Shown piece by piece: positions 1 to 58,938 of a stretch of DNA of 58,938 bases. The stretch lies in IMG/VR virus record IMGVR_UViG_3300030114_000013, positions 1 to 58,938 of that record; one strand, given 5' to 3'. Source of the stretch: a virus. The number at the start of each line of letters is the position of its first letter. Positions within the stretch are counted from its first letter, which is position 1. The position numbers and the translations under genes were made by a program. Under the pieces are notes generated by a model. The model ran no database searches. It was not told the origin of the DNA and saw only the letters and a program-made list of their open reading frames with translations.

Positions 1-68
1 TAGATGTAACAGGTAAATTAAAACCATCAGACATACATAAAGTTAAGAGATATAATAAGGATAAGTAA
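1..68 (+). CDS. C-terminal end of an unidentified protein (partial)
   Basis: An open frame enters the window (first full codon at 3) and stops at TAA 66-68. Only about 21 residues are visible, ending in the basic, lysine-rich tail VKRYNKDK. Codon use matches the neighbouring phage genes and the strand matches the downstream genes, so this is probably the end of a real gene. No function can be assigned. Confidence 0.55.
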   Translation, partial: DVTGKLKPSDIHKVKRYNKDK

Positions 69-101
69 TACATATAGGTTAGAGATTTGATTCTAAGGTG
101 G

Positions 102-183
102 TTATTAGCTTTGTAGTTACGTTTTAGAATAATAGTGGTATAAGTTGTTGCCTTAAAATTGGACAAGGTAGATAAGCTAATAA
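102..183 (+). promoter_or_regulatory. Folded leader upstream of the CoiA-like gene
   Basis: The 226-base gap before the first complete gene holds no ORF. It contains a perfect 10-bp long-range stem, TTATTAGCTT (102-111) with AAGCTAATAA (174-183), enclosing smaller possible stems such as CCTT...AAGG around 151-168. A copy of the window-wide motif AATAAATTAAT follows at 203-213. No convincing sigma-A promoter was seen. A structured 5' leader is inferred; its role is unknown. Confidence 0.4.
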
Positions 184-294
184 GTGGGTTTAAGAGAATA
201 CGAATAAATTAATATAAATAAGTTAATCAAATGCGTGTTTTAAAGGGAAATTGAACATCAAAAAGTAATAAATCAAAGAAATGGAGTGAAGTTA

Positions 295-1581
295 ATGTTA
301 ACATGTAAAGTTGGTCAAACAGCAGTTGATACATTTACATACAGAGAAGAACAGTTAAGAGAATGGTCTAATAAAGGAATGTTAAAATGTCCTGCTTGTG
401 GAGAGAAAATGTTATATTGTAATGGGGATTTTAAAATTGCCTATTTTAGACATGAAAAGAATAGTGACTGCCCCGATATTTATTCAGAAGGAGTTACGCA
501 AGAACATATACAAGGAATTAAGATATTATATGATTGGTTGAAAATTCAAGAAGGAATAAAAGATTTGCAGTTAGAAAAATGGATTCCAGAAACTCGCCAA
601 CGTCCAGATATTTATTTTATAAAAGATGAAAGGGAATATGCAATTGAATTTCAATGCTCACCTATAGCTACCAAATATAATAAAAGGCATGACTTATATA
701 GATTACAAGGAATAAATGATATTTGGGTTCTTGGAGTAGATAAATATTCAATAAATGAATATGAAAAGATGTTATCTTTAGAATTATTTGAATATAAAAT
801 TAATGATATAAGACTAAAAACAATAGAAGTTGAAATTAATAATTCGAATAATTTTCCATTGATGTATTTAAATAATACAGGAAACCTAATAAAATCAATT
901 GATAAATTGAAAAATGTGTATGGATATAAAACTAAATATAATAACATTATAGATAATAAGAAAATTGAAAATTGTTATCTAAAAGATATTTTAAACAAAG
1001 GTAACTTATATGATGACAATAACCCTTTTAAAATTATCGGCAATGTAATAAAAAATAAAGTTAGTGAATTAAATAAGAGAAGCTATAGTGACAATTATAG
1101 GTTTTCTACATATGTTTTAAGTGGAGGTTCTTATATGGGGATTCGTTCACATAATAAAGGATATATTTATAGAACTACTATTGATGATTTTAATGAAAAT
1201 AAATTAAATGATTTTATTGAATGTGAAATTATCCAAGAAGAAAAAAGAATACAAGAAAACAAAAAAAGGAAAATGGAAATACAAGAAAAGACCATGAAGT
1301 GCGAAAGATTAACAAATCAATTTAAAATTGTAAATAAAAATTGTAAGTTCGAATATGGGAATGGAAATTATGGTTTGTATTTATGGAAAATTATATTTAC
1401 TTGTGATGTATTTGAAAGAACATTTTTCATAAAAGAAAACCAAACAGATTGTACAGAAAAATGTGGTTATTATATAAATTTAGATTGCTATAAGTACAGA
1501 GAATTGAACATAAATAAGGTGTTCGAGTATATATCTAAGAATATATCAAATACTCTTAGAAAAGAAAGATATGGGAGGTGA
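295..1581 (+). CDS. CoiA-like PD-(D/E)XK nuclease family protein
   Basis: The 428-residue product starts with a CPACG zinc-type motif followed by an aromatic and histidine-rich stretch (YFRHE), then T-x-EH and a nuclease-like core with RPDIYF and AIEFQCS (the D and E-x-Q residues expected of a PD-(D/E)XK fold). This order is characteristic of the competence protein CoiA family. The C-terminal half is lysine-rich, partly coiled and not recognised. The start was placed at ATG 295 because GGAG at 283-286 lies 8 bases upstream; an in-frame GTG at 286 would fall inside that site. Known CoiA proteins act in DNA uptake or recombination; in a phage a role in recombination or host-DNA processing is only inference. 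The next gene follows at once with its own GGAGGTG site, suggesting co-transcription. Confidence 0.75.
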   Translation: MLTCKVGQTAVDTFTYREEQLREWSNKGMLKCPACGEKMLYCNGDFKIAYFRHEKNSDCPDIYSEGVTQEHIQGIKILYDWLKIQEGIKDLQLEKWIPETRQRPDIYFIKDEREYAIEFQCSPIATKYNKRHDLYRLQGINDIWVLGVDKYSINEYEKMLSLELFEYKINDIRLKTIEVEINNSNNFPLMYLNNTGNLIKSIDKLKNVYGYKTKYNNIIDNKKIENCYLKDILNKGNLYDDNNPFKIIGNVIKNKVSELNKRSYSDNYRFSTYVLSGGSYMGIRSHNKGYIYRTTIDDFNENKLNDFIECEIIQEEKRIQENKKRKMEIQEKTMKCERLTNQFKIVNKNCKFEYGNGNYGLYLWKIIFTCDVFERTFFIKENQTDCTEKCGYYINLDCYKYRELNINKVFEYISKNISNTLRKERYGR

Positions 1582-1586
1582 GAATA

Positions 1587-1763
1587 ATGAAGATATTTAA
1601 AGTATTTAAAAAATCTATAGCTTTAAAACTCATCGCCCTAGGATACATATTGGAAGATATACAACCACTAAGTTACAAACCTTGGTTTAGTGTATTTTTA
1701 TTTAAAGACAGTAAAGAAATAAGAAGAGATTTTGAAAAGATACAAAAAGAAGAAATAAAATAA
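1587..1763 (+). CDS. Small conserved-type phage protein, DUF5659-like
   Basis: A 58-residue basic protein that begins at ATG 1587, well placed behind GGGAGGTG (an in-frame GTG at 1578 overlaps the ribosome site and is less likely). The sequence has the pattern aromatic-hydrophobic N-terminus, a short central turn (YKPW), then VFLFKDS-x-EIRRDF. This resembles short DUF5659-type phage proteins, but the match is by memory of the pattern only. It sits between the CoiA-like gene and the RNA polymerase candidate, with 39 bases to the latter. No motif indicates a catalytic role. Confidence 0.6.
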   Translation: MKIFKVFKKSIALKLIALGYILEDIQPLSYKPWFSVFLFKDSKEIRRDFEKIQKEEIK

Positions 1764-1802
1764 ATAAATATAATCTAATACAAATATCGAAAGGAGATTA
1801 TT

Positions 1803-4800
1803 ATGAAAGTAATAAAAGAACTAAAAGTTGGAGAAGGCATAAATATTATACAAAGAGAAGGGAAAGATTTAGTATTATCTAAGGAAGGAGGATATAAAAC
1901 AACTTTCACTGATAAAAAAGGAAAAGAGCATAGAAAAAATATATGGAATGCAACTATGGATTGGTGTTTTGATTCAGTTAAAATGAATGAACTAAAAATT
2001 GATAAAGATATGTCCAAGCCTTTTTATATGATTGATGGTAAACAATACTCAGATGCCATAATAAGTGTAAAATTTAAATGTGCAATAAAAGAATCTGAAG
2101 AGATAAATGGATTTAATGAACAATTACTAGAATTAAATAAAACAAATAAAGAACTAGAAACAAAATTAGTAGAACTTAGAAAGCAAGGAATATCATTAAG
2201 ACAATGTAAACATAAAGGAGAATATAAAACTAATCTTACACAAGAACAACAATTATATATTGAATTATATAAAAAACAACAAGATATTACTGAAGAAAAA
2301 AGAAATAAGGTAAAAGAATTAAAAAATCAAAAGAAAAGTGATATACAAAACACTGAACAAATTAGAAAAGAATTATATAAAAATGGATTTGATATAATAG
2401 ATAGTCAAGGTAAAAAATCTCATATGGTTAGATATAAACGTTCTAGTGGTTCTAGTAGAGTTGGAAAATGTTTATTTATAAGAGAAGATTTATATAAGCC
2501 TATGATAGATTGGACTATGATGGATTTATACATAAAAAATGGAGATGAAATTGATTTAGCTAGTTATGAGGCATACATAAGTTTAACACTAAGTTCTATG
2601 ATAGATACTATAGATATAAAACCAGAAAATATACTAATACTTAAAGATGAAGAATCAAAAATAAGAGAAGAATGTATGGTTACTGAACAGATAATAAACA
2701 AAGAAGGAAAAGCAGTATTATGCACAACTAAAAAATATACTGATGTAATAAATAAAATTTGGGATGGAGAAAGTTTGCTTGATAGTAGTTTATTTGAAGA
2801 AAAATATAAGGATAAAGGAATGTTATTGCTAAGAAATAAATTTGTAAAAACATGTGCATTTAATACTAATATTCAGCAATATTATAAAGAATTCAATATA
2901 ACTATGAATGACATAAAAAATAGTAATTGTTATCTTTATACTAAAGCTAAAAAAGTTGAAGACATATTGTTAATAACAACGCCTTCTAGTTTAAAATATT
3001 GTAAATTTGGATTAATTGAAAACTATTTAAGTGACATGAGTTACAAATGGGGAGTTGTTAAATATGACAAACCAACACATTACTTTGATGGAGAATTAGT
3101 CCAAACACATTATCAATTATTAAATTCTCTTAATTGTAATAAAAAAGATATATCAGAAATATTATCTCAAACAAAAGAATACGTAGGTTTATTAAAGAAT
3201 GATATGGCTGTATTAAGGAAGCACTTAAAAATGCAGATAGAACAAAATGAGGATTGTAGATTATCAGATGAAGAGATTGCGACAAGGGAAATAGAAGGGT
3301 TTTACAATGAAGATTATTTAAATATAAACAAAGATAATCATACAAAAGATATGATGTATACTCTATTAACTTTAAACGATAAGATTAAGTTTACTACTGA
3401 ATTCATTAATTTCCAAAAAGATGTTATAAGAGCATACAAAGACAATGCTAGATTAGGGCATATCTTAATTCACGGTAATTATAGCGTATTGTGTGGAAAT
3501 GGAATAGAAATGTTAAAAGGCTCTTGTGGAAAATGGAATATTGAAGACGGTTCAATTATTAAAAAAGGAACAATATACTGTAATAACTTTGAAGAAGTAA
3601 AACTTATAGGTTCAAGAAGTCCTCATCCTTCCCCTAGTTGTATATTTATTTCTAAAAATACAATATACGATGAAATAGATATATATTTTAATAGTAGTAA
3701 ACAAATAGTACATATAAATTCAATAGAAGAGAATAACTTAGAAAAATTATCATCAGCAGATTACGATAGTGACCAAATGCTTCTTAGTGATAATGAAAAA
3801 CTTATTGAAATTGCAGAAAGACATTATAAAGATTATCCTGTATCAGTAAATTGTGTGGTGGGTAAAAAGACTCCTAGATATTATACAGATGAGGACAAAT
3901 GTGATTTAGATGTAAAAACTAGCAAAAATCTTATAGGGCAAATAATAAATCAAGCACAAATTTTAGAGAGTTATTTAAATGATATTAGATTTAAAATAAA
4001 CAAAGAAAAAAATAAAAAAGTTAAACAACAATTGCAAAAAGAAATAGATGATATATTTATTGATATATCTACTTTAAATATAATGTCTTGCATAGAAATA
4101 GACAAAGCTAAAAAAGAATTTGACATTGATAGTGAATCTGAATTAAATAAAATAAAGGATAAATATAGTAATATCAAATTGCCTAATTTCTTTAAATATA
4201 CTGCTAAAAAAACTTATCAAGATAAAAAGGACAAGATAAAAGATAAAATATTAAAGGTTACACCATATGAAAAAGTAGATAAGAACAAGGATACTGAAGA
4301 TATTATCCTAAAAAAGAAAGAAAATAATAAAGTAATTAAAGAGATAATAGATAAAGCAATTTCTTCTATGGAAAAAGAAAAATATGAACATTATAATACT
4401 ACGATGGATTATCTAGAGACTGAAATAGACAAATTTACATATAATAGAAAGACAGACAGAAGAGTTGATAATAAAGACAATATAACTAACATATTAGACT
4501 TATTAACAAATAAATATAAAGAAATATTAAATCATATAAGTGATGCAGATAGAAAACAAATAACTAAAATTATGGACTTAATAATTGATAGTGATAAAAA
4601 AACTAGAGCATTGTGGTGTAATACTAATTTAACTGGTGAAGATAAATATTTTAAAACAATACAATATAGAGTGGAATTGGTAAATAAACTATCTTCATTT
4701 AAAATAAAGTTTGTAACTCTGATATCAATATTAAAACAAATTAAGGAGGGTAAATATAGTAATATAGGAAGAGTTGCATTAAGTGTGCTATATTCTAGTC

Positions 4801-4925
4801 ATAGAGAAATGTTTCTTGAGATGTTCAGAATACAACAAGAAGAAATCGAAATATTGTGTGAGGGAGAAGATATAGAATTATATGGAATGTGTTTTGGCAA
4901 AAAGAAAACTTCTAGAGATATTTAA
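1803..4925 (+). CDS. Putative single-subunit DPBB RNA polymerase (YonO/QDE-1-like)
   Basis: A 1040-residue lysine-rich protein behind a clean AAAGGAG site. Two motifs identify it. First, R605-S-P-H-P-S, preceded by Gly-Ser, resembles the conserved R-x-P-x-x-HPGD segment of cell-type RNA-dependent polymerases and YonO. Second, the acidic triad D653-Y-D655-S-D657, about 45 residues later, matches the D-x-D-G-D metal-binding loop of double-psi beta-barrel polymerases, with Ser replacing Gly. It is followed by a Lys/Asn-rich helix with NLIGQIINQAQ. An N-terminal coiled coil covers about residues 105-190. YonO of phage SPbeta (about 900 residues) is a DNA-dependent RNA polymerase transcribing late phage genes, so the same role is inferred here. 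The HU-like and YonK-like genes nearby also recall the SPbeta yon region. The Ser substitution needs testing. No beta/beta-prime subunit genes are seen. Confidence 0.68.
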   Translation: MKVIKELKVGEGINIIQREGKDLVLSKEGGYKTTFTDKKGKEHRKNIWNATMDWCFDSVKMNELKIDKDMSKPFYMIDGKQYSDAIISVKFKCAIKESEEINGFNEQLLELNKTNKELETKLVELRKQGISLRQCKHKGEYKTNLTQEQQLYIELYKKQQDITEEKRNKVKELKNQKKSDIQNTEQIRKELYKNGFDIIDSQGKKSHMVRYKRSSGSSRVGKCLFIREDLYKPMIDWTMMDLYIKNGDEIDLASYEAYISLTLSSMIDTIDIKPENILILKDEESKIREECMVTEQIINKEGKAVLCTTKKYTDVINKIWDGESLLDSSLFEEKYKDKGMLLLRNKFVKTCAFNTNIQQYYKEFNITMNDIKNSNCYLYTKAKKVEDILLITTPSSLKYCKFGLIENYLSDMSYKWGVVKYDKPTHYFDGELVQTHYQLLNSLNCNKKDISEILSQTKEYVGLLKNDMAVLRKHLKMQIEQNEDCRLSDEEIATREIEGFYNEDYLNINKDNHTKDMMYTLLTLNDKIKFTTEFINFQKDVIRAYKDNARLGHILIHGNYSVLCGNGIEMLKGSCGKWNIEDGSIIKKGTIYCNNFEEVKLIGSRSPHPSPSCIFISKNTIYDEIDIYFNSSKQIVHINSIEENNLEKLSSADYDSDQMLLSDNEKLIEIAERHYKDYPVSVNCVVGKKTPRYYTDEDKCDLDVKTSKNLIGQIINQAQILESYLNDIRFKINKEKNKKVKQQLQKEIDDIFIDISTLNIMSCIEIDKAKKEFDIDSESELNKIKDKYSNIKLPNFFKYTAKKTYQDKKDKIKDKILKVTPYEKVDKNKDTEDIILKKKENNKVIKEIIDKAISSMEKEKYEHYNTTMDYLETEIDKFTYNRKTDRRVDNKDNITNILDLLTNKYKEILNHISDADRKQITKIMDLIIDSDKKTRALWCNTNLTGEDKYFKTIQYRVELVNKLSSFKIKFVTLISILKQIKEGKYSNIGRVALSVLYSSHREMFLEMFRIQQEEIEILCEGEDIELYGMCFGKKKTSRDI

Positions 4926-5131
4926 TAAAAATATCGTAAATTTCCACACTTTAAACAAATTAAAACAATTAACAATAATGCAAACCGTTGGTATCACTAG
5001 CATTGTAGAGTATATATATTATGATAAACTTCGGGATTATAGGGAGAAAGAAAAACATTTTAATAGTTGAAAAATCTAAGACCGTATAAGTGTATTCTCC
5101 CAACACTTGTATAAATAATAATATAAGATAC

Positions 5132-5190
5132 TATCGCCTTAAGCGTTAATATACCAACGCCCTTAAGTGGGCGATACACTCTATACTTTT
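5132..5190 (+). terminator. Long imperfect hairpin after the polymerase gene
   Basis: TATCGCC-TTAAG-CGTT (5132-5147) can pair with AACG-CTTAA-GGCGATA (5156-5176), giving about 16 pairs with small bulges and an 8-base loop. A T-rich stretch begins about 10 bases later. It is probably a transcript end or RNA-stabilising hairpin for the polymerase unit; the distance to the T run makes an ordinary intrinsic terminator uncertain. Confidence 0.45.
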
Positions 5191-5239
5191 TAATTTTTCA
5201 TAACATTTCATTTTACCCCTTTATTTATTTAACTTTCTT

Positions 5240-5294
5240 TCTCTCCTAAATGAACGTTCGGTTACAAACAGGTAACTGACGTTCATTAGAGAGA
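5240..5294. repeat. Nested inverted repeat
   Basis: TCTCT...ATGAACGT is mirrored by ACGTTCAT...AGAGA, with an inner GTTAC/GTAAC pair, over 5240-5294. No T run follows on either strand, so it does not look like a terminator. The 364-base gap between the polymerase gene and the next gene otherwise shows a motif copy (AATAAATTAA at 5318-5327) and nothing else recognisable. It may be a protein-binding site or a folded leader of the next gene. Confidence 0.45.
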
Positions 5295-5434
5295 AAAAGC
5301 AAAAGGAAATGAGATTGAATAAATTAAGATAAATAATAATTTAAAATTACAGTTTTAATTTGAATTAAGATAGCTGAATAAGTTATTTTAAAATATATAC
5401 CGTGACTGGTGAAAACGTCAATGGAGGAATAATA

Positions 5435-6091
5435 ATGGAAATGGATTTAATAACATGTAAAGAATGCAATATTCACAAGAGTATTACTAAATTTTACAGA
5501 GTAATAAAGGAGAAATTGGTAGACAGTAAATATCAACCTTTTGTAATCTGTAAAGATTGTATCAAGAAAGATTATTTAGCTGAATATGAAAAAGTAGATA
5601 ATGATTTTAGACAGGCTTTGATAATCATGTGTACTAAATACAACATATACTATGACGAAAATTTAATGCAATCATCTAAAGATAATAATATTGAAGATGG
5701 ATGGAATTTATTTCAACAATACATAAAATATATTAGTTCGTTACGTCAATATATCGGATTAAAATATAAAGATTCAATATGGGAAAATAAAAAGTCTTCT
5801 ATCGGTAATTATTCAGATATACTAATTCCAGTTGAAGAAAAATCAGATATAGACTTTATAAATGATGATATAAAGCAATTAAAGAAAAATATAGAGAAAG
5901 CAATTCAGAAAGAAGACTTTAATGCTCATAATAAATGGATGAATTGTTTGAGAGATGCTATTGAATTAAGAGAAAGATTACAAGGTATTAAAGAAAATAT
6001 TATAAACATTGGCACAATTATGGTTAAAGATGAAGTTGATATTAATAATTTAACAGAAGAATTAACTAAATTTGCTAAAAGAAGTAGATAA
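5435..6091 (+). CDS. Zinc-ribbon protein related to the terminase small subunit
   Basis: A 218-residue protein starting at ATG 5435, seven bases after GGAGG (a GTG at 5402 in frame lacks a site). The N-terminus carries C-x2-C (TCKECN) and a second C-x2-C (ICKDC) about 30 residues later, a treble-clef or ribbon-type zinc site. A helical region follows and then GLKYKDSIWE. The same zinc site, spacing and GLKYKDSI tag occur in the terminase small subunit gene at 14011, so the two are paralogues. This copy lacks the long C-terminal part of that protein. The C-terminal half is predicted helical and charged. A DNA-binding role is inferred; what it does separately from terminase is unknown. Confidence 0.65.
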   Translation: MEMDLITCKECNIHKSITKFYRVIKEKLVDSKYQPFVICKDCIKKDYLAEYEKVDNDFRQALIIMCTKYNIYYDENLMQSSKDNNIEDGWNLFQQYIKYISSLRQYIGLKYKDSIWENKKSSIGNYSDILIPVEEKSDIDFINDDIKQLKKNIEKAIQKEDFNAHNKWMNCLRDAIELRERLQGIKENIINIGTIMVKDEVDINNLTEELTKFAKRSR

Positions 6092-6128
6092 AATATAACT
6101 TTTATCAACAAATTAATAGATATAACTA

Positions 6129-6330
6129 AGTCCTAATTTAAGTGTTCAGCGTTCGAATTCAGGATATTATAAAAAGGACTATTGAATTTTTATGTAAGTT
6201 AATACTAAATCACTGAAAGGTATTACTTGGTGGGAGTGCTTTTCAGAAAGTTCTAAGGGATTTATCTTAAAGTCCCTTTCCATAATCCCTAAAAGGGAAA
6301 TAAATTAAACAAAATTAGAGGAGAGATTTT
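6129..6330 (+). promoter_or_regulatory. Structured leader upstream of the HU-like gene
   Basis: The 242-base gap before the HU gene is dense in stems: AGTCCT (6129-6134) with AGGACT (6175-6180), CTGAAA with TTTCAG around 6213-6246, AAGGGA with TCCCTT around 6257-6280, and TCCCT/AGGGA around 6287-6299. A copy of the window motif (AAATAAATTAA, 6298-6308) leads into the AGAGGAG ribosome site. The segment GTTCGAATTC resembles a tRNA T-arm, but no tRNA can be built. It is likely a folded 5' leader, possibly regulating HU synthesis. Confidence 0.4.
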
Positions 6331-6333
6331 AAA

Positions 6334-6639
6334 ATGAAGAAAGAACAAGTAATTGAAGTAATTAAGGAAACATTAGGACTAGAAAGTAAGAAGGAAGCAG
6401 AAGGTAAACTTGCTGAATTTGACAAAGTGGTTAAAGCAGTAACAGAAAAATTAGAAGTAAAAGATAAAGCTAGAATTGGGTCATTTGTTGAAGTAGAAAA
6501 GAAGCACGTTGAAGCTAAACATTCAGATGCTAGAGTAGGAAGAAATCCTAAAACTGGAGAACCAATTCAAATAGAAGCTAAGGATACTCCAGCATATGAT
6601 AAAGTAACAATTAAAGGAACTAAGGGTTTAAATAAGTAA
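6334..6639 (+). CDS. HU/IHF-family DNA-binding protein
   Basis: A 101-residue protein with the HU layout: an N-terminal helical half rich in Lys and Glu (KKEQVIEVIKETLG) and then the family signature A-R-x-G-R-N-P-x-T-G-E-P-I-x-I at about residues 69-83, which forms the DNA-embracing arm. Proteins of this family bend and compact DNA as dimers. The helical part is more diverged than in host HU proteins. SPbeta also carries an HU homologue near its YonO polymerase gene, so a role in phage genome packaging or transcription is plausible. The gene is preceded by a folded leader and followed by a probable terminator. Confidence 0.88.
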   Translation: MKKEQVIEVIKETLGLESKKEAEGKLAEFDKVVKAVTEKLEVKDKARIGSFVEVEKKHVEAKHSDARVGRNPKTGEPIQIEAKDTPAYDKVTIKGTKGLNK

Positions 6640-6662
6640 TTAAATAAAATGGATATATCAAA

Positions 6663-6703
6663 AGAGATTTAATTGAGTTTTACTTATATTAAGTCTCTCT
6701 TTG
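6663..6703 (+). terminator. Probable terminator after HU gene
   Basis: AGAGATTTAAT (6663-6673) pairs with ATTAAGTCTCT (6688-6698), 11 pairs including one G-U, with a 14-base loop. The following tract CTTT is short, so termination may be partial. Confidence 0.5.
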
Positions 6704-6757
6704 ACTATTATTCACTTTACCTTAAAGGTATAAAATATAATAGAGGGAGACTTGAGT

Positions 6758-8209
6758 ATGAGCAAAAAGAAGAAAAGTGAAGAACATGATTTTAGAATTA
6801 CACCATATCACGTAAATAATTCAGTTACAGGTTCAAGTGTACTTTGTGAAGTAGATGGATTAAAAATATTACTTGATTTAGGAATGTTCCAATCACAAAC
6901 GCATAAGTTAGAAGATATTTATAAGATTAATCATAATAAATTAAAAATACCTTTTGATAAATTAGATTACATAATATTATCATCTGGACATGCTGACCAT
7001 TCATGTGGATTAGGAGTTATTGGTAGAAAAGATGTAAAATTTAACGGAAGAGTTATGGCTACAGAGTTATCTGCTGAATTAATAGCTTTAAATGTAAAAG
7101 ATTCTGCACATTTAATGAGTGGAGAATGTGAAGCTTATAATAAGAATCATAATGCCAATTTAATACCTTTATATAATGATAGTGACGCAGAAAATGCTTT
7201 AAGTTATATTCAAGGTTATGGACATAATGAAAAGATAAAATTAAATGACAAAGTTTCATTTGAGTTTTTACCTAATGGACATTTAAGTGGTGATGGTAGT
7301 ATTTATATTACATATCAAAAAGATGAATATACAAAGAAAAGATTACTATATACTGGGGATCACAATTTTGGTAGAGAAAAACCATTCACTAAAAAGTGGG
7401 TAGAAAAATGCTTAAAGGCAGATTGTATAATTAGTGAATCAACCTATAGTGGAAAAGGTCATTTAAAACAAAATAATTTTAAAGTTTTGGAAGATGCAAT
7501 TTTAGATGTATGTGTTAATAAAAAAGAAATTCTATTTATACCAACTTTTGCAATACATAGACAAACAGAAGTAGTATATATGTTAAAACAAATATTTGAT
7601 AAAAATAAGGTATTAAAGAATTCAAATATACCAATTTATTCGGCAGGAGTAATGAGTGCAAAAGCACATAGAATACTAGGTAATCCAAAATATAAATGTT
7701 TCTATGATGAAAAATGGCAAGATTTAGATGATGTTTTTGAATGGGAAGGTGTAACTCATATAGAAAGATTTAAAGATGTATCAGAGAAATTGGTAGATAA
7801 TAAGGTAAAAATAATACTATCAAGTTCAGGTATGCTTAGTGGAGGATATGCAAGTTATTTAGCTAGTTGTTTTGTCAATAGATCTAATGTAAGCTTTTTA
7901 TTCAGTGGCTATCAAGCAATTGGTAGTGTTGGAGATAAGATAATGAGTCAAGAACATAAAACAGTATCTATTCAAGGAAAAGCCTATCTAATTAAAGCTA
8001 ATTCATTAGGTAAGCTAGATTTAAGTGGGCATGCTGGAAATGATGAATTAATAGGTTTAATAAAATCTGTAAATCAAAAAGTATTAAAGAAAATAATTTT
8101 GATACATGGAGATGATGATAGAAAAGAATTATTAAAAGGCCAATTAGAAAAAGTGTTAAATGATAAAGAAATTATTATTCCTAAAGTGGGAGAAGTAATA
8201 AAATTTTAA
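6758..8209 (+). CDS. Beta-CASP metallo-beta-lactamase RNase-like protein (altered motif 2)
   Basis: A 483-residue protein behind AGGGAGA; ATG 6758 is preferred to TTG 6752. Motifs of the CPSF/RNase J superfamily appear in order: the motif-2 region S76-G-H78-A-D80-H81, GH-x-SGD (motif 3), LYTGDH (motif 4), the beta-CASP acid in SESTYSGK, SSSGMLSGG, and a late SGHAG-DEL with IHGDDD. In active members motif 2 reads H-x-H-x-D-H, so the first metal-binding His is Ser here. The remaining ligands are kept, so the protein may bind one metal, have changed activity, or be a non-catalytic binder. It lies beside the YonK-like gene. A role in trimming phage RNA or attacking host RNA is inferred only. Confidence 0.8.
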   Translation: MSKKKKSEEHDFRITPYHVNNSVTGSSVLCEVDGLKILLDLGMFQSQTHKLEDIYKINHNKLKIPFDKLDYIILSSGHADHSCGLGVIGRKDVKFNGRVMATELSAELIALNVKDSAHLMSGECEAYNKNHNANLIPLYNDSDAENALSYIQGYGHNEKIKLNDKVSFEFLPNGHLSGDGSIYITYQKDEYTKKRLLYTGDHNFGREKPFTKKWVEKCLKADCIISESTYSGKGHLKQNNFKVLEDAILDVCVNKKEILFIPTFAIHRQTEVVYMLKQIFDKNKVLKNSNIPIYSAGVMSAKAHRILGNPKYKCFYDEKWQDLDDVFEWEGVTHIERFKDVSEKLVDNKVKIILSSSGMLSGGYASYLASCFVNRSNVSFLFSGYQAIGSVGDKIMSQEHKTVSIQGKAYLIKANSLGKLDLSGHAGNDELIGLIKSVNQKVLKKIILIHGDDDRKELLKGQLEKVLNDKEIIIPKVGEVIKF

Positions 8210-8210
8210 A

Positions 8211-8221
8211 AATAAATTAAT
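8211..8221 (+). repeat. Representative copy of the intercistronic motif AATAAATTAAT
   Basis: This copy lies two bases after the stop of the beta-CASP gene and about 10 bases before the AAAGGAG site of the next gene. Near-identical copies (AAYAAATTAA, mostly followed by T or A) sit at many other gene borders, for example 203-213, 6298-6308, 11215-11224, 13973-13983, 20194-20203, 26873-26882, 27653-27662, 28640-28650, 31805-31814, 44917-44927, 45866-45876, 55889-55899 and 57141-57150. The position and sequence are seen; the function is unknown. Confidence 0.7.
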
Positions 8222-8244
8222 AGAATAAAAGGAGAGAAATTATT

Positions 8245-8451
8245 ATGGCTAAAAAAGCAATATCAGAAAAGAAGGTAACTACAACAAAATTATCATTAGA
8301 AGGAACTTTAAATTTAGATGAATTATCTGGATTTTTAATGGAATTCGAAGAAGAAGGCGAAAAAAACGTTGATGAAAAGTTAAAGAAATATAACGGTAGA
8401 TATGGTGTATTGACTTTCGCTATTAAAGAGGAAGAAGATATAGAAGATTAG
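8245..8451 (+). CDS. Small acidic protein, possibly YonK-like
   Basis: A 68-residue protein with a basic N-terminus (AKKAISEKK), an acidic centre and a C-terminus reading KKYNGRYGVLTFAIKEEEDIED. The pattern of a short beta-rich protein ending in (F/Y)NGK-x-V-x-I-x-(V/I)KEE resembles SPbeta YonK, a small protein of unknown function encoded near the YonO polymerase. That resemblance is from memory and is modest. A strong AAAGGAGAG site precedes the ATG. The gene is the last one before the structured non-coding block. Confidence 0.6.
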   Translation: MAKKAISEKKVTTTKLSLEGTLNLDELSGFLMEFEEEGEKNVDEKLKKYNGRYGVLTFAIKEEEDIED

Positions 8452-8459
8452 CCGATATA

Positions 8460-9235
8460 AGGCATGTACTCATTGAGAGGTGACCTTAAAACAACTATTT
8501 TACGTTAATCGTCCGAGGGTAACGGGGATATAAATATTTAGAATATTATCCATATGCTTGTGATGGGAATTGCCTACATTAGTCTGAGCCATTAAATTTA
8601 TCGAAGTAGAGATGTGAAACCTACTCGATTCTAGAGTTAACTATGAAAAATCGGTGAGTTTCTACCTTAGTGGTTATTTTATCAAGATGTGGTCTCAGCA
8701 TGTAAAATCAGAGAAAGTTGTGATAATTTCAAACAACTATAAAAAGCTTTCAAGATGGGAAGTCGTGAAATGTGGGAAGGTTATAGCAAATAATATTAGG
8801 ATATAACCAAAGTAATTTTTCGGTGGATTAAAATTATATTATTTAGATGTTATCATAGCATACCAAAAACGAAATAGATAACAATGTGTATCTATTAAGC
8901 AATAAATTAAATGTCGCTTCAAGATTAGGTATTTAATTTGCTTTATAATGGTTTTATGTTTACCAAAACTTGAATAGGATTAACAATCTGAAAGAAAACA
9001 TATGATTTTGAAGATAGGCTTTACGCCAGTGATTTAATAATTAATTAGATAAAACTTGGTTTTCTAGAAACCAGTAGATACATTAAGTTCTATACATCTT
9101 ATATATGTATCATAAAATCTAATGTTTAATAGGGTATGAAAACCTAACAAAATGCTGAATTGAGTTTTGATGACTGAATTAATATAACATTAGACGTAAT
9201 ACAATCATAGCAGGTACGTTAAGCTTGCTTTTTAA
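8460..9235 (+). ncRNA. Large highly structured non-coding RNA candidate (ROOL/GOLLD-like class)
   Basis: Nearly 790 bases without a credible ORF separate 8451 from a tRNA, in a genome whose other gaps are mostly short. The block is packed with stems: TCGAAGTAG (8601-8609) with CTACTCGA (8621-8628); AGTTGT (8716-8721) with ACAACT (8733-8738); GGTTATA (8779-8785) with TATAACC (8802-8808); AATAGATA (8873-8880) with TATCTATT (8889-8896); AAGCAA..ATTAAAT (8897-8912) with ATTTAATTTGCTT (8931-8943); GATACAT (9077-9083) with ATGTATC (9105-9111); and a 9-bp closing stem TCTAATGTT (9118-9126) with AACATTAGA (9186-9194). Giant ornate phage RNAs (ROOL, GOLLD) are known to lie next to phage tRNA genes and have this size. 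Class membership is inferred from size, position and structure, not from a covariance model. Confidence 0.6.
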
Positions 9236-9238
9236 TAT

Positions 9239-9325
9239 GGGTGGATATGTCTAGTGGCGATGACAGCAGACTGTAAATCTGTTACGTAAGAAACAACGTA
9301 GGTTCGACTCCTACTTCACCCACCA
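9239..9325 (+). tRNA. tRNA-Tyr (GTA)
   Basis: A full cloverleaf of class II type. The acceptor GGGTGGA pairs with TTCACCC (one G-U pair); the anticodon arm GCAGA-CTGTAAA-TCTGT gives anticodon GTA; the variable arm is about 15 bases, as expected for bacterial tRNA-Tyr; the T arm is GTAGG-TTCGACT-CCTAC. The CCA end is encoded (9323-9325). It directly follows the structured RNA block, so both may be made as one transcript and separated by processing. Confidence 0.93.
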
Positions 9326-9465
9326 AACAGAGTCTAAGACAGGATTAACGAATTACGATAGTTCTTTGTTAACTGGAAAAGCTTCCGATTATATGATACT
9401 CGAAGTACAAGAGTGTTACCCTATAGAACTAGTGGGTTTACCATACGGATAGGGATTTTAAAATA
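9326..9465 (+). other. Structured segment downstream of tRNA-Tyr
   Basis: About 140 non-coding bases after the tRNA continue the stem-rich character: ACTC...GAGT around 9402-9415, CCCTAT (9419-9424) with ATAGGG (9449-9454), and a GTTAAC-type pair around 9343-9376. A motif copy (AATAAATTAA, 9469-9478) follows before the next gene. It may be the 3' part of the large RNA or its processing signal. Confidence 0.4.
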
Positions 9466-9563
9466 ACAAATAAATTAAATATAAAATAAAGTGAATTCCA
9501 TGAACGTTGATTGTAATGTGCATGGTCATTTTTATTATATTTAAAAAGATGGAGAGAAGAAAT

Positions 9564-9788
9564 ATGGTTATGAAAAACGATGGCAGGGAATCAACAAAAA
9601 TGAAAAAGAATAAACAACATAAGAAATATAAAGACGTTAAATGTAATGACAAAGAATGTCGAGGAATAATTGATGTAGATTTAGCTATTGAGATTGGAGA
9701 TATAGAATATTGCGATACTTCAAAATCAAGTATCTATGTGTATTGTCCAATTTGTGGATTAAATCATAAGGTTGAATTGAAGAAATAA
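9564..9788 (+). CDS. Small zinc-ribbon protein
   Basis: A 74-residue basic protein. ATG 9564 lies 8 bases after GGAGAG, which is better placed than the upstream in-frame ATGs from 9507. Four cysteines form two pairs: KCNDKEC in the middle and YCPICG near the C-terminus, with His after the second pair, consistent with a structural zinc ribbon. The N-terminal 25 residues are very lysine-rich. No enzymatic motif is present. It sits between the tRNA block and the metallophosphoesterase gene, which follows after 26 bases. Confidence 0.6.
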   Translation: MVMKNDGRESTKMKKNKQHKKYKDVKCNDKECRGIIDVDLAIEIGDIEYCDTSKSSIYVYCPICGLNHKVELKK

Positions 9789-9814
9789 AATTAAATAAAG
9801 GTGAGGGAAATATT

Positions 9815-11209
9815 ATGGAAGATAATAAATCATTAGAAAGACTATATGGTGAAAGTGAAAATGAATATATTGCTAGAGCTTACAGAAATAAAATAGATTT
9901 AGGATTAACAAACAAAGAACTGGCAACTCAATTGAATCAAAATTTGGGCACAAACTATGGAGAATCAACATTACGTGGACGTGGGCAATATTTCAACGAA
10001 GGGTATGAAAACGGATGGGAGAAAGCTTTAAGTAACTTAAAAAATGAAGATTCGGAAGAACTAACTAGTTTGAAATTAAAAAATGACAATGGATATGAAC
10101 AAATTAAAAATTATAAAGAAACTGTTGAAATAAACAAAGATGGTTCTTATACATTAGATAAATTAATAGGTGTGGAAAACGAAGAAGTTTTAAAGGATGA
10201 AAATTATTTATTAACTTGTCATGGATATGATCCTAAGTTATGGCAAATTGTTTCAGCTAGAAATAGTAAATGGAATGTACAATTAAAAGGTGGGAAAGTT
10301 AGTAAACTATATGCTAGTAGAGTTAATATTAAACCTAGAGTTGATGATATTAATATATTAGAATTAGAAGAACATTTTAATAAATTTCAAAAAACATATA
10401 AAGGAATTGATATTCCTAAATTTTCTAATAAAAATGCAGACAACATATTGGTGCTTCCGGTTTACGACTTGCATTTCGGTAAGAAATCTTATGAATATGA
10501 AACAGGAAGTAAAATTGATGATGAAATATTAAAAGAAAGATACATAAATGTTTTAAAAGACATTATTGACCAAGCAAAACATAGTAATTTTGAGAAAATA
10601 ATATATCCAATAGGTAGTGATTTCTTTAATAGTGATACTATAGATAACTCTACTACAAAGGGAACAAGTCAAGATAATAGTTTAAGATGGCAAGAAATGT
10701 TTACTAAAGGATTAGATTTAATTATAGAAGGTGTTGATTTACTGTCTAAAGAATTAAAAACCAAAGTAGAAATATTCTATGTTATGGGAAACCATGATAC
10801 TATGTCTTCTTTTTATGCAACAAGATATTTACATGCGTGGTATAAAGACTGTAATAACGTGTTTATTGACTCAAATGCCAAAGCTAGGAAATATATTGAA
10901 TATGGAAAATGTTTAATAGGATTTACTCATGGAGATAAAGAAGGGAAAAGAATATTTAATTTAATGCAAACCGAACAATCTGAAGCATGGGGAAGAACTA
11001 AGTATAGAGAATGGTTAACTGGTCACGTTCATCATGAAACTGTTAAAGAAGAAGGTGGAGTTAAAGTTAGAACTGTATCTGCTATATGTGGAACTGATGC
11101 TTGGCATTATTTAAGTGGTTTTGTGGGAAGTTTAGAGCAAGTACAAGCTTTTGTTTGGAATAAGAATAAAGGTTTAAGAAGTATTATATATGGAAGTATT
11201 GAGAATTAG
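9815..11209 (+). CDS. Calcineurin-like metallophosphoesterase
   Basis: A 464-residue protein with the complete metal-binding set of the superfamily: D218-x-H220 in VYDLHFGK, GSD269, G-N-H-D at 325-328, and G-H-V-H-H at 403-407. The N-terminal 200 residues are a separate, phage-type domain with a probable helix-turn-helix near residues 30-55 (NKELATQLNQ) and no known catalytic motif. Related phage proteins are often found beside head genes and are thought to act on DNA ends or nucleotides, like SbcD-type nucleases. The substrate cannot be read from the sequence. A good AGGTGAGG site precedes the ATG. Confidence 0.85.
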   Translation: MEDNKSLERLYGESENEYIARAYRNKIDLGLTNKELATQLNQNLGTNYGESTLRGRGQYFNEGYENGWEKALSNLKNEDSEELTSLKLKNDNGYEQIKNYKETVEINKDGSYTLDKLIGVENEEVLKDENYLLTCHGYDPKLWQIVSARNSKWNVQLKGGKVSKLYASRVNIKPRVDDINILELEEHFNKFQKTYKGIDIPKFSNKNADNILVLPVYDLHFGKKSYEYETGSKIDDEILKERYINVLKDIIDQAKHSNFEKIIYPIGSDFFNSDTIDNSTTKGTSQDNSLRWQEMFTKGLDLIIEGVDLLSKELKTKVEIFYVMGNHDTMSSFYATRYLHAWYKDCNNVFIDSNAKARKYIEYGKCLIGFTHGDKEGKRIFNLMQTEQSEAWGRTKYREWLTGHVHHETVKEEGGVKVRTVSAICGTDAWHYLSGFVGSLEQVQAFVWNKNKGLRSIIYGSIEN

Positions 11210-11232
11210 TTAAAAATAAATTAAAGGATTAA

Positions 11233-11844
11233 ATGGTGAAAGTTATGGGAGAGATGTTTGTACCAGTGAATAGATTACTTGAATCTATGAAAGAGTATGA
11301 TTATTTACATAAAAATATAATTTATCTAGATGATGAAGTTTCTAGAGATACACAAGTAATGTTTTGTAGACAATTAAGAAAATTAGCTGAACAGGAGTTA
11401 GTTAAACCTGAAAAAGATAGACAATCTATAAAAATAAGGATTTCAAGTTTTGGTGGTTGGGTTGTAAGTTTTATGGCTATGGCAAGTGAAATGTTACATT
11501 ATCAAGAAAAAGGAATAATAATAGAAACTTATTGTGATGGATTCTGTATGTCAGCAGGAGCATACTTATTAATGTTAGGTTCTAAAGGATATAGACATGC
11601 AACTAGATTTTCAGATATATTAATTCATCAAACTCAATTCTCAGGAAGTGGACATCAAACTTACAGAGAAAAAGAAAAGAGTTTTGAATATGACAAAAGA
11701 GATTGGAAAATGTTGTGTGATTTAATGAGACAATATACTAATTTATCTGAAGAAGATATTGAAGGATTAACTAAATACAATCTTGATGTATCATTCAGCA
11801 GTTCTGAAGCATTAGAAAAAGGCATAGTGGATAAAATAATATAA
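11233..11844 (+). CDS. ClpP-like serine protease
   Basis: A 203-residue protein matching the Clp protease fold: a first strand IIYLDDEVSRDT, the glycine-rich oxyanion strand RISSFGGWV, the nucleophile region G103-F-C-M-S107-A-G with Ser107, H132 in LIHQ, and a candidate third acid D185 in LDVSFSSSEALEKG. The family cuts proteins inside a barrel, usually with an ATPase partner. Phage ClpP-like proteins can serve as head maturation proteases, but this one lies upstream of terminase and a separate protease/scaffold gene is present, so its target is uncertain. The start is not decided: ATG 11233 has only a weak AAGGA site, and ATG 11245 is the alternative. Confidence 0.82.
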   Translation: MVKVMGEMFVPVNRLLESMKEYDYLHKNIIYLDDEVSRDTQVMFCRQLRKLAEQELVKPEKDRQSIKIRISSFGGWVVSFMAMASEMLHYQEKGIIIETYCDGFCMSAGAYLLMLGSKGYRHATRFSDILIHQTQFSGSGHQTYREKEKSFEYDKRDWKMLCDLMRQYTNLSEEDIEGLTKYNLDVSFSSSEALEKGIVDKII

Positions 11845-11862
11845 GGAATATAGGTGAGAAAT

Positions 11863-12243
11863 ATGTGTGAAGTTAATGAAAATGAATTAAATCAAGAAGA
11901 AATAGAAGATAAAACTATTGAAGAAATGAGTCAAGAAGAACTTGTAGAAGTAGTATATCAATTAATGGATATGAAAGAAAAAGAAATTGAAGTAAATATG
12001 GATGATGTTCAAGGATTAAGCATAAATGTACAAGAATATCAAGCTGGAATAGATTCAATATCATTCTTAGTAGGTCAATATTCTGCTTTAAAGAGTGTTG
12101 GAATTGATTCTACAAGTGCAATTGATGTTATTCTTAATGAAAGAAATATTGAGTATAATCTTGAACTAAATAAAATGACTTGTGATAATAATAGAGAAGT
12201 TGCAAAAATTCAACAAACAAATCAAGAACAAAATCAAGTATAA
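11863..12243 (+). CDS. Acidic hypothetical protein
   Basis: A 126-residue protein, strongly acidic in its first 45 residues (runs of Glu), then a mixed helical part and a Gln/Asn-rich C-terminus. ATG 11863 follows TAGGTGAG at good spacing; an in-frame GTG at 11854 would overlap that site. It is placed 18 bases after the ClpP-like gene and before another acidic gene. No domain is recognised. A link to the protease (adaptor or substrate) is conceivable from position only. Confidence 0.6.
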   Translation: MCEVNENELNQEEIEDKTIEEMSQEELVEVVYQLMDMKEKEIEVNMDDVQGLSINVQEYQAGIDSISFLVGQYSALKSVGIDSTSAIDVILNERNIEYNLELNKMTCDNNREVAKIQQTNQEQNQV

Positions 12244-12256
12244 GTGAGGTAAAATA

Positions 12257-12430
12257 ATGGAATATATAGATAAAGTAAAGTTTTTCGTAGGTATGTTTTT
12301 ATGTAATATGGAAGAAAAAACATCATCAAAAGTGATATTAGATAGTGACTTGGCTTATGATATTGCTATGGAATTACACTGTGATTTAGGAATTGATTTT
12401 GAGTATTGTACTGAAGATACATTTGCATAA
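12257..12430 (+). CDS. 5' half of a gene split by an in-frame TAA
   Basis: ATG 12257 has a good AGTGAGGT site. It encodes 57 residues, hydrophobic at first (KVKFFVGMFLCNM) and then acidic, ending at TAA 12428-12430. The same frame continues open to 12931, and the downstream part has no ribosome site near its first ATG. The two parts therefore look like one acidic protein of about 224 residues broken by one nonsense codon, or read through at that codon. The function is not recognised. Confidence 0.6.
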   Translation: MEYIDKVKFFVGMFLCNMEEKTSSKVILDSDLAYDIAMELHCDLGIDFEYCTEDTFA

Positions 12431-12463
12431 TTACTATCTAAAAATGAAATATTATCAGTATCA

Positions 12464-12931
12464 ATGATATGTAGTAATGATGGTAGAGTGAAATTCTATT
12501 TAGAATCTATATTTAATAAAATAGGTGAGACTATGATTGATGATTATTCAGATGTAATTTTGATTCAAGATGATTTAGTAGATTGTATAAACATGGACAA
12601 GTTTAATACCAATGATATACGTATATTTGTTGGAGATAAAGAATTGGATGAAGAAGAATGTAACCATGATTGTTCTAATTGTACATTACATGATGATGAC
12701 GAGGATTATGAAAAAGAACTCGAAGCTGAAGATTTAGGATTGGTTCTAACTGAGGAATTGTTAGACTCACTATCAGAAATTGATGCAAATGATGTTGAAT
12801 CTATAGTTGAAATGATTGCAAACAAAATAAATGAAGCTTTTGAAATTGGTTATAATGAGGCATTAGAAGACGCCGAAGATGAACTTCAAGATTCAATTGA
12901 TGCAATTAGGTCTTTAAGATTTGAAGAGTAA
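12464..12931 (+). CDS. 3' half of the TAA-split acidic protein
   Basis: The open frame runs directly on from TAA 12428-12430 in the same phase; the first ATG is at 12464 but no Shine-Dalgarno sequence precedes it. From that ATG it encodes 155 residues that are very acidic, with a cysteine/histidine cluster (CNHDCSNC) and a helical Asp/Glu-rich tail. Three explanations remain: a pseudogene remnant, a separate weakly translated gene, or readthrough. No function is recognised. A strong terminator follows at 12979. Confidence 0.55.
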   Translation: MICSNDGRVKFYLESIFNKIGETMIDDYSDVILIQDDLVDCINMDKFNTNDIRIFVGDKELDEEECNHDCSNCTLHDDDEDYEKELEAEDLGLVLTEELLDSLSEIDANDVESIVEMIANKINEAFEIGYNEALEDAEDELQDSIDAIRSLRFEE

Positions 12932-12978
12932 CAAATTAATATAATTAAAAAAACTTATAAAAGTAATGTTTTTAAAGG

Positions 12979-13007
12979 GACTGGATTGAAATATGTCCAG
13001 TCTTTTT
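12979..13007 (+). terminator. Intrinsic terminator
   Basis: GACTGGA (12979-12985) pairs perfectly with TCCAGTC... (12996-13002) and is followed by CTTTTTATT. It ends the left gene block and isolates the antirepressor leader that follows. Confidence 0.85.
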
Positions 13008-13030
13008 ATTATGCAGAAATTTAAAATTAG

Positions 13031-13161
13031 CAATATATAAACATACTATACTCCTGTATAGATTGGTTCTCCGTATGGAAGTGAAATTTATGTTTATATA
13101 TTGGTGATTTTAAATCATACGCTATGGGTATGCTGAACCTAAATCAGTAAAGGAGAACCAA
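13031..13161 (+). promoter_or_regulatory. Riboswitch-like leader of the AntA-type gene
   Basis: A perfect 15-bp stem, CAATATATAAACATA (13031-13045) with 13089-13103, encloses the hairpin CTATAC-TCCT-GTATAG (13046-13061) and the single-stranded element TTGGTTCTCC (13063-13072). That element is exactly complementary to GGAGAACCAA (13152-13161), which contains the ribosome site of the gene at 13165. Between them lies a second stem: GATTT/AAATC (13106-13110 with 13141-13145) and CATAC/GTATG (13116-13120 with 13128-13132). The leader can thus close a pseudoknot that hides the ribosome site. The pairings are seen; control of translation is inferred. No sigma-A promoter was found between the terminator and the stem. 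Confidence 0.65.
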
Positions 13162-13164
13162 ATT

Positions 13165-13974
13165 ATGAAAACAATACAAATTAACAAGGTGAAGGTAATA
13201 ATATTTGAGGAAGCTGAACTAAAAGAAAAATTAGGAATGAGTAGAGAAAATATTAGTTCAATTTTAGAATATCAAAGAATATTCCCCGAATTATTACAAG
13301 ATGACATTGAAGGATTTATTATTGACGCTAGAAAATTACATAATCAATTAAAATTACAAAAGGATTTTTCGGATTGGATTAAAATACAAATAAAAAATTT
13401 AGATTTAGAAGAAGAAAAATCATATACCACTTTAAAGGGGAATTGCACAACCATGCGACCTAACGCAAGTATAGAATATTATTTGACTTTAGATTGTGCA
13501 AAAGATATATGTATGACTGTTGGTTCTTCTAATAGAACCAATAAAGAAACAAAAGACATATCTAAGATGGTAAGAAATTATTTTAAAGTGATGGAAAAGA
13601 CTTTGAGAAACTATGAAAAATGGCAAGCAACGAGAGAGCCTGAAAAAGATGGAGCTAATGTCATGAGAAGTCATATTGCAAATTGGTGTGATAGAAATGG
13701 ATACGATAAAACATTGAAGAAGTTTTATACTAGAGAATTTAATTTATTAAATGAAAGTTTAGTCGGTTTAGATGCACAAGGTATTAGGTGTGAAATTGGA
13801 TATAAAGATAAACAAACAAGAGAACACTTGTTAGAATTAGAAAATAGTGCTTTAGCTTTTCTTCAAGATTTAAATATTAGTCTATTAGATGCTGATATGA
13901 GTTTTGAAGATAGAAGTAATATTATAAAAATAACTTGTGATACTAAATATTCTAAGTTAAAAAGAGTTGGATAA
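13165..13974 (+). CDS. Phage antirepressor, AntA/AntB-domain protein
   Basis: A 269-residue protein. Residues about 50-115 read IDARKLHNQL...KDFSDWIKIQI...EEEKSYTTL, then a segment with TLDCAKDICMTVG...ARNYF-like spacing (KMVRNYFKVMEK). This is the typical layout of the AntA/AntB family, in which the domain sits at the front of phage antirepressors that inactivate a lysogeny repressor. The first 45 residues are an extra helical part. The C-terminal 100 residues are helical and not recognised. Its ribosome site lies inside the folded leader at 13031-13161, so synthesis is probably controlled at translation. A second antirepressor-type gene with a similar leader is at 27685. Confidence 0.75.
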   Translation: MKTIQINKVKVIIFEEAELKEKLGMSRENISSILEYQRIFPELLQDDIEGFIIDARKLHNQLKLQKDFSDWIKIQIKNLDLEEEKSYTTLKGNCTTMRPNASIEYYLTLDCAKDICMTVGSSNRTNKETKDISKMVRNYFKVMEKTLRNYEKWQATREPEKDGANVMRSHIANWCDRNGYDKTLKKFYTREFNLLNESLVGLDAQGIRCEIGYKDKQTREHLLELENSALAFLQDLNISLLDADMSFEDRSNIIKITCDTKYSKLKRVG

Positions 13975-14010
13975 TAAATTAATATAAATAATAAAAAAGG
14001 AGGTGTTATC

Positions 14011-15060
14011 GTGGTGAAAAAATCACAGGGTAATACGGAAATGACAGATAGAGAATTAATATATTGTACAGGTTGTGATCACGATAAAAAACCTAGTCAG
14101 TTTTATAAAAGTTATGGGACAACAAAATCAGGCACGTTGCCTTATTGTAAGCAATGTTGTATAGATATGAGTTTGAATAATAATGGAACATTAAATATTG
14201 ATAAATTCAACAATATGTTATCTAAAGTAGATAGACCTTTTTTACATCAAACATTAATTGATAATATGAATAAGTATCCAGAAAAAATAGAGTCTGCTAT
14301 AGGATTTTATTTTAAAGATTTAGGAATGGTTCAGAATAGGGGGTTAAAGTATAAAGATAGCATTTTTGAACCCAGCAATACGAATGGAAATTCAGAAATT
14401 GATATTACCACAAAGAAAAACAATTTTGAAATAGATGGCATGACTTCTGAACAATTGCAAGATAAATTTGGTGTAGGTTATACAGATGAAGAATATTATT
14501 GTTTTGAAAAAAAATGGAGAAAGCTTGCAGATAGTTATGGTCAAAAAACTTCGCTACATGTAGAGTCTTTAACTACATATATAAGATTTAGAGTAAAAGA
14601 AGAATTGGCAACATCAAAGGGAGACGTATCAGAAGCTACAAAATGGGGGCAACTAGCAGAAAAAGCACAACAATCTGGAAAATTAAATGTAGCACAATTA
14701 AGTAAGTCTGATATTAGTGGTGGAGTAGACTTAGTTTGTCAAATTTTTGAAGCAGTTGAATCGGAAGTTGGTGTAATACCATTATTACCTAAGTTAATAG
14801 AACAACCAATGGACGACGCAGATATGGTTATATGGTCATTAATAAATTATGGAAGGACATTAGAAGATAAACCAAGAGTTAAATACAAAGAGATATGGAA
14901 TTTTTATAAAGATATGTTAGGTGAATATTGTGGAGACAAGGGTATGACAGAGGAACAAAAAGAAGAGTATTTAAATAAAAGAAATAATACTTTTAGAGAT
15001 TTAGGAAAATTATATAAAGAACCATTATATGAAGGTGACTATGAAGAAGGTGGTGAATAA
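14011..15060 (+). CDS. Terminase small subunit-like protein with zinc ribbon
   Basis: A 349-residue protein directly upstream of, and overlapping by one base with, the large terminase gene (TAATG). It starts at GTG 14011 (or GTG 14014) after AAGGAGGTG. The N-terminus has a treble-clef style zinc site: C-x2-C in YCTGCD and CKQC about 25 residues later. GLKYKDSIFE around residue 110 marks homology to the protein at 5435. The C-terminal two thirds carry helical segments and a very acidic end. Position and domain type support DNA recognition for packaging; the unusually large size suggests extra functions. Confidence 0.75.
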   Translation: MVKKSQGNTEMTDRELIYCTGCDHDKKPSQFYKSYGTTKSGTLPYCKQCCIDMSLNNNGTLNIDKFNNMLSKVDRPFLHQTLIDNMNKYPEKIESAIGFYFKDLGMVQNRGLKYKDSIFEPSNTNGNSEIDITTKKNNFEIDGMTSEQLQDKFGVGYTDEEYYCFEKKWRKLADSYGQKTSLHVESLTTYIRFRVKEELATSKGDVSEATKWGQLAEKAQQSGKLNVAQLSKSDISGGVDLVCQIFEAVESEVGVIPLLPKLIEQPMDDADMVIWSLINYGRTLEDKPRVKYKEIWNFYKDMLGEYCGDKGMTEEQKEEYLNKRNNTFRDLGKLYKEPLYEGDYEEGGE

Positions 15061-16829
15061 TGGCATCACAGAATAATTTTAAAACAGAAAACAATAACAA
15101 ATCTAAAGATAGAAATGACATATATAATTCAGCATTTGAAAGTCCTTTGCAAGAATCTGATATATCTTCATCAATAATAACTAGACATAAAGGTGAATTG
15201 TCAACATTGTGTTCTTATTTGAGATTTTACCCTGATATATTTTATGACATGTTAACTCCTGAAAAGGGGGGGATAAAATTAGATTTATATCAAAGAGTTA
15301 TGATGAGAAGTTTAGCTAGGTTTCCAGAATGTTATTTTTGTATCCCAAGAGGTGGTTCTAAGACACTGACTCAAATAATGGTATGTTATCATACTGCAAT
15401 TTGTTACCCTAATATCACAGTTGCAATAACAGCATCTACAAAAGAAAGTGCAGTTAAAATATGGAAGGAAAAACATGAAGAAATATTAAGATATTATCCT
15501 TCTATTAGAGATGAAATAAAAAGTGCTAACTTTTCAAAAGACACTGGTAGAGTTGAATTTCAAAATGGTGCAGTAATAGATAATCTTGCCAATGCTCAAA
15601 CAAGCAAGGGATTACGTAGAAGAAGGGGTTCGTTGGAAGAATCAGCTTTAATAGATAAAGATTTATATGAAGATGCGATTGAGCCAATATTTAATGTACC
15701 TAGAGTTACCATGTCTGGAGAAATAGATCCAACTGAATTAAATGGTCAAATAAATAGATTCTCAACTTCGGGATATAAAAATTCTGACGAATATGAAAAA
15801 ATACTGACAATGACTAGAGATATGTATGACTTGAATGGGTCTTTTGTTTTTGGCTCAGATTGGTACATACCTGTTCATTTTGGTAGACAAAAACGTTCAA
15901 CTATAGATAAAGCTAGGCGTGGTAATGTAATTAGATTTAAACAAAACTATTTATGTGAATGGATAGGTGTAAGTGACGGTGGATTAGTTAATATTAGTAA
16001 ATTAATGAAAGCAATGATTTTAGAAAAACCAGAAATCGAATGTCCTAAAGATAAAAACGGAAAGTGTTTATTAAACGAGTATGTAATAAGTGCTGATATT
16101 GCAAGAAGTAATTCAGAGAACAATAATAAAACTCAAATTGTTGTATTGAAAGTAATAAGAGATAAAAGTGGAAGAGTTCGTCAAGTCCAAGCAGTTAACA
16201 TAATAAATCCTCCAAATGGATTAAATTATGAAGAACAATCAATAGTAATTAAAAGAATATTTTATAAATATGGTGGACATTTAGATATGAATAAATCAAG
16301 AGTAAAAGCCATAATTATTGATGCCAACGGAGTAGGTCAAGGCGTCGTGGAAAAATTATTAGAAGAACAAACAGATTACCAAACTAATGATGAATTAGGA
16401 GCTTTCGCAACAATTAATACAGAAGATAAATGTCAACCTTATGCACCTAAATTGGTTTATGCATTAAAAGCACAAGGAATAAATTCAGATATAATAAGAA
16501 TTTTTATTGGATATGTAGAATCTAGCCAATTAAAGTTATTAAGAAAAATAGATGATATGAAAGACAATGATGAATTTATGGGGTTAGAATCATCATTAAA
16601 AGATTCTATGGAACATGCATGTTTAAACACACAATTTTTAATAGATGAAGTATCAAATTTAAAATTAAAAAAGACCGAGTCTAGTGGAAAATATAGTGTT
16701 GAACAAGTTGTAAAACGTGTAGACAAGGATAGATGGTCAGCGTTAGTTTATGGATTATATTATATAGATGTGTTTATGAATGAAGAAGAAATTCCAGAAG
16801 ATGATGATGATGACTTAGTATACTATTAA
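15060..16829 (+). CDS. terL: Terminase large subunit
   Basis: A 589-residue packaging motor. The ATPase half has a Walker A-like IPRGGSKT (residues 95-102), a TASTKESA motif, and the Walker B/catalytic pair GSLEESALID with Glu193-Glu194. The nuclease half has the acidic residues in ISADIAR, IIIDANGVG and DKDRWSALVYG, expected of the RNase H-like fold that cuts concatemers. The acidic tail (EEIPEDDDDD) may contact the portal. Together with the preceding small-subunit gene it forms the packaging complex docking on the portal encoded next. Nothing suggests truncation. Confidence 0.95.
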   Translation: MASQNNFKTENNNKSKDRNDIYNSAFESPLQESDISSSIITRHKGELSTLCSYLRFYPDIFYDMLTPEKGGIKLDLYQRVMMRSLARFPECYFCIPRGGSKTLTQIMVCYHTAICYPNITVAITASTKESAVKIWKEKHEEILRYYPSIRDEIKSANFSKDTGRVEFQNGAVIDNLANAQTSKGLRRRRGSLEESALIDKDLYEDAIEPIFNVPRVTMSGEIDPTELNGQINRFSTSGYKNSDEYEKILTMTRDMYDLNGSFVFGSDWYIPVHFGRQKRSTIDKARRGNVIRFKQNYLCEWIGVSDGGLVNISKLMKAMILEKPEIECPKDKNGKCLLNEYVISADIARSNSENNNKTQIVVLKVIRDKSGRVRQVQAVNIINPPNGLNYEEQSIVIKRIFYKYGGHLDMNKSRVKAIIIDANGVGQGVVEKLLEEQTDYQTNDELGAFATINTEDKCQPYAPKLVYALKAQGINSDIIRIFIGYVESSQLKLLRKIDDMKDNDEFMGLESSLKDSMEHACLNTQFLIDEVSNLKLKKTESSGKYSVEQVVKRVDKDRWSALVYGLYYIDVFMNEEEIPEDDDDDLVYY

Positions 16830-16879
16830 AAACAAATTATATCATATTAAATTAATAAAGAGAAAGGAGGGATGTAATT

Positions 16880-18475
16880 TTGGATAATATAAATGAATTT
16901 CAACAGTTGTATTATAATTCAACAGAAAACTCTAAAAAATATCAAGTAAAAGAAGATACCTATTCAAATGGTGTAAAAATGAATATTCTAAATACAACTA
17001 TTGATCGAGACGTTGATGTTAGTTCTTATGGGTTTAAAACGAATATGTTTAGACAAGGCATGACACCCGATATAAATATAAAAAAAGTAGAGCAATGTTT
17101 AAAAAACCCTGAAACTAACAAAAAAATATTATCCCAATTATCTAAATGGTATTACATTTCCAATGGTGAAGTATTTCAGTTATATGATTTAGCAAGAGTA
17201 TTATCTTCATTAGATTATAAAATAAATTGTATTGAAAAAGATAGTAAATATGATAAAAACGTATTATCTATAAAAAAAGAATTAAGAAAAGTAAATCATA
17301 AAGAAATATCAAGAGATATAATAACTCAGCTAGTTACTACTGGTACAGTAGTTGGATTATGGTTGGATAACAATGGAGAATATTATCCTTATATATTTGA
17401 TGATCTTGAATATGTATTTCCTGCTTATAGAGAAAAAGGTAAATGGGTTATTTGGTTTGATTTAGCATATTTAAATACGTTTTCTGATATTGAAAGAAAA
17501 GTTTATTTGGAGGGTTTAAAACCATACATAACAATTGAAGATTATGATAATTATGTAGCAAATTCAACTAAGTGTAGATATATACAATTCCCAATAGAAA
17601 GAAGTATTTGTATTAGAACTCATACAGTATCTAGAAATCAGAGATTTGGGATACCTTGGTCTACACAAGCAATAGGTGATATAAATCATAAAAAGAAATT
17701 AAAAGACTTGGAAAAATCTGTAGCAAATAAAATTATAAATGCTACTGCAATATTAACAATAGGAGATGAACAAAATCCAAATTTAAAACTTGGTAAAAAT
17801 GCAAAGACAAAAGTATTTGGTGGAGTTAAGAAAGCATTAACTGAAAATGAAGAAGATGGTGGAGTTTCGGTAGTAGCTATTCCTGAATGGACTAAAATGG
17901 AATTCCAAAAGATAGGGAAAGAACCGTTAGACCCTGATAAATTTGAGAGTGTTAATAGTGATGTTCAGAATGATTTAGGATATGCAAAAGGACTGATAAC
18001 TGGTAAAGAAGGTAATTATGCTAGTAATAATTTAAGTTTAACTATTTTTTACATGAAACTTGGTGAAATATTAGAAAACATTGAAAGTGAAGTATTCAAT
18101 AAATTAATAAACTTATTATTAAAAGACAAATATTCTGATATCTTTTATTTAGAATATGATAAGTCTATTCCTTTAGATAAGAAAACAAAATTAACTACTT
18201 TATCTATTATGGAAGCACAAGGATATACTATAAAACCTATTCTTGAATTAATGGGAATTGATTATATGGAATATATTGAGCAATCTAAATACGAAATTGA
18301 AACACTGAAACTTAGAGAAAAGATAACTCCACCAATGAATACTAACAATATAAGTGCAAACGATCCTAATAAAACAGTTGGTAGAACAGAAGACACAAGT
18401 AATTTAAATAGTTCGACTGTTACAAGTAAAGAATCAAACGGGAATGCAAACCCAAAGCCAACTAATAGTAAATGA
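16880..18475 (+). CDS. Portal protein
   Basis: A 531-residue protein in the expected place after TerL. It starts at TTG 16880 behind AAAGGAGGG; the ATG inside the ribosome site is followed at once by a stop. It shows the portal pattern: an alpha/beta stem region, a clip-like segment around HTVSRNQRFGIPWSTQAIGDI, a long helix (LKDLEKSVANKIIN), and the late wing region with LDPDKFESVNSDVQNDLG. The last 60 residues are Thr/Ser/Asn-rich and low-complexity. It forms the dodecameric DNA gate of the head. The assignment rests on order and overall pattern. Confidence 0.85.
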   Translation: MDNINEFQQLYYNSTENSKKYQVKEDTYSNGVKMNILNTTIDRDVDVSSYGFKTNMFRQGMTPDINIKKVEQCLKNPETNKKILSQLSKWYYISNGEVFQLYDLARVLSSLDYKINCIEKDSKYDKNVLSIKKELRKVNHKEISRDIITQLVTTGTVVGLWLDNNGEYYPYIFDDLEYVFPAYREKGKWVIWFDLAYLNTFSDIERKVYLEGLKPYITIEDYDNYVANSTKCRYIQFPIERSICIRTHTVSRNQRFGIPWSTQAIGDINHKKKLKDLEKSVANKIINATAILTIGDEQNPNLKLGKNAKTKVFGGVKKALTENEEDGGVSVVAIPEWTKMEFQKIGKEPLDPDKFESVNSDVQNDLGYAKGLITGKEGNYASNNLSLTIFYMKLGEILENIESEVFNKLINLLLKDKYSDIFYLEYDKSIPLDKKTKLTTLSIMEAQGYTIKPILELMGIDYMEYIEQSKYEIETLKLREKITPPMNTNNISANDPNKTVGRTEDTSNLNSSTVTSKESNGNANPKPTNSK

Positions 18476-18490
18476 TGAGGTGATTAAAAT

Positions 18491-18637
18491 ATGGACGATG
18501 TATTAGTTTGTAAGAAAGAAAAATATTGTGAAATATTTATAAATGGGACAACTGCAATATTAGATTATTTAAATTTCCCACAAATTAAAGACATGACCGA
18601 TGCCGAAATAATAGAATTTTATAATAATGGTTTTTGA
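18491..18637 (+). CDS. 48-residue hypothetical protein
   Basis: A short ORF with a very good GAGGTGA site seven bases before ATG 18491 and another gene close behind, so it is probably translated. The product is slightly acidic, with KKEKYCEIFINGTTAILDYL and a C-terminal helix (MTDAEIIEFYNNGF). No known family is recognised. It lies between portal and protease, a location where small head proteins are often found. Confidence 0.6.
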   Translation: MDDVLVCKKEKYCEIFINGTTAILDYLNFPQIKDMTDAEIIEFYNNGF

Positions 18638-18656
18638 TGAAAGGAGGTGATGTAAT

Positions 18657-20186
18657 GTGGACGTAGCAAGAACTTTACAAATGAAACTGGAAAGTTTTAG
18701 TAAAGTTTATAATGAAAATAATATAGAAGACCCTACTCTAATTAAAGCTACTTTTATTATATTAGAAGTTGATTCAGTTAGTGGAAATAATGAAGTAATA
18801 ACAAAAGAAGAAGCTTTAAAAATGTCCCCAACTATGGCATTGAAACCACTTGTATGTCAATATACTCCAACGACAAATTATATAATCCCAGATGACCATT
18901 TTGGTTCTCATGGAAAAATAAAAGATAATTTTAGAAAAAATGGAGCAGAACTTATTACAACAAATAGTTTTGCTATAGGAGTATCTAAAGATGGTTGTTA
19001 TATGTCTACAATTGAAAAAGATGGACAAACAGTTGAGGTATTAAAATGTGACTATTATTTATGGTTAACAAGATATTTAAATATCTGTTCTCTTATGGAA
19101 GACATTTATAATAGTGGAACAGATTTATATTCAAGTTGTGAATACATTTATAAAGCAGAAGACGTAGACACGATAGAAGGCGTTAAGTATCCTAAAAATT
19201 TAATATTTGAAGGACATTGTTTATTGGGTTCAAGAAATGATGGTTCAATAGTAGAACCAGCTTTTGAAGTATCTAAAATGACAACCTTTAATGAAAAATG
19301 GACAAGTGTGCTTAATGAAACTATAAATAAAACATTAAATAATAAGGAGGAAGAAGAAATGGCTTTTAAAAAAGAAGATTGGATAACCATTGTTAACGAA
19401 TTATCTCATGGAGATATAAAAGGTAGCTTGTATACTGCATTATCAAAAGTAATGATAGCAGATGATTTTTATGGGGTATGGATAAGTAATTATGATGTAT
19501 ATGATACTTATTTCGTATATGATGTTTATGAAGGTGATTCATATAAACACTATAAGGTAAATTATACAAAAACAGATACAGATGTAACTATAGACTATGC
19601 TAATAAAGTATTAGTAGAATGGACTGACTTATGGGTAGAAGTATCTGCAAGTACTACTGCTGTAACTGATGCTGTTATAACTGTTGAAACTACAATGAAT
19701 GAAAAAATTGTAGAAAAAGATAACACAATAAAATCCCTTAATGACAAAATTACAAATTTAGAAGGGGAGAAAGTTTCTTTAAATGAAAAGTATACAAAAG
19801 CAAGTGATACTATAACTTCACTAAATGAAAAGGTTACAGAATTACAACCTATTGTAGATACTTATAATAAAGGACAATATGAAAGTCAATTAAATGAAAA
19901 GAAAACTTATTATGAGAATAAATTTACAAGCTTAAATGCAATTGATAAATTTAATTCAAATGAAGTTCAAAACTTAATTGTTAAGTCTTTAAATGAAATT
20001 GAAGCTAAAGAAAAATTAAGCGATATGCTTATTGAATTAGTTCCAATAACAAATGAAGTTTCAAAAATAAATGGCAATATTACGATACCAAGTAACGCTG
20101 TTAAAACATTAAATTCAATGTCTGATATAGAAATACCAAATGAGGCAGAAGTAAAAAATGATTTTGATAGCCAATTTACAATATAA
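18657..20186 (+). CDS. Capsid protease/scaffold fusion
   Basis: A 509-residue protein starting at GTG 18657 behind AAAGGAGGTGA. The N-terminal 225 residues are a compact domain with GHCLLGSRNDGSIVEPAF late in it; such a domain just before the capsid gene is expected to be the prohead protease, although a clear catalytic triad was not read. Then comes the spacer KEEEEMAFKKED and a C-terminal scaffold-like part with a coiled coil at about residues 345-400 (repeats of SLNEK/LNDK). An internal ribosome site makes the scaffold part available on its own (next entry). The arrangement recalls protease/scaffold pairs such as lambda C/Nu3. Confidence 0.7.
   Translation: MDVARTLQMKLESFSKVYNENNIEDPTLIKATFIILEVDSVSGNNEVITKEEALKMSPTMALKPLVCQYTPTTNYIIPDDHFGSHGKIKDNFRKNGAELITTNSFAIGVSKDGCYMSTIEKDGQTVEVLKCDYYLWLTRYLNICSLMEDIYNSGTDLYSSCEYIYKAEDVDTIEGVKYPKNLIFEGHCLLGSRNDGSIVEPAFEVSKMTTFNEKWTSVLNETINKTLNNKEEEEMAFKKEDWITIVNELSHGDIKGSLYTALSKVMIADDFYGVWISNYDVYDTYFVYDVYEGDSYKHYKVNYTKTDTDVTIDYANKVLVEWTDLWVEVSASTTAVTDAVITVETTMNEKIVEKDNTIKSLNDKITNLEGEKVSLNEKYTKASDTITSLNEKVTELQPIVDTYNKGQYESQLNEKKTYYENKFTSLNAIDKFNSNEVQNLIVKSLNEIEAKEKLSDMLIELVPITNEVSKINGNITIPSNAVKTLNSMSDIEIPNEAEVKNDFDSQFTI
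19359..20186 (+). CDS. Nested scaffold protein from an internal start
   Basis: GGAGG at 19346-19350 lies exactly 8 bases before an in-frame ATG (19359) inside the protease gene, a spacing as good as any real start in the window. The product would be 275 residues (codon 235 onward), beginning MAFKKED and holding the coiled coil and C-terminal capsid-binding part without the protease domain. Scaffold made in excess of protease by such an internal start is well known in tailed phages. Translation from here is inferred from the ribosome site. Confidence 0.6.
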   Translation: MAFKKEDWITIVNELSHGDIKGSLYTALSKVMIADDFYGVWISNYDVYDTYFVYDVYEGDSYKHYKVNYTKTDTDVTIDYANKVLVEWTDLWVEVSASTTAVTDAVITVETTMNEKIVEKDNTIKSLNDKITNLEGEKVSLNEKYTKASDTITSLNEKVTELQPIVDTYNKGQYESQLNEKKTYYENKFTSLNAIDKFNSNEVQNLIVKSLNEIEAKEKLSDMLIELVPITNEVSKINGNITIPSNAVKTLNSMSDIEIPNEAEVKNDFDSQFTI

Positions 20187-20221
20187 AAAACAAAATAAAT
20201 TAAGAAAGAAGGAATATTAAT

Positions 20222-20815
20222 ATGTCAAGTAGATTTGTAGATTATTTAAACACAAGAGGAACTTACGCAGTAGGTAACTTAAATTCATGGGAAATGGAAC
20301 AAGTAAATCAAGGTGCATTAGTAAAAGATGCCTCAATAGAAAATTTTACAATGGTTGAGTTATTCTTTGAGAATGAAGATCCAACTGACCTAACTACACC
20401 AGTAGTAAGAAAATGTAAAAAATTAACTGATGGGACTAAACCACAATATTTAATTGCTTCAGTAGAAAGAAGAGTATTCGAAAATGACAATGTCTTAGGG
20501 CTAATGCAAGAAGAATTAAGTGATTTTTATAATGCAAAAGGAGAACAAGGAGCAATTTACCATATTCCAATAGGAAAAAGAATTCAAGTTTCTAAATTTG
20601 CAATGTGTGCTGAAACAGGAAAAGAAGTTACTGCAATTGTAAATGGTATGGGTGCATATTTTGATGCAACATTAGGAAAATTCGTAATTGTTGATTTAAC
20701 AAAAATCCCAACAAATTATACTAATTCAACTAAAAAGTTCGTAGTAGTTGCAAATGGCGATGAAATTGCAACATTATGTGGACAACAATTAGTTGGATTA
20801 GAAGCTATATCTTAA
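20222..20815 (+). CDS. Probable head decoration or accessory capsid protein
   Basis: A 197-residue protein between scaffold and major capsid genes, each with its own AGAAGGAAT-type site. It is beta-rich and neutral, with no cysteine-rich or catalytic motif; the segment GEQGAIYHIPIGKRIQVSKF and the C-terminal KKFVVVANGDEIATLC look like strands. The place is typical of decoration proteins that bind the outside of the capsid, but the sequence alone does not prove that. Confidence 0.55.
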   Translation: MSSRFVDYLNTRGTYAVGNLNSWEMEQVNQGALVKDASIENFTMVELFFENEDPTDLTTPVVRKCKKLTDGTKPQYLIASVERRVFENDNVLGLMQEELSDFYNAKGEQGAIYHIPIGKRIQVSKFAMCAETGKEVTAIVNGMGAYFDATLGKFVIVDLTKIPTNYTNSTKKFVVVANGDEIATLCGQQLVGLEAIS

Positions 20816-20846
20816 TAAAATAATAAAAGAAAGAAGGAATTAAATT

Positions 20847-21890
20847 ATGTTAGACGAAAAAAAATTAGTAAAATTAGGAATTAAAGTATACAATGAAAAA
20901 GCGGATATGACATTAGATGAAAAAACTAATAAATATACTGCATGTGATGATGGATATATAAAACAATTATGTCAAAAAACCTTTGGAGATGGTTCGTTAA
21001 ATCCAGATCCTTCAATGTTACATCAATTCAATAATATATTAGTAAAAACTGCTGATTATGTGGTTGAACCAACAGTTACAGAAATGTTAAATACAATGGC
21101 GAATTTTCAAGCTGTTGATGTAACTACTACTGTAATATATGATGTTCCACAATTAATTAACAGACCTAAAATTATGTATAGTGCTGTAGGTTCTACTGCT
21201 GATTTAATCAGAATGAGCCAAGATACAAAAAAAGTACCAGCTCAAAGAAGAGTACATACTTTTGCACTTTATTACAATCCATTAGATTTTGTAACTGATT
21301 CAGTTAAAACATTTAATGACACAATCAATATGTTGGCTGAGGAAAAATTAAGAAGATATTTTGGATTAGTAATGCAATGTATTGATAAAGCAGTCGCTTC
21401 ACACGACATCCCTGCTAAAAATAATTTAAAAACTTCTAATATAACTATGGGAGACTATAGAAAATTAGAAAATAGATTTATCAGATGGGGTGGAAAGCCA
21501 GTATTAATTGCTGACGCTACTTTAATTGACGCATTAGCTTCACAATTAGTTCAAACAACAAGTCAATATAGAAGTGAATCATATGCTGATGAATTAAGAG
21601 AAGCAATGCAAATTACAAATTTCTCTAGAACAACTGCTGTAAATATAAATAACCCATTTATTGATAAGGCTGGTGATAAAACTCAATATCCAGAAGGAAC
21701 AGGTTATATATTTGCTGGTTCTATATCTGGTAAGAAACCAGTTCAAATCACTGAATTTGGTGGAATGAGACAAACATCAGAACAAAATAACACAGATAAG
21801 AGAATTAAAATGCAAGTAGATTGGGAAGCCGACGTAACTTTGCTTTTTGGAAGACTAATCGGAGTTGTTAAGGACGATGCTATTCTATAA
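20847..21890 (+). CDS. Major capsid protein
   Basis: A 347-residue protein after scaffold and decoration genes. It has the features of HK97-fold capsid proteins of Firmicute phages: an N-terminal helical arm, a long beta-strand pair around TTTVIYDVPQLINRP, a spine helix in the middle (KLRRYFGLVMQCIDKAVA), and a C-terminal GRLIGVVKDDAIL that ends in a strand. No truncation is seen. It should form the icosahedral shell; the hairpin directly after the gene fits a highly expressed, stable messenger. Confidence 0.85.
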   Translation: MLDEKKLVKLGIKVYNEKADMTLDEKTNKYTACDDGYIKQLCQKTFGDGSLNPDPSMLHQFNNILVKTADYVVEPTVTEMLNTMANFQAVDVTTTVIYDVPQLINRPKIMYSAVGSTADLIRMSQDTKKVPAQRRVHTFALYYNPLDFVTDSVKTFNDTINMLAEEKLRRYFGLVMQCIDKAVASHDIPAKNNLKTSNITMGDYRKLENRFIRWGGKPVLIADATLIDALASQLVQTTSQYRSESYADELREAMQITNFSRTTAVNINNPFIDKAGDKTQYPEGTGYIFAGSISGKKPVQITEFGGMRQTSEQNNTDKRIKMQVDWEADVTLLFGRLIGVVKDDAIL

Positions 21891-21908
21891 TTGATAAATT
21901 AAAACAAT

Positions 21909-21930
21909 TAGGAGGAATAATTTCCTCCTA
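21909..21930 (+). other. Strong hairpin after the capsid gene
   Basis: TAGGAGGAA (21909-21917) pairs with TTCCTCCTA (21922-21930) with a 4-base loop and no T run behind it. It probably stabilises the capsid mRNA or weakens transcription slightly. The 3' arm is itself an anti-Shine-Dalgarno sequence. Confidence 0.6.
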
Positions 21931-21958
21931 TATAAACAAATTAAAGGAGAGAATTAAG

Positions 21959-22423
21959 ATGAATGAAATAGTAAAATTAGCAAGATACAGAAGTGGTGAA
22001 TATACAGTAAATCATGATGGAAAAAGATATTACTGGGTGGGTTCAAAAAATGGAATCATAAATACAGTTCCAGTACCTAAAGAAGTATATGATTGGTTAT
22101 TAATAGGAACTAGAGCTATTTCTAGTGGTGAATTAGTGCCAGTAGAAGAAGAAGCAAAAGAACAATTATCATACACAGAAAATGTTGAAGAAGTAATGAA
22201 AAATGTTCACACAGAAGAAGAAGTTGAGAAGATTTTATCAGGCAATTATAAAGCAATGGAAAAGCAATTAAAGGAAATTACAAATAAGGATGAAAAAGAT
22301 TTCGTTCTTCAAGTAGCAAAGAAAATAAATATTGATTCATCAGCAAAAAGACAATTTATTGTTGATTGGGTGGGAATAAAAGACTTTTCAACAGATGAAG
22401 TTTTTTCACCAGATGAAGAATAA
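21959..22423 (+). CDS. Hypothetical head-region protein
   Basis: A 154-residue acidic protein between the capsid and connector genes, with a good AAAGGAGAG site. The first 60 residues are beta-like (ARYRSGEYTVNHDGKRYYWVG), the rest a glutamate- and lysine-rich helical region. In this position phages often carry a head-tail connector or capsid-associated protein. No specific family is recognised. Confidence 0.6.
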   Translation: MNEIVKLARYRSGEYTVNHDGKRYYWVGSKNGIINTVPVPKEVYDWLLIGTRAISSGELVPVEEEAKEQLSYTENVEEVMKNVHTEEEVEKILSGNYKAMEKQLKEITNKDEKDFVLQVAKKINIDSSAKRQFIVDWVGIKDFSTDEVFSPDEE

Positions 22424-22454
22424 TAAAATAAATAAAAAATAGGAGGTGGTTTAT

Positions 22455-22877
22455 GTGACTACGTATGATGATATTTGGGAATGTTTTCTAACTAATACTA
22501 AGGTTAGTAAATCACTAATTCCTACAAATGATACAATTATATATCAATGGATAAATAATGCAAAAAACTTATACAATAATAAAATGAAACAATATCAAAA
22601 TGATTTTTCATATCCAATACAGTGTGATAGCAATATAGAAATATTAAATGTATCATTAACAGAAGATGAACTATTAATATTTGCAAATTATATCAAATTA
22701 GTATTTCTTAAAAATGAAAAGACTGCTTTTGTTTCGAAGTATGGCGTGTTCCAAAAAGAATTTGGGATAAATAATTACAACGCCCAAGCAAATGCAAAAG
22801 ATTTAGAAGTCAAAGAACAAGAATTACTAATTAATGAACTAATAATAAACGCCCTAGATGATTGGAGTGTTTATTAA
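22455..22877 (+). CDS. Probable head-tail connector protein
   Basis: A 140-residue helical protein. The start is GTG 22455 behind AGGAGGTGG; the ATG at 22453 is out of frame and runs into TGA. It begins VTTYDDIWECFLTNTKV and ends in a helix, the general shape of the gp6-like connector that extends the portal. The next gene overlaps its stop codon (TAATG), showing translational coupling. The role comes from position. Confidence 0.6.
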   Translation: MTTYDDIWECFLTNTKVSKSLIPTNDTIIYQWINNAKNLYNNKMKQYQNDFSYPIQCDSNIEILNVSLTEDELLIFANYIKLVFLKNEKTAFVSKYGVFQKEFGINNYNAQANAKDLEVKEQELLINELIINALDDWSVY

Positions 22878-24109
22878 TGAAAAGTTATGGAGATGAATAT
22901 TATGATAATCCAAACCAAAGAGTTATAGACGATTCAACATATATGTTTATAGAAACTTTAAATAGCGTTGAAGGTAATGATATATATATTGATGATATAC
23001 CTTCTAAAGCTTACATAACTAATAGTACTAACCCTAATAATGAAACAAAAGAAGAAAGAACTATTAGTGTACTAGTTGAACAAATAATAAAAACTGGTAG
23101 TTATATAAAAGGATACGATGATAGTGTTTATTTAGTAATAGCTGGTGTAGACAACCATATATCGCATAAAGAATCAAAAATAAGAAAATGTAATCATTTA
23201 TTAAAATGGATGTATAAGGGTATTATTTTTGAAACCCTGAGTATAGCAGAAAATAACACAAAATACACTGAAGGTATCAAATCAAATGTTAGTGGAATAA
23301 CTGAAATTTCAGCAATGTTTAATGTACGAATCCCTAATAATTTAATTACTAAGAACTTACAAGAAGGACAAAGAATAATATTAAACGGTAATGCTTGGAG
23401 AATGACACAAGTTGATTTTGTTACACTAGAAGGTCTATTATCTATTACGTTAGGAAAAGATAGTATAAATAGTGAAGTAGATGATGTTGAAAATGAGATT
23501 GCTGGAAGATGGGAAAATAAACATACTTATACATATAACATACCTACAAGTTTTGAAGTTTCTAAAGATTCTACATATCAATTAAATTACTCGATAAAGG
23601 ATGAAACTGATAAAGATTTTGATTATTCATTAGTTACAGTAACAACTACTAATAATGCTTTAGTTCAAATTACTAATACAAATGGTGTGATTACGATTAA
23701 GGGGGTAGGTATTGGTATAGGTAATATTAAACTATCAATACCAGTAGGTGAAACGTCTAAAGAATTTAACATTGCTTTTGAGGTTAAATCCATTGTAGTT
23801 GATAAAATTGAATATGGCACTCCAGAATTTAGTAATGGAACTTCATTAAAAGTATTATGTGCAACTACTATAAAATGCACTAAGTATTTGAATGGCATTG
23901 CTCAAGATTTGACAATAGAATGGGAATTAGATTCAGTAGGACAAAGCTTATTAGCGAGTAAAAAGATTGCATTGATAAATAAATCAAATAATGAAGTACA
24001 AATTAAGAATCTAACAGTTAGTGTACCAACTAATATTGGTATAAGTATTAGAGATAGTCTTGATAAAAACGTAATTTTAAATGGACAAGTTATTAATTTA
24101 ATTAAATAA
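22877..24109 (+). CDS. Head-tail junction protein with Ig-like domain
   Basis: A 410-residue protein starting at ATG 22877, overlapping the previous stop; GGAG lies nine bases upstream. The N-terminal half contains strands and QRIILNGNAWRMTQVD, like neck or stopper proteins. The C-terminal part (about 210-410) is made of Ig-like strands (bacterial Ig group 2 pattern: TNTNGVITIKGVGIGIGNIKLSI), a common add-on on exposed phage proteins. It probably sits at the head-tail joint with a surface-exposed Ig domain. Confidence 0.6.
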   Translation: MKSYGDEYYDNPNQRVIDDSTYMFIETLNSVEGNDIYIDDIPSKAYITNSTNPNNETKEERTISVLVEQIIKTGSYIKGYDDSVYLVIAGVDNHISHKESKIRKCNHLLKWMYKGIIFETLSIAENNTKYTEGIKSNVSGITEISAMFNVRIPNNLITKNLQEGQRIILNGNAWRMTQVDFVTLEGLLSITLGKDSINSEVDDVENEIAGRWENKHTYTYNIPTSFEVSKDSTYQLNYSIKDETDKDFDYSLVTVTTTNNALVQITNTNGVITIKGVGIGIGNIKLSIPVGETSKEFNIAFEVKSIVVDKIEYGTPEFSNGTSLKVLCATTIKCTKYLNGIAQDLTIEWELDSVGQSLLASKKIALINKSNNEVQIKNLTVSVPTNIGISIRDSLDKNVILNGQVINLIK

Positions 24110-24124
24110 AGGAGGGTGAAGTTA

Positions 24125-24739
24125 ATGAACTTGGATGACTTAAAATCAATAAGTGATTTTGATAAGTATGAACAATTTATTCGTCAATTTATAGTAACAA
24201 ATAGTAATCTATGGAAATTAATTTTCTACCCTTATTCAGACCCTTTTAATGATGAAAGAGCAATTGACACAGAAGACCCTTATAGAATTTTTACCAGAGA
24301 TACAACTAATAGTAAAAATGGAACAATTTTAGACTCTCATGGAGTAGTTTTATTTCAAGATAAAGATGATACAATACAAAATAGCACAAATACAATTATA
24401 CTTATATCGTTTGAGTCTGCAAGATTAGGAAACTCTCAGCTAATGGATAATAACTATATAATATTTCAAGTAATTTGTAAGGGAAATGATATCAGGAAAT
24501 TAGCCAATGACAAAGATAGAACTGAAGCAATTGTAGAATTTATTGATAGTGAATTTAATTTAGCAAGAATACATGATTTTGGAGAAATAAAAAGGATGAG
24601 TTACAAAAAGTTAAGTTTGAATGAACAAAATATTGGACATGTTGTCGTGTACAAATGTAGAAATCTATCTAGTCATATTTTAGATAATAAAAACTATCTG
24701 AAAAGAACATATGGAGTTGATAGTAGTGAATATTTATAA
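24125..24739 (+). CDS. Hypothetical tail-joining protein
   Basis: A 204-residue protein; ATG 24125 is chosen over the upstream in-frame GTG because AAGGAGGGTGA ends nine bases before it. It has a mixed alpha/beta pattern (NTIILISFESARLGNSQLMDNNYIIFQVIC) like the tail terminator or tail completion proteins usually encoded here. The next gene overlaps its end by 29 bases. The assignment is by position. Confidence 0.5.
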   Translation: MNLDDLKSISDFDKYEQFIRQFIVTNSNLWKLIFYPYSDPFNDERAIDTEDPYRIFTRDTTNSKNGTILDSHGVVLFQDKDDTIQNSTNTIILISFESARLGNSQLMDNNYIIFQVICKGNDIRKLANDKDRTEAIVEFIDSEFNLARIHDFGEIKRMSYKKLSLNEQNIGHVVVYKCRNLSSHILDNKNYLKRTYGVDSSEYL

Positions 24740-25550
24740 AGATTATGATATTGATGACATACTATTGGATAAACCATGTGAATTTGAAGAGTATTTAAAG
24801 CTTTATCCAGTAAAAATAAAAGACAAAAAAGAATTCTATAGATATGCAAATTTTATAGTTTTATCAGCAGATCATTACAAAATTGACGAAGATGAAAATT
24901 CTATACTGTTAACTGCATTAACAAATTATATGGGTTCTCTTAATAATAACAAATATCCTGAAGGGAAAGAAAATATAGATAAGTTTTTCGATTTATCAGT
25001 TAAAGGATTTATTGAATTATTTAAGATAATAACTAGGGGTCAAACTTTGCAAATTGCATTTAATCAAGAAGAACAAAGATATATTTTCGTAAATGAAACT
25101 GGATTGCCAATTATAACAGATTGGAACTTTAATACAATTAGGCACATTATTTTAAAACAAAATTTAATGTTTGAACCAACTATTTATGAAGACCCCGATG
25201 TGGCTTTTTGGGCAGAAAAGGCAAAGAAAGCAAGAATAAAACAGAATGTAAATTTTGGAGAGTGGGAAAAAATAAATATAGTTAGTTGTAGTAAGCTAGT
25301 TAATTATGATTACATAAGAGATAATTATAATACTTTGCAATTAGAATCTGACTATCATAGAATTATTAAGAATAAAGCAGTTGAAGATGTAAATGCATGG
25401 AGAAAAGTAATTGATGAAAAAGGTTCTAAAAAGTTACCTAATATTAATTATACTGATTCGATATTCCAAGATTTATATAAAAATCCAGAAGAAAGTTTAT
25501 GGAAAAATGCAGATGATACAATAATAAAAAATATGGAAGCATTGCAATAA
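24711..25550 (+). CDS. Hypothetical tail-region protein
   Basis: A 279-residue, mainly helical protein starting inside the previous gene; ATG 24711 has only a weak AAAAG site, and GTG 24726 is an alternative start. The middle has an aromatic-rich part (DPDVAFWAEKAKKARIKQ) and no catalytic motif. It lies immediately before a terminator and the tail tube gene. It could be a head-tail or tail assembly factor; no family is recognised. Confidence 0.5.
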   Translation: MELIVVNIYKDYDIDDILLDKPCEFEEYLKLYPVKIKDKKEFYRYANFIVLSADHYKIDEDENSILLTALTNYMGSLNNNKYPEGKENIDKFFDLSVKGFIELFKIITRGQTLQIAFNQEEQRYIFVNETGLPIITDWNFNTIRHIILKQNLMFEPTIYEDPDVAFWAEKAKKARIKQNVNFGEWEKINIVSCSKLVNYDYIRDNYNTLQLESDYHRIIKNKAVEDVNAWRKVIDEKGSKKLPNINYTDSIFQDLYKNPEESLWKNADDTIIKNMEALQ

Positions 25551-25552
25551 TC

Positions 25553-25585
25553 AAAAGACTACTTAAATTTATAGGTAGTCTTTTT
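25553..25585 (+). terminator. Intrinsic terminator before the tail tube gene
   Basis: AAAAGACTACTTA (25553-25565) pairs with TAGGTAGTCTTTT (25572-25584, one mismatch), followed by TTTTTG. It separates the head module from the tail module. Confidence 0.85.
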
Positions 25586-25627
25586 GTTATATAAAAAAAA
25601 TAAATAATGAAAGTGAGGAAATATAAA

Positions 25628-26725
25628 ATGGCAATACAATTTGGAAAAAGAATATTAGCTGATGTTATGAATGTTCATGCGTTTGATAATGAAACAGGTA
25701 AACATATCATGACTGAAGAAGATTTAACAACTGCCGATTTAGAATTTGATGTAACACAAAAGGAAGTTAGGGGTGGACAAGGAAACCCAGTTATTTGCGT
25801 ACTTTCTAGTGGTAGAAAAGTAACTGTTAAGACTGCAAATCCAGTCATGGATATACAAAATATCGCTACACAATTGGGAACTGAAATTATAACTGGTGAG
25901 AATATAGGTTATACTACAAGAAATAAATTAAAAATAGCTATTGATGGTAGTAATGTAGCAACAATTGTTTTACCTAAAGTTCCATTAACACCTGCCAACC
26001 TAAAATTATCTTATAAAGGTGTAAATTTAGTTGCAACTACAGATTATACAATTGGCACAGATAAGAGAACTATTATTATACTAAAAGTTGGAGTTCAATT
26101 GAATGAAGTTGTAGTAGTAGAATCTTACGATTATAAAACAACTGCTTCTGCAAAAACGATTAATATTGATGCGGAAAGTTATCCAAAAGGAGTTAAACTC
26201 GTTTGTGAAACATTCTTATTAGATACTGGTACAAAGAAAAAGGAAACATTAAAAATGGTATTTCCTAAAGCTTTACCAACTGGAAAATTTACGATGGCTA
26301 CAAAATCTGAGGTTGATGCAAGTAGTACAGCCGTAGAATATACAATAATTAAACCAGATGATGAAGATAATATGGGTTATATGTTAATAGAAGATTATTC
26401 TTCTATATTTGACCCACTCGTAGTTACAATTAATGATTTAGCTGTTACTTCAACTGTTGCTGGAAAGGCAGATTTAACATTCTCGGCTAGTTCTGACGCA
26501 ACTAGTATAGGAGCTAAATACAAGTTAACAACAGATTCTGTATGGACAGATGTTAATGTTGCAACAAGTGGAACTGGAGTAAGAATAGCATCATCAATCA
26601 GTACGACAGACACAAGTAAACAAATTATCAACTTACCTAGTGGAAACTATGACTTTAAACTAGTAGTAGTAGGTGGTACTCATGAAGGTGAGTCTAATGT
26701 AGTTACTGCAATCACTATACCCTAG
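25628..26725 (+). CDS. Major tail tube protein with C-terminal Ig-like domain
   Basis: A 365-residue protein. ATG 25628 follows GTGAGG at good spacing; the in-frame ATG at 25607 has no site. The N-terminal 130 residues have the tail-tube pattern (GKRILADVMNV...ADLEFDVTQKEVRGG), in which this part stacks to form the tube. The C-terminal 90 residues are rich in Ser/Thr/Val and look like an Ig or fibronectin-type fold exposed on the tail surface. No sheath gene follows, in line with a non-contractile tail. Confidence 0.75.
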   Translation: MAIQFGKRILADVMNVHAFDNETGKHIMTEEDLTTADLEFDVTQKEVRGGQGNPVICVLSSGRKVTVKTANPVMDIQNIATQLGTEIITGENIGYTTRNKLKIAIDGSNVATIVLPKVPLTPANLKLSYKGVNLVATTDYTIGTDKRTIIILKVGVQLNEVVVVESYDYKTTASAKTINIDAESYPKGVKLVCETFLLDTGTKKKETLKMVFPKALPTGKFTMATKSEVDASSTAVEYTIIKPDDEDNMGYMLIEDYSSIFDPLVVTINDLAVTSTVAGKADLTFSASSDATSIGAKYKLTTDSVWTDVNVATSGTGVRIASSISTTDTSKQIINLPSGNYDFKLVVVGGTHEGESNVVTAITIP

Positions 26726-26823
26726 TAATCCTACTAATATAGTAGGTCAAGCAACGGTAGGAGAAATGATACTTGGATAAAATATAATCCAATATATTGC
26801 TGATTGACAAAAGAATAAATTAA

Positions 26824-26870
26824 ATGAATATTAATAATGGACATCTATATGGTGTCCATCCATTAGTATT
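26824..26870 (+). other. Intergenic hairpin after the tail tube gene
   Basis: The 176-base gap after the tail tube gene holds ATGGACA (26837-26843) paired with TGTCCAT (26853-26859), extended outward by an imperfect AATATTAAT/ATTAGTATT pair, without a T run. A smaller CCTAC/GTAGG hairpin lies near 26730-26748. Two motif copies flank the large hairpin (26814-26823 and 26873-26882). It may act as an RNA-processing or attenuation structure. Confidence 0.5.
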
Positions 26871-26901
26871 ATAATAAATTAAAAATAAAGGAGAAAAAAT
26901 A

Positions 26902-27345
26902 ATGTCAGATTTTGATAGTATAGAATCATTCTATGCACAATTACAAAGAGATACAGGGGAAATGTTAAGAGACGAAGCTGAAAAAATAAAAGGGATTATA
27001 CAAGATTATGTTGTAACTGTTATATATAGTTCATATAATCCATACGTCTATAACCGTACTTCAGAATTGTTAAATTCAATAATAATTGATTATAAAATAG
27101 TAGGTAATGAATATATAGCAGAAATCAAAATTGATCCAAATGCTATGCAATCGCCTTCAAATTCATATAATGAGGATTCTTTACCTATCAGTACTATTGC
27201 TCAAATGTTTGCAGATGGCTATGGATATGAAAGAGGTGGAGAAAAAATGGATATGATAGGAGATACATATGAAAACTATGTAGCAACAGGAGACGCATTG
27301 AAGGACATTATAAGTATGTTAAAAAATAAAGGATATGACATATAA
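26902..27345 (+). CDS. Minor tail protein (HK97 gp10-like candidate)
   Basis: A 147-residue protein with an N-terminal helix (FYAQLQRDTGEMLRDEAEKIKGII) and a beta region containing YNPYVYNRTSELLNSI, a pattern found in tail completion proteins of the HK97 gp10 group. It follows the tail tube gene, as expected for a tail joining protein. It is the last tail gene before the regulatory island. Confidence 0.6.
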   Translation: MSDFDSIESFYAQLQRDTGEMLRDEAEKIKGIIQDYVVTVIYSSYNPYVYNRTSELLNSIIIDYKIVGNEYIAEIKIDPNAMQSPSNSYNEDSLPISTIAQMFADGYGYERGGEKMDMIGDTYENYVATGDALKDIISMLKNKGYDI

Positions 27346-27401
27346 TCAAATGTTCATTTTAAAGGAATAAAAATTATTTAAACAAATTAATAGAAATAAG
27401 T

Positions 27402-27431
27402 ATTGACTTTACAATTAATTGGTAGTAATAT
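27402..27431 (+). promoter_or_regulatory. Sigma-A promoter upstream of antirepressor leader
   Basis: TTGACT (27402-27407) and TAATAT (27426-27431) are 18 bases apart. The -10 surroundings TAGTAATATG match those of the promoter at 30772, suggesting the same regulatory class. A transcript from here would carry a 5' leader of about 245 bases before the gene at 27685. Confidence 0.65.
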
Positions 27432-27489
27432 GTAATTATACCAAGTAACAAATTAACACAAATAAAGTCAATACATAATCTAAAACTAT

Positions 27490-27654
27490 ATACTGCAATG
27501 ATGCTATTCCTTTGCATCAAATTTATTAGTGAATACATAAAGGGTAATTTATGACTAAGGGTAGCTCCCTTGGTCGGATTATTCTAACTAATAAAAATGA
27601 AAAGGAAGTAGTATGATTGGAATATATATGGAAACATATGTATTCACTAATAAA
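27490..27654 (+). promoter_or_regulatory. Folded leader of the KilAC-type antirepressor gene
   Basis: A perfect 18-bp stem joins TTTATTAGTGAATACATA (27522-27539) with its complement at 27637-27654. Inside it lies GACTAAGGG (27553-27561) paired with CCCTTGGTC (27567-27575); in front lies TGATGC (27499-27504) with GCATCA (27514-27519), whose loop TTCCTTT is complementary to the AAAGGA of the gene's ribosome site. The layout mirrors the leader at 13031, in front of the other antirepressor-type gene. Regulation of translation is inferred. Confidence 0.6.
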
Positions 27655-27684
27655 TAAATTAAAATAAAAAGGAGATGTTTCGAT

Positions 27685-28638
27685 ATGGAACAAAATAAAA
27701 TTATTAAGCTATTTATAGGAGAAAAGGTACAAACTAAGGAGCGTGAATTCACAAAAGTTTTAGGTGGATTTTCAGAAACAAGTCCAGTAATTACTGATAA
27801 GCAAATATCACAATTATTAGACTATTCAAAAGGAGCAAGACAAGTTAGAGTTCAAGTTACAAATAATCTAAAACATTTTACCAACGATGATATAAAAGAT
27901 GTCCTTCTCATGGACAACAATTTAGAAATGTTGAAACCACTGGGATATAGCAAGATGGAAGTATCAAAAGCAGATAATATTTATATATTTTCCGAGGCAG
28001 GTTTTCTATTATATTTAAAGTTTGCCGAAGGTGATAAATCAGTAGAATTATACAAAGATTTTATTGAAGATTATTTTAAAATTAAGGCAGAAAATATAGT
28101 AATGGAAAAGACATTAGAAGAAACTAAGCGAACACTAATTGATGAAAGAAAATACATATTGGGTAGTGTTATTTTTGAAACTGATACAACTAAGAAAATG
28201 GAACTATTACAAAGAGATAAAAAATTAGAAGAACAAATTAATGAAATAGAAAAGAATTTAGCTAAGGAAGAATTAATGGAACAATTGAAAGATAAATTAG
28301 CTATTGCAGACGCATTTGAACAATCTAATAAAGAATATAGTATTGGTACATTTGCTAAATTCTTAAATATTAAGAATTTTGGACAAAACAAATTATTTGA
28401 ATGGATGAGAGATAGCGAAATATTAATGAAAAACAATGAGCCATATCAAAGATTTATGAATAATTTTCATGTTATACCAGTTAAGAAAAATAAATTTACT
28501 GGCAGTAAAACTTTGATTAAAGCAAATGGAGTATCGTACATAGTAAATAGATTAATAAAAGATGGTAAAATTCAATCTAAAACTTACGAGGAAATTATAA
28601 ATGATATAAATGAAAATTTACAAGTGGAAGCTAGTTAA
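27685..28638 (+). CDS. Phage antirepressor with KilAC-type C-terminal domain
   Basis: A 317-residue protein. The N-terminal 125 residues include FTKVLGGFSETSPVITDKQIS and a RQVRVQVTNNLKHF segment with the feel of an ORF6N/Bro-type DNA-binding domain. A coiled middle follows (about 130-200), then a C-terminal domain reading ADAFEQSNKEYSIGTFAKFLNI...NKLFEWMRDSEILMKNNEPYQRFMNNF, which is the typical KilAC pattern seen in phage antirepressors. It likely binds DNA or a repressor to switch lytic growth on. The gene has its own promoter and a long folded leader, and is followed by a terminator. Confidence 0.85.
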   Translation: MEQNKIIKLFIGEKVQTKEREFTKVLGGFSETSPVITDKQISQLLDYSKGARQVRVQVTNNLKHFTNDDIKDVLLMDNNLEMLKPLGYSKMEVSKADNIYIFSEAGFLLYLKFAEGDKSVELYKDFIEDYFKIKAENIVMEKTLEETKRTLIDERKYILGSVIFETDTTKKMELLQRDKKLEEQINEIEKNLAKEELMEQLKDKLAIADAFEQSNKEYSIGTFAKFLNIKNFGQNKLFEWMRDSEILMKNNEPYQRFMNNFHVIPVKKNKFTGSKTLIKANGVSYIVNRLIKDGKIQSKTYEEIINDINENLQVEAS

Positions 28639-28720
28639 AAATAAATTAATAGAAATAAAAAACCAAACAAAACAAAAGACAATGTAGAAATGGACTGAAT
28701 TGAATAATGTATAAACGTAT

Positions 28721-28762
28721 AAGACTTTAGATATTATTAAATTAATTCTAAGGTCTTTATTT
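28721..28762 (+). terminator. Terminator of the antirepressor transcript
   Basis: AAGACTTTAGA (28721-28731) pairs with TCTAAGGTCTT (28744-28754, one G-T), followed by TTTATTTTTT. Confidence 0.85.
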
Positions 28763-28784
28763 TTTATATAATATTAAAATAAAA

Positions 28785-28813
28785 TCATTGACATTTTGTC
28801 ACGTGACAAATAT
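28785..28813 (+). promoter_or_regulatory. Promoter with a perfect palindromic operator in its spacer
   Basis: TTGACA (28785-28790) and TATATT (28808-28813) are 17 bases apart. The spacer contains TTTGTCACGTGACAAA (28792-28807), a perfect 16-bp palindrome. A dimeric regulator bound there would block RNA polymerase, so this is a strong candidate for a tightly controlled promoter. The regulator is unknown; the palindrome is unlike the AATAACGTTATT found beside the XRE repressor gene. Confidence 0.8.
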
Positions 28814-28819
28814 ATTATA

Positions 28820-28907
28820 ATAATACACAAAAGTTTACAAGTTAAGTTTGTATAAAAATGTTTCATGTTGGAATAAGGTGTTGTGTGTCTAGCGATACCT
28901 TATTTTT
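28820..28907 (+). ncRNA. Small regulated RNA (about 88 nt)
   Basis: The RNA is delimited by the promoter above and the terminator AATAAGGT (28872-28879) with ACCTTATT (28897-28904) plus a T run. No ribosome site or credible ORF lies inside. A 17-base loop (GTTGTGTGTCTAGCGAT) could be a contact region. Ends are estimates: +1 about 7 bases after the -10, and the end at the T run. Confidence 0.65.
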
Positions 28908-29037
28908 ATGCAAAAATATAATAGATTCTTTACCATCTCTAGTGGTATATCGCCTCCCCAGTTGCAGAGTATTCGAGATGTAATATAATTACAACATTGT
29001 ATGGAATAATATTAAATTTAATGGAAAATATATTTGG

Positions 29038-29067
29038 TTGTAAATAAGTATACAATTGTGATATAAT
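29038..29067 (+). promoter_or_regulatory. Promoter of the candidate antitoxin RNA
   Basis: TTGTAA (29038-29043), 18-base spacer, TATAAT (29062-29067), with TG one base before the -10 (TGATATAAT, extended -10). It points towards the 3' end of the small toxin-like gene on the opposite strand. Confidence 0.65.
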
Positions 29068-29073
29068 GGAGAT

Positions 29074-29215
29074 AATAAATAAGAAAAAGCCTAGTGTTGA
29101 AGCACTAAGCTAATCCTATTTTTGAACGTTTTTGGTTTAAAATCGTTGAATAAAATTATGTACTTAAATAATTAACGAATGAGCACTTATATCTTGTCGG
29201 ATGGAGTGCTTTTTT
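29074..29215 (+). ncRNA. Candidate antisense antitoxin RNA of a type I toxin-antitoxin locus
   Basis: It starts after the promoter at 29038-29067 and ends at the terminator AGCACT (29182-29187) with AGTGCT (29205-29210) plus TTTTT. It overlaps, in convergent orientation, the 3' untranslated part and last codons of the minus-strand gene at 29187-29357. This is the TxpA/RatA-type arrangement, in which the RNA pairs with the toxin mRNA tail. There is no ORF with a ribosome site. Confidence 0.6.
29084..29111 (-). terminator. Terminator of the toxin-like mRNA
   Basis: Read on the minus strand, AGCTTAGTG-CTTCAA-CACTAGGCT is followed by TTTTTCTTATT. It would end the transcript of the small membrane protein gene about 75 bases past its stop codon and inside the start of the antisense RNA. 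Confidence 0.75.
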
Positions 29216-29357
29216 CGTTTGTCTCAAATGTGAATTTAAATCCATCAGCATTAAAATTAGTATTAAACTTACAAGCTTTGCTTATAGGACTTAATGCTAT
29301 AATTGCGACTATACAAATTGTTACAAAACCTAATAATAACATAGTAAATATAGACAT
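29187..29357 (-). CDS. Small hydrophobic membrane protein, candidate type I toxin
   Basis: A 56-residue protein on the minus strand with a strong GGGAGGTGG ribosome site seven bases before its ATG. Residues 3-22 form one membrane segment (MLLLGFVTICIVAIIAL), followed by a charged and polar tail ending in STPSDKI. This size and shape match known type I toxins of Firmicute prophages. The gene has its own extended -10 promoter, a roughly 200-base folded leader and a convergent antisense RNA over its 3' end. A plus-strand ORF across the same bases has no ribosome site and is a shadow. Toxicity is inferred from architecture; the exact family is not recognised. Confidence 0.7.
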   Translation of the reverse strand: MSIFTMLLLGFVTICIVAIIALSPISKACKFNTNFNADGFKFTFETNEKSTPSDKI

Positions 29358-29474
29358 ATTCAACCACCTCCCTTGTTTGTTAAATTTTCAACAACTTTAA
29401 CTCCCAAGTTTGGATTACGTACAACCCCGTACAATTACCGTCCCATCCATAACGGCATATATGATAGAATAGTT

Positions 29475-29571
29475 TTACTATATTTTATAGATTTTAATGT
29501 TAAGTAGATTAATAAACCCCTTTATTTATATTAAACTTTTCTCTACAAAATATAGTAAGATTATTATACCA
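29475..29571 (-). promoter_or_regulatory. Promoter and 5' leader structure of the toxin-like gene
   Basis: On the minus strand TGG-TATAAT (29571-29563) forms an extended -10; no good -35 is seen. The predicted 5' end then falls on one arm of a perfect 12-bp stem, plus-strand coordinates 547-558 of the 29 kb block pairing with 475-486 (29547-29558 with 29475-29486). A stem closing the extreme 5' end of a long leader is typical of long-lived, translation-inert type I toxin mRNAs. Confidence 0.55.
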
Positions 29572-29696
29572 TAAAATTGGAAATATGGATATTATTATTT
29601 TGATTTTAATTGATTGTATTAAGGATAGAAGATATTAGAAGTGTATTCAATGATATGATTAATTAGAGGAATTATAGAATTGATTTAAAAATATGT

Positions 29697-29728
29697 AAGA
29701 CTAGCGATTTTTAGTTGCTAGTCTTTTT
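29697..29728 (+). terminator. Terminator at the 3' end of the repressor gene
   Basis: AAGACTAGC (29697-29705) pairs with GCTAGTCTT (29717-29725), followed on the plus strand by TTTTTG. It overlaps the repressor stop codon and can also fold on the minus strand, so it may work for both directions. The region 29572-29696 has no gene. Confidence 0.75.
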
Positions 29729-30655
29729 GATAATAATATCTTTTTTAGAATACTGTAAAAGAGTTTCTTCTAGATTATCTAAATCTTCATTTGATAATTT
29801 TTCAAGACCTCCATTTATATAAACATTATGAATTTTAGTTAAAATACTTTTAAGTTCTGTATCATTAGAATATTCAATAAAAAATGGATTAACGATTCTA
29901 TAAAATATTTTTACTTTTGATGTAGTTTCAAAATAATCATGTTTATTATATTTTTTAAATACTTGTTTTATAGAGTCATCAACTGTAGGAGATGTTAAAA
30001 ATATTTGAACTATTTTATTTAAAAAATCAGAAACCAATTCATCAGTTCTTAATTCGGCAAGAAATCTTACTTGATAGTCAATAGATATTTTATCAATTTC
30101 TTCTTTATTTTCAATATAGTCTCGATAATTTTCATCTTCCTCTTTTTGTTGTAATTCCTGTTGCTCTACTATTTTATCAATATATTCATCATCGGTTGAA
30201 ATTGTATTATAATTAGTCTCCTTTGATTGAAAATTATGTGGTGATGTAAACACTTTTATCCATTCATTAAATTCTTTTTGAACTGATTCTGGAATTTCTA
30301 TATCAGTTCTTAATGTAGGTATTGGAATTTTTGGATTAGAGCAATCCCATGTAGCACGTCTTTTAAAAGCATTTGAAGGTGCTTTGATTTCACTATAAGT
30401 AAAATTATCTGATTTATCATCATAATATAGTATTTTTGCAGGTATGACGTCTACTGTATCATCTATTTCAAATATGTCATTCGGAGTACATTTGAAGAAT
30501 TTACAGAGCATTGATATATGTGATTTATCTATTTTTTTGAAAGTTCCATTGCAATATCTACTAATAGTATTTTCATTAATGCCAGTACTTTCAGCTAGTT
30601 CTTTTTGATTAAGTTTGTATTTTTTTAATAACCTATCTATATTCATAGTAGCCAT
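29711..30655 (-). CDS. XRE-family phage repressor
   Basis: A 314-residue protein, the only large gene on the minus strand. Residues 5-65 are a Cro/C1-type helix-turn-helix: LLKKYKLNQKELAESTGINENTISRYCNG...ISMLCKFFKCTPNDIFEI. The rest is not a LexA-type peptidase domain; it has an acidic coiled middle (EQQELQQKEEDENYRDY) and a helical C-terminus. It probably represses the divergent promoter at 30772 and perhaps the antirepressor and island promoters. Its own promoter lies just upstream. The two antirepressor-type genes may counteract it. Confidence 0.85.
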   Translation of the reverse strand: MATMNIDRLLKKYKLNQKELAESTGINENTISRYCNGTFKKIDKSHISMLCKFFKCTPNDIFEIDDTVDVIPAKILYYDDKSDNFTYSEIKAPSNAFKRRATWDCSNPKIPIPTLRTDIEIPESVQKEFNEWIKVFTSPHNFQSKETNYNTISTDDEYIDKIVEQQELQQKEEDENYRDYIENKEEIDKISIDYQVRFLAELRTDELVSDFLNKIVQIFLTSPTVDDSIKQVFKKYNKHDYFETTSKVKIFYRIVNPFFIEYSNDTELKSILTKIHNVYINGGLEKLSNEDLDNLEETLLQYSKKDIIIKKTSN

Positions 30656-30673
30656 AAAATCACCTCATATTAT

Positions 30674-30702
30674 ATTATACATTATATATAAGAAATATTC
30701 AA
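30674..30702 (-). promoter_or_regulatory. Repressor gene promoter
   Basis: On the minus strand TTGAAT (30702-30697) and TATAAT (30679-30674) are 17 bases apart; the start codon follows after a very short leader with GAGGTG. Confidence 0.75.
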
Positions 30703-30771
30703 TAACGTTATTAATAATATTAAAAAATGATAGAAATATCTATAATTAATAAAAAATATTAAAAAATGATA
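30701..30771. promoter_or_regulatory. Operator region between the divergent promoters
   Basis: It holds the perfect palindrome AATAACGTTATT (30701-30712) touching the repressor -35 and two identical 17-base direct repeats AATATTAAAAAATGATA (30716-30732 and 30755-30771), 39 bases apart, the second directly abutting the -35 of the rightward promoter. These are likely binding sites for the XRE repressor or a partner. Confidence 0.7.
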
Positions 30772-30800
30772 TTGACAATATTAAATATAGATAGTAATAT
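30772..30800 (+). promoter_or_regulatory. Rightward promoter divergent from the repressor
   Basis: TTGACA (30772-30777), 17-base spacer, TAATAT (30795-30800). It drives the gene at 30933 through a 130-base leader with hairpins GGTTGGT/ACCAATC and ATCATT/AATGAT. Confidence 0.75.
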
Positions 30801-30932
30801 GGATACATAGGGTTGGTAAACAAAACCAATCAAATAAAAATAAGGCAGTAAACTATAATGTTACCACCGATCATTCTCGCAAAATGATTGTAACATAAGT
30901 TGCTCCTAAAATCAAGGGAGAGATGTTGTATT

Positions 30933-31649
30933 ATGGAAACAGGGTTAAAAAGAGAAAATTATTATGAAGGAACTATTCAAAAAGGAATAAGATTTAAAAA
31001 TAATGAAGTAAACAAATGTATAGAAGAACTACATAAAGAGTATGGATTATTTTGTCAGTATTATGAAATAGAAGATTCTTATTATATAGGAAATTATGAA
31101 TTATTCTTATCTTGTGGACATGTTAAATGGAATATAGATAGACAGAATTTTAATTCCGTTAAAGAAAATCAATTATATAATTTCTTTAGAAGATTAAATA
31201 CTGAAGATTATAGAGCAATATTATTAAACAACAAAGAAGTTTTAATTAATGATGATAGGTTTACAGATTGTTTCTATAAAGGTTTAATTGAAAAGTTAGA
31301 AGACTCAAGTATTATTATAGGTTGTGACTCCTTAAAAGTCATACATAACAATGGAGAAATAAATGAACTAATAGGTTATGAAGAAATGTCATACTTTGAA
31401 ATATTCACAAGGCAATTTCTAATGAATGAATGTGGTGAAGATTTTGGATTAATTGTTAAAAGTGATCCGTATCAAAATGAGTTTAGTGATAATCAGTTTA
31501 AAGATGTTGATGATTATTATAAAATATGTAGTAATATAGAATTTGCTGAATTCATAGAAAAAAATAAAGCAATGAATGGCAATGCTATAAGGGTTCAGTA
31601 CAAAGGACAAGATGGACAAGTATTAAGTGAGATATGGCAACCATTATAG
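30933..31649 (+). CDS. Hypothetical protein under repressor control
   Basis: A 238-residue acidic protein rich in Tyr and Phe. ATG 30933 lies behind AAGGGAGAG; the upstream in-frame TTG at 30900 precedes that site. It is the first gene of the rightward promoter opposite the repressor, a place often filled by an early lytic or Cro-like gene, but no helix-turn-helix is visible. Segments such as YELFLSCGHVKWNIDRQNF and a C-terminal RVQYKGQDGQVLSEIWQPL suggest an alpha/beta fold. No function is recognised. Confidence 0.6.
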   Translation: METGLKRENYYEGTIQKGIRFKNNEVNKCIEELHKEYGLFCQYYEIEDSYYIGNYELFLSCGHVKWNIDRQNFNSVKENQLYNFFRRLNTEDYRAILLNNKEVLINDDRFTDCFYKGLIEKLEDSSIIIGCDSLKVIHNNGEINELIGYEEMSYFEIFTRQFLMNECGEDFGLIVKSDPYQNEFSDNQFKDVDDYYKICSNIEFAEFIEKNKAMNGNAIRVQYKGQDGQVLSEIWQPL

Positions 31650-31672
31650 AGTTGTGTAGATTATATTTAGGA

Positions 31673-31702
31673 TTGATTATATTCATCGAGAGATGTTATA
31701 AT
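31673..31702 (+). promoter_or_regulatory. Promoter of the small RNA/attenuator
   Basis: TTGATT (31673-31678), 18-base spacer, TATAAT (31697-31702). Confidence 0.65.
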
Positions 31703-31708
31703 ATAGAT

Positions 31709-31790
31709 GTAGGAAGAAATAAATGTGGTCTTGATTGCAAGCTTGATTACATTGAAATAGCTATCTCCAATTAGCTTTTCTTCCTTTTTA
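31709..31790 (+). ncRNA. Small RNA or attenuator before the endonuclease-like gene
   Basis: A transcript of about 80 bases begins just after the -10 and is closed by AGGAAGAA (31711-31718) paired with TTCTTCCT (31778-31785), followed by TTTTTATTT. Inside, GCAAGCTT and AGCTATCTCC...TTAGCT can form smaller stems. The gene at 31836 begins 46 bases later with its own GGAGGGG site. The RNA may be free-standing or act as a terminator-attenuator for that gene. Confidence 0.55.
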
Positions 31791-31835
31791 TTTAATATTG
31801 GAGAAATAAATTAAATTATATTGGAGGGGTTTGTT

Positions 31836-34520
31836 ATGAGTGAAAAAAGTAATATATGGGAACTAGATGTGAATAATATTTACAAAGACTATAGAAGGAT
31901 GTCAACAGAACAATTAGAAAATAAATATATAGGTGTTAGTATAAGTACAATTAAAAATATGTTAAAAAAATATAACTTTGAGGTTAGTAAAAAAAATATT
32001 AATTTAAATTTGTCAAAAGAAGAAATAATATTTATGTACGAATCTTTGCTAACAGGTGAAATTAAATCTTTGTCTAGTGGGATTTTATCTTGTGATAATA
32101 AAACAAAATATTTAAAAATTATATTTAGATACTTAGTTGAAGATATACTAAAATGGAATAAGCAGGATTTAATAAATAAATATAGTGGTAAAGTATTAGA
32201 TAAATACTTTTTAAAAGGGGCAATATCAACAGTGAAAATACCTACGTATGAATTATTAAATTCATCATTTCCACAATATAATATAAAATCATGGGAACTA
32301 AAATCTTCAAATGTAGGAAATGGATTTTGGAATGATAATAATATTAATGATTCTATTATATGGTTAAAAAACAAATTATTAAAGGATAAAAATTTAGATA
32401 ATATAAACCAATGTGCAAGATATGGGTTCGATAAAATATTAGAAGAATATAATTTAGTAGGAATGCGTTGTCAAAAATTTGATAGTACGATTGAAGTCTA
32501 CGAGAAAATGTATAATTGTACATATGATAAACAAGAGATGTTAAAAGAAAATTATACTTTCAATATTAATCCTATACTAAATATAGAAACTAAATTAAAT
32601 AATAATATTTATGTGATTCAAAATAAGTATTATGAGTTAGACGATATAAAGAAAACGCTCTGTAATGAAATTATTAGATTTTGTGAAGAAAATAATAAAT
32701 ATCCTGAAATGCATGATATGAGTAATAAAAATGGATATATTTCACAAAGTCAATTTACTAGATATATGAATGGCTTTATAAATGTTTATAAATTTATATC
32801 ACCTGTAAGTAATACAAAAGGTGGAGGTTCAAAAGTTAATGATACTTTAATAAAACCTAAAATACAAATATGTGAGTGTTGTGGCAAAGAGAAACTATTT
32901 ACCGAAGAATATTTTAATTCAAGAACAAATTCAAAATTTGGATTGAGCTATATATGTAAAGTATGTGGTAATGAGATGTCCACCATAAAAAGATATAATA
33001 AATTAGGAATAAAAATAGAAAGGATAGGTGATTTGAGTGTTGGACAGTGGTGGGAATATTTATATAAAGGAAAGTTATATAGTCTCCCTAGCCAATTTTA
33101 TAAAAATGAAAACTATCCCCAATTATTAAATTATATCATAAATGATTATTTAAATATTATAACAAAAGAACATATTATAGAATGGTTTAAAACGCCAAAT
33201 TTAAAAAAATATAAAATTAATGATATAGTATTTAAAATGGGTGGTAAAATAAAAGCTCTACAATTAAGTTTTCCAGAAATGAACTTTGTTGAAAAAGATT
33301 TCGAAATGTATACAAAAGAGAGTGTATTTGCATTAGTGGATGATTTTATTACCATAAATAATTTAACAATAGAAGATATATTAAAAGGAAAAACTAATTT
33401 AAGAGAAGATAAGAAAATGACAGCAATGATGTCACGATTAAACAACAAAGATATCGGATTAAATGACCTGTTAGTTTGGTATTTAAAAGAAAAGAACATG
33501 ACACATCCGATTAGCAAACAAAATATTTCTATTTATGATTTTAATAAATCAAGCAATTTTTTCAAAGATAAAGATAATAGAATTAATAATATAAAACATT
33601 ATTGTGAAAATATCTGTAAAGAAAATGTTTTGAATTCCATTAATGATACAGATAGTTTAAAACAATGGATATTTAAGTATTTTAAGCAAAGCAATATTGC
33701 CAACGTGTTTCCTTGTTATCATAGATATTATAAGGGTTTATATAATCTTTTAATTGATTGTTATCCACAAATAAAAGAAAATAATATCTTATTTGAATGG
33801 GAATGGACTCAATGTGGTAAAAATAATATTGAATTTTTGATAAATATGCTTAGAGAATATGTGTTATATAGAATGAATGATGTAGTGGTTGATATTATAA
33901 AAGATGCTCCTAATTATATAAATATAGCATATTTTAATGTGATGTTTTCAAAAATGAATAAACATATAGCAAAGCATAGATTTAAAAATTATTATGAATG
34001 GCTATGTTTAGCATTCCCAGAGTATAAAGATGAATGGAAAAAGGAAGATTTTAAAATTATTGTCGCAAAGGATGGTAATGAATTAGATAGTTTTGAAGAA
34101 CGAGACGTCTATGAGTATATACAAAGTGAGTATATATTTAAGTTTGTAAAACCTATTGGTAAGACTAGAAGTGGGAAATATACATTTAAATTAGATGAAA
34201 CGTACGAATATGAAAAATTTTGTCCTGATTTTGTAATAGAATACATTTATAAAGACAATAAAAAAATAAAATTATCCAAACCAATTATAATTGAGTATTA
34301 TGGGATGTATGAAGAGTTAAATAAAAATAAGATATTTACTAAATATAGAGAAAAGACATTGGTTAAAGAAAAATACTATAAAAGTAATAAAGATATATAT
34401 TATATTGGAATATATCCAAAAGACATCAAAAATAACTATGAGGGTCTAGCCAAAAAGCTAGGCTCTTTTTATATGGAAAATTTATTGAATATTTTACAGA
34501 TTGTTGACAAAGCAATATAA
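31836..34520 (+). CDS. Large PD-(D/E)XK/Vsr-like endonuclease with zinc finger
   Basis: An 894-residue protein starting at ATG 31836 behind GGAGGGG. The C-terminal 150 residues look like a restriction-type nuclease fold: SFEERDVYEYI near 752-762, CPDFVIEY with Asp798, IIIEYYG with Glu near 820, then YREKTLVKEKYY and YYIGIYP. This resembles Vsr-type phage homing endonucleases. Around 346-378 is a zinc finger, C-x2-C...CKVCG, of the same treble-clef type as in the two terminase-like small proteins of this window. Two thirds of the protein consist of helical segments that seem to repeat (W-x-E/F-x-WL-x-AFPEY/SFPQY patterns), perhaps DNA-reading modules. A mobile endonuclease serving a homing or competition role is inferred. 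Confidence 0.6.
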   Translation: MSEKSNIWELDVNNIYKDYRRMSTEQLENKYIGVSISTIKNMLKKYNFEVSKKNINLNLSKEEIIFMYESLLTGEIKSLSSGILSCDNKTKYLKIIFRYLVEDILKWNKQDLINKYSGKVLDKYFLKGAISTVKIPTYELLNSSFPQYNIKSWELKSSNVGNGFWNDNNINDSIIWLKNKLLKDKNLDNINQCARYGFDKILEEYNLVGMRCQKFDSTIEVYEKMYNCTYDKQEMLKENYTFNINPILNIETKLNNNIYVIQNKYYELDDIKKTLCNEIIRFCEENNKYPEMHDMSNKNGYISQSQFTRYMNGFINVYKFISPVSNTKGGGSKVNDTLIKPKIQICECCGKEKLFTEEYFNSRTNSKFGLSYICKVCGNEMSTIKRYNKLGIKIERIGDLSVGQWWEYLYKGKLYSLPSQFYKNENYPQLLNYIINDYLNIITKEHIIEWFKTPNLKKYKINDIVFKMGGKIKALQLSFPEMNFVEKDFEMYTKESVFALVDDFITINNLTIEDILKGKTNLREDKKMTAMMSRLNNKDIGLNDLLVWYLKEKNMTHPISKQNISIYDFNKSSNFFKDKDNRINNIKHYCENICKENVLNSINDTDSLKQWIFKYFKQSNIANVFPCYHRYYKGLYNLLIDCYPQIKENNILFEWEWTQCGKNNIEFLINMLREYVLYRMNDVVVDIIKDAPNYINIAYFNVMFSKMNKHIAKHRFKNYYEWLCLAFPEYKDEWKKEDFKIIVAKDGNELDSFEERDVYEYIQSEYIFKFVKPIGKTRSGKYTFKLDETYEYEKFCPDFVIEYIYKDNKKIKLSKPIIIEYYGMYEELNKNKIFTKYREKTLVKEKYYKSNKDIYYIGIYPKDIKNNYEGLAKKLGSFYMENLLNILQIVDKAI

Positions 34521-34526
34521 AAATAA

Positions 34527-34556
34527 TTGGAATAATTATCTAACTCATGTTATAAT
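34527..34556 (+). promoter_or_regulatory. Promoter of the SHOCT-protein gene
   Basis: TTGGAA (34527-34532), 18-base spacer, TATAAT (34551-34556), 25 bases before the gene. Confidence 0.7.
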
Positions 34557-34581
34557 CTTCTTATAAAGGGGTGGTTATAAC

Positions 34582-35340
34582 ATGATATTGGGAATAGGTG
34601 TAATAGTAGTATTTCTTATTATTATAATATGGGCAATTAGTTCTAATGATAAAGATGAAATATTAAAAGAAACATATATGAAAAATAATAATATACCTAC
34701 AAACGCAAATAATATAGCTTATTATGAATTAAATAAACAACAATTTCAAAAAAATTATTTTATGGGAAGCCACGGAGAATTAATAAGTGGGAAAAATAGT
34801 TATTTATGGAGAGATACAAATTCTATCATAATATGTAATGCAATTACTTTAATTAATATAAAAAATGATTATAAAAATATCGTAGAAAAAACAATAATAA
34901 CTATTGCAAATATAAAATTTTATACAAGAGATGGAGAATATAGAGTCGATAATATAGTAGAAGGTGGAGGAGTTAGTATAACAGGTGCTATAGTTGGTGG
35001 AGTTATTGCTGGTGGAGTTGGAACAGTATTAGCAGGAAGAAAAAAGACAACAACTACTCAAAAAGAAGTAGACAATAGAAGAACATATTTATATTATGTT
35101 GAAGATAATCAAGATAAACGCATAGTTTTTACTTCAAAAAGTTATGATATTCTATTAGAATTAATACCTAATAAAGATTTTGGATTCATTGAAAAGAATA
35201 AAATTCTAGAATCGAGTACACCTAAAGAAAATAATAGTATATATAATGACATTGAACAATTAGCTAATCTCAAAGATAAAGGTATTTTAACACAAGAAGA
35301 GTTTAATGAAAAGAAAATCGCATTACTAGAAAAAATTTAG
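34582..35340 (+). CDS. Membrane-anchored protein with C-terminal SHOCT domain
   Basis: A 252-residue protein. Residues 2-20 form a membrane anchor (ILGIGVIVVFLIIIIWAI). The middle has a PH-like or beta region that ends in a glycine-rich stretch (GGGVSITGAIVGGVIAGGVGT), similar to that in SHOCT-linked proteins, possibly a second membrane-associated segment. The last 30 residues (IEQLANLKDKGILTQEEFNEKKIALLEKI) are a classic SHOCT domain, a short C-terminal oligomerisation module. With its own promoter and terminator it is a free-standing unit, probably expressed from the lysogen. Its function is unknown. Confidence 0.75.
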   Translation: MILGIGVIVVFLIIIIWAISSNDKDEILKETYMKNNNIPTNANNIAYYELNKQQFQKNYFMGSHGELISGKNSYLWRDTNSIIICNAITLINIKNDYKNIVEKTIITIANIKFYTRDGEYRVDNIVEGGGVSITGAIVGGVIAGGVGTVLAGRKKTTTTQKEVDNRRTYLYYVEDNQDKRIVFTSKSYDILLELIPNKDFGFIEKNKILESSTPKENNSIYNDIEQLANLKDKGILTQEEFNEKKIALLEKI

Positions 35341-35358
35341 TATAAGTTATTTAATATT

Positions 35359-35389
35359 AAGACTTTCATTTTTAATGAAGGTCTTTTTA
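35359..35389 (+). terminator. Intrinsic terminator ending the accessory island
   Basis: AAGACTTTCAT (35359-35369) pairs with ATGAAGGTCTT (35375-35385), followed by TTTTTATT. Confidence 0.85.
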
Positions 35390-35446
35390 TTATAAAAATT
35401 TTAAAAAATAAATCATATGATATACATATAAAAAGGAGAGATAATA

Positions 35447-36052
35447 ATGGCTAAATTAAGAGATGATAGTATAAAAAAGAAAATCAGAGTCACATATGGA
35501 GATTATAATATTATAAATCCAGAATTTAAAAAAGAAATTTATTCAGAATTGGCTCAAATGATTAGAAATAATTCTATTGAAGTACAAATTGATGAAAATT
35601 TGGAACAATCATTATCTGATATTAAAATTGATAATACAGTAAGAATAATGAGATATATGTTAATAAATTTAACTAATATTGAAAATGAAGAATATTGGAA
35701 TAATATTGACGATACTCAATTAGACGAAAATTTAAATTATTCAGATGGAGAATTCAAGCAAATAATACAAACATTAATTGATATTATGTTAGAAATTGCA
35801 CATGATAATAAATTAGAAGACACAAGAAAATTAAATATATTAAATGACAAATTAATTGAATTTAAAGAAAGTATGACTTCTAGCATGAAAATGCAAAAAA
35901 CTTTAGCAAGTCTGAATTTAGATATGGATAAATTAATAAAAATTGAACAAGGTGATGAAGTTGTGATGAAAGAGTTTCAAGATAATATAGTTAATGAATT
36001 AGAAAAACAAAATAAACCTAAAAGACAATATACAAAGAAAACTAAAAAATAG
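35447..36052 (+). CDS. Probable tail assembly chaperone
   Basis: A 201-residue protein directly upstream of the tape-measure gene, the standard place of the tail assembly chaperone. It is helical, with a strongly basic end (KPKRQYTKKTKK). Such genes often make a longer product by ribosomal frameshift. The end of this gene has ACTAAAAAATAG, but the -1 frame stays open only for about 14 codons, so no long extension is seen. It belongs to the tail module that resumes here after the island. Confidence 0.6.
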   Translation: MAKLRDDSIKKKIRVTYGDYNIINPEFKKEIYSELAQMIRNNSIEVQIDENLEQSLSDIKIDNTVRIMRYMLINLTNIENEEYWNNIDDTQLDENLNYSDGEFKQIIQTLIDIMLEIAHDNKLEDTRKLNILNDKLIEFKESMTSSMKMQKTLASLNLDMDKLIKIEQGDEVVMKEFQDNIVNELEKQNKPKRQYTKKTKK

Positions 36053-36053
36053 T

Positions 36054-36082
36054 AGAGAGTAATATTAATTACTCTCTTTTTT
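36054..36082 (+). terminator. Strong terminator between chaperone and tape measure
   Basis: AGAGAGTAAT (36054-36063) pairs perfectly with ATTACTCTCT (36068-36077) and is followed by TTTTTTG. A perfect terminator this close to the tape-measure start (30 bases) implies either read-through/antitermination or a polymerase insensitive to it. Confidence 0.85.
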
Positions 36083-36111
36083 GTTGTAAATAGAAAGGAG
36101 TGTAATTAAAT

Positions 36112-38270
36112 ATGGGAAGTTATCAAAATTCAATAATGCTTGGTTTAAAATTAGAAAGTAAAGATAGTATTGAGGGAAAGTTAAAAACATTAATAGGAAC
36201 TTTAAATGCTACAAAAATAGATTTAGATATAAATATTAAAAATTCAGATGTAGCAAAACAATTAGAAACTTTAACAAATTTAGCAAATAATTTTAAAGCT
36301 AATTTAGGTGGCAATATTTCGTTAGGTAATGTTAATGAAATTATCAATCAAGCAACCACATCTATGGAAAGATTAAATACAGAAGTACTAAAAACTAAAA
36401 CGGTTTTAAATCAAAATGGTACAGGAAGTCGATATTCTGATATAGCAAATGGTATAGGGGTAGTTACAAAACAGACAGAAATTCTTAATCAAGAAACTAA
36501 GAAATGGGAAGTAACTGAAAAGGGAAAAACTACTACAATTATAAATAATGAAAAAATAAAAAAGACACTTGACGATATTGTACAAGCACAAGAGAAATTG
36601 AACGTTTTAGAATCAAGAGGAAATATTAATATCAATCAAATAGATGTTTTGAAAAATAATTTAAGTGGTGCATATGATAATATAAAAGGCAATAATAGTA
36701 TTTATAATTCTCGTGACATAACATCGTATTTGAATCAAGTAAAAAAATTAGAAAATGAAGAAAATAATTTATTAAAGATTCAAACTGAAGGAAAATTTTT
36801 ATATGAACAATATGAAAAAGAAAAAACTCAAACTACTCAACAAGAATATGCTAAGAGACAACAATTAGAGTCGAAAGTTGATGATACATGGCAAAAATTA
36901 CTTTATGAACAAGAACAAAAAAATGCTAGTGATAGTGAAAAATTAGCAAATCAAATTCAAGATGCTTGGGATAAAACTTATAAAGATAGAGTTACTTCAG
37001 AACAAAATGCAATACAACAAATAGAGGCTAATGAAAAGAAAGCTTATGATAATGAAATATTAAGACTTGGTGAACAGTCTATTGCTCAACAAAAGGCGGA
37101 ACAAGACTTAATAAATCAAATGGCAAATGGTAGAGAAAAATCTGAAATAAAAACACAACAGATAGATAGAAGCCAAGAATTAGCCCAATCTAAAGCAATT
37201 AATCAGTCAATTGAAGAAGAATATAAGTTAGAACAAGAAAAGGAACAAGTATTAGTTAAACAAGAAGAAGCATACAGACAAATTGATGTATTAAAATCTA
37301 ATGGAATAATAAGCAATAATGATATTTCTAATCTTGAAAAAATGACTCAAGAAGCTGATTCTTTACAAAAGATTAATGGCGTTATTAAGTCAATCATGTC
37401 AACTTCTATGATGAAAGAATCTCCAATGGTTTCTCTTTCAAAACAAATAGAAGATGCTCAAATTAAATTGGACAAAATGAAATCCACGTTCGGAAATAAA
37501 TTGCCAAATGGTTTTACAGATTCTATCCAATCAAGTCTTAATAAAATAAAAGAAGATTTGAAAACCACTGATGAACTAGGGTTTAATGGATTAAGAACAA
37601 ATCTAAATAAAATAAATACTGATATGAAAGTAACTACTAACGAAACTCAACAATTGGTTAATTCACTGAAAGAAACTAATAATGGTGGGTTTTTTAGTGG
37701 AATTTCTGGATTTTTAGGTAAAGTAGGTATTTTCTATGGAGTGCAACAGGTAGTTCAAGAAATAAGTCAACAATTTAAAAATGCTAGTGATTATGTACTG
37801 ACTTTAGATAAAAATATTAGCAACATTGAAATTGTGACAGGAAAAAGCAAAGACGAAGTAGTTCAACTTACTAATAAATTTAAAGAATTGGGAGCACAAT
37901 TACATACGACTAATGTTGAAATGATGTCAGGATCAGAAGAACTTTTAAGGGCAGGTTATTCTTCCGAAGATACTAAAAAAATGATGGAACAATCAGTTAT
38001 TGGGGCTAAAATATCTGGACAAACTACTCAACAAGTTTCAGAACAATTAATTGCGATAAAAAATGCTTTTAATATGTCAGCAGATAGTATGTCGCATGTA
38101 ATTGACACATTCAGCAAAATGGATAATACTTCCAGCACAAGTTTTAAAGAGTTAGCAGATGCTATACAAAGAACATCTTATAATGCCCAAATGGCAAAAG
38201 TTCCGTTAGATACTTTGACAAGCTATATCACAACTGTAAGTGAAAAAACAAGAAGAGAAGCGTCCACCAT
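36112..38270 (+). CDS. Tape-measure protein, exon 1
   Basis: Encodes the first 719 residues and the first two bases of codon 720. The N-terminus is a long coiled coil (Gln/Lys/Glu-rich). From about residue 540 comes the conserved TP901-1-type tape-measure core (KVGIFYGVQQVVQEISQQF...TTNVEMMSGSEELLRAGYS...SQQTTQQVSEQL-like...LDTLTSYITTVSEKTRREAST). Reading on past 38270 enters the intron and reaches a false stop at 38287-38289. After removal of 38271-38543 the frame joins exactly and restores the family sequence STIGESFKSIFSRYEN. The full protein, about 2022 residues, sets the tail length (about 300 nm at 1.5 A per residue). Confidence 0.88.
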
Positions 38271-38543
38271 AAACATACCTGTGGCTTAATAGAGTAATCT
38301 ATTTCGAATAACTCATCTAAACGGGGAAGGCTAAGTTGCTAAAGCAATATGCTAACCTACCGTGCTAAATTAATTAGAATAATCTAATTATAAAAGCCTA
38401 ACGACTATTATGTACACTCAAGTGAGTGGAAAAGGTGAGTATCCTATTAATTAGGATAGTGATATAGTCTCAACGTCTATGGAAATATAGAGAAGTTCAT
38501 AAGAGAACTGACTAAATTATAACGAATTTAGTTGAAGAAAATG
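38271..38543 (+). ncRNA. Group I self-splicing intron (273 nt, no ORF)
   Basis: The intron follows exon U at 38270 and ends in G at 38543. P1 pairs exon CCAU with GUGG (38281-38284), ending in the required U-G; P10 pairs the exon 2 start AGG with CCU (38278-38280) directly next to P1. Core elements occur in order: P2 (GAGT...ACTC), AACGGGGAAGGC, P5 hairpin TTGC-TAAA-GCAA, P6a TAATTAGA-ATAA-TCTAATTA, AACGACTAT pairing with ATAGTCTC for P7, stems CACTC/GAGTG and TATCCTA/TAGGATA, and ACTAAATT/AATTTAGT near the end. Splicing restores one open frame. It carries no endonuclease gene, so it could be moved only by one acting in trans. Confidence 0.88.
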
Positions 38544-41500
38544 AGGAGAGTCTTTTAAAAGTATTTTTTCACGTTATGAAAATATTAAGCTTGGAGCAGT
38601 CGATGATGACGGAAAAACAATAAATGATACAGAAAAAATAATGAATAAAATTGGAATTAGTATAAGAACAAATAAAGGTGAATTTAAAGATTTCAATACT
38701 GTGCTTGAACAGTTTATGGGAAAGGTTAAATCTGGCTCGGTAAATCAAGTTGAAATGTTGGGTGCAGTACAAGCCCTTGCTGGCACGAGACAAAAAGAAT
38801 CTTTATTAGCTCTTGTGGAAAATATGGATGCGTTAAAACAACATCAACAAGATATGGCTACTGCTACAGGTTCAGCAAAGAAAGCATTTGATGATGTTTA
38901 TTCAAATTCATTAGATGCTAAAGTTAATGACCTTAAAAGGTCATTTGAAGGATTATATGAAAAAATATTAAGTTCTGATTCATTAAAGTGGTTAATCACA
39001 GAAGCTACTCAACTAGTAACTGCATTATCCAATATAGATGGGAAAACAATAGCTTTTATTGCAACTATAGGTGGATTGGTTTTAGTAATGTCTAAATTAG
39101 CTAAAATTAATAAAGAATTATTAGCATTAAAATCTATTGATGAAGCAATGGGATTAACTAAACTATTAGGATTAGCAACTGGAATTGGAGTTTTTGAAGG
39201 AGAAGTTACAGGATTAGGAGTTGCCTTTGGTTCACTTAAAGCTGGAATAGCAAGTGCTACAGAGTCAGCGATAGCTTTTATGGTTACACCATTAGGACTT
39301 ACATTGGGAGCTTTGTCGGTAGTACTAGGACTAGTTGTAGGTGGATTTGTTGCATATGAGCAACACGAAAAAGCATTAACAGAGCAATCAAAATCACTTA
39401 AAACTGCACTAGACGGAGTAAACGAAAGTCTTAAAAATGGTGACACAAAAGGTGCTAGTGAAAATCTCGATAAGATTAAAAAAGAGCAAGATGAGTATAA
39501 GAAAATAATTGATTTAAAAAAAGATTATCAAGATAAATTGGCAAATGCAAGTGAAACTAAAATTGTCGGTCAATATGGTTTAACTGAGGCAGAACAATAT
39601 AGGCAAATGATTAATGGTTTAGATAAACAACTTACTGAACATAAAAAAGTATTAGCCGATGCTGGAATTTCTGAAGAAGTTTTTGCTGAAGCACAAGCAA
39701 AAATAGTCAATCAAAACATCGTAGATAAGATAAAAGCAGAAACTAAAGCACAAGTTGAACATAGAGAAAATGTTGAAGCAAATACAGAAGAGTACAAAAA
39801 GTATATTTCTACTGTACAAGATTTATATTCTCAATATCAAAATTTATCATCTAAAGAAAATTTAAGTGCTGAACAAAAAATCCAATTAGCTTCTGTAGTA
39901 GAACAATTACAAGGAAAGATTGGTAACTTAAATACTGAGATGGATTCAAGTGGTAAAGTTTATATTACGAATACTGGATTAATTAGTGATTCAATCAGTT
40001 ATTATAATAAAGAAGGAAATTCAGTTGAAGTTTTAACTCAAATAAAACTTAGTAATGCTAAAAATAGTGCTGAGTGGGAATATAATAATACCAAAATCAC
40101 ATATGAACAAACATTACAACGAATCAATGACTATAAAGCTGAAATCAATGCTATAAAAGAGTTAATGTCAGCTAGAATAAATTCAGCACAATCTGAAATA
40201 AATAATATACCTCAAAATGATTCAAACTCAGACCTTAAACAATCTCAAATAGAACATATGGCTTTACATGGAAATCAAATAGATAATAGTAAAATAAACT
40301 CTGTAAATGAACAGATAAATAAATTACAAGCAGGAAAAGATGCTATAGATAAATTGTATAATTCAATGACTATTCCTAATGGTAATGCTTCAAATCTTTC
40401 AGCACCATCTAATGGAGATTATATGCCTTCTGGTGGGGATTCTAGCGAGAAAAAAAAGGCAGAAAAAGAACTTGAAGATTCAGAAAAGAAAATGATAGAT
40501 GATATAACTGATGCTTACAATAAAGCCAAAGATATTATATCAAATGATATTGAAGAAATAGATGCAAAGATAACTGATTTAGGTGAAGCTGATAACTCTA
40601 ATTTTGTAAAAAGAGTAGATTATACAACAGATAAAATAAAAGCACAAGCAAAAGAAGTTGATTTAGCTAATGAACAATTGATGTCACTTGGAAATATAAC
40701 TGTCACTACTGCTGAAGCACAAGAATCACTTGAGAATGCTACATTGAAGGCAAGTAAAGAATTACGAACACAGAAGTTGGAAGCAACTAAATTAACACAA
40801 GAGTTACAAAAAACTTTACAAGCACAAGAAAAATTAGTTATTGAACAAGAAAAAAATGTAGCTGAAGGTATTTTAGATGCAAATCAAAAAGAAAAAACTA
40901 AACAGTTAGAAGATTTAACGACCGCTACTGAAACCGCACATCAAGCCACTTTAGATTCATACGAAGCTGAATTAAAAGCACTGGAAAAAGAGAATGATGA
41001 AAAAGAAAAATCTAATGAATTGACTGAAAAGAAATTAGCATTAGCAGAAGCTGAAGCACAATTAGCACGTGATGAAAAACAAAGAAGTGTTCAAACATTA
41101 GTAGAACAAAAAGACGGTTCATTTCAATATCAATATGTTTTAGATCAAAAGACTGTAAATGATGATAAAAAAGCAGTAACAGATGCAAAAAAAGATTTAG
41201 CAGATACTAAAGCAAAACAAGAATTAGAAGATGCTAAAGCAGTAATAGAAGCGAAAAAAACTGCTGAGGATGAATTATATAAAAAGCAACAAAAAATACT
41301 TAAACAACATTCAGACGATATAAAAGAAGAACAAGAAAGAGAAAAGAAAACTTTAGATACTTATTATTCTGATATTGAAAAATTAGCTAAGGATAGACTG
41401 GCTGAATTAAGTCAACAATATGGAGATAACTGGGATGCAATAGCAAAAACTATTGAAACGAAATTAAAAGAAACCCAAGCTAAATTTACTGCAATGACTA

Positions 41501-42453
41501 CCATTCAAAATACTTGGGGAGACAAAGGACTTCAAGAAGCTTTAAAAGATGGCGATGGTTTAGACAATTTTAATAATTATATAATCAAAAATAAAAACAA
41601 TATAACAAAAAATTCGAATACAGATATAAGTGAAATAGCTAAAGAAATACAAAACATTAAAGATGCTCAAAACGATGTTAAAAACAATACTATAGAATCA
41701 GATGATATTATAAGTTATACATCTGATAGTAAAAATAGTATAAGTAAAGTTGTTGAAAGTGATTTGGCAAGTTTAAAATCACAATTTACAACATTGCAAG
41801 ATACTAATAAATCTATTGAAGATGAATATGATGCACATTATAAAAAACTAGCAGATAAACAAATGGTGGCACAAAATGACCAACAAACAAGTTTAAAGAA
41901 TTTTGCCGAGACATATTCTAAATTCACTGATAAATTCTTAGAATTAGTGCAAATGGTATATGATTATAGATTTACTAATATTGTTAGTATTGGAAAAGCA
42001 TCTACAGATTTGATAATGCAAGCCTTAATTATATGTGAAGAAAGTTTTGAGAAGATAACAGAAATTTGGAATAAGACTCATGCAGAAGAAGACTGGATTA
42101 GTAATATTGATATATCATCAATTGTAGCAGATATGGATGCATTTAAGAAGTCAGTAAGTGATAATATTAGCAATAAAGCAAGTTTATACGATAACAATAA
42201 CAATCCTTTATATAGTGAATCAGCAAGGTCAAAATATGTAGATACTAGTGCTTATGCTAATCAATCAGCTTATACATTAGGTAATTCTAATTTACTATCA
42301 CCTATCTCAACTAATACAACTAACAATAATTCTAACGAAAAGACTATTTATCAGACTACAGTTCAAAATGTTAATGTTAATGCAGATAATGCTAAAGAAT
42401 TTTTTAATAGTGTAGTTGATATGGTTGATAGTATAACCAATTTATCAAAGTAA
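38544..42453 (+). CDS. Tape-measure protein, exon 2
   Basis: Starts with the last base of the split codon and GGAGAGTCT (Gly-Glu-Ser) and encodes about 1302 residues. First comes the rest of the tape-measure core (FKSIFSRYENIKLG, then EMLGAVQALAG), next hydrophobic helices at about 39,050-39,360 that are predicted to enter the host membrane during DNA ejection, then very long coiled coils rich in Gln, Lys and Ala. Late in the protein the segment SVQTLVEQKD-x-SFQYQYV occurs, which is also found in the secreted protein at 44135. The apparent ATG at 38641 is only an internal Met. The gene is followed by a weak hairpin (42467-42488). Confidence 0.88.
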
Positions 42454-42516
42454 TAAATATAAAATAGGTAGAGATTAATTTCTCTACCTTATATTATGAA
42501 TAGAGGTGAAATTTAA

Positions 42517-42804
42517 ATGTCAGAACTAATAACTGCAAAAAGATTAGTTGACGCAATGAAAAAACACGCAAATAACGCAATATCAAACGATGCAATAACA
42601 AAAATACATCAAATGGGTGTTGTAACAGAAGTTCCAATAGATGGAACTCACATTTATACTATCGAAATTAATGATGAAATTTTTAAAATACCATGTAGGA
42701 GTGATTTGAATCTATCAATTGGAAACATTGTAATAATTATGTGTTTTAATGGAAATAAAAGTCAACGTTGGATAATAGACAAAAAAGATTGGACAAGTTG
42801 GTAA
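42517..42804 (+). CDS. Small tail/baseplate protein
   Basis: A 95-residue protein with a good AGAGGTGA site after the tape-measure gene. The C-terminal half is made of short strands (YTIEINDEIFKIPCRSDLNLSIGNIVIIMCFNG) that suggest an OB-fold like the small baseplate proteins found between tape measure and hub in Firmicute phages. The next gene follows after 30 bases. The assignment is by position and fold impression only. Confidence 0.6.
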   Translation: MSELITAKRLVDAMKKHANNAISNDAITKIHQMGVVTEVPIDGTHIYTIEINDEIFKIPCRSDLNLSIGNIVIIMCFNGNKSQRWIIDKKDWTSW

Positions 42805-42834
42805 ATAAATTATACTTTAAAAGGTGGTGATATA

Positions 42835-43995
42835 TTGGTAGATACTAATATGAATCAAAACAATCAATATTTAGTTTGCAAATCAACAAATAGAACAGTA
42901 ACATGTAGAATTGATTTATTAAATGAAAATTTTAATAAAGTATCAAGTTTGGAAGGAGATATAATAACAGGTTCAATTTCCTTAAAAAATGATGGACAAC
43001 TTAGAAGAGATGGATCATTAACTTTAATAAGTTCTAAAGACTTAAACACAGATTATTTTAAAATTAGTTTACGTAATTATGTACAAATTTTTATAATAGT
43101 ACAAGATGATTTAAATACAGATATTAAAGCAGAATTTAATTTAGGAATATATATATTTAATAGTCCAGACATTAAATTAAGTTCAAAAGAAAGAACAATA
43201 TCATTAACTATATGTGATATAATGAATCTATACAATGGAACTTTTGGTGGTAGTCTTCCCTTATCTCTTATTTATACATCAGATTTTTTAATCACAACTA
43301 TTTTATATAGTTTATTAAATGATACTGAAAAAATGAATTATAATAAGAAAAAAATAGAACCTTTAACGTATACTATTGGAAGTGAACAAACTTACAGTGC
43401 TGACAACACATATGGAGATATTCTTAAGGCAATGCAGGAGTTTTATTTAGATACGGAAATATTCTTTGATGAAAATGGTTATTTTTGTTATCAAGAAATT
43501 AAGGATAAGACCACCGATTTAGCAATTGAATCACTAAATCAAGATGAAAGAATTATATCTATTGATTATAAAAAGAATTTTGAAAATCTTAGAAATAAAA
43601 TAAAAGTATTTGGTGCTACTGTAACTAACACAACTGATACTTCTACACATAAATATTTATATGAGATGGTAAATGATACAGGAACTCCTTTTTCAGTAGA
43701 TAAAATAGGAGAACATAGAAAGACATATGTAGACGAAAAACTATATACTGATGATCAATGTAAAAGTAAATGTAAATATTATTTAAGAAATGCTAGTAAT
43801 TTAGCAGAAATAATAACTATGGAATTAATACCTATATATCATTTAGTTCCAAATAGAATTATTGAAATAAATTATATAGCTGATGACCTAATTATTGATG
43901 GTAGATGGTTAATAGATAGTGTTAATTTTGATTTAAAACCTAATGGTCTTCAAACTATAGAATGTCATAAAATTTATCCTATACCTAGTGTTTAA
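42835..43995 (+). CDS. Tail hub/baseplate protein (XkdQ or gp27-like)
   Basis: A 386-residue protein starting at TTG 42835 behind AAGGTGGTGA. Beta-rich N-terminal part (GDIITGSISLKNDGQLRRDGSLTL) followed by a segment with YGDILKAMQEFYLDTEIFFDENGYFCYQEI and NLRNKIKVFGAT, typical of hub proteins of the gp27/XkdQ group that connect tail tube and baseplate. It follows the small OB-fold-like protein, as in related phages. It ends in a terminator that isolates the following accessory gene. Confidence 0.7.
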   Translation: MVDTNMNQNNQYLVCKSTNRTVTCRIDLLNENFNKVSSLEGDIITGSISLKNDGQLRRDGSLTLISSKDLNTDYFKISLRNYVQIFIIVQDDLNTDIKAEFNLGIYIFNSPDIKLSSKERTISLTICDIMNLYNGTFGGSLPLSLIYTSDFLITTILYSLLNDTEKMNYNKKKIEPLTYTIGSEQTYSADNTYGDILKAMQEFYLDTEIFFDENGYFCYQEIKDKTTDLAIESLNQDERIISIDYKKNFENLRNKIKVFGATVTNTTDTSTHKYLYEMVNDTGTPFSVDKIGEHRKTYVDEKLYTDDQCKSKCKYYLRNASNLAEIITMELIPIYHLVPNRIIEINYIADDLIIDGRWLIDSVNFDLKPNGLQTIECHKIYPIPSV

Positions 43996-44026
43996 AAGAA
44001 CTTAGTATTATGTATTAAGTTCTTTC
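43995..44026 (+). terminator. Intrinsic terminator before the secreted-protein gene
   Basis: AAAGAACTTA (43995-44004) pairs with TAAGTTCTTT (44016-44025). It ends the hub operon. Confidence 0.75.
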
Positions 44027-44076
44027 TATGAAATTATTAATATTATTATGTAATTATACCAATATACTACAAATTG

Positions 44077-44085
44077 TGGTATAAT
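44077..44085 (+). promoter_or_regulatory. Extended -10 promoter of the secreted-protein gene
   Basis: TGG-TATAAT (44077-44085) lies 50 bases before the gene; no clear -35. The same TGG-TATAAT core occurs at 53303-53311 and, on the minus strand, at 29571-29563. Confidence 0.65.
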
Positions 44086-44134
44086 ATTCTAAGAGATATG
44101 ATTATATAATAATATTAATAAGGGGTTGGATATA

Positions 44135-44860
44135 ATGATAAAATCTATAAGAAAACTAATATCTTTAGGAATAATAGCAAGTTCAATAAGCATATTACCT
44201 TTGACTGGAGCAAGTGCAGAATGGAAACAGGATTCAAACGGTTGGTGGAATACAGAAGGAAGTAGTTATTCTGTAGGTTGGAAACAAATAGATTCAAAAT
44301 GGTATTACTTTAATAACAATGGATACATGGTTACAAATACCGAGGTAAATGGATATAAAATAGATAATAATGGAGTTTGGATTCAAAATACTGAAACTAA
44401 TTCCAATAATATTAGTAATAGTGTAGAAAGTACTATAACCACTAATAGTAATAATATGACTAATTTAACGAACAACACTGATAATAGTGTTAAAAATGAT
44501 GCGAATGTAACATTAAATAATACAGGAGTAATTAATGCTAATACAACTAATAATGTAAATGTAAATATAGAAGAAGATAATTCGTATCAAAAACAACTTG
44601 TAAAAATTCAAAAAGATAATGATAAAGCAACAAATGCTTATTATCAAAAAAGGTTAGACGATTCTAAAGCTGATTTAGCTAATGCCAAAGCGCAACTAGA
44701 AAGAATAAAAAATCAAAAGAGTGTTCAAACATTAGTAGAACAAAAGGATGAGTCGTTTCAATATCAATATGTGGTTGATATAAAAGAACAACAAAAAGCA
44801 CAAAATGCAGTAGATAGTGCACAAAGGAATGTAGATTATTATTCAAAATTAATAAAGTAA
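44135..44860 (+). CDS. Secreted protein with wall-binding repeats and a tape-measure-like tail
   Basis: A 241-residue protein starting at ATG 44135 behind AAGGGG. Residues 1-28 are a signal peptide (basic MIKSIRK, hydrophobic core, cleavage after ASA). Two to three choline-binding-type wall repeats follow (WKQDSNGWWNTEG, WKQIDSKWYYFNNNGYM). Then come an Asn/Thr-rich linker and a coiled coil that contains SVQTLVEQKD-x-SFQYQYV, nearly identical in sequence and DNA to part of the tape measure at about 41,090. The gene stands alone between a terminator and a hairpin with its own promoter, so it is an accessory gene (moron). It may modify the surface of the host or a lysogen. Confidence 0.7.
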   Translation: MIKSIRKLISLGIIASSISILPLTGASAEWKQDSNGWWNTEGSSYSVGWKQIDSKWYYFNNNGYMVTNTEVNGYKIDNNGVWIQNTETNSNNISNSVESTITTNSNNMTNLTNNTDNSVKNDANVTLNNTGVINANTTNNVNVNIEEDNSYQKQLVKIQKDNDKATNAYYQKRLDDSKADLANAKAQLERIKNQKSVQTLVEQKDESFQYQYVVDIKEQQKAQNAVDSAQRNVDYYSKLIK

Positions 44861-44864
44861 GATT

Positions 44865-44905
44865 ATAATAAAAGAATTGGATAAATTTACTGAGTCTTTT
44901 ATTAT
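44865..44905 (+). terminator. Terminator-like hairpin after the secreted-protein gene
   Basis: ATAATAAAAGA (44865-44875) pairs perfectly with TCTTTTATTAT (44895-44905). The U-rich tract lies within the 3' arm. Confidence 0.6.
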
Positions 44906-44942
44906 GTATAAAAATAAATAAATTAATGAAAGGTTGTGAATA

Positions 44943-45866
44943 ATGATGATATTGTGGAATAAAATTGGTAGTTATTTCGGGAGTCAACCATTATCAGATA
45001 ATTGCTATACTGGAAAACAATTTAATGTATTGGAGTTAAGCAATGGAATATATGATGAAGTTAAAATAGATGAAACTTTAGGTAGTAAGAATATAGTCGA
45101 TAAGGAAATTTGGTCTATCAATACAATTTTTCAATGGAAAGCATTAAACAATCTTTCTGCCGGTAATATTGATATGGTTCAAAATTTACCTATACAATAT
45201 CTATTATTTGAAAGACAAGAACAAGGTAGCTTAAGATGGGAGCAGATGTGTAAAGTTCCTTATATAAAAGGTACTGAAAATTATACTCTTAAGGATTATT
45301 TTATAAAAAATAACATTACTTATAACTTTAGATTTTCACCGATGACACAAAATGTTATTGGTGTAGGTATATCAGCTTCAGTAAAAACTTCGTATGATAG
45401 ATTATTTTTAAGTTCCACAGATATGAACGTCAATTGTGGATATGACCTTGTAGTAGGAGATGTGACTACAGTTAATAATTCTACAATTATAGAAACCCTA
45501 GTAGGTAAATATCCTGTTGTATTAAACTCTGCAACAAAATACCGTAAAGGAAAAATTAGTTGTACTTCTCTATCTACAGAAACCTTAGATAGTTATGGCA
45601 ATATAAGCCCTAGTACAATTGAGGCAGAAAATGTATTAAATCAAAAGATAGAAGATTTTTTAACTGATGGAAAACCAAAATTAATGAGATATAATAATTT
45701 ATTTATAGTAGTAAAAATACAAAATCCTACAAGAGTAACGGACAGTAATCATTCAGTATTTTCAATATGGGAATGGAGTTTTGATTGGATTGAAGTTGCT
45801 GAAAACGACCTACAATCATTATTAAAAAATAATTTAACTTATAATGTTGATTCAAGTACGACATAA
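44943..45866 (+). CDS. Tail/baseplate protein
   Basis: A 307-residue beta-rich protein with an AAAGGTTGTG site. It resembles tail-tip components with aromatic strands (EKRQEQGSLRWEQMCKVPYIKG-like and FSIWEWSFDWIEVAEND near the end) and no catalytic motif. Its place between hub and fibre genes supports a baseplate role such as a Dit-like or wedge protein. The C-terminus ends just before a motif copy and the next ribosome site. Confidence 0.55.
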   Translation: MMILWNKIGSYFGSQPLSDNCYTGKQFNVLELSNGIYDEVKIDETLGSKNIVDKEIWSINTIFQWKALNNLSAGNIDMVQNLPIQYLLFERQEQGSLRWEQMCKVPYIKGTENYTLKDYFIKNNITYNFRFSPMTQNVIGVGISASVKTSYDRLFLSSTDMNVNCGYDLVVGDVTTVNNSTIIETLVGKYPVVLNSATKYRKGKISCTSLSTETLDSYGNISPSTIEAENVLNQKIEDFLTDGKPKLMRYNNLFIVVKIQNPTRVTDSNHSVFSIWEWSFDWIEVAENDLQSLLKNNLTYNVDSSTT

Positions 45867-45899
45867 ACAAATTAATATAGAAAGGAGGAACTGATAAGA

Positions 45900-48800
45900 G
45901 TGGCTATTACCGAAAAAATTGGAACACTTTATATGAATGGTGTAAAAGTTAAATTTACTGGGGATACTAGAACACAATATATTTTAAATGCACCATTAGA
46001 AATAAGAAATAAAGATACAGATTCTGATTATACAATAGAATTTTTACGTTTTTCAAATGGAGTAAAACAGTATTTAGTATCAACAAATGTATTATTAACT
46101 AATATTTCATATGATGATTTAAGTAAGCAAGGACTTGTTTCAGGACAAGTTATCAGTATAGATGGACAAAAATATAAAATACGTCTAATGAGTGCTGGTA
46201 CAACTACAAGAATAAATGGAGATAATTATTCAAAGGCAAATCCAACTACAAATGAATGGGATACTTATTTATTAAATGAAATTGGATTATCTACAACTCC
46301 CACACCTAATGGTCAAGACTTAAGTGGTAGTTATACCAATGAAACCATAATTACGTCAATAACTAATAATATTTGGCATTGGAATAAGATTGGAAGTTTA
46401 AGCAGTAGTAAAGTTGGATATGATGTAACAGTTCGTGGTAACTTAAGTGCTAGTTATTTTTCTACTATTAATCAATTCGCAAGGTCATCTACTGTAGGTT
46501 GGAGATTATGGCTTGAAATTTATAATGAACCAAGTACAATATCGGGACAAGATAAATATTTAAATAGCTATACATCTTCATTTAAACAACCATACATTAT
46601 TTATGATGGTGATGCAGATTTAATGAATATAGAAGAATATGTAGATAATACACTAATTAGAAAACTAGAAAATGAAACTACAGGATTCAATTCATCAGTT
46701 GATTTGTCATCTGTATGGGATTCATTATCTTATAATATTCATACAATTACTATAAAAGTTATAGATTCTTTTGGAAATATAGTATCAAGAATCTATAGTT
46801 TTAATAAGATACAAATAATAAGTGGAGAATCAACATCGTTAACAAAGCCACTAATAGTAACAACCAATAATAGTGGAATATTAGAACCTATTAATGCACT
46901 TGTTGAAAATTCAATACCATTTAGAGTAGTTGGTGGAGATATATGTTATTTTAATGAAGTGAATATATCAACAAATGACTCAGACCAAACAGTAGTATAT
47001 AATAGAAAATTAGAATCTTTTGATTTTGAATCACCTATATTGAAAAATTCACTTATAAATGGTAAAGAATATCAAGTTAAAATAAGAACATATAATGATT
47101 CAAACCAATACAGTGCTTGGTCAAATATATGTTTGATTAAAACTTTTAGTCCAGCGAATATAATTATAAATGGAATTATTAATGGACAAATAACTACTCA
47201 AAATCCATTAATAACAGCAAGTTTTAGTCAAAGTGATACTTATTTAAATAATGGAACATCGGTAACCACTTCAGATACATTATATAGTTATCAATTCTAC
47301 TTAATTAAAGATGGACAAACTATTACTGAAAGTCCAGTATTAACTGATGGATTATTACAATACCAATTTTCTTCATTAGAAAACAAGACTAATTATATAA
47401 TTAAATTAATAACCTTAACTAATGGAAATGTTCAAACTATTACAGAAGAAAGTTTTTATTGTTTGTATCAACAATCAAGAATGACAGCACTATTTGAAGT
47501 TAAGCCTGAAAAATCAACAGGTTCAGTAGTTTTAAATGTCTATGCAAAGCAGATTCGAGGTAGAATAGAATATGGTGAAATTCAATTTATTGATGGAGAG
47601 TGGTGTTCTCTACATGATGGAACAATAATATTCGATGATCAAAGTCCTTTTAAAGTTGAAAATGACTTCACAATGAAAATATGGGCAAGAGACCTAGAAG
47701 ATAGTAATGTTATGCTTTTAAAACTTTCAAATGAAGTAGGTTATATTGAATTAACTAGATATGGAAATATGTTTTGGATTTCTAAGTGGGTACAAGGTGT
47801 AAAATTATATACTAAATATTCACTAATTAGTGGAGATATTCATTCAGAAGACGAATTCTTTTTTTATATTCAACATATAGCCGATACAGGATTAATGAAT
47901 TTTGAAGTAACAAGAATTACAAATGGAACAACTACGTGGTATACGAAGCAAACAGACAATGATTTACCCCCATCTATAGCAAATACAACTTATAATTCTT
48001 ATGATAAAGAAGATGGATTCTTAACCAATTTATCAGATGGATTAAAAAGTTTAATTATTCCTGTTAGTGTAGACGGAGTTAATACAAAAGTTTATTTACC
48101 TTCAAAAGATGATTTGATAGGTAATAATGCTTATACATTATTTAAATATATTAGACCAAATGAAGATATAAATTATGAAGAAACAAGAAGTGTATTAGGT
48201 GAATATGTATTAGGAACAACTTTGCTAAGTAGTGAATCTGATAATAGTAATCTGAGTGTAAGAGTTAAAAATAATTATATAGGAAGTAATCCATTGAATA
48301 TTAAATACAAATTATTAAATTATTCAAATTCAAGTATAGATATATATGAAAAAATAGATGATATAACATTTAATATCAGAAAAAATATATATAAACCTAC
48401 TGATTTAGCAAATGAATATATTATAGATTTAACACCATTATGGAGTAGTATTACATATGGTACACATACTTTAAAAATAATTATAGTTGACAGTAATGGA
48501 TATACCTATACAAAAGAATTAACTTTTGGTAAAGCATCTAGTAAAATAGGCATTTTAACTCAATCTGCAATAGATAAAAACACTGATAATGCGTTAGCTT
48601 TAACTAAAGAACAACCTTATAAATATTATACAAGAACAGTAGATTCTACTGATGGTAATAAATTAAATATAATTAATTCTGATGATACTATTGCAAGTGA
48701 ATATCCTAATGCTATGAATATAGGCGAAAGAGTAGTATTCAACCTGCCTTTAGGTACAAGATGCACTACTTATAAAGATCCGATTGATAATTGTTATACA

Positions 48801-49079
48801 GTTACAACTAAATTAAATAATATATTTATAACTCAAACATTAGGCGAATTAAAAGTAGGAGATAAGATAAAGGAATGTTTTTCAACTTATGCAGATGAGA
48901 ATATAGAATTTATAATAGTTAATAAAAATGAAAATATGGTTACATTGATGACAAATATAATATCTATAAAACCATTTGATGTAGCCGAAAGTGTTTTAGT
49001 AAATGGTGATGCTATTTGGAATGATAGTAATATAAAACAATGGCTAAATAGTAATGATATATTAGTTAGGAGAAAATAA
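45900..49079 (+). CDS. Large baseplate/tail-fibre protein with Ig-type domains
   Basis: A 1059-residue protein starting at GTG 45900 behind AAAGGAGG. The body contains several beta-sandwich modules of fibronectin/Ig style (WDSLSYNIHTITIKVIDSFGNIVSR; WSSITYGTHTLKIIIVDSNGYTYTK; EYQVKIRTYNDSNQYSAWSNI) and a concanavalin-like stretch in the middle. The last 120 residues (GERVVFNLPLGTRC...AIWNDSNIKQWLNSN) resemble small C-terminal domains of Firmicute surface proteins (DUF6273-like). It likely builds the side or tip of the baseplate and binds the cell surface. Confidence 0.6.
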   Translation: MAITEKIGTLYMNGVKVKFTGDTRTQYILNAPLEIRNKDTDSDYTIEFLRFSNGVKQYLVSTNVLLTNISYDDLSKQGLVSGQVISIDGQKYKIRLMSAGTTTRINGDNYSKANPTTNEWDTYLLNEIGLSTTPTPNGQDLSGSYTNETIITSITNNIWHWNKIGSLSSSKVGYDVTVRGNLSASYFSTINQFARSSTVGWRLWLEIYNEPSTISGQDKYLNSYTSSFKQPYIIYDGDADLMNIEEYVDNTLIRKLENETTGFNSSVDLSSVWDSLSYNIHTITIKVIDSFGNIVSRIYSFNKIQIISGESTSLTKPLIVTTNNSGILEPINALVENSIPFRVVGGDICYFNEVNISTNDSDQTVVYNRKLESFDFESPILKNSLINGKEYQVKIRTYNDSNQYSAWSNICLIKTFSPANIIINGIINGQITTQNPLITASFSQSDTYLNNGTSVTTSDTLYSYQFYLIKDGQTITESPVLTDGLLQYQFSSLENKTNYIIKLITLTNGNVQTITEESFYCLYQQSRMTALFEVKPEKSTGSVVLNVYAKQIRGRIEYGEIQFIDGEWCSLHDGTIIFDDQSPFKVENDFTMKIWARDLEDSNVMLLKLSNEVGYIELTRYGNMFWISKWVQGVKLYTKYSLISGDIHSEDEFFFYIQHIADTGLMNFEVTRITNGTTTWYTKQTDNDLPPSIANTTYNSYDKEDGFLTNLSDGLKSLIIPVSVDGVNTKVYLPSKDDLIGNNAYTLFKYIRPNEDINYEETRSVLGEYVLGTTLLSSESDNSNLSVRVKNNYIGSNPLNIKYKLLNYSNSSIDIYEKIDDITFNIRKNIYKPTDLANEYIIDLTPLWSSITYGTHTLKIIIVDSNGYTYTKELTFGKASSKIGILTQSAIDKNTDNALALTKEQPYKYYTRTVDSTDGNKLNIINSDDTIASEYPNAMNIGERVVFNLPLGTRCTTYKDPIDNCYTVTTKLNNIFITQTLGELKVGDKIKECFSTYADENIEFIIVNKNENMVTLMTNIISIKPFDVAESVLVNGDAIWNDSNIKQWLNSNDILVRRK

Positions 49080-49097
49080 TCTCTCCTAACTTTTTTG
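49066..49097 (+). terminator. Terminator overlapping the fibre gene's end
   Basis: GTTAGGAGA (49066-49074) pairs with TCTCCTAAC (49083-49091), followed by TTTTTT. The stem begins inside the last codons of the gene. Confidence 0.8.
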
Positions 49098-49131
49098 TTG
49101 TGCAAATTAATAAAAAGAGGAGAGATTATTT

Positions 49132-50652
49132 ATGGCAACCACAGAGTATTTTAATAATACTAATTATAAAAATTATACTAAATTTACTCAAGAAAATAAT
49201 CTGACATTAGATGATGACATAATTGTAGTACAAGATATAAGTGCTGAAGATATGATTAAAATGGATAGACTAGAGTTTTTGAGTAAGAAAATATACCCAA
49301 CCGAAGCAGAGAAATCAGAAATGACTCAACTTAAAGTTGATTTGATAACTTATATGCCAACTGCTAATACAATAAATAAAATAGGTGGTATGTTATATGG
49401 AATGCAAGTCTACTTAAAAGAAGGAGTAGTAATATTTATTAATCAACAAAAGCAAGAATTAATAGATATAGTAAATAACCACAAATATATGGGTATATAT
49501 GTACCTTTGACTAATTATGCACAAGGTAATATGGTAATGTTTGATGGATATGGATTCATAAGTAAGGTCAATGAAAACATAGGACATACTCCAAATAAAG
49601 AAGCAATAGATGATGGATATTGGATTCGTTTTACTATAAAAGGAGAAAAAGGAGACCCATCTTTAAACATATATATCAAAAAAGGTGCTGACGGTAGTGG
49701 AAATTTTGATAATACAATTACATATAACACTGGAGATGCTTGTATATATGACCATAGATTATATTATTGTATAAAAGATAGCACAGTAGGAATAAACCCA
49801 ACAGATACTACAAAATGGGCTTTTGGAGAAAAAATATGGATAGGGACTAACGCCCCGATTGACCATAGTGTTATATGGTGGGATACTACTATTGGTCAAA
49901 ACGTATTTAAAAGATATTCTGATAATAATATATGGGTGGGGCAAAATGTAAAAGCAACTGACGTAACTATTACAGATAGTGGAAATTATTTTACAATAAA
50001 AACTACCGAAGGTGCATTAGCTCAAATGGGTTTAAAGCTAAGTTATTTTACAGAAGTTAGTGGAAAATTATACTATAAAGGAAGTAAGGTAGGTGCAACT
50101 GTTGCAAGTGAAATATCATTACCTGCAATAAGTGGTCTAACAAGTGATACGAATATATATGATGGAATGCAAAAGCTTTTTACACTTGCCAATAACGGGA
50201 AAACAAGTATTGCTGGAGTTGTTGGCAATGTAACTGGCAGTAATACACATACAGAAATAGCTAATGAAGTTCAAGTAGATAAGAATATATTAGTTAGTAA
50301 TTTGAATAACAAAGGAATTATTGTAAGCAGTAGTGATACTTTAAGGAATTTATCAAATGCAGTAAGTAACATAACATTATCAAGTATGGGTGGAACAAAT
50401 TATGCAACCGGTCAAATTTCACATGTATACGGAACAACAGATACAGTTAATTTTCCTTTTACTGCTAGTGTTGTCAGGCTTGTGGAAAATAGTTCACCTG
50501 CTTTATCATATATATGTGTACCTGGTATGAGTAATAATTTTTATATGCACATGACAAATTCGTCATTTACACAATATACAAGTAATGGTTCATCTATTGC
50601 AATACAGTCACTTGTCGGTACTGGAACATTCACATACTATGCGTATAAATAA
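49132..50652 (+). CDS. Tail fibre or receptor-binding protein with carbohydrate-binding modules
   Basis: A 506-residue protein with an AGAGGAGAG site. Two short modules of the chitin/cellulose-binding type 5/12 style appear (YVPLTNYAQGNMVMFDGYGFISKVNENIG and TITYNTGDACIYDHRLYYCIKDS), each with the strand-aromatic pattern of such modules. A collagen-like GEKGDPS joins them. Its C-terminal part (TNGKTSIAGVVGNVTGS-like and SSSDTLRNLSNAVSNI) recalls trimeric clostridial phage fibre tips. It probably recognises wall polysaccharide. Confidence 0.65.
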   Translation: MATTEYFNNTNYKNYTKFTQENNLTLDDDIIVVQDISAEDMIKMDRLEFLSKKIYPTEAEKSEMTQLKVDLITYMPTANTINKIGGMLYGMQVYLKEGVVIFINQQKQELIDIVNNHKYMGIYVPLTNYAQGNMVMFDGYGFISKVNENIGHTPNKEAIDDGYWIRFTIKGEKGDPSLNIYIKKGADGSGNFDNTITYNTGDACIYDHRLYYCIKDSTVGINPTDTTKWAFGEKIWIGTNAPIDHSVIWWDTTIGQNVFKRYSDNNIWVGQNVKATDVTITDSGNYFTIKTTEGALAQMGLKLSYFTEVSGKLYYKGSKVGATVASEISLPAISGLTSDTNIYDGMQKLFTLANNGKTSIAGVVGNVTGSNTHTEIANEVQVDKNILVSNLNNKGIIVSSSDTLRNLSNAVSNITLSSMGGTNYATGQISHVYGTTDTVNFPFTASVVRLVENSSPALSYICVPGMSNNFYMHMTNSSFTQYTSNGSSIAIQSLVGTGTFTYYAYK

Positions 50653-51026
50653 AATATAGAAACTCAAATAAAAATTAAATCGGTATTAGATATTTGTATA
50701 TTTATGATATAATTACAATTTATACTAATTTAATAGTAAGTGATATTTCAAAAAAGGTATAAGTATAAATAGCATGTAAAATAAATTAAGAGAATTAAGA
50801 TTACCTATGTACTTAAGACGTTTAAGATAAGTGACATTTAAATTATAATTTATTGAATACAAATATACAAAAGATATAAAAGTATTAAATCAATGTTGAT
50901 TAACCTATGATGTTAGCTTAGATTAAGTAAATTTAATAATGAATTAATAAAAAGACTTAGAGTTAGATTTATTCTCTAGGTCTTTTATTATGTAAAAAAT
51001 ACAAGAAAGAAAGGAATGAGTTTAAA
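50653..51026 (+). other. Long non-coding gap before the beta-helix spike gene
   Basis: In 374 bases no ORF with a ribosome site is seen. Present are a possible promoter core near 50,712-50,721 (TGATATAAT), a motif copy AATAAATTAA at 50780-50789, and a terminator hairpin AAAGACTTAGAG with CTCTAGGTCTTTT (50951-50985). The middle is unstructured A/T-rich DNA. The pattern promoter-short transcript-terminator could hide another small RNA, but this is weak. Confidence 0.35.
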
Positions 51027-53255
51027 ATGGCAGATATAATTTTAGACCAATTAGGACTTAAAGCAGGTGATATATTTAAACAAAGTGACGTCGAGAAAAT
51101 TGATTCAAACGCGACTAAAACTCAAGATGCAATTAATTTAAATTCTAATAAAATTGGAGTTTTAACTACAAATGGAATAACTGAACCAGACTTAGCTACC
51201 GCAATAAAAAATGATCGTTCGCAATTGTCCCAAAAAGCGAGTCAAAGTGATTTAACTATTACTAACACAAATGTAGCAAATAATACTGTAAATATAGCAT
51301 TAAAATCAAATACAATAGATTTAAATACACAAAAAACAAGAATAGATAATTTAGTAGCTACTTCAAGTACTCCATTCTATCAAAAATGTATAAGTACAGA
51401 TACAGGAGCTTTACTAGTAGTAGCAAGTGGTGCAACTACAGGACAAATAAACATTGCAAGTGTTACACCATTAGCAACAGGATATACATCAGTAGTAGGT
51501 GATTATGTTAGATTAGTATATGGAGTATCTAGTGGTAGTTCAGAATTAATAGATGCTAGAACTAGTATTGATGGTATCGCTTATTCTACAGTTGGAAATG
51601 CTGTAAGAAATCAATTCAAAAAAACAAATTATAAATTTAATAAAATATCACAACAAGGATATGAGACAACTGCAAATACATTTAAAACAACAGGATTTTC
51701 AACATCTGTTAATTTTATTGGATTTGGTACATGTTTAAAAGGAATTAGTGATATATCAAGAATAAAAGCAATAATATATAGTAATAATGCAGGTATAGCT
51801 TATTGTGAAATTCTAGATGGTTCGTTAAATAGAATCGCTATAAAAAGTACCAGTGTTACTGCTCTTAATTCTAAATTTACAGTTTTTGATTTTGACTATG
51901 TTGATACTTCTAGTGGAGACGTATGGGTAAGATTTTATGGAGACGGAACATTAATACCCTCAAGAAATAGTGATGGAATCAAAATAGCTGATAATATTTC
52001 TACAATTACAAATCCATATATGTATTTAAATACAAGTGCGACATGGATTACAACTAATCAGCCAGCATATACTATACCTTTTAGAATTGAAGAAAAGAAT
52101 TATGGTGTTGAAAATACAATAACCGTAAATCAAGATGGGACAGGAGATTTTATAAGTATTGTTGATGCAGTAAAATCTGTAACAGATTCAAGTGAAACTA
52201 ATGTCTATAATATTTATATTTCAGAAGGCACTTATGATATTATGGCTGAATGCGGGGGTTCAACATGGCTTGCAAATATAAATGCAAGTAATGGAGAATT
52301 ACAGGGTTTATTGTTACCTGATTATGTAAATTTAATTGGTGTAGGCAATAAAAATTTAGTAATACTACAAGGGCATATTACTGACAATGAAGCCACATTG
52401 ACAAATACAACTGCCATATCAACTTTGAATTTACAACATAATAACAGAATTGAGAATTTATCAATATCAGCATACAATCAAAGGTATGCAGTGCATGATG
52501 AAACGAACAATCTTTATCATAATATAAAAAGAGTATTTAAAGATTGTATAATAGAACATCTGGGGAATACTACTGGTATGTGGGGAAGTTATCATGCTTT
52601 AGGTTGTGGTACAGGAAGTAATGGAAATTATGAATATGAGAATTGTATATTTAGAGATAAAGTAACTCCATTTTTGATGCATACGAATTCTAATCAAAAA
52701 CCTAATAAACTTCATTTTAAAAATTGTACTTTTATTGTGTGGAATCAAAATATTGCAATGAAATTAACATCCACCAATGCTAATTTAAAACATTATTGTA
52801 TTTTAGATAATTGTCAAATTAATGGTTCTATTCAAATCGATGGTGATTATTGGGAAGTATATGGTGGTGGAAACAGTCCAAGAATTAACTATTTGACAAA
52901 TGCAACTATAAATAATATACATATGTCTGATGAAACTGTATATCTTATCAACGCAGATTCAGTAGCAATATCAAAAGGTAAACCAGTAAGATTGTCTGAA
53001 AATGGAGTATGTTCAATGTTTTCGGCTACATCATTAGGACATCAATTTTATGGAATAGCATTACAAGATATTGCAGTAGGTTCATGGGGATATATCCAAA
53101 TAAAAGGATTTGTAGATATAACAGGTCTAGTTACTGGGACAAGCGATGGTAGCAGAATTGGAATTACAACTGGTGCTTTAGCTGTAGTAACAACGGATTA
53201 TTTTATTGGTACTGCAATGTCTTATGTAGGTAATCTATATATGCGATTAAAATAA
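51027..53255 (+). CDS. Tail spike with pectate-lyase-like beta-helix
   Basis: A 742-residue protein. The N-terminus is a coiled tail-attachment region (repeats of DxLKSNTIDLNTQ). From about residue 370 a right-handed beta-helix starts with the classic signature TVNQDGTGDFISIVDAVKSV, and continues with NLIGVGNKNLVILQG and RYAVHDE...KDCIIEHLG. A C-terminal strand-rich piece follows (SLGHQFYGIALQDI). Such proteins bind or degrade surface polysaccharide. The catalytic residues cannot be read. The gene at 53332 carries a related helix. Confidence 0.75.
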   Translation: MADIILDQLGLKAGDIFKQSDVEKIDSNATKTQDAINLNSNKIGVLTTNGITEPDLATAIKNDRSQLSQKASQSDLTITNTNVANNTVNIALKSNTIDLNTQKTRIDNLVATSSTPFYQKCISTDTGALLVVASGATTGQINIASVTPLATGYTSVVGDYVRLVYGVSSGSSELIDARTSIDGIAYSTVGNAVRNQFKKTNYKFNKISQQGYETTANTFKTTGFSTSVNFIGFGTCLKGISDISRIKAIIYSNNAGIAYCEILDGSLNRIAIKSTSVTALNSKFTVFDFDYVDTSSGDVWVRFYGDGTLIPSRNSDGIKIADNISTITNPYMYLNTSATWITTNQPAYTIPFRIEEKNYGVENTITVNQDGTGDFISIVDAVKSVTDSSETNVYNIYISEGTYDIMAECGGSTWLANINASNGELQGLLLPDYVNLIGVGNKNLVILQGHITDNEATLTNTTAISTLNLQHNNRIENLSISAYNQRYAVHDETNNLYHNIKRVFKDCIIEHLGNTTGMWGSYHALGCGTGSNGNYEYENCIFRDKVTPFLMHTNSNQKPNKLHFKNCTFIVWNQNIAMKLTSTNANLKHYCILDNCQINGSIQIDGDYWEVYGGGNSPRINYLTNATINNIHMSDETVYLINADSVAISKGKPVRLSENGVCSMFSATSLGHQFYGIALQDIAVGSWGYIQIKGFVDITGLVTGTSDGSRIGITTGALAVVTTDYFIGTAMSYVGNLYMRLK

Positions 53256-53282
53256 TGCATTTAAGGTTTAATTTACAAAATA

Positions 53283-53311
53283 TTGAAATAAATCAACGAA
53301 ACTGGTATAAT
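53283..53311 (+). promoter_or_regulatory. Strong sigma-A promoter of the second beta-helix gene
   Basis: TTGAAA (53283-53288), exactly 17 bases, TATAAT (53306-53311), with an upstream TGG (extended -10). It directly follows the spike gene and lies 20 bases before the next ATG. Confidence 0.82.
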
Positions 53312-53331
53312 ATTTTAGAGGTGTAAAAATT

Positions 53332-54195
53332 ATGAATGTAAAAAAATATTTTAAATATGCAACAAGGTTTGCTAATAGTATGTCCGTTAAAAATCCATTC
53401 AAATCAAAAAACAATATATTTTATGTTGGTAAAGATGAAGAATATAAAACCCTAAAGTCAGGTATAGAACAAGCTACAAGATATATAAATTCTGTGTTGT
53501 GCGTATACGACGGCGTATATGATTTATATGAAGAATTTGGAGCAGAATATTTTACAAAATTAAACCAAAATAGTAGTAATCGTGAAGGTCTATTGTTAAA
53601 AAACAAAGTTCATATTATTTTTTCTAAGAATGCTAAAGTTATTTTTAATTACAAGGGTGAAAATGAGTATGTTAAAACAAAATTTTCGCCTTTTAATGCA
53701 GGCGATTATGGATTTACTCTTGAAAATGTTAATATTGAATGTAGTAACTGTCGCTATTGTATGCATGATGAAATGCATTCTAGTTTATTCTCATATGACA
53801 ACATTTATATAAATTGTAGAATGGTTATTGATAACACAGATAATAAAGTATGGAAAGCTGGACAGTGTATAGGGGGTGGTTTGGGATATAAAGGGAATAT
53901 AATTATTTCAAACTCATGCTTTTATACAAAGTCGCCTCTTTTGATTTCTGGGCATGCGGTCACATATCATAATCGGGTTGGACGATTACCTACAAACTGC
54001 AAAATAGTTATTAATAATTGTAACTTTGAAAAAAATAATACATTCATATTTTATTCATGTGGGAAACATAAAGATATAAGCCATGCTATTTTGTATAATA
54101 ATAATTTCGGATATGAGCCAGAAAATGTTATTAATGTTGGGAGGGTAAAAAATACTGAAATTATACAAAATGAGAATATTATACACAATATATAG
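53332..54195 (+). CDS. Free-standing beta-helix protein, paralogue of the spike
   Basis: A 287-residue pectate-lyase-fold protein (GLLLKNKVHIIFSKNAKVIF; RYCMHDEMHSSLFSYDNIYINCRMVI; KIVINNCNFEKNNTFIFYSCG). The RY-x-x-HDE segment and what follows match the spike at 51027, so they are paralogues, but this one lacks the tail-attachment region. With its own strong promoter and a terminator behind it, it can be expressed independently of the late genes. Its DNA seems slightly less A/T-rich in places. It may act on host or competitor surface sugars; the substrate is unknown. Confidence 0.65.
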   Translation: MNVKKYFKYATRFANSMSVKNPFKSKNNIFYVGKDEEYKTLKSGIEQATRYINSVLCVYDGVYDLYEEFGAEYFTKLNQNSSNREGLLLKNKVHIIFSKNAKVIFNYKGENEYVKTKFSPFNAGDYGFTLENVNIECSNCRYCMHDEMHSSLFSYDNIYINCRMVIDNTDNKVWKAGQCIGGGLGYKGNIIISNSCFYTKSPLLISGHAVTYHNRVGRLPTNCKIVINNCNFEKNNTFIFYSCGKHKDISHAILYNNNFGYEPENVINVGRVKNTEIIQNENIIHNI

Positions 54196-54247
54196 TAATG
54201 ATATTAGTAAGTTGCACAATGGAAAAATATGATGTACAAGTGGTTTG

Positions 54248-54280
54248 AAAGAAGATAAATTAATTACCTTCTTTTTCTTT
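54248..54280 (+). terminator. Terminator after the second beta-helix gene
   Basis: AAGAAGATAA (54249-54258) pairs with TTACCTTCTT, followed by TTTCTTT. Confidence 0.65.
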
Positions 54281-54405
54281 AACTTAAAATGGACTTTTTA
54301 ACAAGAGTTTTGAGAGACAATAAGATTGTTATGTAAAGTAAAGTATGCTAGGAACTTAATGCGTAGTTTATCTATAACTTAAAAATCAATAGGAACGGTA
54401 ATTTT

Positions 54406-54438
54406 AAGGGCTTGAATGAAATACTTCAAGCCTTTTAT
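54406..54438 (+). terminator. Terminator before the lysis genes
   Basis: GGCTTGAA (54409-54416) pairs with TTCAAGCC (54425-54432), followed by TTTTATC. The 282-base gap before the holin gene holds two terminators and no ORF. Confidence 0.8.
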
Positions 54439-54477
54439 CATGTAAAAAAATAATAATATGAAAGGAAGTAATGTAAA

Positions 54478-55074
54478 ATGGACACACAATTACAAAGTCA
54501 AATTATTAATGAGGGGATAAAAGTATTAGAAATTATTTTATTTATAGGGGGACTTGTTTTTACTGCTTATAAAACTAAAATTAAGGAATATTTATTGACA
54601 AAGATATCCAATATTAATAATCAAAATATTAGAACTTTAGCAAAAGATACATTAGAAGTTGTAGATAAATTAATAACAACGGAAGTTACTAATGCGGATG
54701 TAGTTTTAAAACCAGCAATTATACAAGCTATAAGTGATGGCAAAGTTACTACTGATGAACTAACATCATTAAAAGGTGTTGTAAAAGATAAAGTATTAAC
54801 TCAACTTTCAAAAGATTCAAAAGACGCTTTATCATCTACAATTACTAATTTAGATACTTATTTAGATTCTTCAGTAGAAACCATATTGGCGAATTTAAAA
54901 CTTGATCCAACAAGTGTAGTTAGTAAAACAGTTATTTCAACTACAGAAGTTTCAAAAGAAAAATCAATTGAAGTTGAAAATTCAGCAAGTTCAAAAATAG
55001 TAGTAGACAATCCAGAAAATACCCAAGAAATAGGTGCAACTGTTAACCCAGTAAGTTCAGTTGTTCCACAATAG
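54478..55074 (+). CDS. Holin, LLH-like
   Basis: A 198-residue protein with an AAAGGAAG site. One N-terminal membrane segment (residues 15-31, VLEIILFIGGLVFTAYK) is followed by a long charged coiled part and a Ser/Val-rich tail. This fits the phage LL-H type of holin: one membrane span and a large cytoplasmic domain. It lies 12 bases before the endolysin gene, confirming a lysis cassette. It should open the membrane so that the endolysin reaches the wall. Confidence 0.75.
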   Translation: MDTQLQSQIINEGIKVLEIILFIGGLVFTAYKTKIKEYLLTKISNINNQNIRTLAKDTLEVVDKLITTEVTNADVVLKPAIIQAISDGKVTTDELTSLKGVVKDKVLTQLSKDSKDALSSTITNLDTYLDSSVETILANLKLDPTSVVSKTVISTTEVSKEKSIEVENSASSKIVVDNPENTQEIGATVNPVSSVVPQ

Positions 55075-55086
55075 GAGATGATTTAA

Positions 55087-55890
55087 ATGGCAAAATGGCA
55101 ATGGTGTCTAGTTGATGATAATAATAATCTATTAACTGGTTGGCAAAAGATAGGTGATTATTGGTATTATCTTAGACCTAATGGTGTGATGGCTAGTGGC
55201 TGGTTACAAGACCCTTCAAATAGTAAATGGTATTATCTTGATACAAATGGACAAATGAGAACAAGTTGGATTCAAGATGAAGGATTATGGTATTACTTAG
55301 ATAGTTCAGGTGCTATGTATAGTAATGGTGTATATACAATTGATGGAAAAGAGTATACTTTTAGTTCCAAAGGAGTTTGGCAAGATGGAAGTTCTTTATT
55401 ATCTGATTCAGGAGCTGAATTTATCGGTTCATGGGAAGGGTTGTATTTAAATGCTTATGAAGACCCTTATTATATAGGTAATCAATCATGGTGGACTATT
55501 GGATATGGAACTACATATGCAGTTACGCCAAGTGCATTTCCAAATGGTTTAGACTCTACATGTACTAAAGAACAAGCTATTAATTGGCTTAAAGATGAAG
55601 CTAAAAATTGTGCAGAGACAATTAAATCCGATTTAGATAATAAAGGTGTTACATTAACACAAAATGAAATGGACGCATGTATATCATTTGCTTATAATTG
55701 TGGTTCTAGTGCTTTGTTGGGTTCAATTTTTTACAAAAATGTAGTTGCAGGAGTAAGAAATAGTGTTACACTTACAACAAATTTACAAGCTTGGAGTAAA
55801 GCAAATGGAGTAACAAGTGCTGGACTACTAAAACGTAGAAATTCAGAAGCTAGGTTATTTTTAAATGCTGATTATAGTGGTAATTGTTAA
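55087..55890 (+). CDS. Endolysin: wall-binding repeats plus GH24 lysozyme
   Basis: A 267-residue lytic enzyme with the binding part at the front. Residues 1-95 are four or so choline-binding-type repeats (GWQKIGDYWYYLRPNGVM; SGWLQDPSNSKWYYLDTNGQM; SWIQDEGLWYYLDSSGAM). Residues about 110-260 are a T4/GH24-type lysozyme: catalytic Glu in FIGSWEGLYLNAYEDP, then TIGYGTTY, and the later helices with TQNEMDACISFAYNCG. It cleaves the glycan strands of peptidoglycan. N-terminal rather than C-terminal wall binding is unusual. It ends the late operon with a terminator behind it. Confidence 0.92.
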   Translation: MAKWQWCLVDDNNNLLTGWQKIGDYWYYLRPNGVMASGWLQDPSNSKWYYLDTNGQMRTSWIQDEGLWYYLDSSGAMYSNGVYTIDGKEYTFSSKGVWQDGSSLLSDSGAEFIGSWEGLYLNAYEDPYYIGNQSWWTIGYGTTYAVTPSAFPNGLDSTCTKEQAINWLKDEAKNCAETIKSDLDNKGVTLTQNEMDACISFAYNCGSSALLGSIFYKNVVAGVRNSVTLTTNLQAWSKANGVTSAGLLKRRNSEARLFLNADYSGNC

Positions 55891-55913
55891 TAAATTAATA
55901 AAATAATTCTTTT

Positions 55914-55946
55914 AAAGGCTTAGGGATATTCTCTAGGTCTTTTTGT
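55914..55946 (+). terminator. Imperfect terminator after the endolysin gene
   Basis: AAAGGCTTAGGGA pairs imperfectly with TCTCTAGGTCTTT, followed by TTG. Further hairpins (TCATGC/GCATGA and ATAATAAAA/TTTTATTAT) lie in the 214-base gap up to 56105, which holds no ORF. Confidence 0.6.
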
Positions 55947-56104
55947 TATGTAATTATACTCTACGAGGTTTTCATGCTTACGCATGATTTATTATTTCAA
56001 ATCAAAGATTTTCATAATAAAAATTGATTTTATTATCTTAATGGTATTCATCTATAAGGTGAACAACTAAAAATAATAAAATATAAAAAGGAGTGTATTA
56101 AATT

Positions 56105-56392
56105 ATGAAAACAGTGTTTAGTTATAAGGACTTAGGATTAGCTTCCTATATTATCACCAATGGAAATGGATTCAAAGGAATAGAAATAAAGTATTCAAAA
56201 AGATTTAATGAATTCAAAATATACGTTCAAGTAGAAGGTGAAAAAGAACAGTTAATTAAAATGAAAAACTATTATGAAGAAAATAAAATAATGATAAATA
56301 AAACTAAAACAATACAAGACATGATTGTAGTCCTATCGGACAGAGTTGAAAGAATTCTGAAGAATGAAGAAGACAACAGTACTGAAAGTTAG
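56105..56392 (+). CDS. Small conserved-type protein, DUF5659-like
   Basis: A 95-residue protein: FSYKDLGLASYIITNG-type start, strand FNEFKIYVQVEGEKEQL, then a helix and a short acidic tail. The start (D-x-x-LASYIIT-x-G) resembles DUF5659, like the protein at 1587, though it is longer. An AAGGAGTG site precedes the ATG. It is the first gene of the right-hand block and followed by a hairpin at 56432. The function is unknown. Confidence 0.6.
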   Translation: MKTVFSYKDLGLASYIITNGNGFKGIEIKYSKRFNEFKIYVQVEGEKEQLIKMKNYYEENKIMINKTKTIQDMIVVLSDRVERILKNEEDNSTES

Positions 56393-56431
56393 TAATAGCC
56401 TAGAGTGAGTTGACATATAAAGTTGACTATC

Positions 56432-56466
56432 GGACACACCTGTCATTAAGTTGGACATAGGTGTCC
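56432..56466 (+). promoter_or_regulatory. Hairpin leader of the winged-helix gene
   Basis: GGACACACCT (56432-56441) pairs with AGGTGTCC (56459-56466) with a two-base bulge, 20 bases before the AAGGAGGTG site. Just upstream and inside, GTTGACAT/GTTGACT/GTTGGACAT form near-direct repeats. A translation-control hairpin or protein site is possible. Confidence 0.4.
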
Positions 56467-56493
56467 TAATTGAGAAGGAGGTGCATTTAAATT

Positions 56494-57141
56494 ATGCAAG
56501 AAATAGAAATATCAGATTATATAAAAGAATTAAATAGCCAGTTTATAGAAGCTATAGGAGGTTCATATTGTAAAATAAGTACTGGAGAATTGTTTACACA
56601 AACTGAGGTAAATAAATATGTAAAATTAAAAATAGAAGAATATAATACTTTGTATATTGCTTCGGTTAGAAGTATAGCAGATAAAGAAGGTATAAATTTA
56701 GACCAACACTTAATTAATAATAGAAGTAAAAAGAAGACTAATAAGAAATTAAAAGAAAGATATGATGGTGGAGAATTTAATATGGTATATAGAGAAAGGT
56801 TAGGTGATATTATGGCTTTAAAATTAAATGCTACAGAAAAGGGAGTATGGTACTCTTTAGGAGAATTATGTACATATCCTACTAATACAGTTATGATTGG
56901 TGGTAATATTCCTTCTTTTGAAGATATAGCAGTTTATATTGGAATGTCAGAAAGAAATCTAAGGAGATATTTAAAAATTCTTGAAGATAAAAATTTAATG
57001 AAAATGAGTCAATGTGGTTACAAAAAATCTATAGTGATTAATCCAGAATATTATGCAACAGGAAAAGAATTGGATATTGATACTTTGAAACTATTTGATT
57101 TAGTTGAATGTGATGATGATAAAATAAATGAGAATTTGTAA
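56494..57141 (+). CDS. Winged-helix DNA-binding protein (replication-initiator-like)
   Basis: A 215-residue protein with a strong AAGGAGGTG site. Residues about 100-175 form a winged helix: LNATEKGVWYSLGELC, SFEDIAVYIGMSERNLRRYLKILEDKNLM and KSIVINPEYY. This pattern is shared by plasmid and phage replication or regulatory proteins. The N-terminus is helical, with a lysine-rich patch (NNRSKKKTNKK). The presence of such a gene beside endonuclease genes suggests a replication module or its control. A regulator role is equally possible. Confidence 0.7.
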   Translation: MQEIEISDYIKELNSQFIEAIGGSYCKISTGELFTQTEVNKYVKLKIEEYNTLYIASVRSIADKEGINLDQHLINNRSKKKTNKKLKERYDGGEFNMVYRERLGDIMALKLNATEKGVWYSLGELCTYPTNTVMIGGNIPSFEDIAVYIGMSERNLRRYLKILEDKNLMKMSQCGYKKSIVINPEYYATGKELDIDTLKLFDLVECDDDKINENL

Positions 57142-57173
57142 ATAAATTAAAAATAAAAGGAGTGTATTTAATT

Positions 57174-58292
57174 ATGCAAAATAAGATAATTGATTGTGGA
57201 ATATATAAAATTATAAATAAAATAAACGGTAAACTTTATGTGGGTAGCAGTAAACATATTCATCAAAGATGGGACGAACATGAAGAAATGTTAGTGAATA
57301 ACAGACATCATTCTATAAAGCTTCAAAGAGCGTGGAATAAGTATGGTAAAGATAATTTTAAGTTTGATATAATTCAAGAATGTAAAGAAAGTGAATTACT
57401 AGATGTTGAGCAAAGATGGATAGATGAATTAGATTCATTTAAAAATGGTTATAATTGTACCAATGATACAAAGAATCCATTTAAAGAATATGATAAGACC
57501 AATAAAGAAGAAACTTTGGAAAAATATCATAATATATTACTAGAAATGAAGCAAGGAATTTATTTAATAATTACTGAAAAAGCATATTATGAAAGAATGT
57601 TAGAAAAAACGAATAAAAAAACATATGACTATAAAAGAATAGCAACTATTATGTATTGGTTTAAAACTAATTTTGATATATCTAAATATATTCTATATAT
57701 AGATATTAAGGGTAAAAAGACAACAAATATAAATATACAGATATGGGATATGAAACAAAACAAATGTTTATATGATTATATAGAAAAAACGAAAACAATA
57801 TATTATATAGGAACTGTGTTAAAAGGAAGAAGTGAAATAATAGATAATACATTTAAAATTGATAAAGAAAATCCATTTTATAAATATAACTACATAGGAA
57901 AAACTTTTAGCTTAGATATGGACAACATAACATATTTGGTAAATGATGATATTAGATTGTATTTTGAGTATATTTATCATAGAAATGCTTGTGAATTGCA
58001 TTTTAAAAGTAGTAAAACTGGAAAAGTTATTTTTGATGATGAAATAAAAATAGAGTATACAAATTATATTGATATTTTAAAAACTATTTATATAGAACAG
58101 TATAAAAATGTAAAAGATACAATAAACGAAATATTACAAAATTTATATAATATTGTTTTAGATAAGAATCAAATAAAGTCCATAGAACAAAATTTAAAAC
58201 AATATAGAATATATGGCGAGTTAAAGAGTATCTGTAAAGAATACAATTATAAATATAAAACATCAAAAGGTACTATTATTATTTATAATTAA
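57174..58292 (+). CDS. GIY-YIG endonuclease
   Basis: A 372-residue protein; ATG 57174 follows AAGGAGTG (an upstream in-frame GTG at 57162 overlaps that site). The N-terminal 90 residues are a complete GIY-YIG domain: CGIYKIINKINGKLYVGSS, R in HQRWDEHE, and the late acid in LLDVEQRWID. The remaining 280 residues have no known motif and are probably the DNA-recognition part. Such free-standing nucleases are common as homing or intron-spreading enzymes. It might act in trans on the intron in the tape-measure gene, though no direct link is shown. Confidence 0.85.
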   Translation: MQNKIIDCGIYKIINKINGKLYVGSSKHIHQRWDEHEEMLVNNRHHSIKLQRAWNKYGKDNFKFDIIQECKESELLDVEQRWIDELDSFKNGYNCTNDTKNPFKEYDKTNKEETLEKYHNILLEMKQGIYLIITEKAYYERMLEKTNKKTYDYKRIATIMYWFKTNFDISKYILYIDIKGKKTTNINIQIWDMKQNKCLYDYIEKTKTIYYIGTVLKGRSEIIDNTFKIDKENPFYKYNYIGKTFSLDMDNITYLVNDDIRLYFEYIYHRNACELHFKSSKTGKVIFDDEIKIEYTNYIDILKTIYIEQYKNVKDTINEILQNLYNIVLDKNQIKSIEQNLKQYRIYGELKSICKEYNYKYKTSKGTIIIYN

Positions 58293-58325
58293 CAATTATA
58301 AATATAGAAAATTGGGGTAATTAAA

Positions 58326-58661
58326 ATGAGTATAAATGATTTAAAAAATGACAAAGGTGTTTATATAATTATTGATAGAAATAGAAGTGATGAAGAAAAT
58401 ATTGTCTATAAAATTGGATTTAGTAATAAGGTTAGAGACAGGATTAAAAGTATATCAAAAACATTTGAATTTTTAGGCTCAAAAGCAGATATAGAAGTAT
58501 TGTCAGTAATTTATTGCAATAAGCCAAGACAATTAGAAACTACACTACATAAGTGTTTAAGGTGTTACAAATTATTGGACAAGCATGAATTCTTTAAAAG
58601 TACAGAACAAAAATTGTGTGAACGCCTTATGATGTTAGGCACTTTATCAAGATACAATTAA
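58326..58661 (+). CDS. T5orf172-type (GIY-YIG-related) protein
   Basis: A 111-residue protein. GVYIIIDRNR, YKIGFSNKVRDRIKS and a later E-x-x-LH-x-x-L with EFFK follow the T5orf172/MUG113 pattern, a reduced GIY-YIG domain found in phages. The size is that of the single domain. It follows the large GIY-YIG gene after 33 bases and ends before a strong terminator. A nuclease or DNA-binding role is likely. Confidence 0.75.
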   Translation: MSINDLKNDKGVYIIIDRNRSDEENIVYKIGFSNKVRDRIKSISKTFEFLGSKADIEVLSVIYCNKPRQLETTLHKCLRCYKLLDKHEFFKSTEQKLCERLMMLGTLSRYN

Positions 58662-58673
58662 TAGAATAATAAA

Positions 58674-58709
58674 AGGAGATTAGAAAGAAAACAAGTCTAG
58701 TCTCTTTTT
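58674..58709 (+). terminator. Intrinsic terminator after the T5orf172 gene
   Basis: GGAGATTAGA (58675-58684) pairs with TCTAGTCTCT (58696-58705), followed by TTTTG. Confidence 0.8.
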
Positions 58710-58730
58710 GTTAAATGAAAATTAATATCA

Positions 58731-58815
58731 AACAGTTGCTAAAATTCATCTTTTAACAACAGTTGTTTTCATAAGGCTTGTTAAAAATTAGTAAGTCTTA
58801 AAAAATAACTGTTGC
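58731..58815. repeat. AACAGTTG repeat cluster
   Basis: AACAGTTG occurs at 58731-58738 and again inside AACAACAGTTGTT (58755-58767); CAACAGTT (58757-58764) is complementary to AACTGTTG (58807-58814). The copies lie just before the next gene and form either a folded leader or operator sites. No T run follows. Confidence 0.4.
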
Positions 58816-58869
58816 AAATATTATAAAAGAGTCAACTAAACGAATAAAAATATAAAGGAGGAATTAATT

Positions 58870-58938
58870 ATGGGATTTGATGAAGTACAATACGCTTTAG
58901 GTAAAAAAAATAGAAAAGTAACATTGCCGAGTAATACA
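58870..58938 (+). CDS. Start of an unidentified gene (partial)
   Basis: ATG 58870 lies behind AAAGGAGG with good spacing. Twenty-three codons are visible before the window ends (MGFDEVQYALGKKNRKVTLP). They do not allow identification. Codon use agrees with the surrounding genes. Confidence 0.65.
   Translation, partial: MGFDEVQYALGKKNRKVTLPSNT

What the first reader, a model, noticed from the sequence alone, without database searches (positions are those of the whole stretch)
1803..4925. A phage-encoded single-chain RNA polymerase candidate with an altered catalytic loop (DYDSD)
Seen: a 1040-residue protein with R605-S-P-H-P-S followed by D653-Y-D-S-D657. Known: SPbeta YonO and eukaryotic QDE-1-type polymerases share R-x-P-x-x-HPGD and D-x-D-G-D. 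Here the loop has Ser for Gly and the first motif ends PS instead of GD. Inference: a diverged DNA-dependent RNA polymerase that could transcribe the phage late genes. If so, the window describes a phage with its own transcription system in an unusual branch of the family.
Basis: partly seen in the sequence, partly recalled or inferred. Interest (0 to 1): 0.9.

Follow-up and report, generated by a model that had tools for sequence, protein, structure and literature searches.

The report
YonO-type single-chain phage RNA polymerase
This clostridial-type phage carries its own one-piece RNA polymerase of the kind known from Bacillus phage SPbeta, and the supposedly odd catalytic loop (DYDSD) turns out to be the normal form in a large, untested branch of that enzyme family.

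Summary
In detail: one intact 1040-residue ORF (1803-4925, +), with R605-SPHPS and D653-YDSD-657. It is a YonO-type single-chain RNA polymerase. Profile-profile comparison of its clade with the SPbeta YonO clade gives probability 100, E 2e-44, with motifs in register. An AlphaFold model (pLDDT 84) matches the two-barrel polymerases QDE-1 and RDR2 along most of their length (E 3e-13). Eighteen residues, including all three catalytic Asp, are invariant in 110 diverged sequences including SPbeta YonO. The gene order RNAP, HU, exonuclease, terminase is shared with SPbeta-type phages. The 'altered' loop is not peculiar to this phage: DxDSD is found in 101 of the 110 sequences and marks one large clostridial branch. 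SPbeta YonO itself has RSPH rather than HPGD. Transcription of this phage's late genes is likely but inferred: the gene lies upstream of the head-tail-lysis cluster. No promoter was found. Side leads: introns cut the catalytic loop in about a dozen relatives; one sub-branch lies beside relaxase and recombinase genes of mobilizable elements. The apparent link to ROOL, GOLLD and drum RNAs failed its control.

The parts
1803..4925 (+). YonO-type single-chain RNA polymerase, 1040 aa
   Evidence: ORF; phrog_8308 (unknown function) E 4e-73; hhalign to YonO clade E 2e-44; fold match to QDE-1
1791..1796 (+). Shine-Dalgarno AAGGAG of the polymerase gene
   Evidence: sequence
2763..2996 (+). Region of the first barrel: D321-G322, R344, K349, K398 (invariant basic residues)
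   Evidence: invariant in 110 sequences; DG...R...KG of the YonO clade aligned to QDE-1
3615..3773 (+). Second barrel motifs R605-S-P607-H to D653-Y-D655-S-D657 (catalytic Asp triad 3759-3773)
   Evidence: strands at 600-604, 615-619, 635-638, 658-662 in the model
4098..4112 (+). I-D767-K-A-K770 helix motif
   Evidence: D767 and K770 invariant; counterpart in YonO clade aligned with QDE-1 VDQSK
286..1581 (+). CoiA-like nuclease-domain protein, upstream neighbour
   Evidence: Pfam CoiA_nuc 4e-23; 43% identical over 209 aa to the same neighbour of the YonO-like gene in Bacillus phage BUCT082
6334..6639 (+). HU-like DNA-binding protein (YonN counterpart)
   Evidence: Pfam 2e-10; 35% identical to SPbeta YonN
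6752..8209 (+). beta-CASP metallo-beta-lactamase RNase-like protein
   Evidence: Pfam, NCBIfam
8245..8451 (+). 68-aa ORF, possible YonK-like protein (weak)
   Evidence: Pfam YonK E 0.038, below cut-off; position as in SPbeta
8897..9006 (+). drum RNA in the non-coding gap before the late module
   Evidence: Rfam RF02958 54.7 bits; 8839-9006 is 95% identical in L002, L005 and L006
9239..9325 (+). tRNA-Tyr (gta)
   Evidence: ARAGORN
9815..11209 (+). metallophosphatase-type exonuclease (same position as YonJ)
   Evidence: phrog_704 DNA repair exonuclease 1.5e-72; direct BLASTP to YonJ not significant
11233..11844 (+). ClpP-like protease
   Evidence: Pfam 1e-20
15060..16829 (+). large terminase (start of head genes)
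   Evidence: phrog_15503 8e-60; phrog_5909 terminase 2.5e-5
16880..55890 (+). late genes: portal, virion proteins, tape measure, tail fibre, holin, endolysin (a repressor-like gene lies on the - strand at 29711-30655)
   Evidence: PHROGs

Best explanation
The gene encodes a YonO-type single-chain RNA polymerase. Two double-psi beta-barrels on one chain form the active site: the first supplies invariant basic residues (R344, K349, K398), and the second holds a metal ion through D653, D655 and D657 in a DYDSD loop. It most likely makes RNA from the phage's DNA and drives the head, tail and lysis genes that follow it, starting somewhere in the non-coding gap (8452-9800) between the polymerase/HU module and the exonuclease/terminase module. 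Shown here: family membership, fold, invariance of the catalytic residues, gene order, purifying selection. Inferred from SPbeta YonO: DNA-template use, late-gene transcription, start site.
For: hhalign of the window clade with the SPbeta YonO clade: prob 100, E 2e-44, 547 columns, triad in register. The YonO clade in turn finds QDE-1 with the triad in register (E 0.011). AlphaFold model pLDDT 84, pTM 0.78; the 21 significant Foldseek hits in the PDB are all QDE-1 or RDR2 chains, E 3e-13 to 2e-9, about 940 columns for QDE-1. 18 invariant residues across 110 sequences including SPbeta YonO. dN/dS 0.08-0.12. Neighbours CoiA-like, HU, exonuclease and terminase shared with SPbeta-type phages; of 133 loci with at least 7 kb downstream, 77 have the exonuclease, 60 HU and 54 terminase downstream. 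The window's late genes follow the gene. YonO is a proven DNA-dependent RNA polymerase needed for SPbeta late genes; its three-Asp mutant is inactive (PMC5467207).
Against: No activity data for any DxDSD member. Direct tblastn of the single proteins is weak (22.5% identity, E 1e-5 to the BUCT082 relative) and phmmer finds no solved relative. No repeated promoter-like sequence links the gap to other late regions. TM-scores to QDE-1 are only 0.37-0.45 with large rmsd, so domains are placed differently. Several GenBank relatives are labelled 'RNA-dependent RNA polymerase'.
Confidence: 0.85

Rival explanations
1. It copies RNA rather than DNA, like the eukaryotic silencing polymerase QDE-1, for example to make double-stranded RNA in the host.
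For: Closest solved folds are QDE-1 and RDR2; GenBank names of relatives.
Against: SPbeta YonO, which is nearer in sequence and shares the gene neighbourhood, strictly prefers DNA templates (PMC5467207). No YonO structure was among the Foldseek matches, so the QDE-1 hit does not discriminate between the two.
Confidence: 0.06
2. It is a polymerase that does not serve late genes, but works in replication (primer synthesis) or transcribes an early or middle set.
For: Neighbours include HU and an exonuclease, which are DNA-metabolism genes.
Against: The same kinds of neighbours surround SPbeta yonO, which is a late-gene polymerase. Terminase follows within 10 kb in many relatives.
Confidence: 0.07
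3. The Ser in the loop marks a dead or merely structural polymerase.
For: SPbeta YonO has Gly at this place, and so does QDE-1.
Against: All three Asp and the basic residues are invariant over about 100 diverged sequences of this branch, and selection is strongly purifying. The only exceptions within the branch are at the Ser (Val, Ala), never at an Asp.
Confidence: 0.02

Closest known systems
YonO of Bacillus phage SPbeta (NC_001884 yonO, 839 aa)
   Same: Single chain; RSPH and Asp-triad motifs; 18 shared invariant residues; HU, YonK and exonuclease downstream (CoiA-like gene upstream in the relative BUCT082); phage of a Gram-positive host
   Different: About 17-20% identity; loop is DNDGD in SPbeta against DYDSD here; the window protein is 200 residues longer; beta-CASP and ClpP genes, a drum RNA and a tRNA in the neighbourhood
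QDE-1 (Neurospora RNAi polymerase; PDB 2j7n, 7y7p-7y7t)
   Same: Fold match along most of the chain; two barrels on one chain; Asp triad in the second barrel
   Different: About 11% identity; eukaryotic silencing enzyme solved with RNA and with DNA templates; DYDGD loop
phrog_8308 and GenBank phage proteins called 'RNA-dependent RNA polymerase' (PMBT24, TR-TP1, Perkons)
   Same: Same family at sequence level (E 4e-73 to the PHROG)
   Different: The PHROG has no function assigned; the listed phages have DFDGD or DNDGD loops
Multi-subunit RNA polymerases of cells and jumbo phages
   Same: Barrel and Asp-triad chemistry (established knowledge)
   Different: Two separate large subunits with many further domains; only about 80-column, non-significant fold matches here

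Membership tests
YonO-like single-chain RNA polymerase | Sequence homology to YonO over the catalytic region | tested here: met
   hhalign prob 100, E 2e-44 over 547 columns
YonO-like single-chain RNA polymerase | Both double-psi barrels on one chain | tested here: met
   One ORF; model matches QDE-1 over about 940 columns. Barrel topology inferred from that match and strand order, not traced strand by strand
YonO-like single-chain RNA polymerase | Catalytic Asp triad | tested here: met
   D653, D655, D657 aligned to the YonO triad; invariant
YonO-like single-chain RNA polymerase | Invariant basic residues of the first barrel | tested here: met
   R344, K349, K398 invariant in 110 sequences including YonO
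YonO-like single-chain RNA polymerase | Gly in the loop (DxDGD) as in SPbeta YonO (a recalled trait, not taken here as defining) | tested here: not met
   Ser656; BUCT082 has Tyr and 105 of 110 sampled sequences lack Gly here, so it does not define the family
YonO-like single-chain RNA polymerase | DNA-dependent RNA synthesis | not testable with these tools
   needs purified protein
YonO-like single-chain RNA polymerase | Transcribes phage late genes | not testable with these tools
   gene order agrees; no promoter motif found
   window has RSPHPSPS; Neurospora QDE-1 itself has RSPAHFPSD

The most novel reading that the evidence does not exclude
The DxDSD polymerases form a functionally distinct branch: the Ser beside the metal-binding Asp changes fidelity, metal or template use, and the branch has spread beyond phages into mobilizable elements, where it transcribes the element's own genes.
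Probability: 0.2. Interest if true: 0.65.

Novelty: new member of a known kind. Interest (0 to 1): 0.42.

Why it matters
Only one YonO enzyme (SPbeta, DNDGD loop) turned up with published biochemistry. The window gives an intact member of the much larger, apparently untested DxDSD branch with its phage context, useful for asking how little is needed for a two-barrel RNA polymerase and whether the loop Gly matters. It also gives a likely function to phrog_8308, now listed as unknown.

Tried and rejected
Pfam, NCBIfam and PDB sequence searches with the single protein find nothing useful. Promoter search: sigma-70-like hits near chance level; no repeated element shared by the gap and other parts of the window beyond what a coding control region gives. 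Idea that large ornate RNAs (ROOL, GOLLD, drum) mark the polymerase's start site: they were seen downstream of the gene in several phages, but GOLLD is in only 2 of 42 records (two near-identical phages), and 17 regions around drum hits and one around a ROOL hit, picked without reference to the polymerase, have none within about 9 kb, so rejected as a specific link. Broader ROOL surveys failed on the server.

Full report
Observation. The ORF at 1803-4925 is intact, starts with ATG behind AAGGAG, and encodes 1040 residues with R605-SPHPS and D653-YDSD-657. Close relatives in three metagenomic phages (79-91% identical) show dN/dS of 0.08-0.12.

What it is. Library searches with the single protein give only phrog_8308, function unknown, at E 4e-73. 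tblastn of annotated phages gave three uncultured gut phages and, at 22.5% identity, a 924-aa protein of Bacillus phage BUCT082, a Spbetavirus. That protein in turn finds yonO of SPbeta (NC_001884) and its relatives. I built separate alignments of the window clade (A4, 14 sequences) and the YonO clade (A3, 5 sequences including SPbeta yonO). They match with probability 100 and E 2e-44 over 547 columns, with DxDSD aligned on DxDGD. The YonO profile reaches QDE-1 in the PDB with E 0.011 and the catalytic loop in register. An AlphaFold model from 39 permitted relatives has pLDDT 84 and pTM 0.78; its significant PDB matches are all QDE-1 and plant RDR2, 21 chains at E up to 2e-9, then nothing significant.

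The motifs. Across 110 non-redundant sequences, 18 residues never change: G195, L261, D321, G322, R344, K349, K398, Y437, Q438, R605, P607, D653, D655, D657, G712, N716, D767, K770. The loop residue is Ser in 101 of the 110 and Gly in five; the rest are Ala (two), Val and Tyr. The Ser sequences fall in one clade (support 0.95), which also holds the Ala and Val cases, with the window beside Clostridium prophages. DxDSD is therefore a branch feature, not an oddity of this phage.

How it works. In QDE-1 the first barrel supplies basic residues and the second the metal-binding Asp triad (PMC1750930). In YonO, changing the triad to Asn abolishes RNA synthesis, and loss of the gene silences 37 SPbeta genes, including structural and lysis genes, transcribed from a start upstream of yonK (PMC5467207). 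The window has a similar order: CoiA-like gene, polymerase, HU, beta-CASP protein, weak YonK-like ORF, non-coding gap, exonuclease, then terminase, portal, tail, holin and endolysin, all on the + strand apart from one repressor-like gene. Of 133 related loci with at least 7 kb downstream, 77, 60 and 54 have exonuclease, HU and terminase downstream. I infer that it transcribes the late genes from the gap at 8452-9800. I could not find a promoter.

Limits. No biochemical data exist here for any DxDSD member; the catalytic and late-gene roles are carried over from YonO. The tree rests on a fast method.

Known or new. It is a new member of the YonO-like kind. What appears untested in the literature I could search is the DxDSD branch, though only open-licence papers were held.

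Noticed in passing
L010, L062-L066, L069, L071, L080, L146, L152, L157, L164: In about a dozen relatives the polymerase gene is interrupted exactly at the catalytic loop (first piece ends ..RLSGAD or ..LNG, next begins FDSD/DFDSD) by inserts of 0.25-1 kb, some with an HNH endonuclease ORF. They look like introns: one weak group I match (25 bits, L063), none in L066; L054 and L064 have a clear group I intron at a second site (73.7 bits)..
   Followed up: partly
L138-L176 (e.g. L150:7677-16216), L009:4048-11820: A sub-branch of mostly DYDSD polymerases (26 tips in the tree) lacks the phage neighbours. In about a third of the loci compared the gene is followed by relaxase, NikA/MobC-like and serine recombinase genes (as in L150), as in mobilizable elements; L009 has a MobL relaxase and tyrosine integrases..
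   Followed up: partly
L174, positions 61 and 7632: One Ruminococcus contig encodes two YonO-like polymerases, one with DYDGD and one with DFDSD.
   Followed up: no
window 8897-9006; L002:16470-16580; L008:11858-12348; L020:13435-13522; L054:14959-15536; L064:8265-8843; L092:9979-10044: Structured RNAs of different families (drum, GOLLD, skipping-rope, ROOL, DUF3800-VIII) lie downstream of the polymerase gene in several phages; in SPbeta the hit is in the yonN-yonK gap. Control searches from the RNA side did not find the polymerase nearby.
   Followed up: yes
window 6752-8209: beta-CASP metallo-beta-lactamase protein, nearest to the NCBIfam models of type VII CRISPR Cas14 and archaeal aCPSF1 but far below their cut-offs; a relative lies downstream of the polymerase in 12 of 133 loci.
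   Followed up: no
window 57162-58292: Homing endonuclease-like protein (phrog_7168 8e-21; GIY-YIG family also matched) near the window end.
   Followed up: no

Follow-up and report, generated by a model that had tools for sequence, protein, structure and literature searches.

What a block of about 1 kb without a gene does in a phage genome is the question raised by positions 8452-9465 of the window, by which we mean the whole stretch of DNA analysed (58,938 nucleotides, IMG/VR virus record IMGVR_UViG_3300030114_000013; the window features given below are all on the + strand). A sequence-only reading had taken the block for an ornate non-coding RNA with a tRNA-Tyr inside, either a member or relative of the giant phage RNAs ROOL and GOLLD or a new class. 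Few large structured RNAs are known from phages, and what they do has long been a puzzle. As far as sequence comparison can decide, homologues settle that 8452-9465 is a non-coding and truly structured RNA of about 1 kb.

The block was said to have no ORF, and indeed no ORF of at least 60 aa lies wholly inside it on either strand; the longest on the + strand has 50 aa and a GTG start (8654-8806). The whole gap between the stop of the upstream small ORF (8451) and the start of the next small ORF (9564) is free of gene-sized + strand ORFs. The tRNA-Tyr was found by both ARAGORN and Rfam at 9239-9325, with anticodon GTA and an encoded CCA end, and the 9-bp stem that had been pointed out is exact, 9118-9126 (TCTAATGTT) pairing with 9186-9194 (AACATTAGA). 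Folding energy was less telling. The whole region folds at -216.8 kcal/mol compared with -205.4 for shuffles (z -1.7), and 8452-8896 gives a z of +0.2. By energy alone the ornate folding is thus not above chance, and a comparative test was needed; it is the homologues that reveal real structure. They also show that the block is real while the unit is slightly longer, from a 5′ hairpin at 8459 to a terminator-like hairpin ending at ~9540.

Homologues were collected with two kinds of pattern. Drum patterns retrieved L060-L062 and L069, and a pattern made from the two most conserved 3′ loops (GAAGTACAA and TAGTGG..CCATANGG) matched 15 viral contigs, three of them by chance: in L146, L150 and L154 it falls inside a long ORF, and these were rejected. 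Seven independent sequences were compared, namely the window, the L062 group, L069, the L145 group, the L147 group, L152 and L153. All seven share one locus order, in which an upstream nuclease or small ORF is followed by the RNA and then by a small ORF and a YonJ-like gene.

The 3′ domain (9333-9458, ~125 nt) consists of stems P1-P4 with invariant loops GAAGUACAA and UAGUGG..CCAUANGG, and its stems covary extensively among the seven sequences while the loops stay constant. Since the homologues were fetched with the pattern of two conserved loops, the conservation of these loops is not independent evidence. P1 is formed by AAG/CTT, ATC/GAT, GTC/GAC or CAC/GTG, and P2a and P2b are kept through double changes. 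P3 is paired in 56 of 56 cells with double changes in seven of eight pairs, P4 in 41 of 42 cells with double changes in all six pairs. The null for this covariation, in which the 3′ arms were permuted, is lenient, as the helices were chosen by eye; the stronger test is therefore a held-out covariance model of the 3′ domain, built from five sequences with the window and L062 excluded. In 229 kb this model found the window and the L062 group and nothing else, and its window match was exactly 9333-9458 (64.3 bits, E 2.3e-11).

At the other end, the 5′ terminal hairpin (8459-8487) starts directly after the upstream stop codon and has an AAGG..CCTT outer stem and a CTC/GAG inner stem. It stands just behind the upstream ORF in six phages, where the outer stem is paired in 22 of 24 cells and the covarying inner stem in 18 of 18, with double changes. 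The adjoining segment TTAAAACAACTA (8486-8497) is also present in L062, L145, L147 and L153, and nearly so in L069. The terminator-like hairpin (9493-9540; CCATG..CATGG, a U-run and a conserved loop AACGTTG) covaries in the window, L069 and L145. Together with the tRNA-leader hairpin discussed below, the 5′ hairpin, P1-P4 and the terminator-like hairpin all keep their pairing through double changes. A search by eye for long-range pairs between TTAAAACAACTA and the 3′ domain gave no consistent result. One folded molecule is thus not proved by the comparison, as it yields no pairs that covary between the 5′ hairpin and the 3′ domain.

Between these ends lie several modules. The variable 5′ interior (8498-8827) is conserved in no relative found (no blast match) and has a fold z near 0. 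It is followed by a drum RNA (RF02958), an Rfam family which the sequence-only reading had not named. The match covers 8897-9006 and the full model (1-112) with 54.7 bits and E 3.8e-9, above the gathering cut-off of 43. The extended drum module (8828-9006), 93% identical to L062 over 181 nt, includes a 5′ hairpin (8873-8896), which also precedes stand-alone drums in Lachnospiraceae. A short hairpin block, AGGCTTTACGCC (9004-9034), is 97% identical in L062, where it stands ~110 nt further from the drum than in the window. This block and GGGTAT..TGAATTGAG lie upstream of the drum in L069 and downstream of it in the window. The next module (9030-9132) is common to the window and L069 (85.7% over 105 nt). 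The 9-bp stem closes 9117-9196; L069 and L153 have its first six pairs too, one of them with a compensatory change, and their loop measures 5-9 nt, where the window has an inserted domain. The tRNA-leader hairpin, GCAGG[UACGUUAAG]CUUGC (9206-9230), which also resembles an intrinsic terminator, covaries in its stem in the three tRNA-bearing phages, and phages without the tRNA have other modules where it would stand. A skipping-rope RNA (RF02924) is absent from the window.

The make-up of the locus is mosaic. The RNA is ~450 nt long in L147 and ~1.7 kb in L069. The drum is found in three of the seven sequences (window, L062, L069), the skipping-rope RNA in two (L069, L153), and a tRNA immediately before the 3′ domain in only three (Tyr in the window and L069, Ser in L153). 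L069 contains skipping-rope, drum and tRNA-Tyr and has the window modules partly in a different order. L062, which lacks the tRNA, is 91% identical to the window at 9333-9463. The neighbouring genes do not follow the same pattern. The window and L147 have nucleases that are 92% identical, yet drum and tRNA are both missing from L147; those of the window and L062 are 25% identical, yet the drum is 93% and the 3′ domain 91% identical. Judged by these identities, the RNA modules appear to move independently of the neighbour genes.

The occurrence of the RNA is limited. In L028 the tRNA-Tyr alone remains at the locus, so the RNA is not universal. With YonJ as bait and alignment, ten loci were obtained, mostly without the RNA. 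The 3′ domain pattern was absent from 391 Clostridia and the 3′ domain model from 68 genomes of one genus; the nuclease as bait found only distant cellular relatives in genomes, and comparing the DNA directly with phage and plasmid records gave matches solely at or beside the tRNA. Three SPβ-like phages (L017:6480-6732, L057:5609-5683 and L028:5719-5805) have tRNA-Asn and tRNA-Pro, tRNA-Thr, or tRNA-Tyr near the locus, with no large RNA there in L028 or L057. A 104-kb phage contig (L065:9598-11897) has at least two drum RNAs among tRNA-Thr, -Tyr, -Phe and -Gln, with a skipping-rope RNA nearby. L147 has a second ORF-free stretch of ~590 bases (8987-9575) upstream of the RNA locus.

Such exchange of parts raises the chief rival explanation, a polycistronic array in which independent small RNAs (the drum, a 3′ domain RNA and others) and the tRNA are neighbours or are promptly cut apart. 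The drum does stand alone in Lachnospiraceae, with a promoter-like sequence of its own, the 5′ hairpin and a terminator, and it also stands alone with promoter and terminator in G260; the modules change order, come and go; the neighbouring gene encodes an RNase-type beta-CASP protein; and RNase P and RNase Z should free the tRNA, which would split the RNA. The phage drum, however, has no terminator of its own, and in the window no terminator-like site was seen directly after 9006. The tract invariably has the 5′ hairpin at one end and the 3′ domain at the other, and a single terminator-like hairpin closes it. We consider the array unlikely, though it deserves to be taken seriously.

The genes around the RNA place it in a particular kind of phage. 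Upstream is a YonO-family phage RNA polymerase (1803-4925), which falls in the same PHROG as SPβ YonO (phrog_8308, E 4.4e-73), direct BLASTP being weak. It is followed by an HU-family DNA-binding protein (6334-6639, PF00216), a beta-CASP/RMMBL metallo-hydrolase of RNase type (6752-8209, PF10996 and PF07521) and a small protein (8245-8451), homologous to small ORFs of L069 and L147 and possibly YonK-like (PF09642, E 0.038, below cut-off). In relatives, two very different versions of the nuclease (~25% identical) occupy the place adjoining the RNA. Downstream are a small conserved protein (9564-9788; 88% to L153, 51% to L147), a YonJ-like metallophosphoesterase/exonuclease (9815-11209, phrog_704, E 1.5e-72), and further on ClpP and head genes. 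In its terminase the phage is 67% identical to SPβ-type phages. Low G+C and the relatives suggest that the phage is of Clostridium type.

SPβ itself has a counterpart at this position, a stable non-coding tract of 1.5-1.7 kb. The yonN-yonK gap of SPBc2 (NC_001884, 59153-60833) is 1.68 kb without a gene; it folds well below shuffles (z -5.8), its G+C is above the phage's own, and among Bacillus phages it is mosaic with a conserved 3′ segment. In the SPβ-type phage Goe14, skipping-rope and DUF3800-VIII RNAs are annotated in the same gap. The SPβ tract and L147 have one hairpin module in common, the TAGATGCGTCT hairpin. The 3′ domain model has no match in SPβ, so that the case for kinship between the whole RNA and that of SPβ depends on position and single modules; between the window and SPβ RNAs no homology of sequence or structure was found. 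In Bacillus phage BUCT082, the 5′ end of the SPβ tract carries a degenerate tRNA-Leu-like element whose anticodon loop is enlarged (L190:7286-7435) and which ARAGORN does not call a tRNA, and a further piece of the tract (L190 ~8112-8217) recurs at ~78% identity in large Bacillus phages, e.g. SIOphi and 015DV002.

Could the RNA be a cis regulatory leader of the late operon, acting on YonO or host polymerase by anti-termination, or on the genes behind it? RNAs of this kind exist, the put RNA of phage HK022 being an anti-termination RNA. The window RNA lies directly before YonJ-like and head genes, and the invariant loops of the 5′ hairpin and 3′ domain would suit binding of polymerase or protein. 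In SPβ, YonO is reported to start the late operon ahead of yonK and of an ncRNA that lacks annotation and receives a half-sentence mention (Forrest et al., PMC5467207); the SPβ tract stands at the start of this YonO-dependent late operon. On the other hand, the length of the RNA varies from ~450 to 1700 nt, it stops at the terminator-like hairpin, short of the next gene, and at least three same-strand genes precede it in the window. We judge a leader function improbable.

The reading that we prefer joins the anatomy, covariation, synteny and modularity of the locus with the YonO-family gene and the SPβ tract. It takes the RNA as a modular structured ncRNA of SPβ-like, YonO-encoding phages, belonging to the late region and acting as a stable scaffold or decoy once the tRNA is excised, and as a whole we give it slightly better than an even chance. 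The RNA would be ~1.08 kb long (8459 to ~9540) and composed of the conserved 5′ hairpin, cassettes (here the drum RNA, several small conserved hairpin modules and the tRNA-Tyr), the conserved 3′ domain and the terminator-like hairpin. It would be transcribed in the late region together with the head and packaging genes, the phage's own YonO-type polymerase being the most likely enzyme. RNase P and RNase Z would most likely excise the tRNA, the adjacent nuclease being only a candidate processing enzyme, and the rest may persist through late infection as one stable scaffold or decoy molecule, as proposed for GOLLD and ROOL.

More broadly, YonO-encoding phages of Bacillus and Clostridium relatives may have a common modular giant-RNA locus, a third class of large RNA beside ROOL and GOLLD with fixed ends and exchangeable cassettes, and several orphan Rfam RNAs would then be cassettes of it (drum, skipping-rope, DUF3800-VIII, tRNAs and others are proposed); we put this forward tentatively, at a little under even. 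The Rfam families drum, skipping-rope and DUF3800-VIII and the mention of the SPβ RNA were already known. Neither Rfam nor the open-access papers searched contained the 3′ domain, the 5′ hairpin, the cassette architecture or the link between the Clostridium-type and SPβ loci. Drum RNA has reportedly been described in an earlier paper; as the literature search covered open-access sources, the novelty is provisional. The locus demonstrates cassette exchange inside a non-coding RNA, and drum and skipping-rope, both functionless Rfam families, gain a common genomic setting. Because SPβ of Bacillus subtilis 168 has a counterpart at this locus, and deletions, RNA-seq and structure probing are routine in that system, the question can be addressed by direct experiment.

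How, then, does the RNA compare with known systems? Membership of ROOL or GOLLD, as first suggested for the block, failed, since neither RF03087 nor RF02032 matches in it at E<=10 (for ROOL, no positive control genome gave a match); the suggestion of a new class is supported, the RNA being covarying, with conserved ends and an exchangeable middle, and at a fixed locus in SPβ-like phages. The two models likewise found nothing at E<=10 in four related records. A divergent true member missed by the Rfam models could still be imagined from the phage origin, the tRNA in the tract and the GOLLD-type plan of a conserved 3′ and a variable 5′ part (PMC12286853), but the modules match other families and we find this very improbable indeed. 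The likeness to GOLLD and ROOL in habit is real, but it is not kinship. ROOL is likewise a large RNA of phages and often lies near tRNA islands, its model being unmatched here. GOLLD occurs in phages and prophages near or around tRNAs, and its layout recurs in the window, with the conserved 3′ domain, variable 5′ part and tRNA in the linker, whereas the 3′ domain is different and the model unmatched. A homo-oligomeric RNA cage is a GOLLD trait. For GOLLD and ROOL a scaffold or decoy role has been put forward, in which these RNAs may enclose tRNAs or ribosomes (PMC12286853). The window RNA is best read as GOLLD-like in habit, of a separate class, and produced with the late genes.

Drum RNA, including its 5′ hairpin, forms the core of the 8828-9006 module; stand-alone units are short with their own promoter and terminator, whereas the window copy is embedded in a longer non-coding tract. 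Skipping-rope RNA is a module of the same locus in L069, L153 and Goe14, unlike in the window. SPβ differs from the window in having no drum, no Clostridium-type 3′ domain and higher G+C, and in gene order, its tract lying before yonK while in the window the nuclease and the possibly YonK-like ORF precede the RNA. Nevertheless, both have a non-coding tract in the interval between the HU and YonJ genes, on the late-gene strand, with a YonO-family polymerase upstream, and the SPβ tract, like the Clostridium-type RNA, has a mosaic interior, made in its case of skipping-rope and DUF3800-VIII modules with a conserved 3′ segment.

Follow-up and report, generated by a model that had tools for sequence, protein, structure and literature searches.

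Upstream of a predicted antirepressor gene in the window, by which we mean the whole 58,938-nucleotide stretch of viral DNA that was analysed, lies, at 13020–13161, a structured leader that is probably a previously undescribed C4-like antisense RNA and that, judged from its sequence and its relatives, would block translation of phage lysis–lysogeny genes. In the mechanism that we propose, a long stem (P1) would close a three-way junction holding two hairpins, P2 and P3; P3 would present a 10-base anti-SD element to the ribosome site (SD) of the AntA antirepressor gene, the resulting anti-SD:SD pairing would block translation of the antirepressor, and that block would keep the phage in lysogeny or commit it to lysogeny. 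The leader is very probably a real brake, because diverged relatives keep the match between anti-SD and ribosome site despite changed letters. A search of the open-access literature turned up no description of an RNA of this kind for Clostridia phages.

The gene behind the leader encodes an AntA domain (PF08346, E 7.8e-18, 65.3 bits against a curated cut-off of 27) and matches the PHROG family of the anti-repressor Ant (E 2.4e-19). Its product may thus be taken as a putative antirepressor, one that probably switches off dormancy. The terminase of the phage is of the SPbeta type, with 67% identity to that of Bacillus phage SPR, and the source record is 58.9 kb long.

Architecture of the leader

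Three elements described in an earlier note on this DNA, namely a perfect 15-bp closing stem, an inner hairpin, and a 10-base element exactly complementary to the ribosome site, are all present where that note had placed them (Table 1). A G·G mismatch separates the 15-bp P1 from its 10-bp outer extension. Taken as a whole, the 157-nt leader folds at −36.8 kcal/mol, against a shuffle mean of −23.9 (z −4.05), and beats all 200 of 200 dinucleotide shuffles. The P3 hairpin of the window is short, with 4 bp, which we counted against the C4-like reading. A further two-part stem that had been placed in between (TGATTT..AAATCA plus CATAC..GTATG) fared less well: the window sequence allows it, but its outer half is in competition with the extension of the closing stem and is not conserved in the relative L007. 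In this part of the leader, the 6-bp hairpin P4 is better supported.

A 10-nt complement to the ribosome site was reached by 6 of 5000 dinucleotide shuffles. As a control, the genes of the window were each compared with their own ribosome site, and one other among the 41, a tail-fibre gene, also has a complement of at least 10 nt; the single anti-SD match is therefore by itself only moderately surprising, and conservation must carry the claim.

Table 1. Elements of the leader, its upstream neighbour, and the gene that follows, in window coordinates
Feature	Positions	Strand	Remarks
Terminator-like hairpin GACTGGA..TCCAGTC, then TTTTT	12975–13010	+	From sequence; directly 5′ of the leader
Closing stem, outer part, 5′ strand	13020–13029	+	10 bp with 13105–13114
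Closing stem P1, inner part, 5′ strand	13031–13045	+	Perfect 15 bp with 13089–13103; compensatory changes in relatives
Hairpin P2, CTATAC-TCCT-GTATAG	13046–13061	+	Arms 13046–13051 and 13056–13061; directly stacked on P1
Anti-SD element TTGGTTCTCC	13063–13072	+	Exact complement of 13152–13161; equivalent of C4 b′
Hairpin P3, TTCT-CCGTAT-GGAA	13067–13080	+	Read from sequence; anti-SD located in 5′ arm and loop; 3′ arm SD-like
Closing stem P1, 3′ strand	13089–13103	+	Partner of 13031–13045
Closing stem, outer part, 3′ strand	13105–13114	+	Partner of 13020–13029
Hairpin P4, TGCTGA-ACCTAAA-TCAGTA	13131–13149	+	6 bp, 13131–13136 with 13144–13149; directly 5′ of the SD
Ribosome site (target element) GGAGAACCAA	13152–13161	+	Exact complement of 13063–13072; serves the ATG at 13165
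Antirepressor gene, AntA domain	13165–13974	+	269 aa; Pfam AntA PF08346; PHROG 5817

Relatives of the leader

Viral contigs searched by pattern and by protein yielded L007, L066, L189, and an identical copy (L004/L023); protein identity to the window antirepressor is 52% for L007, 47% for L066, which was retrieved by the protein search only, and 45% for L189. When Clostridia genomes were searched by protein, we obtained G363, a prophage AntA gene with an analogous leader that has an 18-bp closing stem and a perfect 10-bp match (CTCCTACAGC/GCTGTAGGAG) at the same 89-nt distance, and that folds as a rod. We then built a covariance model, R1, on the closed domain of three sequences with the ribosome site left out; applied to 206 genomes from the G363 family, this model retrieved L294 and L306 from one genome and L295 from another. 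A further model (R2) added L308 from genomes of that family, and an R3 search of a 346-genome sample of the whole class found no further members. The related set comprises seven sequences, the window and six diverged relatives, a small number that we also counted against the C4-like reading.

The genes that follow are of several kinds. The L294 leader precedes a short and seemingly truncated ORF that starts MNKFTKGFLTN, similar to the beginning of the G363 antirepressor. L308 and L306 precede mutually related phage genes that are not AntA (148 and 162 aa), and in the L308 genome the operon runs on to a Bro-N antirepressor. L295 (L311:3201-3299, G870:C136) is a copy of the RNA on a chromosome contig, between spo0A and an opposing ndk, with no sense gene downstream; it may be a host-kept RNA or a remnant. 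When the genome that carries L295 was searched for targets of this copy (GGGAACAAA..ATG), 9 matches came up, as compared to 7 in the control.

Most other AntA genes have no such leader at their RBS. Comparison with phages by blastn gave no match, a TGCTGAACCTWAATC motif scan of viral contigs contained no further leaders among the matches listed, and a scan of 84,980 genomes with a relaxed pattern gave 35 stretches, all of which were dismissed as chance on inspection. The leaders of L189 and G817 are long and structured but of another design, with weak anti-RBS loops, and were not counted as members. That design, shared by L189:2780-3010 and L265 (G817), has a 5′ hairpin whose loop is weakly complementary to the ribosome site, together with two long stems (9/18 bp and 14/18 bp) that exclude each other. 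L204, L232, and L255-L261 were likewise rejected as instances of the same leader, as they have a local SD-hiding hairpin of 10–12 bp after unrelated upstream sequence; these are AntA-like genes from many genomes, with a shared inverted repeat (ATTACCTCCTGT..ACAGGAGGTAAT) that looks as though it might be the 5′ end of a mobile element.

Covariation and the anti-SD:SD match

Covariation in related phages had been named in the earlier note as a check on the leader, and stem pairing is indeed kept with compensatory changes: 15 of the 31 pairs in the seven-sequence alignment are changed on both sides. This alignment leans toward the structure because it was fitted to the model; within it, 90.8% of cells are paired, slid registers pair 33–49%, and none of 500 shuffles reached any of its measures. 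An earlier alignment of three sequences, made without the structure, has six pairs changed on both sides as compared to 2.1 in shuffles. By element, helix 1, to which the outer part of the closing stem belongs, has 7 of its 15 pairs changed on both sides among the seven relatives, and P2 is paired in five of the seven, with few sequence changes, being formed differently in L066 and L308. The model scores 97.7 bits on the strand of the gene and 40.9 bits on the other, a difference large enough that we take the RNA to be the sense strand. The junction bases GAUU and GAAA are conserved (alignment A11); few unpaired bases are conserved, and the anti-SD sequences are freely exchanged.

Five gene-linked relatives have an anti-SD:SD match of 8–12 bp, four of them with letters unlike those of the window, and the anti-SD sits at the same place in the alignment, each fitting its own SD. 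The window and L007 share the anti-SD TTGGTTCTCC. L066, whose closing stem carries compensating changes, pairs TTGACCTCTT with AAGAGGTCAA over 10 bp; relative to the window, 7 of these 10 pairs are changed on both sides, which argues that the pairing is selected and upholds the proposal in the earlier note of a structured leader able to hide the ribosome site of the antirepressor. The match is TAGTCCTCCA/TGGAGGACTA in L294 and TTAGTCCTCTTT/AAAGAGGACTAA, 12 bp long, in L308, while the anti-SD of L306, TGTTCTCC, has an 8-nt match; all three were found with closed-domain models containing no SD. When their domains were shuffled 5000 times, the match was reached once for L294, never for L308, and 392 times for L306, so that the L306 match alone is not significant. 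The anti-SD-to-SD spacing is 82–90 nt across the six gene-linked members, 88–90 in five and 82 in L306.

The arms of P3, as read from the sequence, are TTCT/GGAA in the window, TTCTC/GAGAA in L007, ACCTC/GAGGT in L066, CTCCA/TGGAG in L294, TTCTCC/GGGGAA in L306, and CTCCT/AGGAG in G363. Every gene-linked relative, like phage P1, has a hairpin of 4–6 bp that ends at most 8 nt from the target; individually, such hairpins are not rare in shuffles (0.05–0.72). Pairing energies were derived from accessibility, as plain cofolding cannot represent pairing between a loop and the SD. Cognate pairing came to −10.7 to −11.4 kcal/mol for the window and L007, −11.0 for L066, and −7.6 for G363, and pairs of domain and target from unlike phages to between −3.3 and +6.1 kcal/mol; the window and L007, with their common anti-SD, cross-pair.

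Surroundings of the leader

Ten bases separate the closing stem from the end of the upstream terminator-like hairpin, at about 13010. Hairpins of a similar kind are found in front of the leaders of L007, L066, L189, and G817. A promoter scan in front of the leader found none. A TTATTATGTA-like sequence occurs at 10 sites in the window, 8 of them intergenic, as compared to 2.9 expected from shuffles; these sites include 13006, 28903, 44899, 50985, 54326, and 55943, and often lie directly after a terminator-like hairpin. The sequence is possibly a promoter for a phage polymerase. Since the late cluster of SPbeta is transcribed by a phage-encoded polymerase, YonO (PMC8270828), transcription might begin at a phage-specific site immediately 5′ of the leader.

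With Rfam, at gathering and at permissive thresholds, we recovered only a drum RNA (RF02958, 54.7 bits, 8897–9006) and a tRNA gene (9239–9322), both elsewhere in the window, a few kb upstream of the leader; microRNA and other Rfam matches at 13021–13115 had low scores, matched a long stem, and were rejected. Elsewhere, the tail-fibre gene (49132) has an 11-nt complement to its ribosome site, ATAATCTCTCC, in an upstream terminator-like hairpin (region 49064–49132), which could be either chance or a second control site. Two intergenic leaders of about 150 nt, 6187–6345 and 55943–56115, also have folds that beat shuffles (z −3.6 and −2.5).

Comparison with C4 and other antisense RNAs

C4 controls the antirepressor of phage P1 (phage P1 annotation; PMC5320573; PMC12197685), and the listing for its Rfam model, RF01695, names Proteobacteria and phages (PMC2864571). 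As a yardstick, we folded the annotated phage P1 C4 RNA, which scores 68.8 bits with the Rfam model. Its fold has a long closing stem, a P2 with a UUCG loop stacked on that stem, and a P3 with TCACTAAC, complementary to target b2; target a2 lies just 3′ of the RNA, and a hairpin lies directly before b2. The leader follows the same plan: a long closing stem P1, a stacked P2 with a 4-nt loop, and a P3 meet in a three-way junction, and a linker and hairpin P4 then lead to the target. Its P3 was found to hold the complement of the ribosome-site region of the downstream gene. As for C4 of P1 and P7, domain and target are on one strand, with the domain just upstream, and would share one transcript; as for C4 of P1, the controlled gene would be an antirepressor, and a hairpin lies directly before the target.

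The leader differs from C4 in its AT-rich, unrelated sequence, in its occurrence with Clostridia phages, and in that its anti-SD extends over the SD itself and is partly contained in the P3 stem. RF01695 has no match in 12900–13300, even at E 10, and none at its gathering score in the whole window or in 20 related loci. Manual comparison for the second antisense element of C4, a′, gave only matches of 4–5 nt in some members, which were inconsistent. As to the RNase P motif, no member has the 5′ GG of P1 (the closing stem of the window starts UUUAAAAUUAG), and no RNase P ends of the GG/CCA type were seen in the leader. With no Rfam match, no consistent a′ element, and no RNase P motif, we do not file the leader as C4; its mode of working would be that of C4.

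The sar RNA of phage P22 arises within the ant leader but from the opposite strand, whereas the antisense domain described here is on the same strand as its target and upstream of it. The two are alike in that sar, a small antisense RNA, prevents an antirepressor from being translated (PMC12197685), as we predict from sequence for the leader. The gene-less L295, a separate copy, recalls the freestanding Group 1 C4-like sRNAs of Acinetobacter baumannii, which, unlike L295, match Rfam C4 and have RNA-seq support (PMC5320573).

Mode of action and alternative readings

We infer that anti-SD:SD pairing represses translation, and that the RNA may be released and act at least partly in trans, which would give immunity of the C4 type. 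The C4 plan, a specificity that can be exchanged, and the gene-less copy speak for action in trans; the near-constant distance, and the adjacency of domain and target in six of the seven, speak for action in cis, and a cis pseudoknot would repress equally well. Translational riboswitches commonly pair a closed domain with the SD as a pseudoknot, and preQ1 and SAM-II riboswitches have pseudoknots that contain the SD. The earlier note had read the leader as a switch sensing a ligand, a protein, or temperature. In a switch that acts in cis, the anti-SD:SD pseudoknot within its own mRNA would be opened or closed by a metabolite, a protein, or a change of temperature. The closed-domain anti-SD that pairs with the SD, as in preQ1 and SAM-II, would suit such a switch, as would its near-constant distance to the SD and the strong fold of the leader, and P3, in which the anti-SD meets an SD-like arm, could serve as its other state. 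At the junction, the conserved bases GAUU and GAAA are what a ligand or protein site would look like, and on their account we keep this reading, unlikely as we think it. It is not our first choice: unlike preQ1 and SAM-II, the leader has no family match, with no Rfam 15 riboswitch family among its hits, and no strongly conserved ligand pocket; few of its unpaired bases are conserved, its anti-SDs are interchangeable and swapped freely, its topology is that of C4, and the scaffold stands before genes of different families and once before none.

A leader that only lowered translation constitutively, with a domain that has no regulated state, would be strong enough, given a cis helix of about −15 kcal/mol and an opening cost of about 3.5 kcal/mol. 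Yet a three-stem domain with an SD-mimicking P3 arm, kept over strong divergence, exceeds what plain attenuation needs, for which a local hairpin could suffice (as in G924, CCCTCC/GGGGGG), and we hold this to be very unlikely. The near-perfect inverted repeat of about 95 bp and the intergenic chromosomal copy L295, without a sense gene, would also fit a MITE-like mobile DNA element that landed upstream of several genes, an origin that we consider extremely improbable: the element is in sense orientation to the gene, its anti-SD fits the SD of that gene in six of the seven, covariation is strongest on the strand of the gene, a non-systematic look saw no flanking duplication, and none of the 206 genomes from the G363 family was found to have many near-identical copies in either orientation. 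Chance folding of AT-rich sequence could appeal to the one other window gene, of 41, with a complement of at least 10 nt to its ribosome site, but it is already contradicted by the covariation and by a match repeatedly kept with different letters, and we give it a minimal chance.

Implications

Beyond the C4-like antisense leader itself, we put forward tentatively, with more doubt than confidence, that these sequences form a family of trans-acting immunity RNAs that belongs to Clostridia phages and is independent of C4. The exchangeable anti-SD would define the immunity group, the module would have been re-fitted to various lysis–lysogeny genes, and L295 would be a host-kept member. If the C4-like reading is true, Clostridia phages would have an RNA of unrelated sequence on the C4 plan, and this guard over lysis and lysogeny would be far wider than the Rfam model shows. 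It would also supply a testable rule, in that immunity between phages should be predictable from the 10-base anti-SD.

Follow-up and report, generated by a model that had tools for sequence, protein, structure and literature searches.

Antirepressor genes can switch a phage from dormancy to growth. In the literature found, RNA control of antirepressors is described for P1/P7, P22, Gifsy-1 and phage Phi24B only. The C4 RNA of P1/P7 is cut from a larger transcript; its b' loop covers the ribosome site and its a' loop gives specificity (PMC5320573). The phages that carry C4 in the published table are Proteobacterial. The IsrK-orf45-anrP locus of Gifsy-1 has an active and an inactive fold of nearly equal energy and an upstream ORF before the antirepressor, and the nucleotide sequence of this ORF is conserved more than its peptide (PMC4825925). 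In P22, antirepressor translation is controlled by pairing with sar RNA, a separate small antisense RNA of 68/69 nt (review PMC12197685).

The window, which is the whole stretch of DNA analysed, is a 58.9-kb viral contig. It carries an antirepressor gene that is preceded by a conserved leader RNA with its own promoter and with structure predicted from the sequence. This RNA is not represented in Rfam. It resembles the known cases of antirepressor RNA control. The features listed below are those of the window leader (W), which is compared throughout with five distinct relatives (L040, L041, L042, L043 and L044).

27400-27411 / 27463-27474, no strand assigned: 12-bp inverted repeat around the promoter, GTATTGACTTTA/TAAAGTCAATAC
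27403-27431, + strand: promoter TTGACT-N17-TAATAT, predicted start at about 27438, conserved in all six leaders
27499-27504/27514-27519, + strand: H0 hairpin, 5' of the closing stem, with the loop UAUUCCUUU (27505-27513) complementary to the Shine-Dalgarno sequence (anti-SD)
27521-27539, + strand: arm A, lineage-variable; its partner is A' (27637-27655) or, for the 5' half of the arm, A'' (27587-27595)
27541-27585, + strand: near-invariant 45-nt core, from alignments and covariance model R1
27551-27616, + strand: possible upstream ORF 1, MTKGSSLGRIILTNKNEKEVV, with its ATG in all six leaders
27587-27595, + strand: A'', with which arm A can pair instead of A' (helix P1, of 9 bp in W)
27598-27619, + strand: 3' strand of P0, containing AAAGGAA (27601-27607), able to hold the anti-SD
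27613-27657, + strand: possible upstream ORF 2, MIGIYMETYVFTNK, whose start codon overlaps the ORF 1 stop (ATGA)
27620-27645, + strand: hairpin C, GAATATATATG-gaaa-CATATGTATTC, which competes with A:A' for arm A'
27637-27655, + strand: arm A', the complement of arm A, located 15 nt before the SD core GGAG
27668-27674, + strand: Shine-Dalgarno (SD) sequence AAAGGAG, target of the anti-SD loop
27676-27692, + strand: start-codon hairpin UGUUUC-gauau-GGAACA, with the AUG partly in the loop
27685-28638, + strand: antirepressor gene with a C-terminal ANT/KilAC domain and a weak N-terminal ORF6N domain (Pfam; ANT 2.4e-13, ORF6N 7e-05, the latter under its own cut-off)

Like C4 (RF01695), the leader precedes an antirepressor within one transcript or operon. 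As in C4, there is in 6/6 leaders a segment complementary to the ribosome binding site (the H0 loop, comparable to b') together with a variable segment (arm A, comparable to a') that is complementary to the sequence immediately preceding that site. The architecture is different, however. C4 consists of three stem-loops in about 77 nt, whereas this leader has one core hairpin and places its anti-SD hairpin outside the closing stem; the closing stem starts with AUUUAUUAG and not with GG, while RNase P cuts C4 at GGW. With the RF01695 covariance model, neither 27380-27720 nor 12950-13200 gave a match, even with E allowed up to 10. Since the Rfam C4 model is unmatched and the shape differs, the leader is not counted as a C4 member.

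The likeness to IsrK/anrP is that the antirepressor gene is preceded by a pair of alternative structures and by a small upstream ORF. The Gifsy-1 sRNA activates translation of that ORF and works by translational coupling, whereas the complementarity found here is directly to the SD region of the gene itself. Unlike sar RNA, the leader is structured with alternative folds and is not a separate small antisense RNA. As in translational riboswitches, the anti-SD has two possible partners, of which the SD is one, but no known aptamer is recognised in the leader: no Rfam riboswitch class matches it, and nothing among the Rfam families does so above chance level.

Relatives of the leader and their promoter

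A public viral collection was searched with the protein as query, which led to 15 loci, and with core patterns, which led to 14 contigs. After removal of duplicates six distinct leaders were left, W included. The five further distinct versions come from other phage contigs. Looser core patterns returned no contigs of the viral collection beyond the known set. A DNA search of annotated phages and plasmids for relatives of the leader gave chance-level pieces only, and none turned up in cellular genomes with either a pattern scan or a protein-alignment scan. Covariance model R1, which describes the core, found a single copy, at 73-90 bits, in every phage record that carries one, and nothing else scored near this range.

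Five of the six leaders, that of the window among them, stand before ANT/ORF6N antirepressors. The sixth, L041, is 89% identical to W and stands before a Rha-domain protein that has no ANT domain and is not homologous to the ORF6N/KilAC gene of the window. The downstream gene, wherever it could be read, is an antirepressor. Comparison of these sequences shows the leaders to be dedicated to antirepressor genes, as judged from the predicted proteins. The Rha-type protein of L041 (L041:1701-2663) has no Pfam match in the N-terminal part before its Pfam Rha domain (residue 183). It begins MEQNK, as do the unrelated KilAC antirepressors, which marks the border of the leader module that was swapped. 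Another virus record, L012, has an antirepressor that is 71% identical and carries no leader of this type.

The claim that the leader has its own promoter held up. The promoter is kept as TTGAC(T/A)-N17-(TAATAT or TATAGT) in the same place in 5/5 relatives. A consensus promoter scan alone is not above chance, the window having fewer promoter-like sites than its shuffles. A transcription start downstream of 27540, which according to the sequence-only reading would remove the closing stem, seems unlikely because the predicted promoter is conserved in all six leaders.

The inverted repeat that flanks the promoter varies between the leaders. In L041 an A-T pair has turned G-C on both sides, in L042 and L043 the repeat is 15-17 bp long, L040 has one mismatch and L044 lacks the repeat. 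It could be an operator pair or a hairpin of read-through RNA, possibly the latter since it covaries or lengthens in relatives. As a repeated operator GTATTGACTTTA was rejected; its 17 window sites within 2 mismatches equal the shuffle mean. In L044, the sole leader without the promoter-flanking repeat, an unrelated inverted repeat (CTATATATTGTAGT/ACTACAATATATAG) lies immediately 5' of the promoter, about 150-260 nt before the core.

The closing stem and its competing partners

The closing stem had been described as 18 bp long (27522-27539 with 27637-27654). It is perfect as stated, but it comprises 19 bp (27521-27539/27637-27655) with 97 nt between the arms. This is the longest perfect inverted repeat in the window among those with arm starts less than 200 nt apart. 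When the window was shuffled 60 times by dinucleotides, the maximal repeat was 12-16 bp and never more than 16, one shuffle having none of at least 12 bp. The arms were compared between leaders in a hand alignment without gaps, in which the six sequences represent only three independent arm lineages. Between W and L043, 12/18 pairs are changed on both sides and none is broken; between W and L042 there are 9 compensatory changes and 2 broken pairs. When an arm of W is set against the arm of another lineage, pairing falls to 7-9/18. The comparison shows that, at the level of sequence, the complementarity of A and A' is lineage-specific.

The core between the arms has an inner stem of 10 bp (27552-27561/27567-27576), previously taken as 9 bp, with the loop UAGCU at 27562-27566. 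A further 10-bp stem that includes G-U pairs extends it (27541-27550/27576-27585); the two stems cannot both be complete because base 27576 is common to both. Flanks and genes diverge between the leaders, whereas the core is nearly identical, at 92-96% across 49 nt in those four relatives that have no indel. No second GGGTAGCTCCC site that might serve as a trans target of the core loop was found on either strand of this phage with up to 2 mismatches.

H0 is conserved in 6/6 leaders and its stem covaries. P1 has 9-11 bp in 6/6 leaders, with 3 compensatory changes between lineages, and hairpin C likewise has 9-11 bp in all six, with compensatory pairs. The strong inner helix of P0 is missing in L042. 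The start-codon hairpin is found in the relatives, and L040 re-forms the same hairpin with different bases. RNAalifold, run on a MAFFT alignment, independently recovered the core, the hairpins H0 and C, that at the start codon and the outer portion of P0, and counted 8 compensatory pairs; it is limited to these parts because MAFFT misplaces the 3' arms.

These elements combine into two folds. In the closed fold H0, A:A' and the core are formed. In the open fold A pairs with A'' (P1), A' is in hairpin C, and the H0 strand with the anti-SD is in P0 around AAAGGAA. Alternative partners of both arms are present in 6/6 leaders, whereas shuffled linkers give both in 0-0.7% of cases (0.000-0.007 for each leader). 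The comparison shows that mutually exclusive helices exist, as predicted from complementarity.

Energies were computed for naked RNA at 37 C. When W is folded as the full transcript that starts at the promoter, the predicted minimum-energy fold lacks the 19-bp stem and lies about 7 kcal/mol below the fold that has it. By ensemble energy the open or unconstrained fold is favoured by 7.6 kcal/mol in W, 5.2 in L040, 5.6 in L041, 6.3 in L043 and about 1.5 in L044; L042 alone favours the closed fold, by 5.0 kcal/mol. In all six the folds are no more than about 8 kcal/mol apart. Growing prefixes of W fold H0, then P1 and then P0, and the closing stem never appears. The closing stem had been presented as the structure of the leader. 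The stem is real, but a conserved competing partner exists for each arm, and according to the models it is one half of a bistable design. In W it is the non-favoured half, because the ensemble energies prefer the open fold and the prefixes do not form it.

Pairing with the ribosome site and competing explanations

The sequence-only reading also named a hairpin loop with complementarity to the ribosome site. The inner core loop does not fit this description, matching the SD by just 4 contiguous bases, but the H0 loop does: UAUUCCUUU can pair with AAAGGAG over 7 bp, one of them G-U. A 7-bp match to an SD is by itself not rare. Despite differing loop sequences, H0 loop:SD complementarity of 5-7 bp is present in 6/6 leaders, the lineage pairs being UUCCUUU/AAAGGAG, AUUCC/GGAGU and UCUCC (in the loop UUCUCC)/GGAGA. 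The order of elements is the same colinear order as in an antisense RNA. Since the loop is 5' of A and the SD is 3' of A', the closed stem juxtaposes anti-SD and SD.

Nested energy models of the W lineage leave the SD unpaired with a probability of 0.76 in the closed fold vs 0.78 in the open one, so that there is little hiding of the site. In these models anti-SD:SD pairing is clear in L043 (0.40) and L044 (0.74) only. In W it would need opening of H0 or a loop-SD pseudoknot, which is beyond nested models, and this is the weakest step. When the upstream segment and the target were folded together, segments of the same lineage gave -10 to -15 kcal/mol and those of other lineages -3 to -9 kcal/mol. 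The W segments are joined mostly through the P0 strands and less through A:A'. Lineage-specific pairing in these cofolds restates the covariation and is not proof of action in trans.

Control of antirepressor translation by A:A' together with anti-SD:SD pairing, in cis or in trans, is given an even chance. The modular structured 5' leader would hold translation of the antirepressor low through base pairing. The upstream segment (the anti-SD loop of H0 plus arm A) would pair colinearly with the downstream segment (A' plus the SD). In the OFF state both A:A' and anti-SD:SD would be formed and the ribosome site would be covered. In the ON state A would be in P1 with A'', the anti-SD in P0 with AAAGGAA and A' in hairpin C, leaving the SD free. 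The invariant core hairpin would be the common scaffold, and it is a likely spot for a factor, processing or pausing to set the balance. The pairing segment may act within the same mRNA, or it may be freed at the core by termination or processing and act in trans, in the way of C4 RNA in P1/P7. Silencing by A:A' plus anti-SD pairing, the default state and the choice between cis and trans are the parts of this mechanism that we infer.

A narrower version in trans is a tentative possibility on the unlikely side. The leader would be a Gram-positive-type counterpart of C4, in which the promoter-proximal leader is freed and silences the antirepressor mRNA in trans, with arm A defining immunity groups within this set of phages and P1, C and P0 protecting the full-length mRNA from self-silencing. 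The core U-tract is poor, so the release of a short RNA is unproven. It is unlikely that the leader instead works only in cis, as a riboswitch-like or protein-sensing leader whose invariant core picks the fold on binding a small molecule or a phage or host protein. The high identity of the core amid diverging flanks and genes is what such a switch would show; its stem bases are themselves conserved, beyond pairing, and two mutually exclusive folds are present. However, the core forms no multi-branched pocket but a simple, long hairpin whose loop has 5 nt, the neighbouring genes give no hint of a ligand, and the Rfam comparison is as negative as described above.

The folds might be shifted by ribosomes that translate the upstream ORF (MTKGSSL..) and, perhaps by coupling, the second ORF, as orf45 does for AnrP of Gifsy-1. 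There is thus published precedent for alternative structures plus an upstream ORF (PMC4825925), and the ATG of ORF 1 is retained in all six leaders. Its ribosome site is strong (AAGGAG) in L040 and L041 only, and the stop-start overlap with ORF 2 occurs in W and L041 only. In L042-L044 the ribosome site is weak, however. The frame is not retained beyond codon 14. The substitutions in the shared codons of ORF 1 are non-synonymous and preserve pairs, and no change is synonymous. Since they alter the peptide yet keep the stems, they point to a constraint on the RNA and not on the peptide; a peptide constraint on the upstream ORF is disfavoured, and a role of its translation is quite unlikely. Transcription attenuation, in which the core hairpin would terminate intrinsically or cause a pause while read-through into the gene is set by the upstream arms, is very improbable. 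The core is listed as terminator-like (27552-27576, tail GATTATTCTA) by a scan that found 2 sites against 0.2 expected in shuffles, but the tail is purine-first without a U run and is also paired within the extended core stem, and no antiterminator capable of disrupting the core was detected. It is hardly credible that the repeats are DNA-level features, such as operators or a recombination site, or are due to chance, with the RNA fold irrelevant. The sequence around the promoter is palindromic too (27400-27474), but the arms are downstream of the conserved promoter and free to change in sequence while complementarity is kept, including by G-U pairs. There are also several nested alternatives, and 19 bp is not expected by chance.

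The leader at 13165 and wider meaning

The sequence-only reading held that the same plan occurs before the gene at 13165, which encodes an AntA-type antirepressor. A closing stem with a 15-bp perfect core is present at 13031-13103, and UUGGUUCUCC (13063-13072) is perfectly complementary over 10 nt to GGAGAACCAA (13152-13161). This anti-SD is the second-longest perfect SD complement among the 86 SD-like sites examined in the window. The two leaders differ in sequence, as had been said, but also in geometry: the anti-SD at 13165 is inside its closing stem, whereas that of the 27685 leader is outside. No promoter was found on the + strand of the 13165 leader. As a homologue it was rejected, the core model scoring 12.5 bits (E=10) with no sequence relationship. 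The single relative of the 13165 leader, L053, is identical to it and offers no comparison. The analogy between the two leaders is therefore loose. A regulatory theme common to the two leaders is plausible but unproven.

Three further sites in the window were noted. The gene at 49132 has its SD in the 3' arm of a 14-bp perfect inverted repeat (AAATAATCTCTCCT / AGGAGAGATTATTT) at 49074-49131; this is the longest SD-sequestering complement in the window. An AT-only 16-bp inverted repeat at 44034-44121 ends just before the gene at 44126 and may be a closed leader. A drum RNA (Rfam RF02958, 54.7 bits) is located at 8897-9006, shortly before a tRNA at 9239-9322.

The system before the gene at 27685 is compact, and arm swaps should alter its specificity. 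That a conserved, modular two-state leader serves two antirepressor families unrelated to each other, in uncultured phages with AT-rich DNA, suggests that gating antirepressors by RNA is a solution that recurs.
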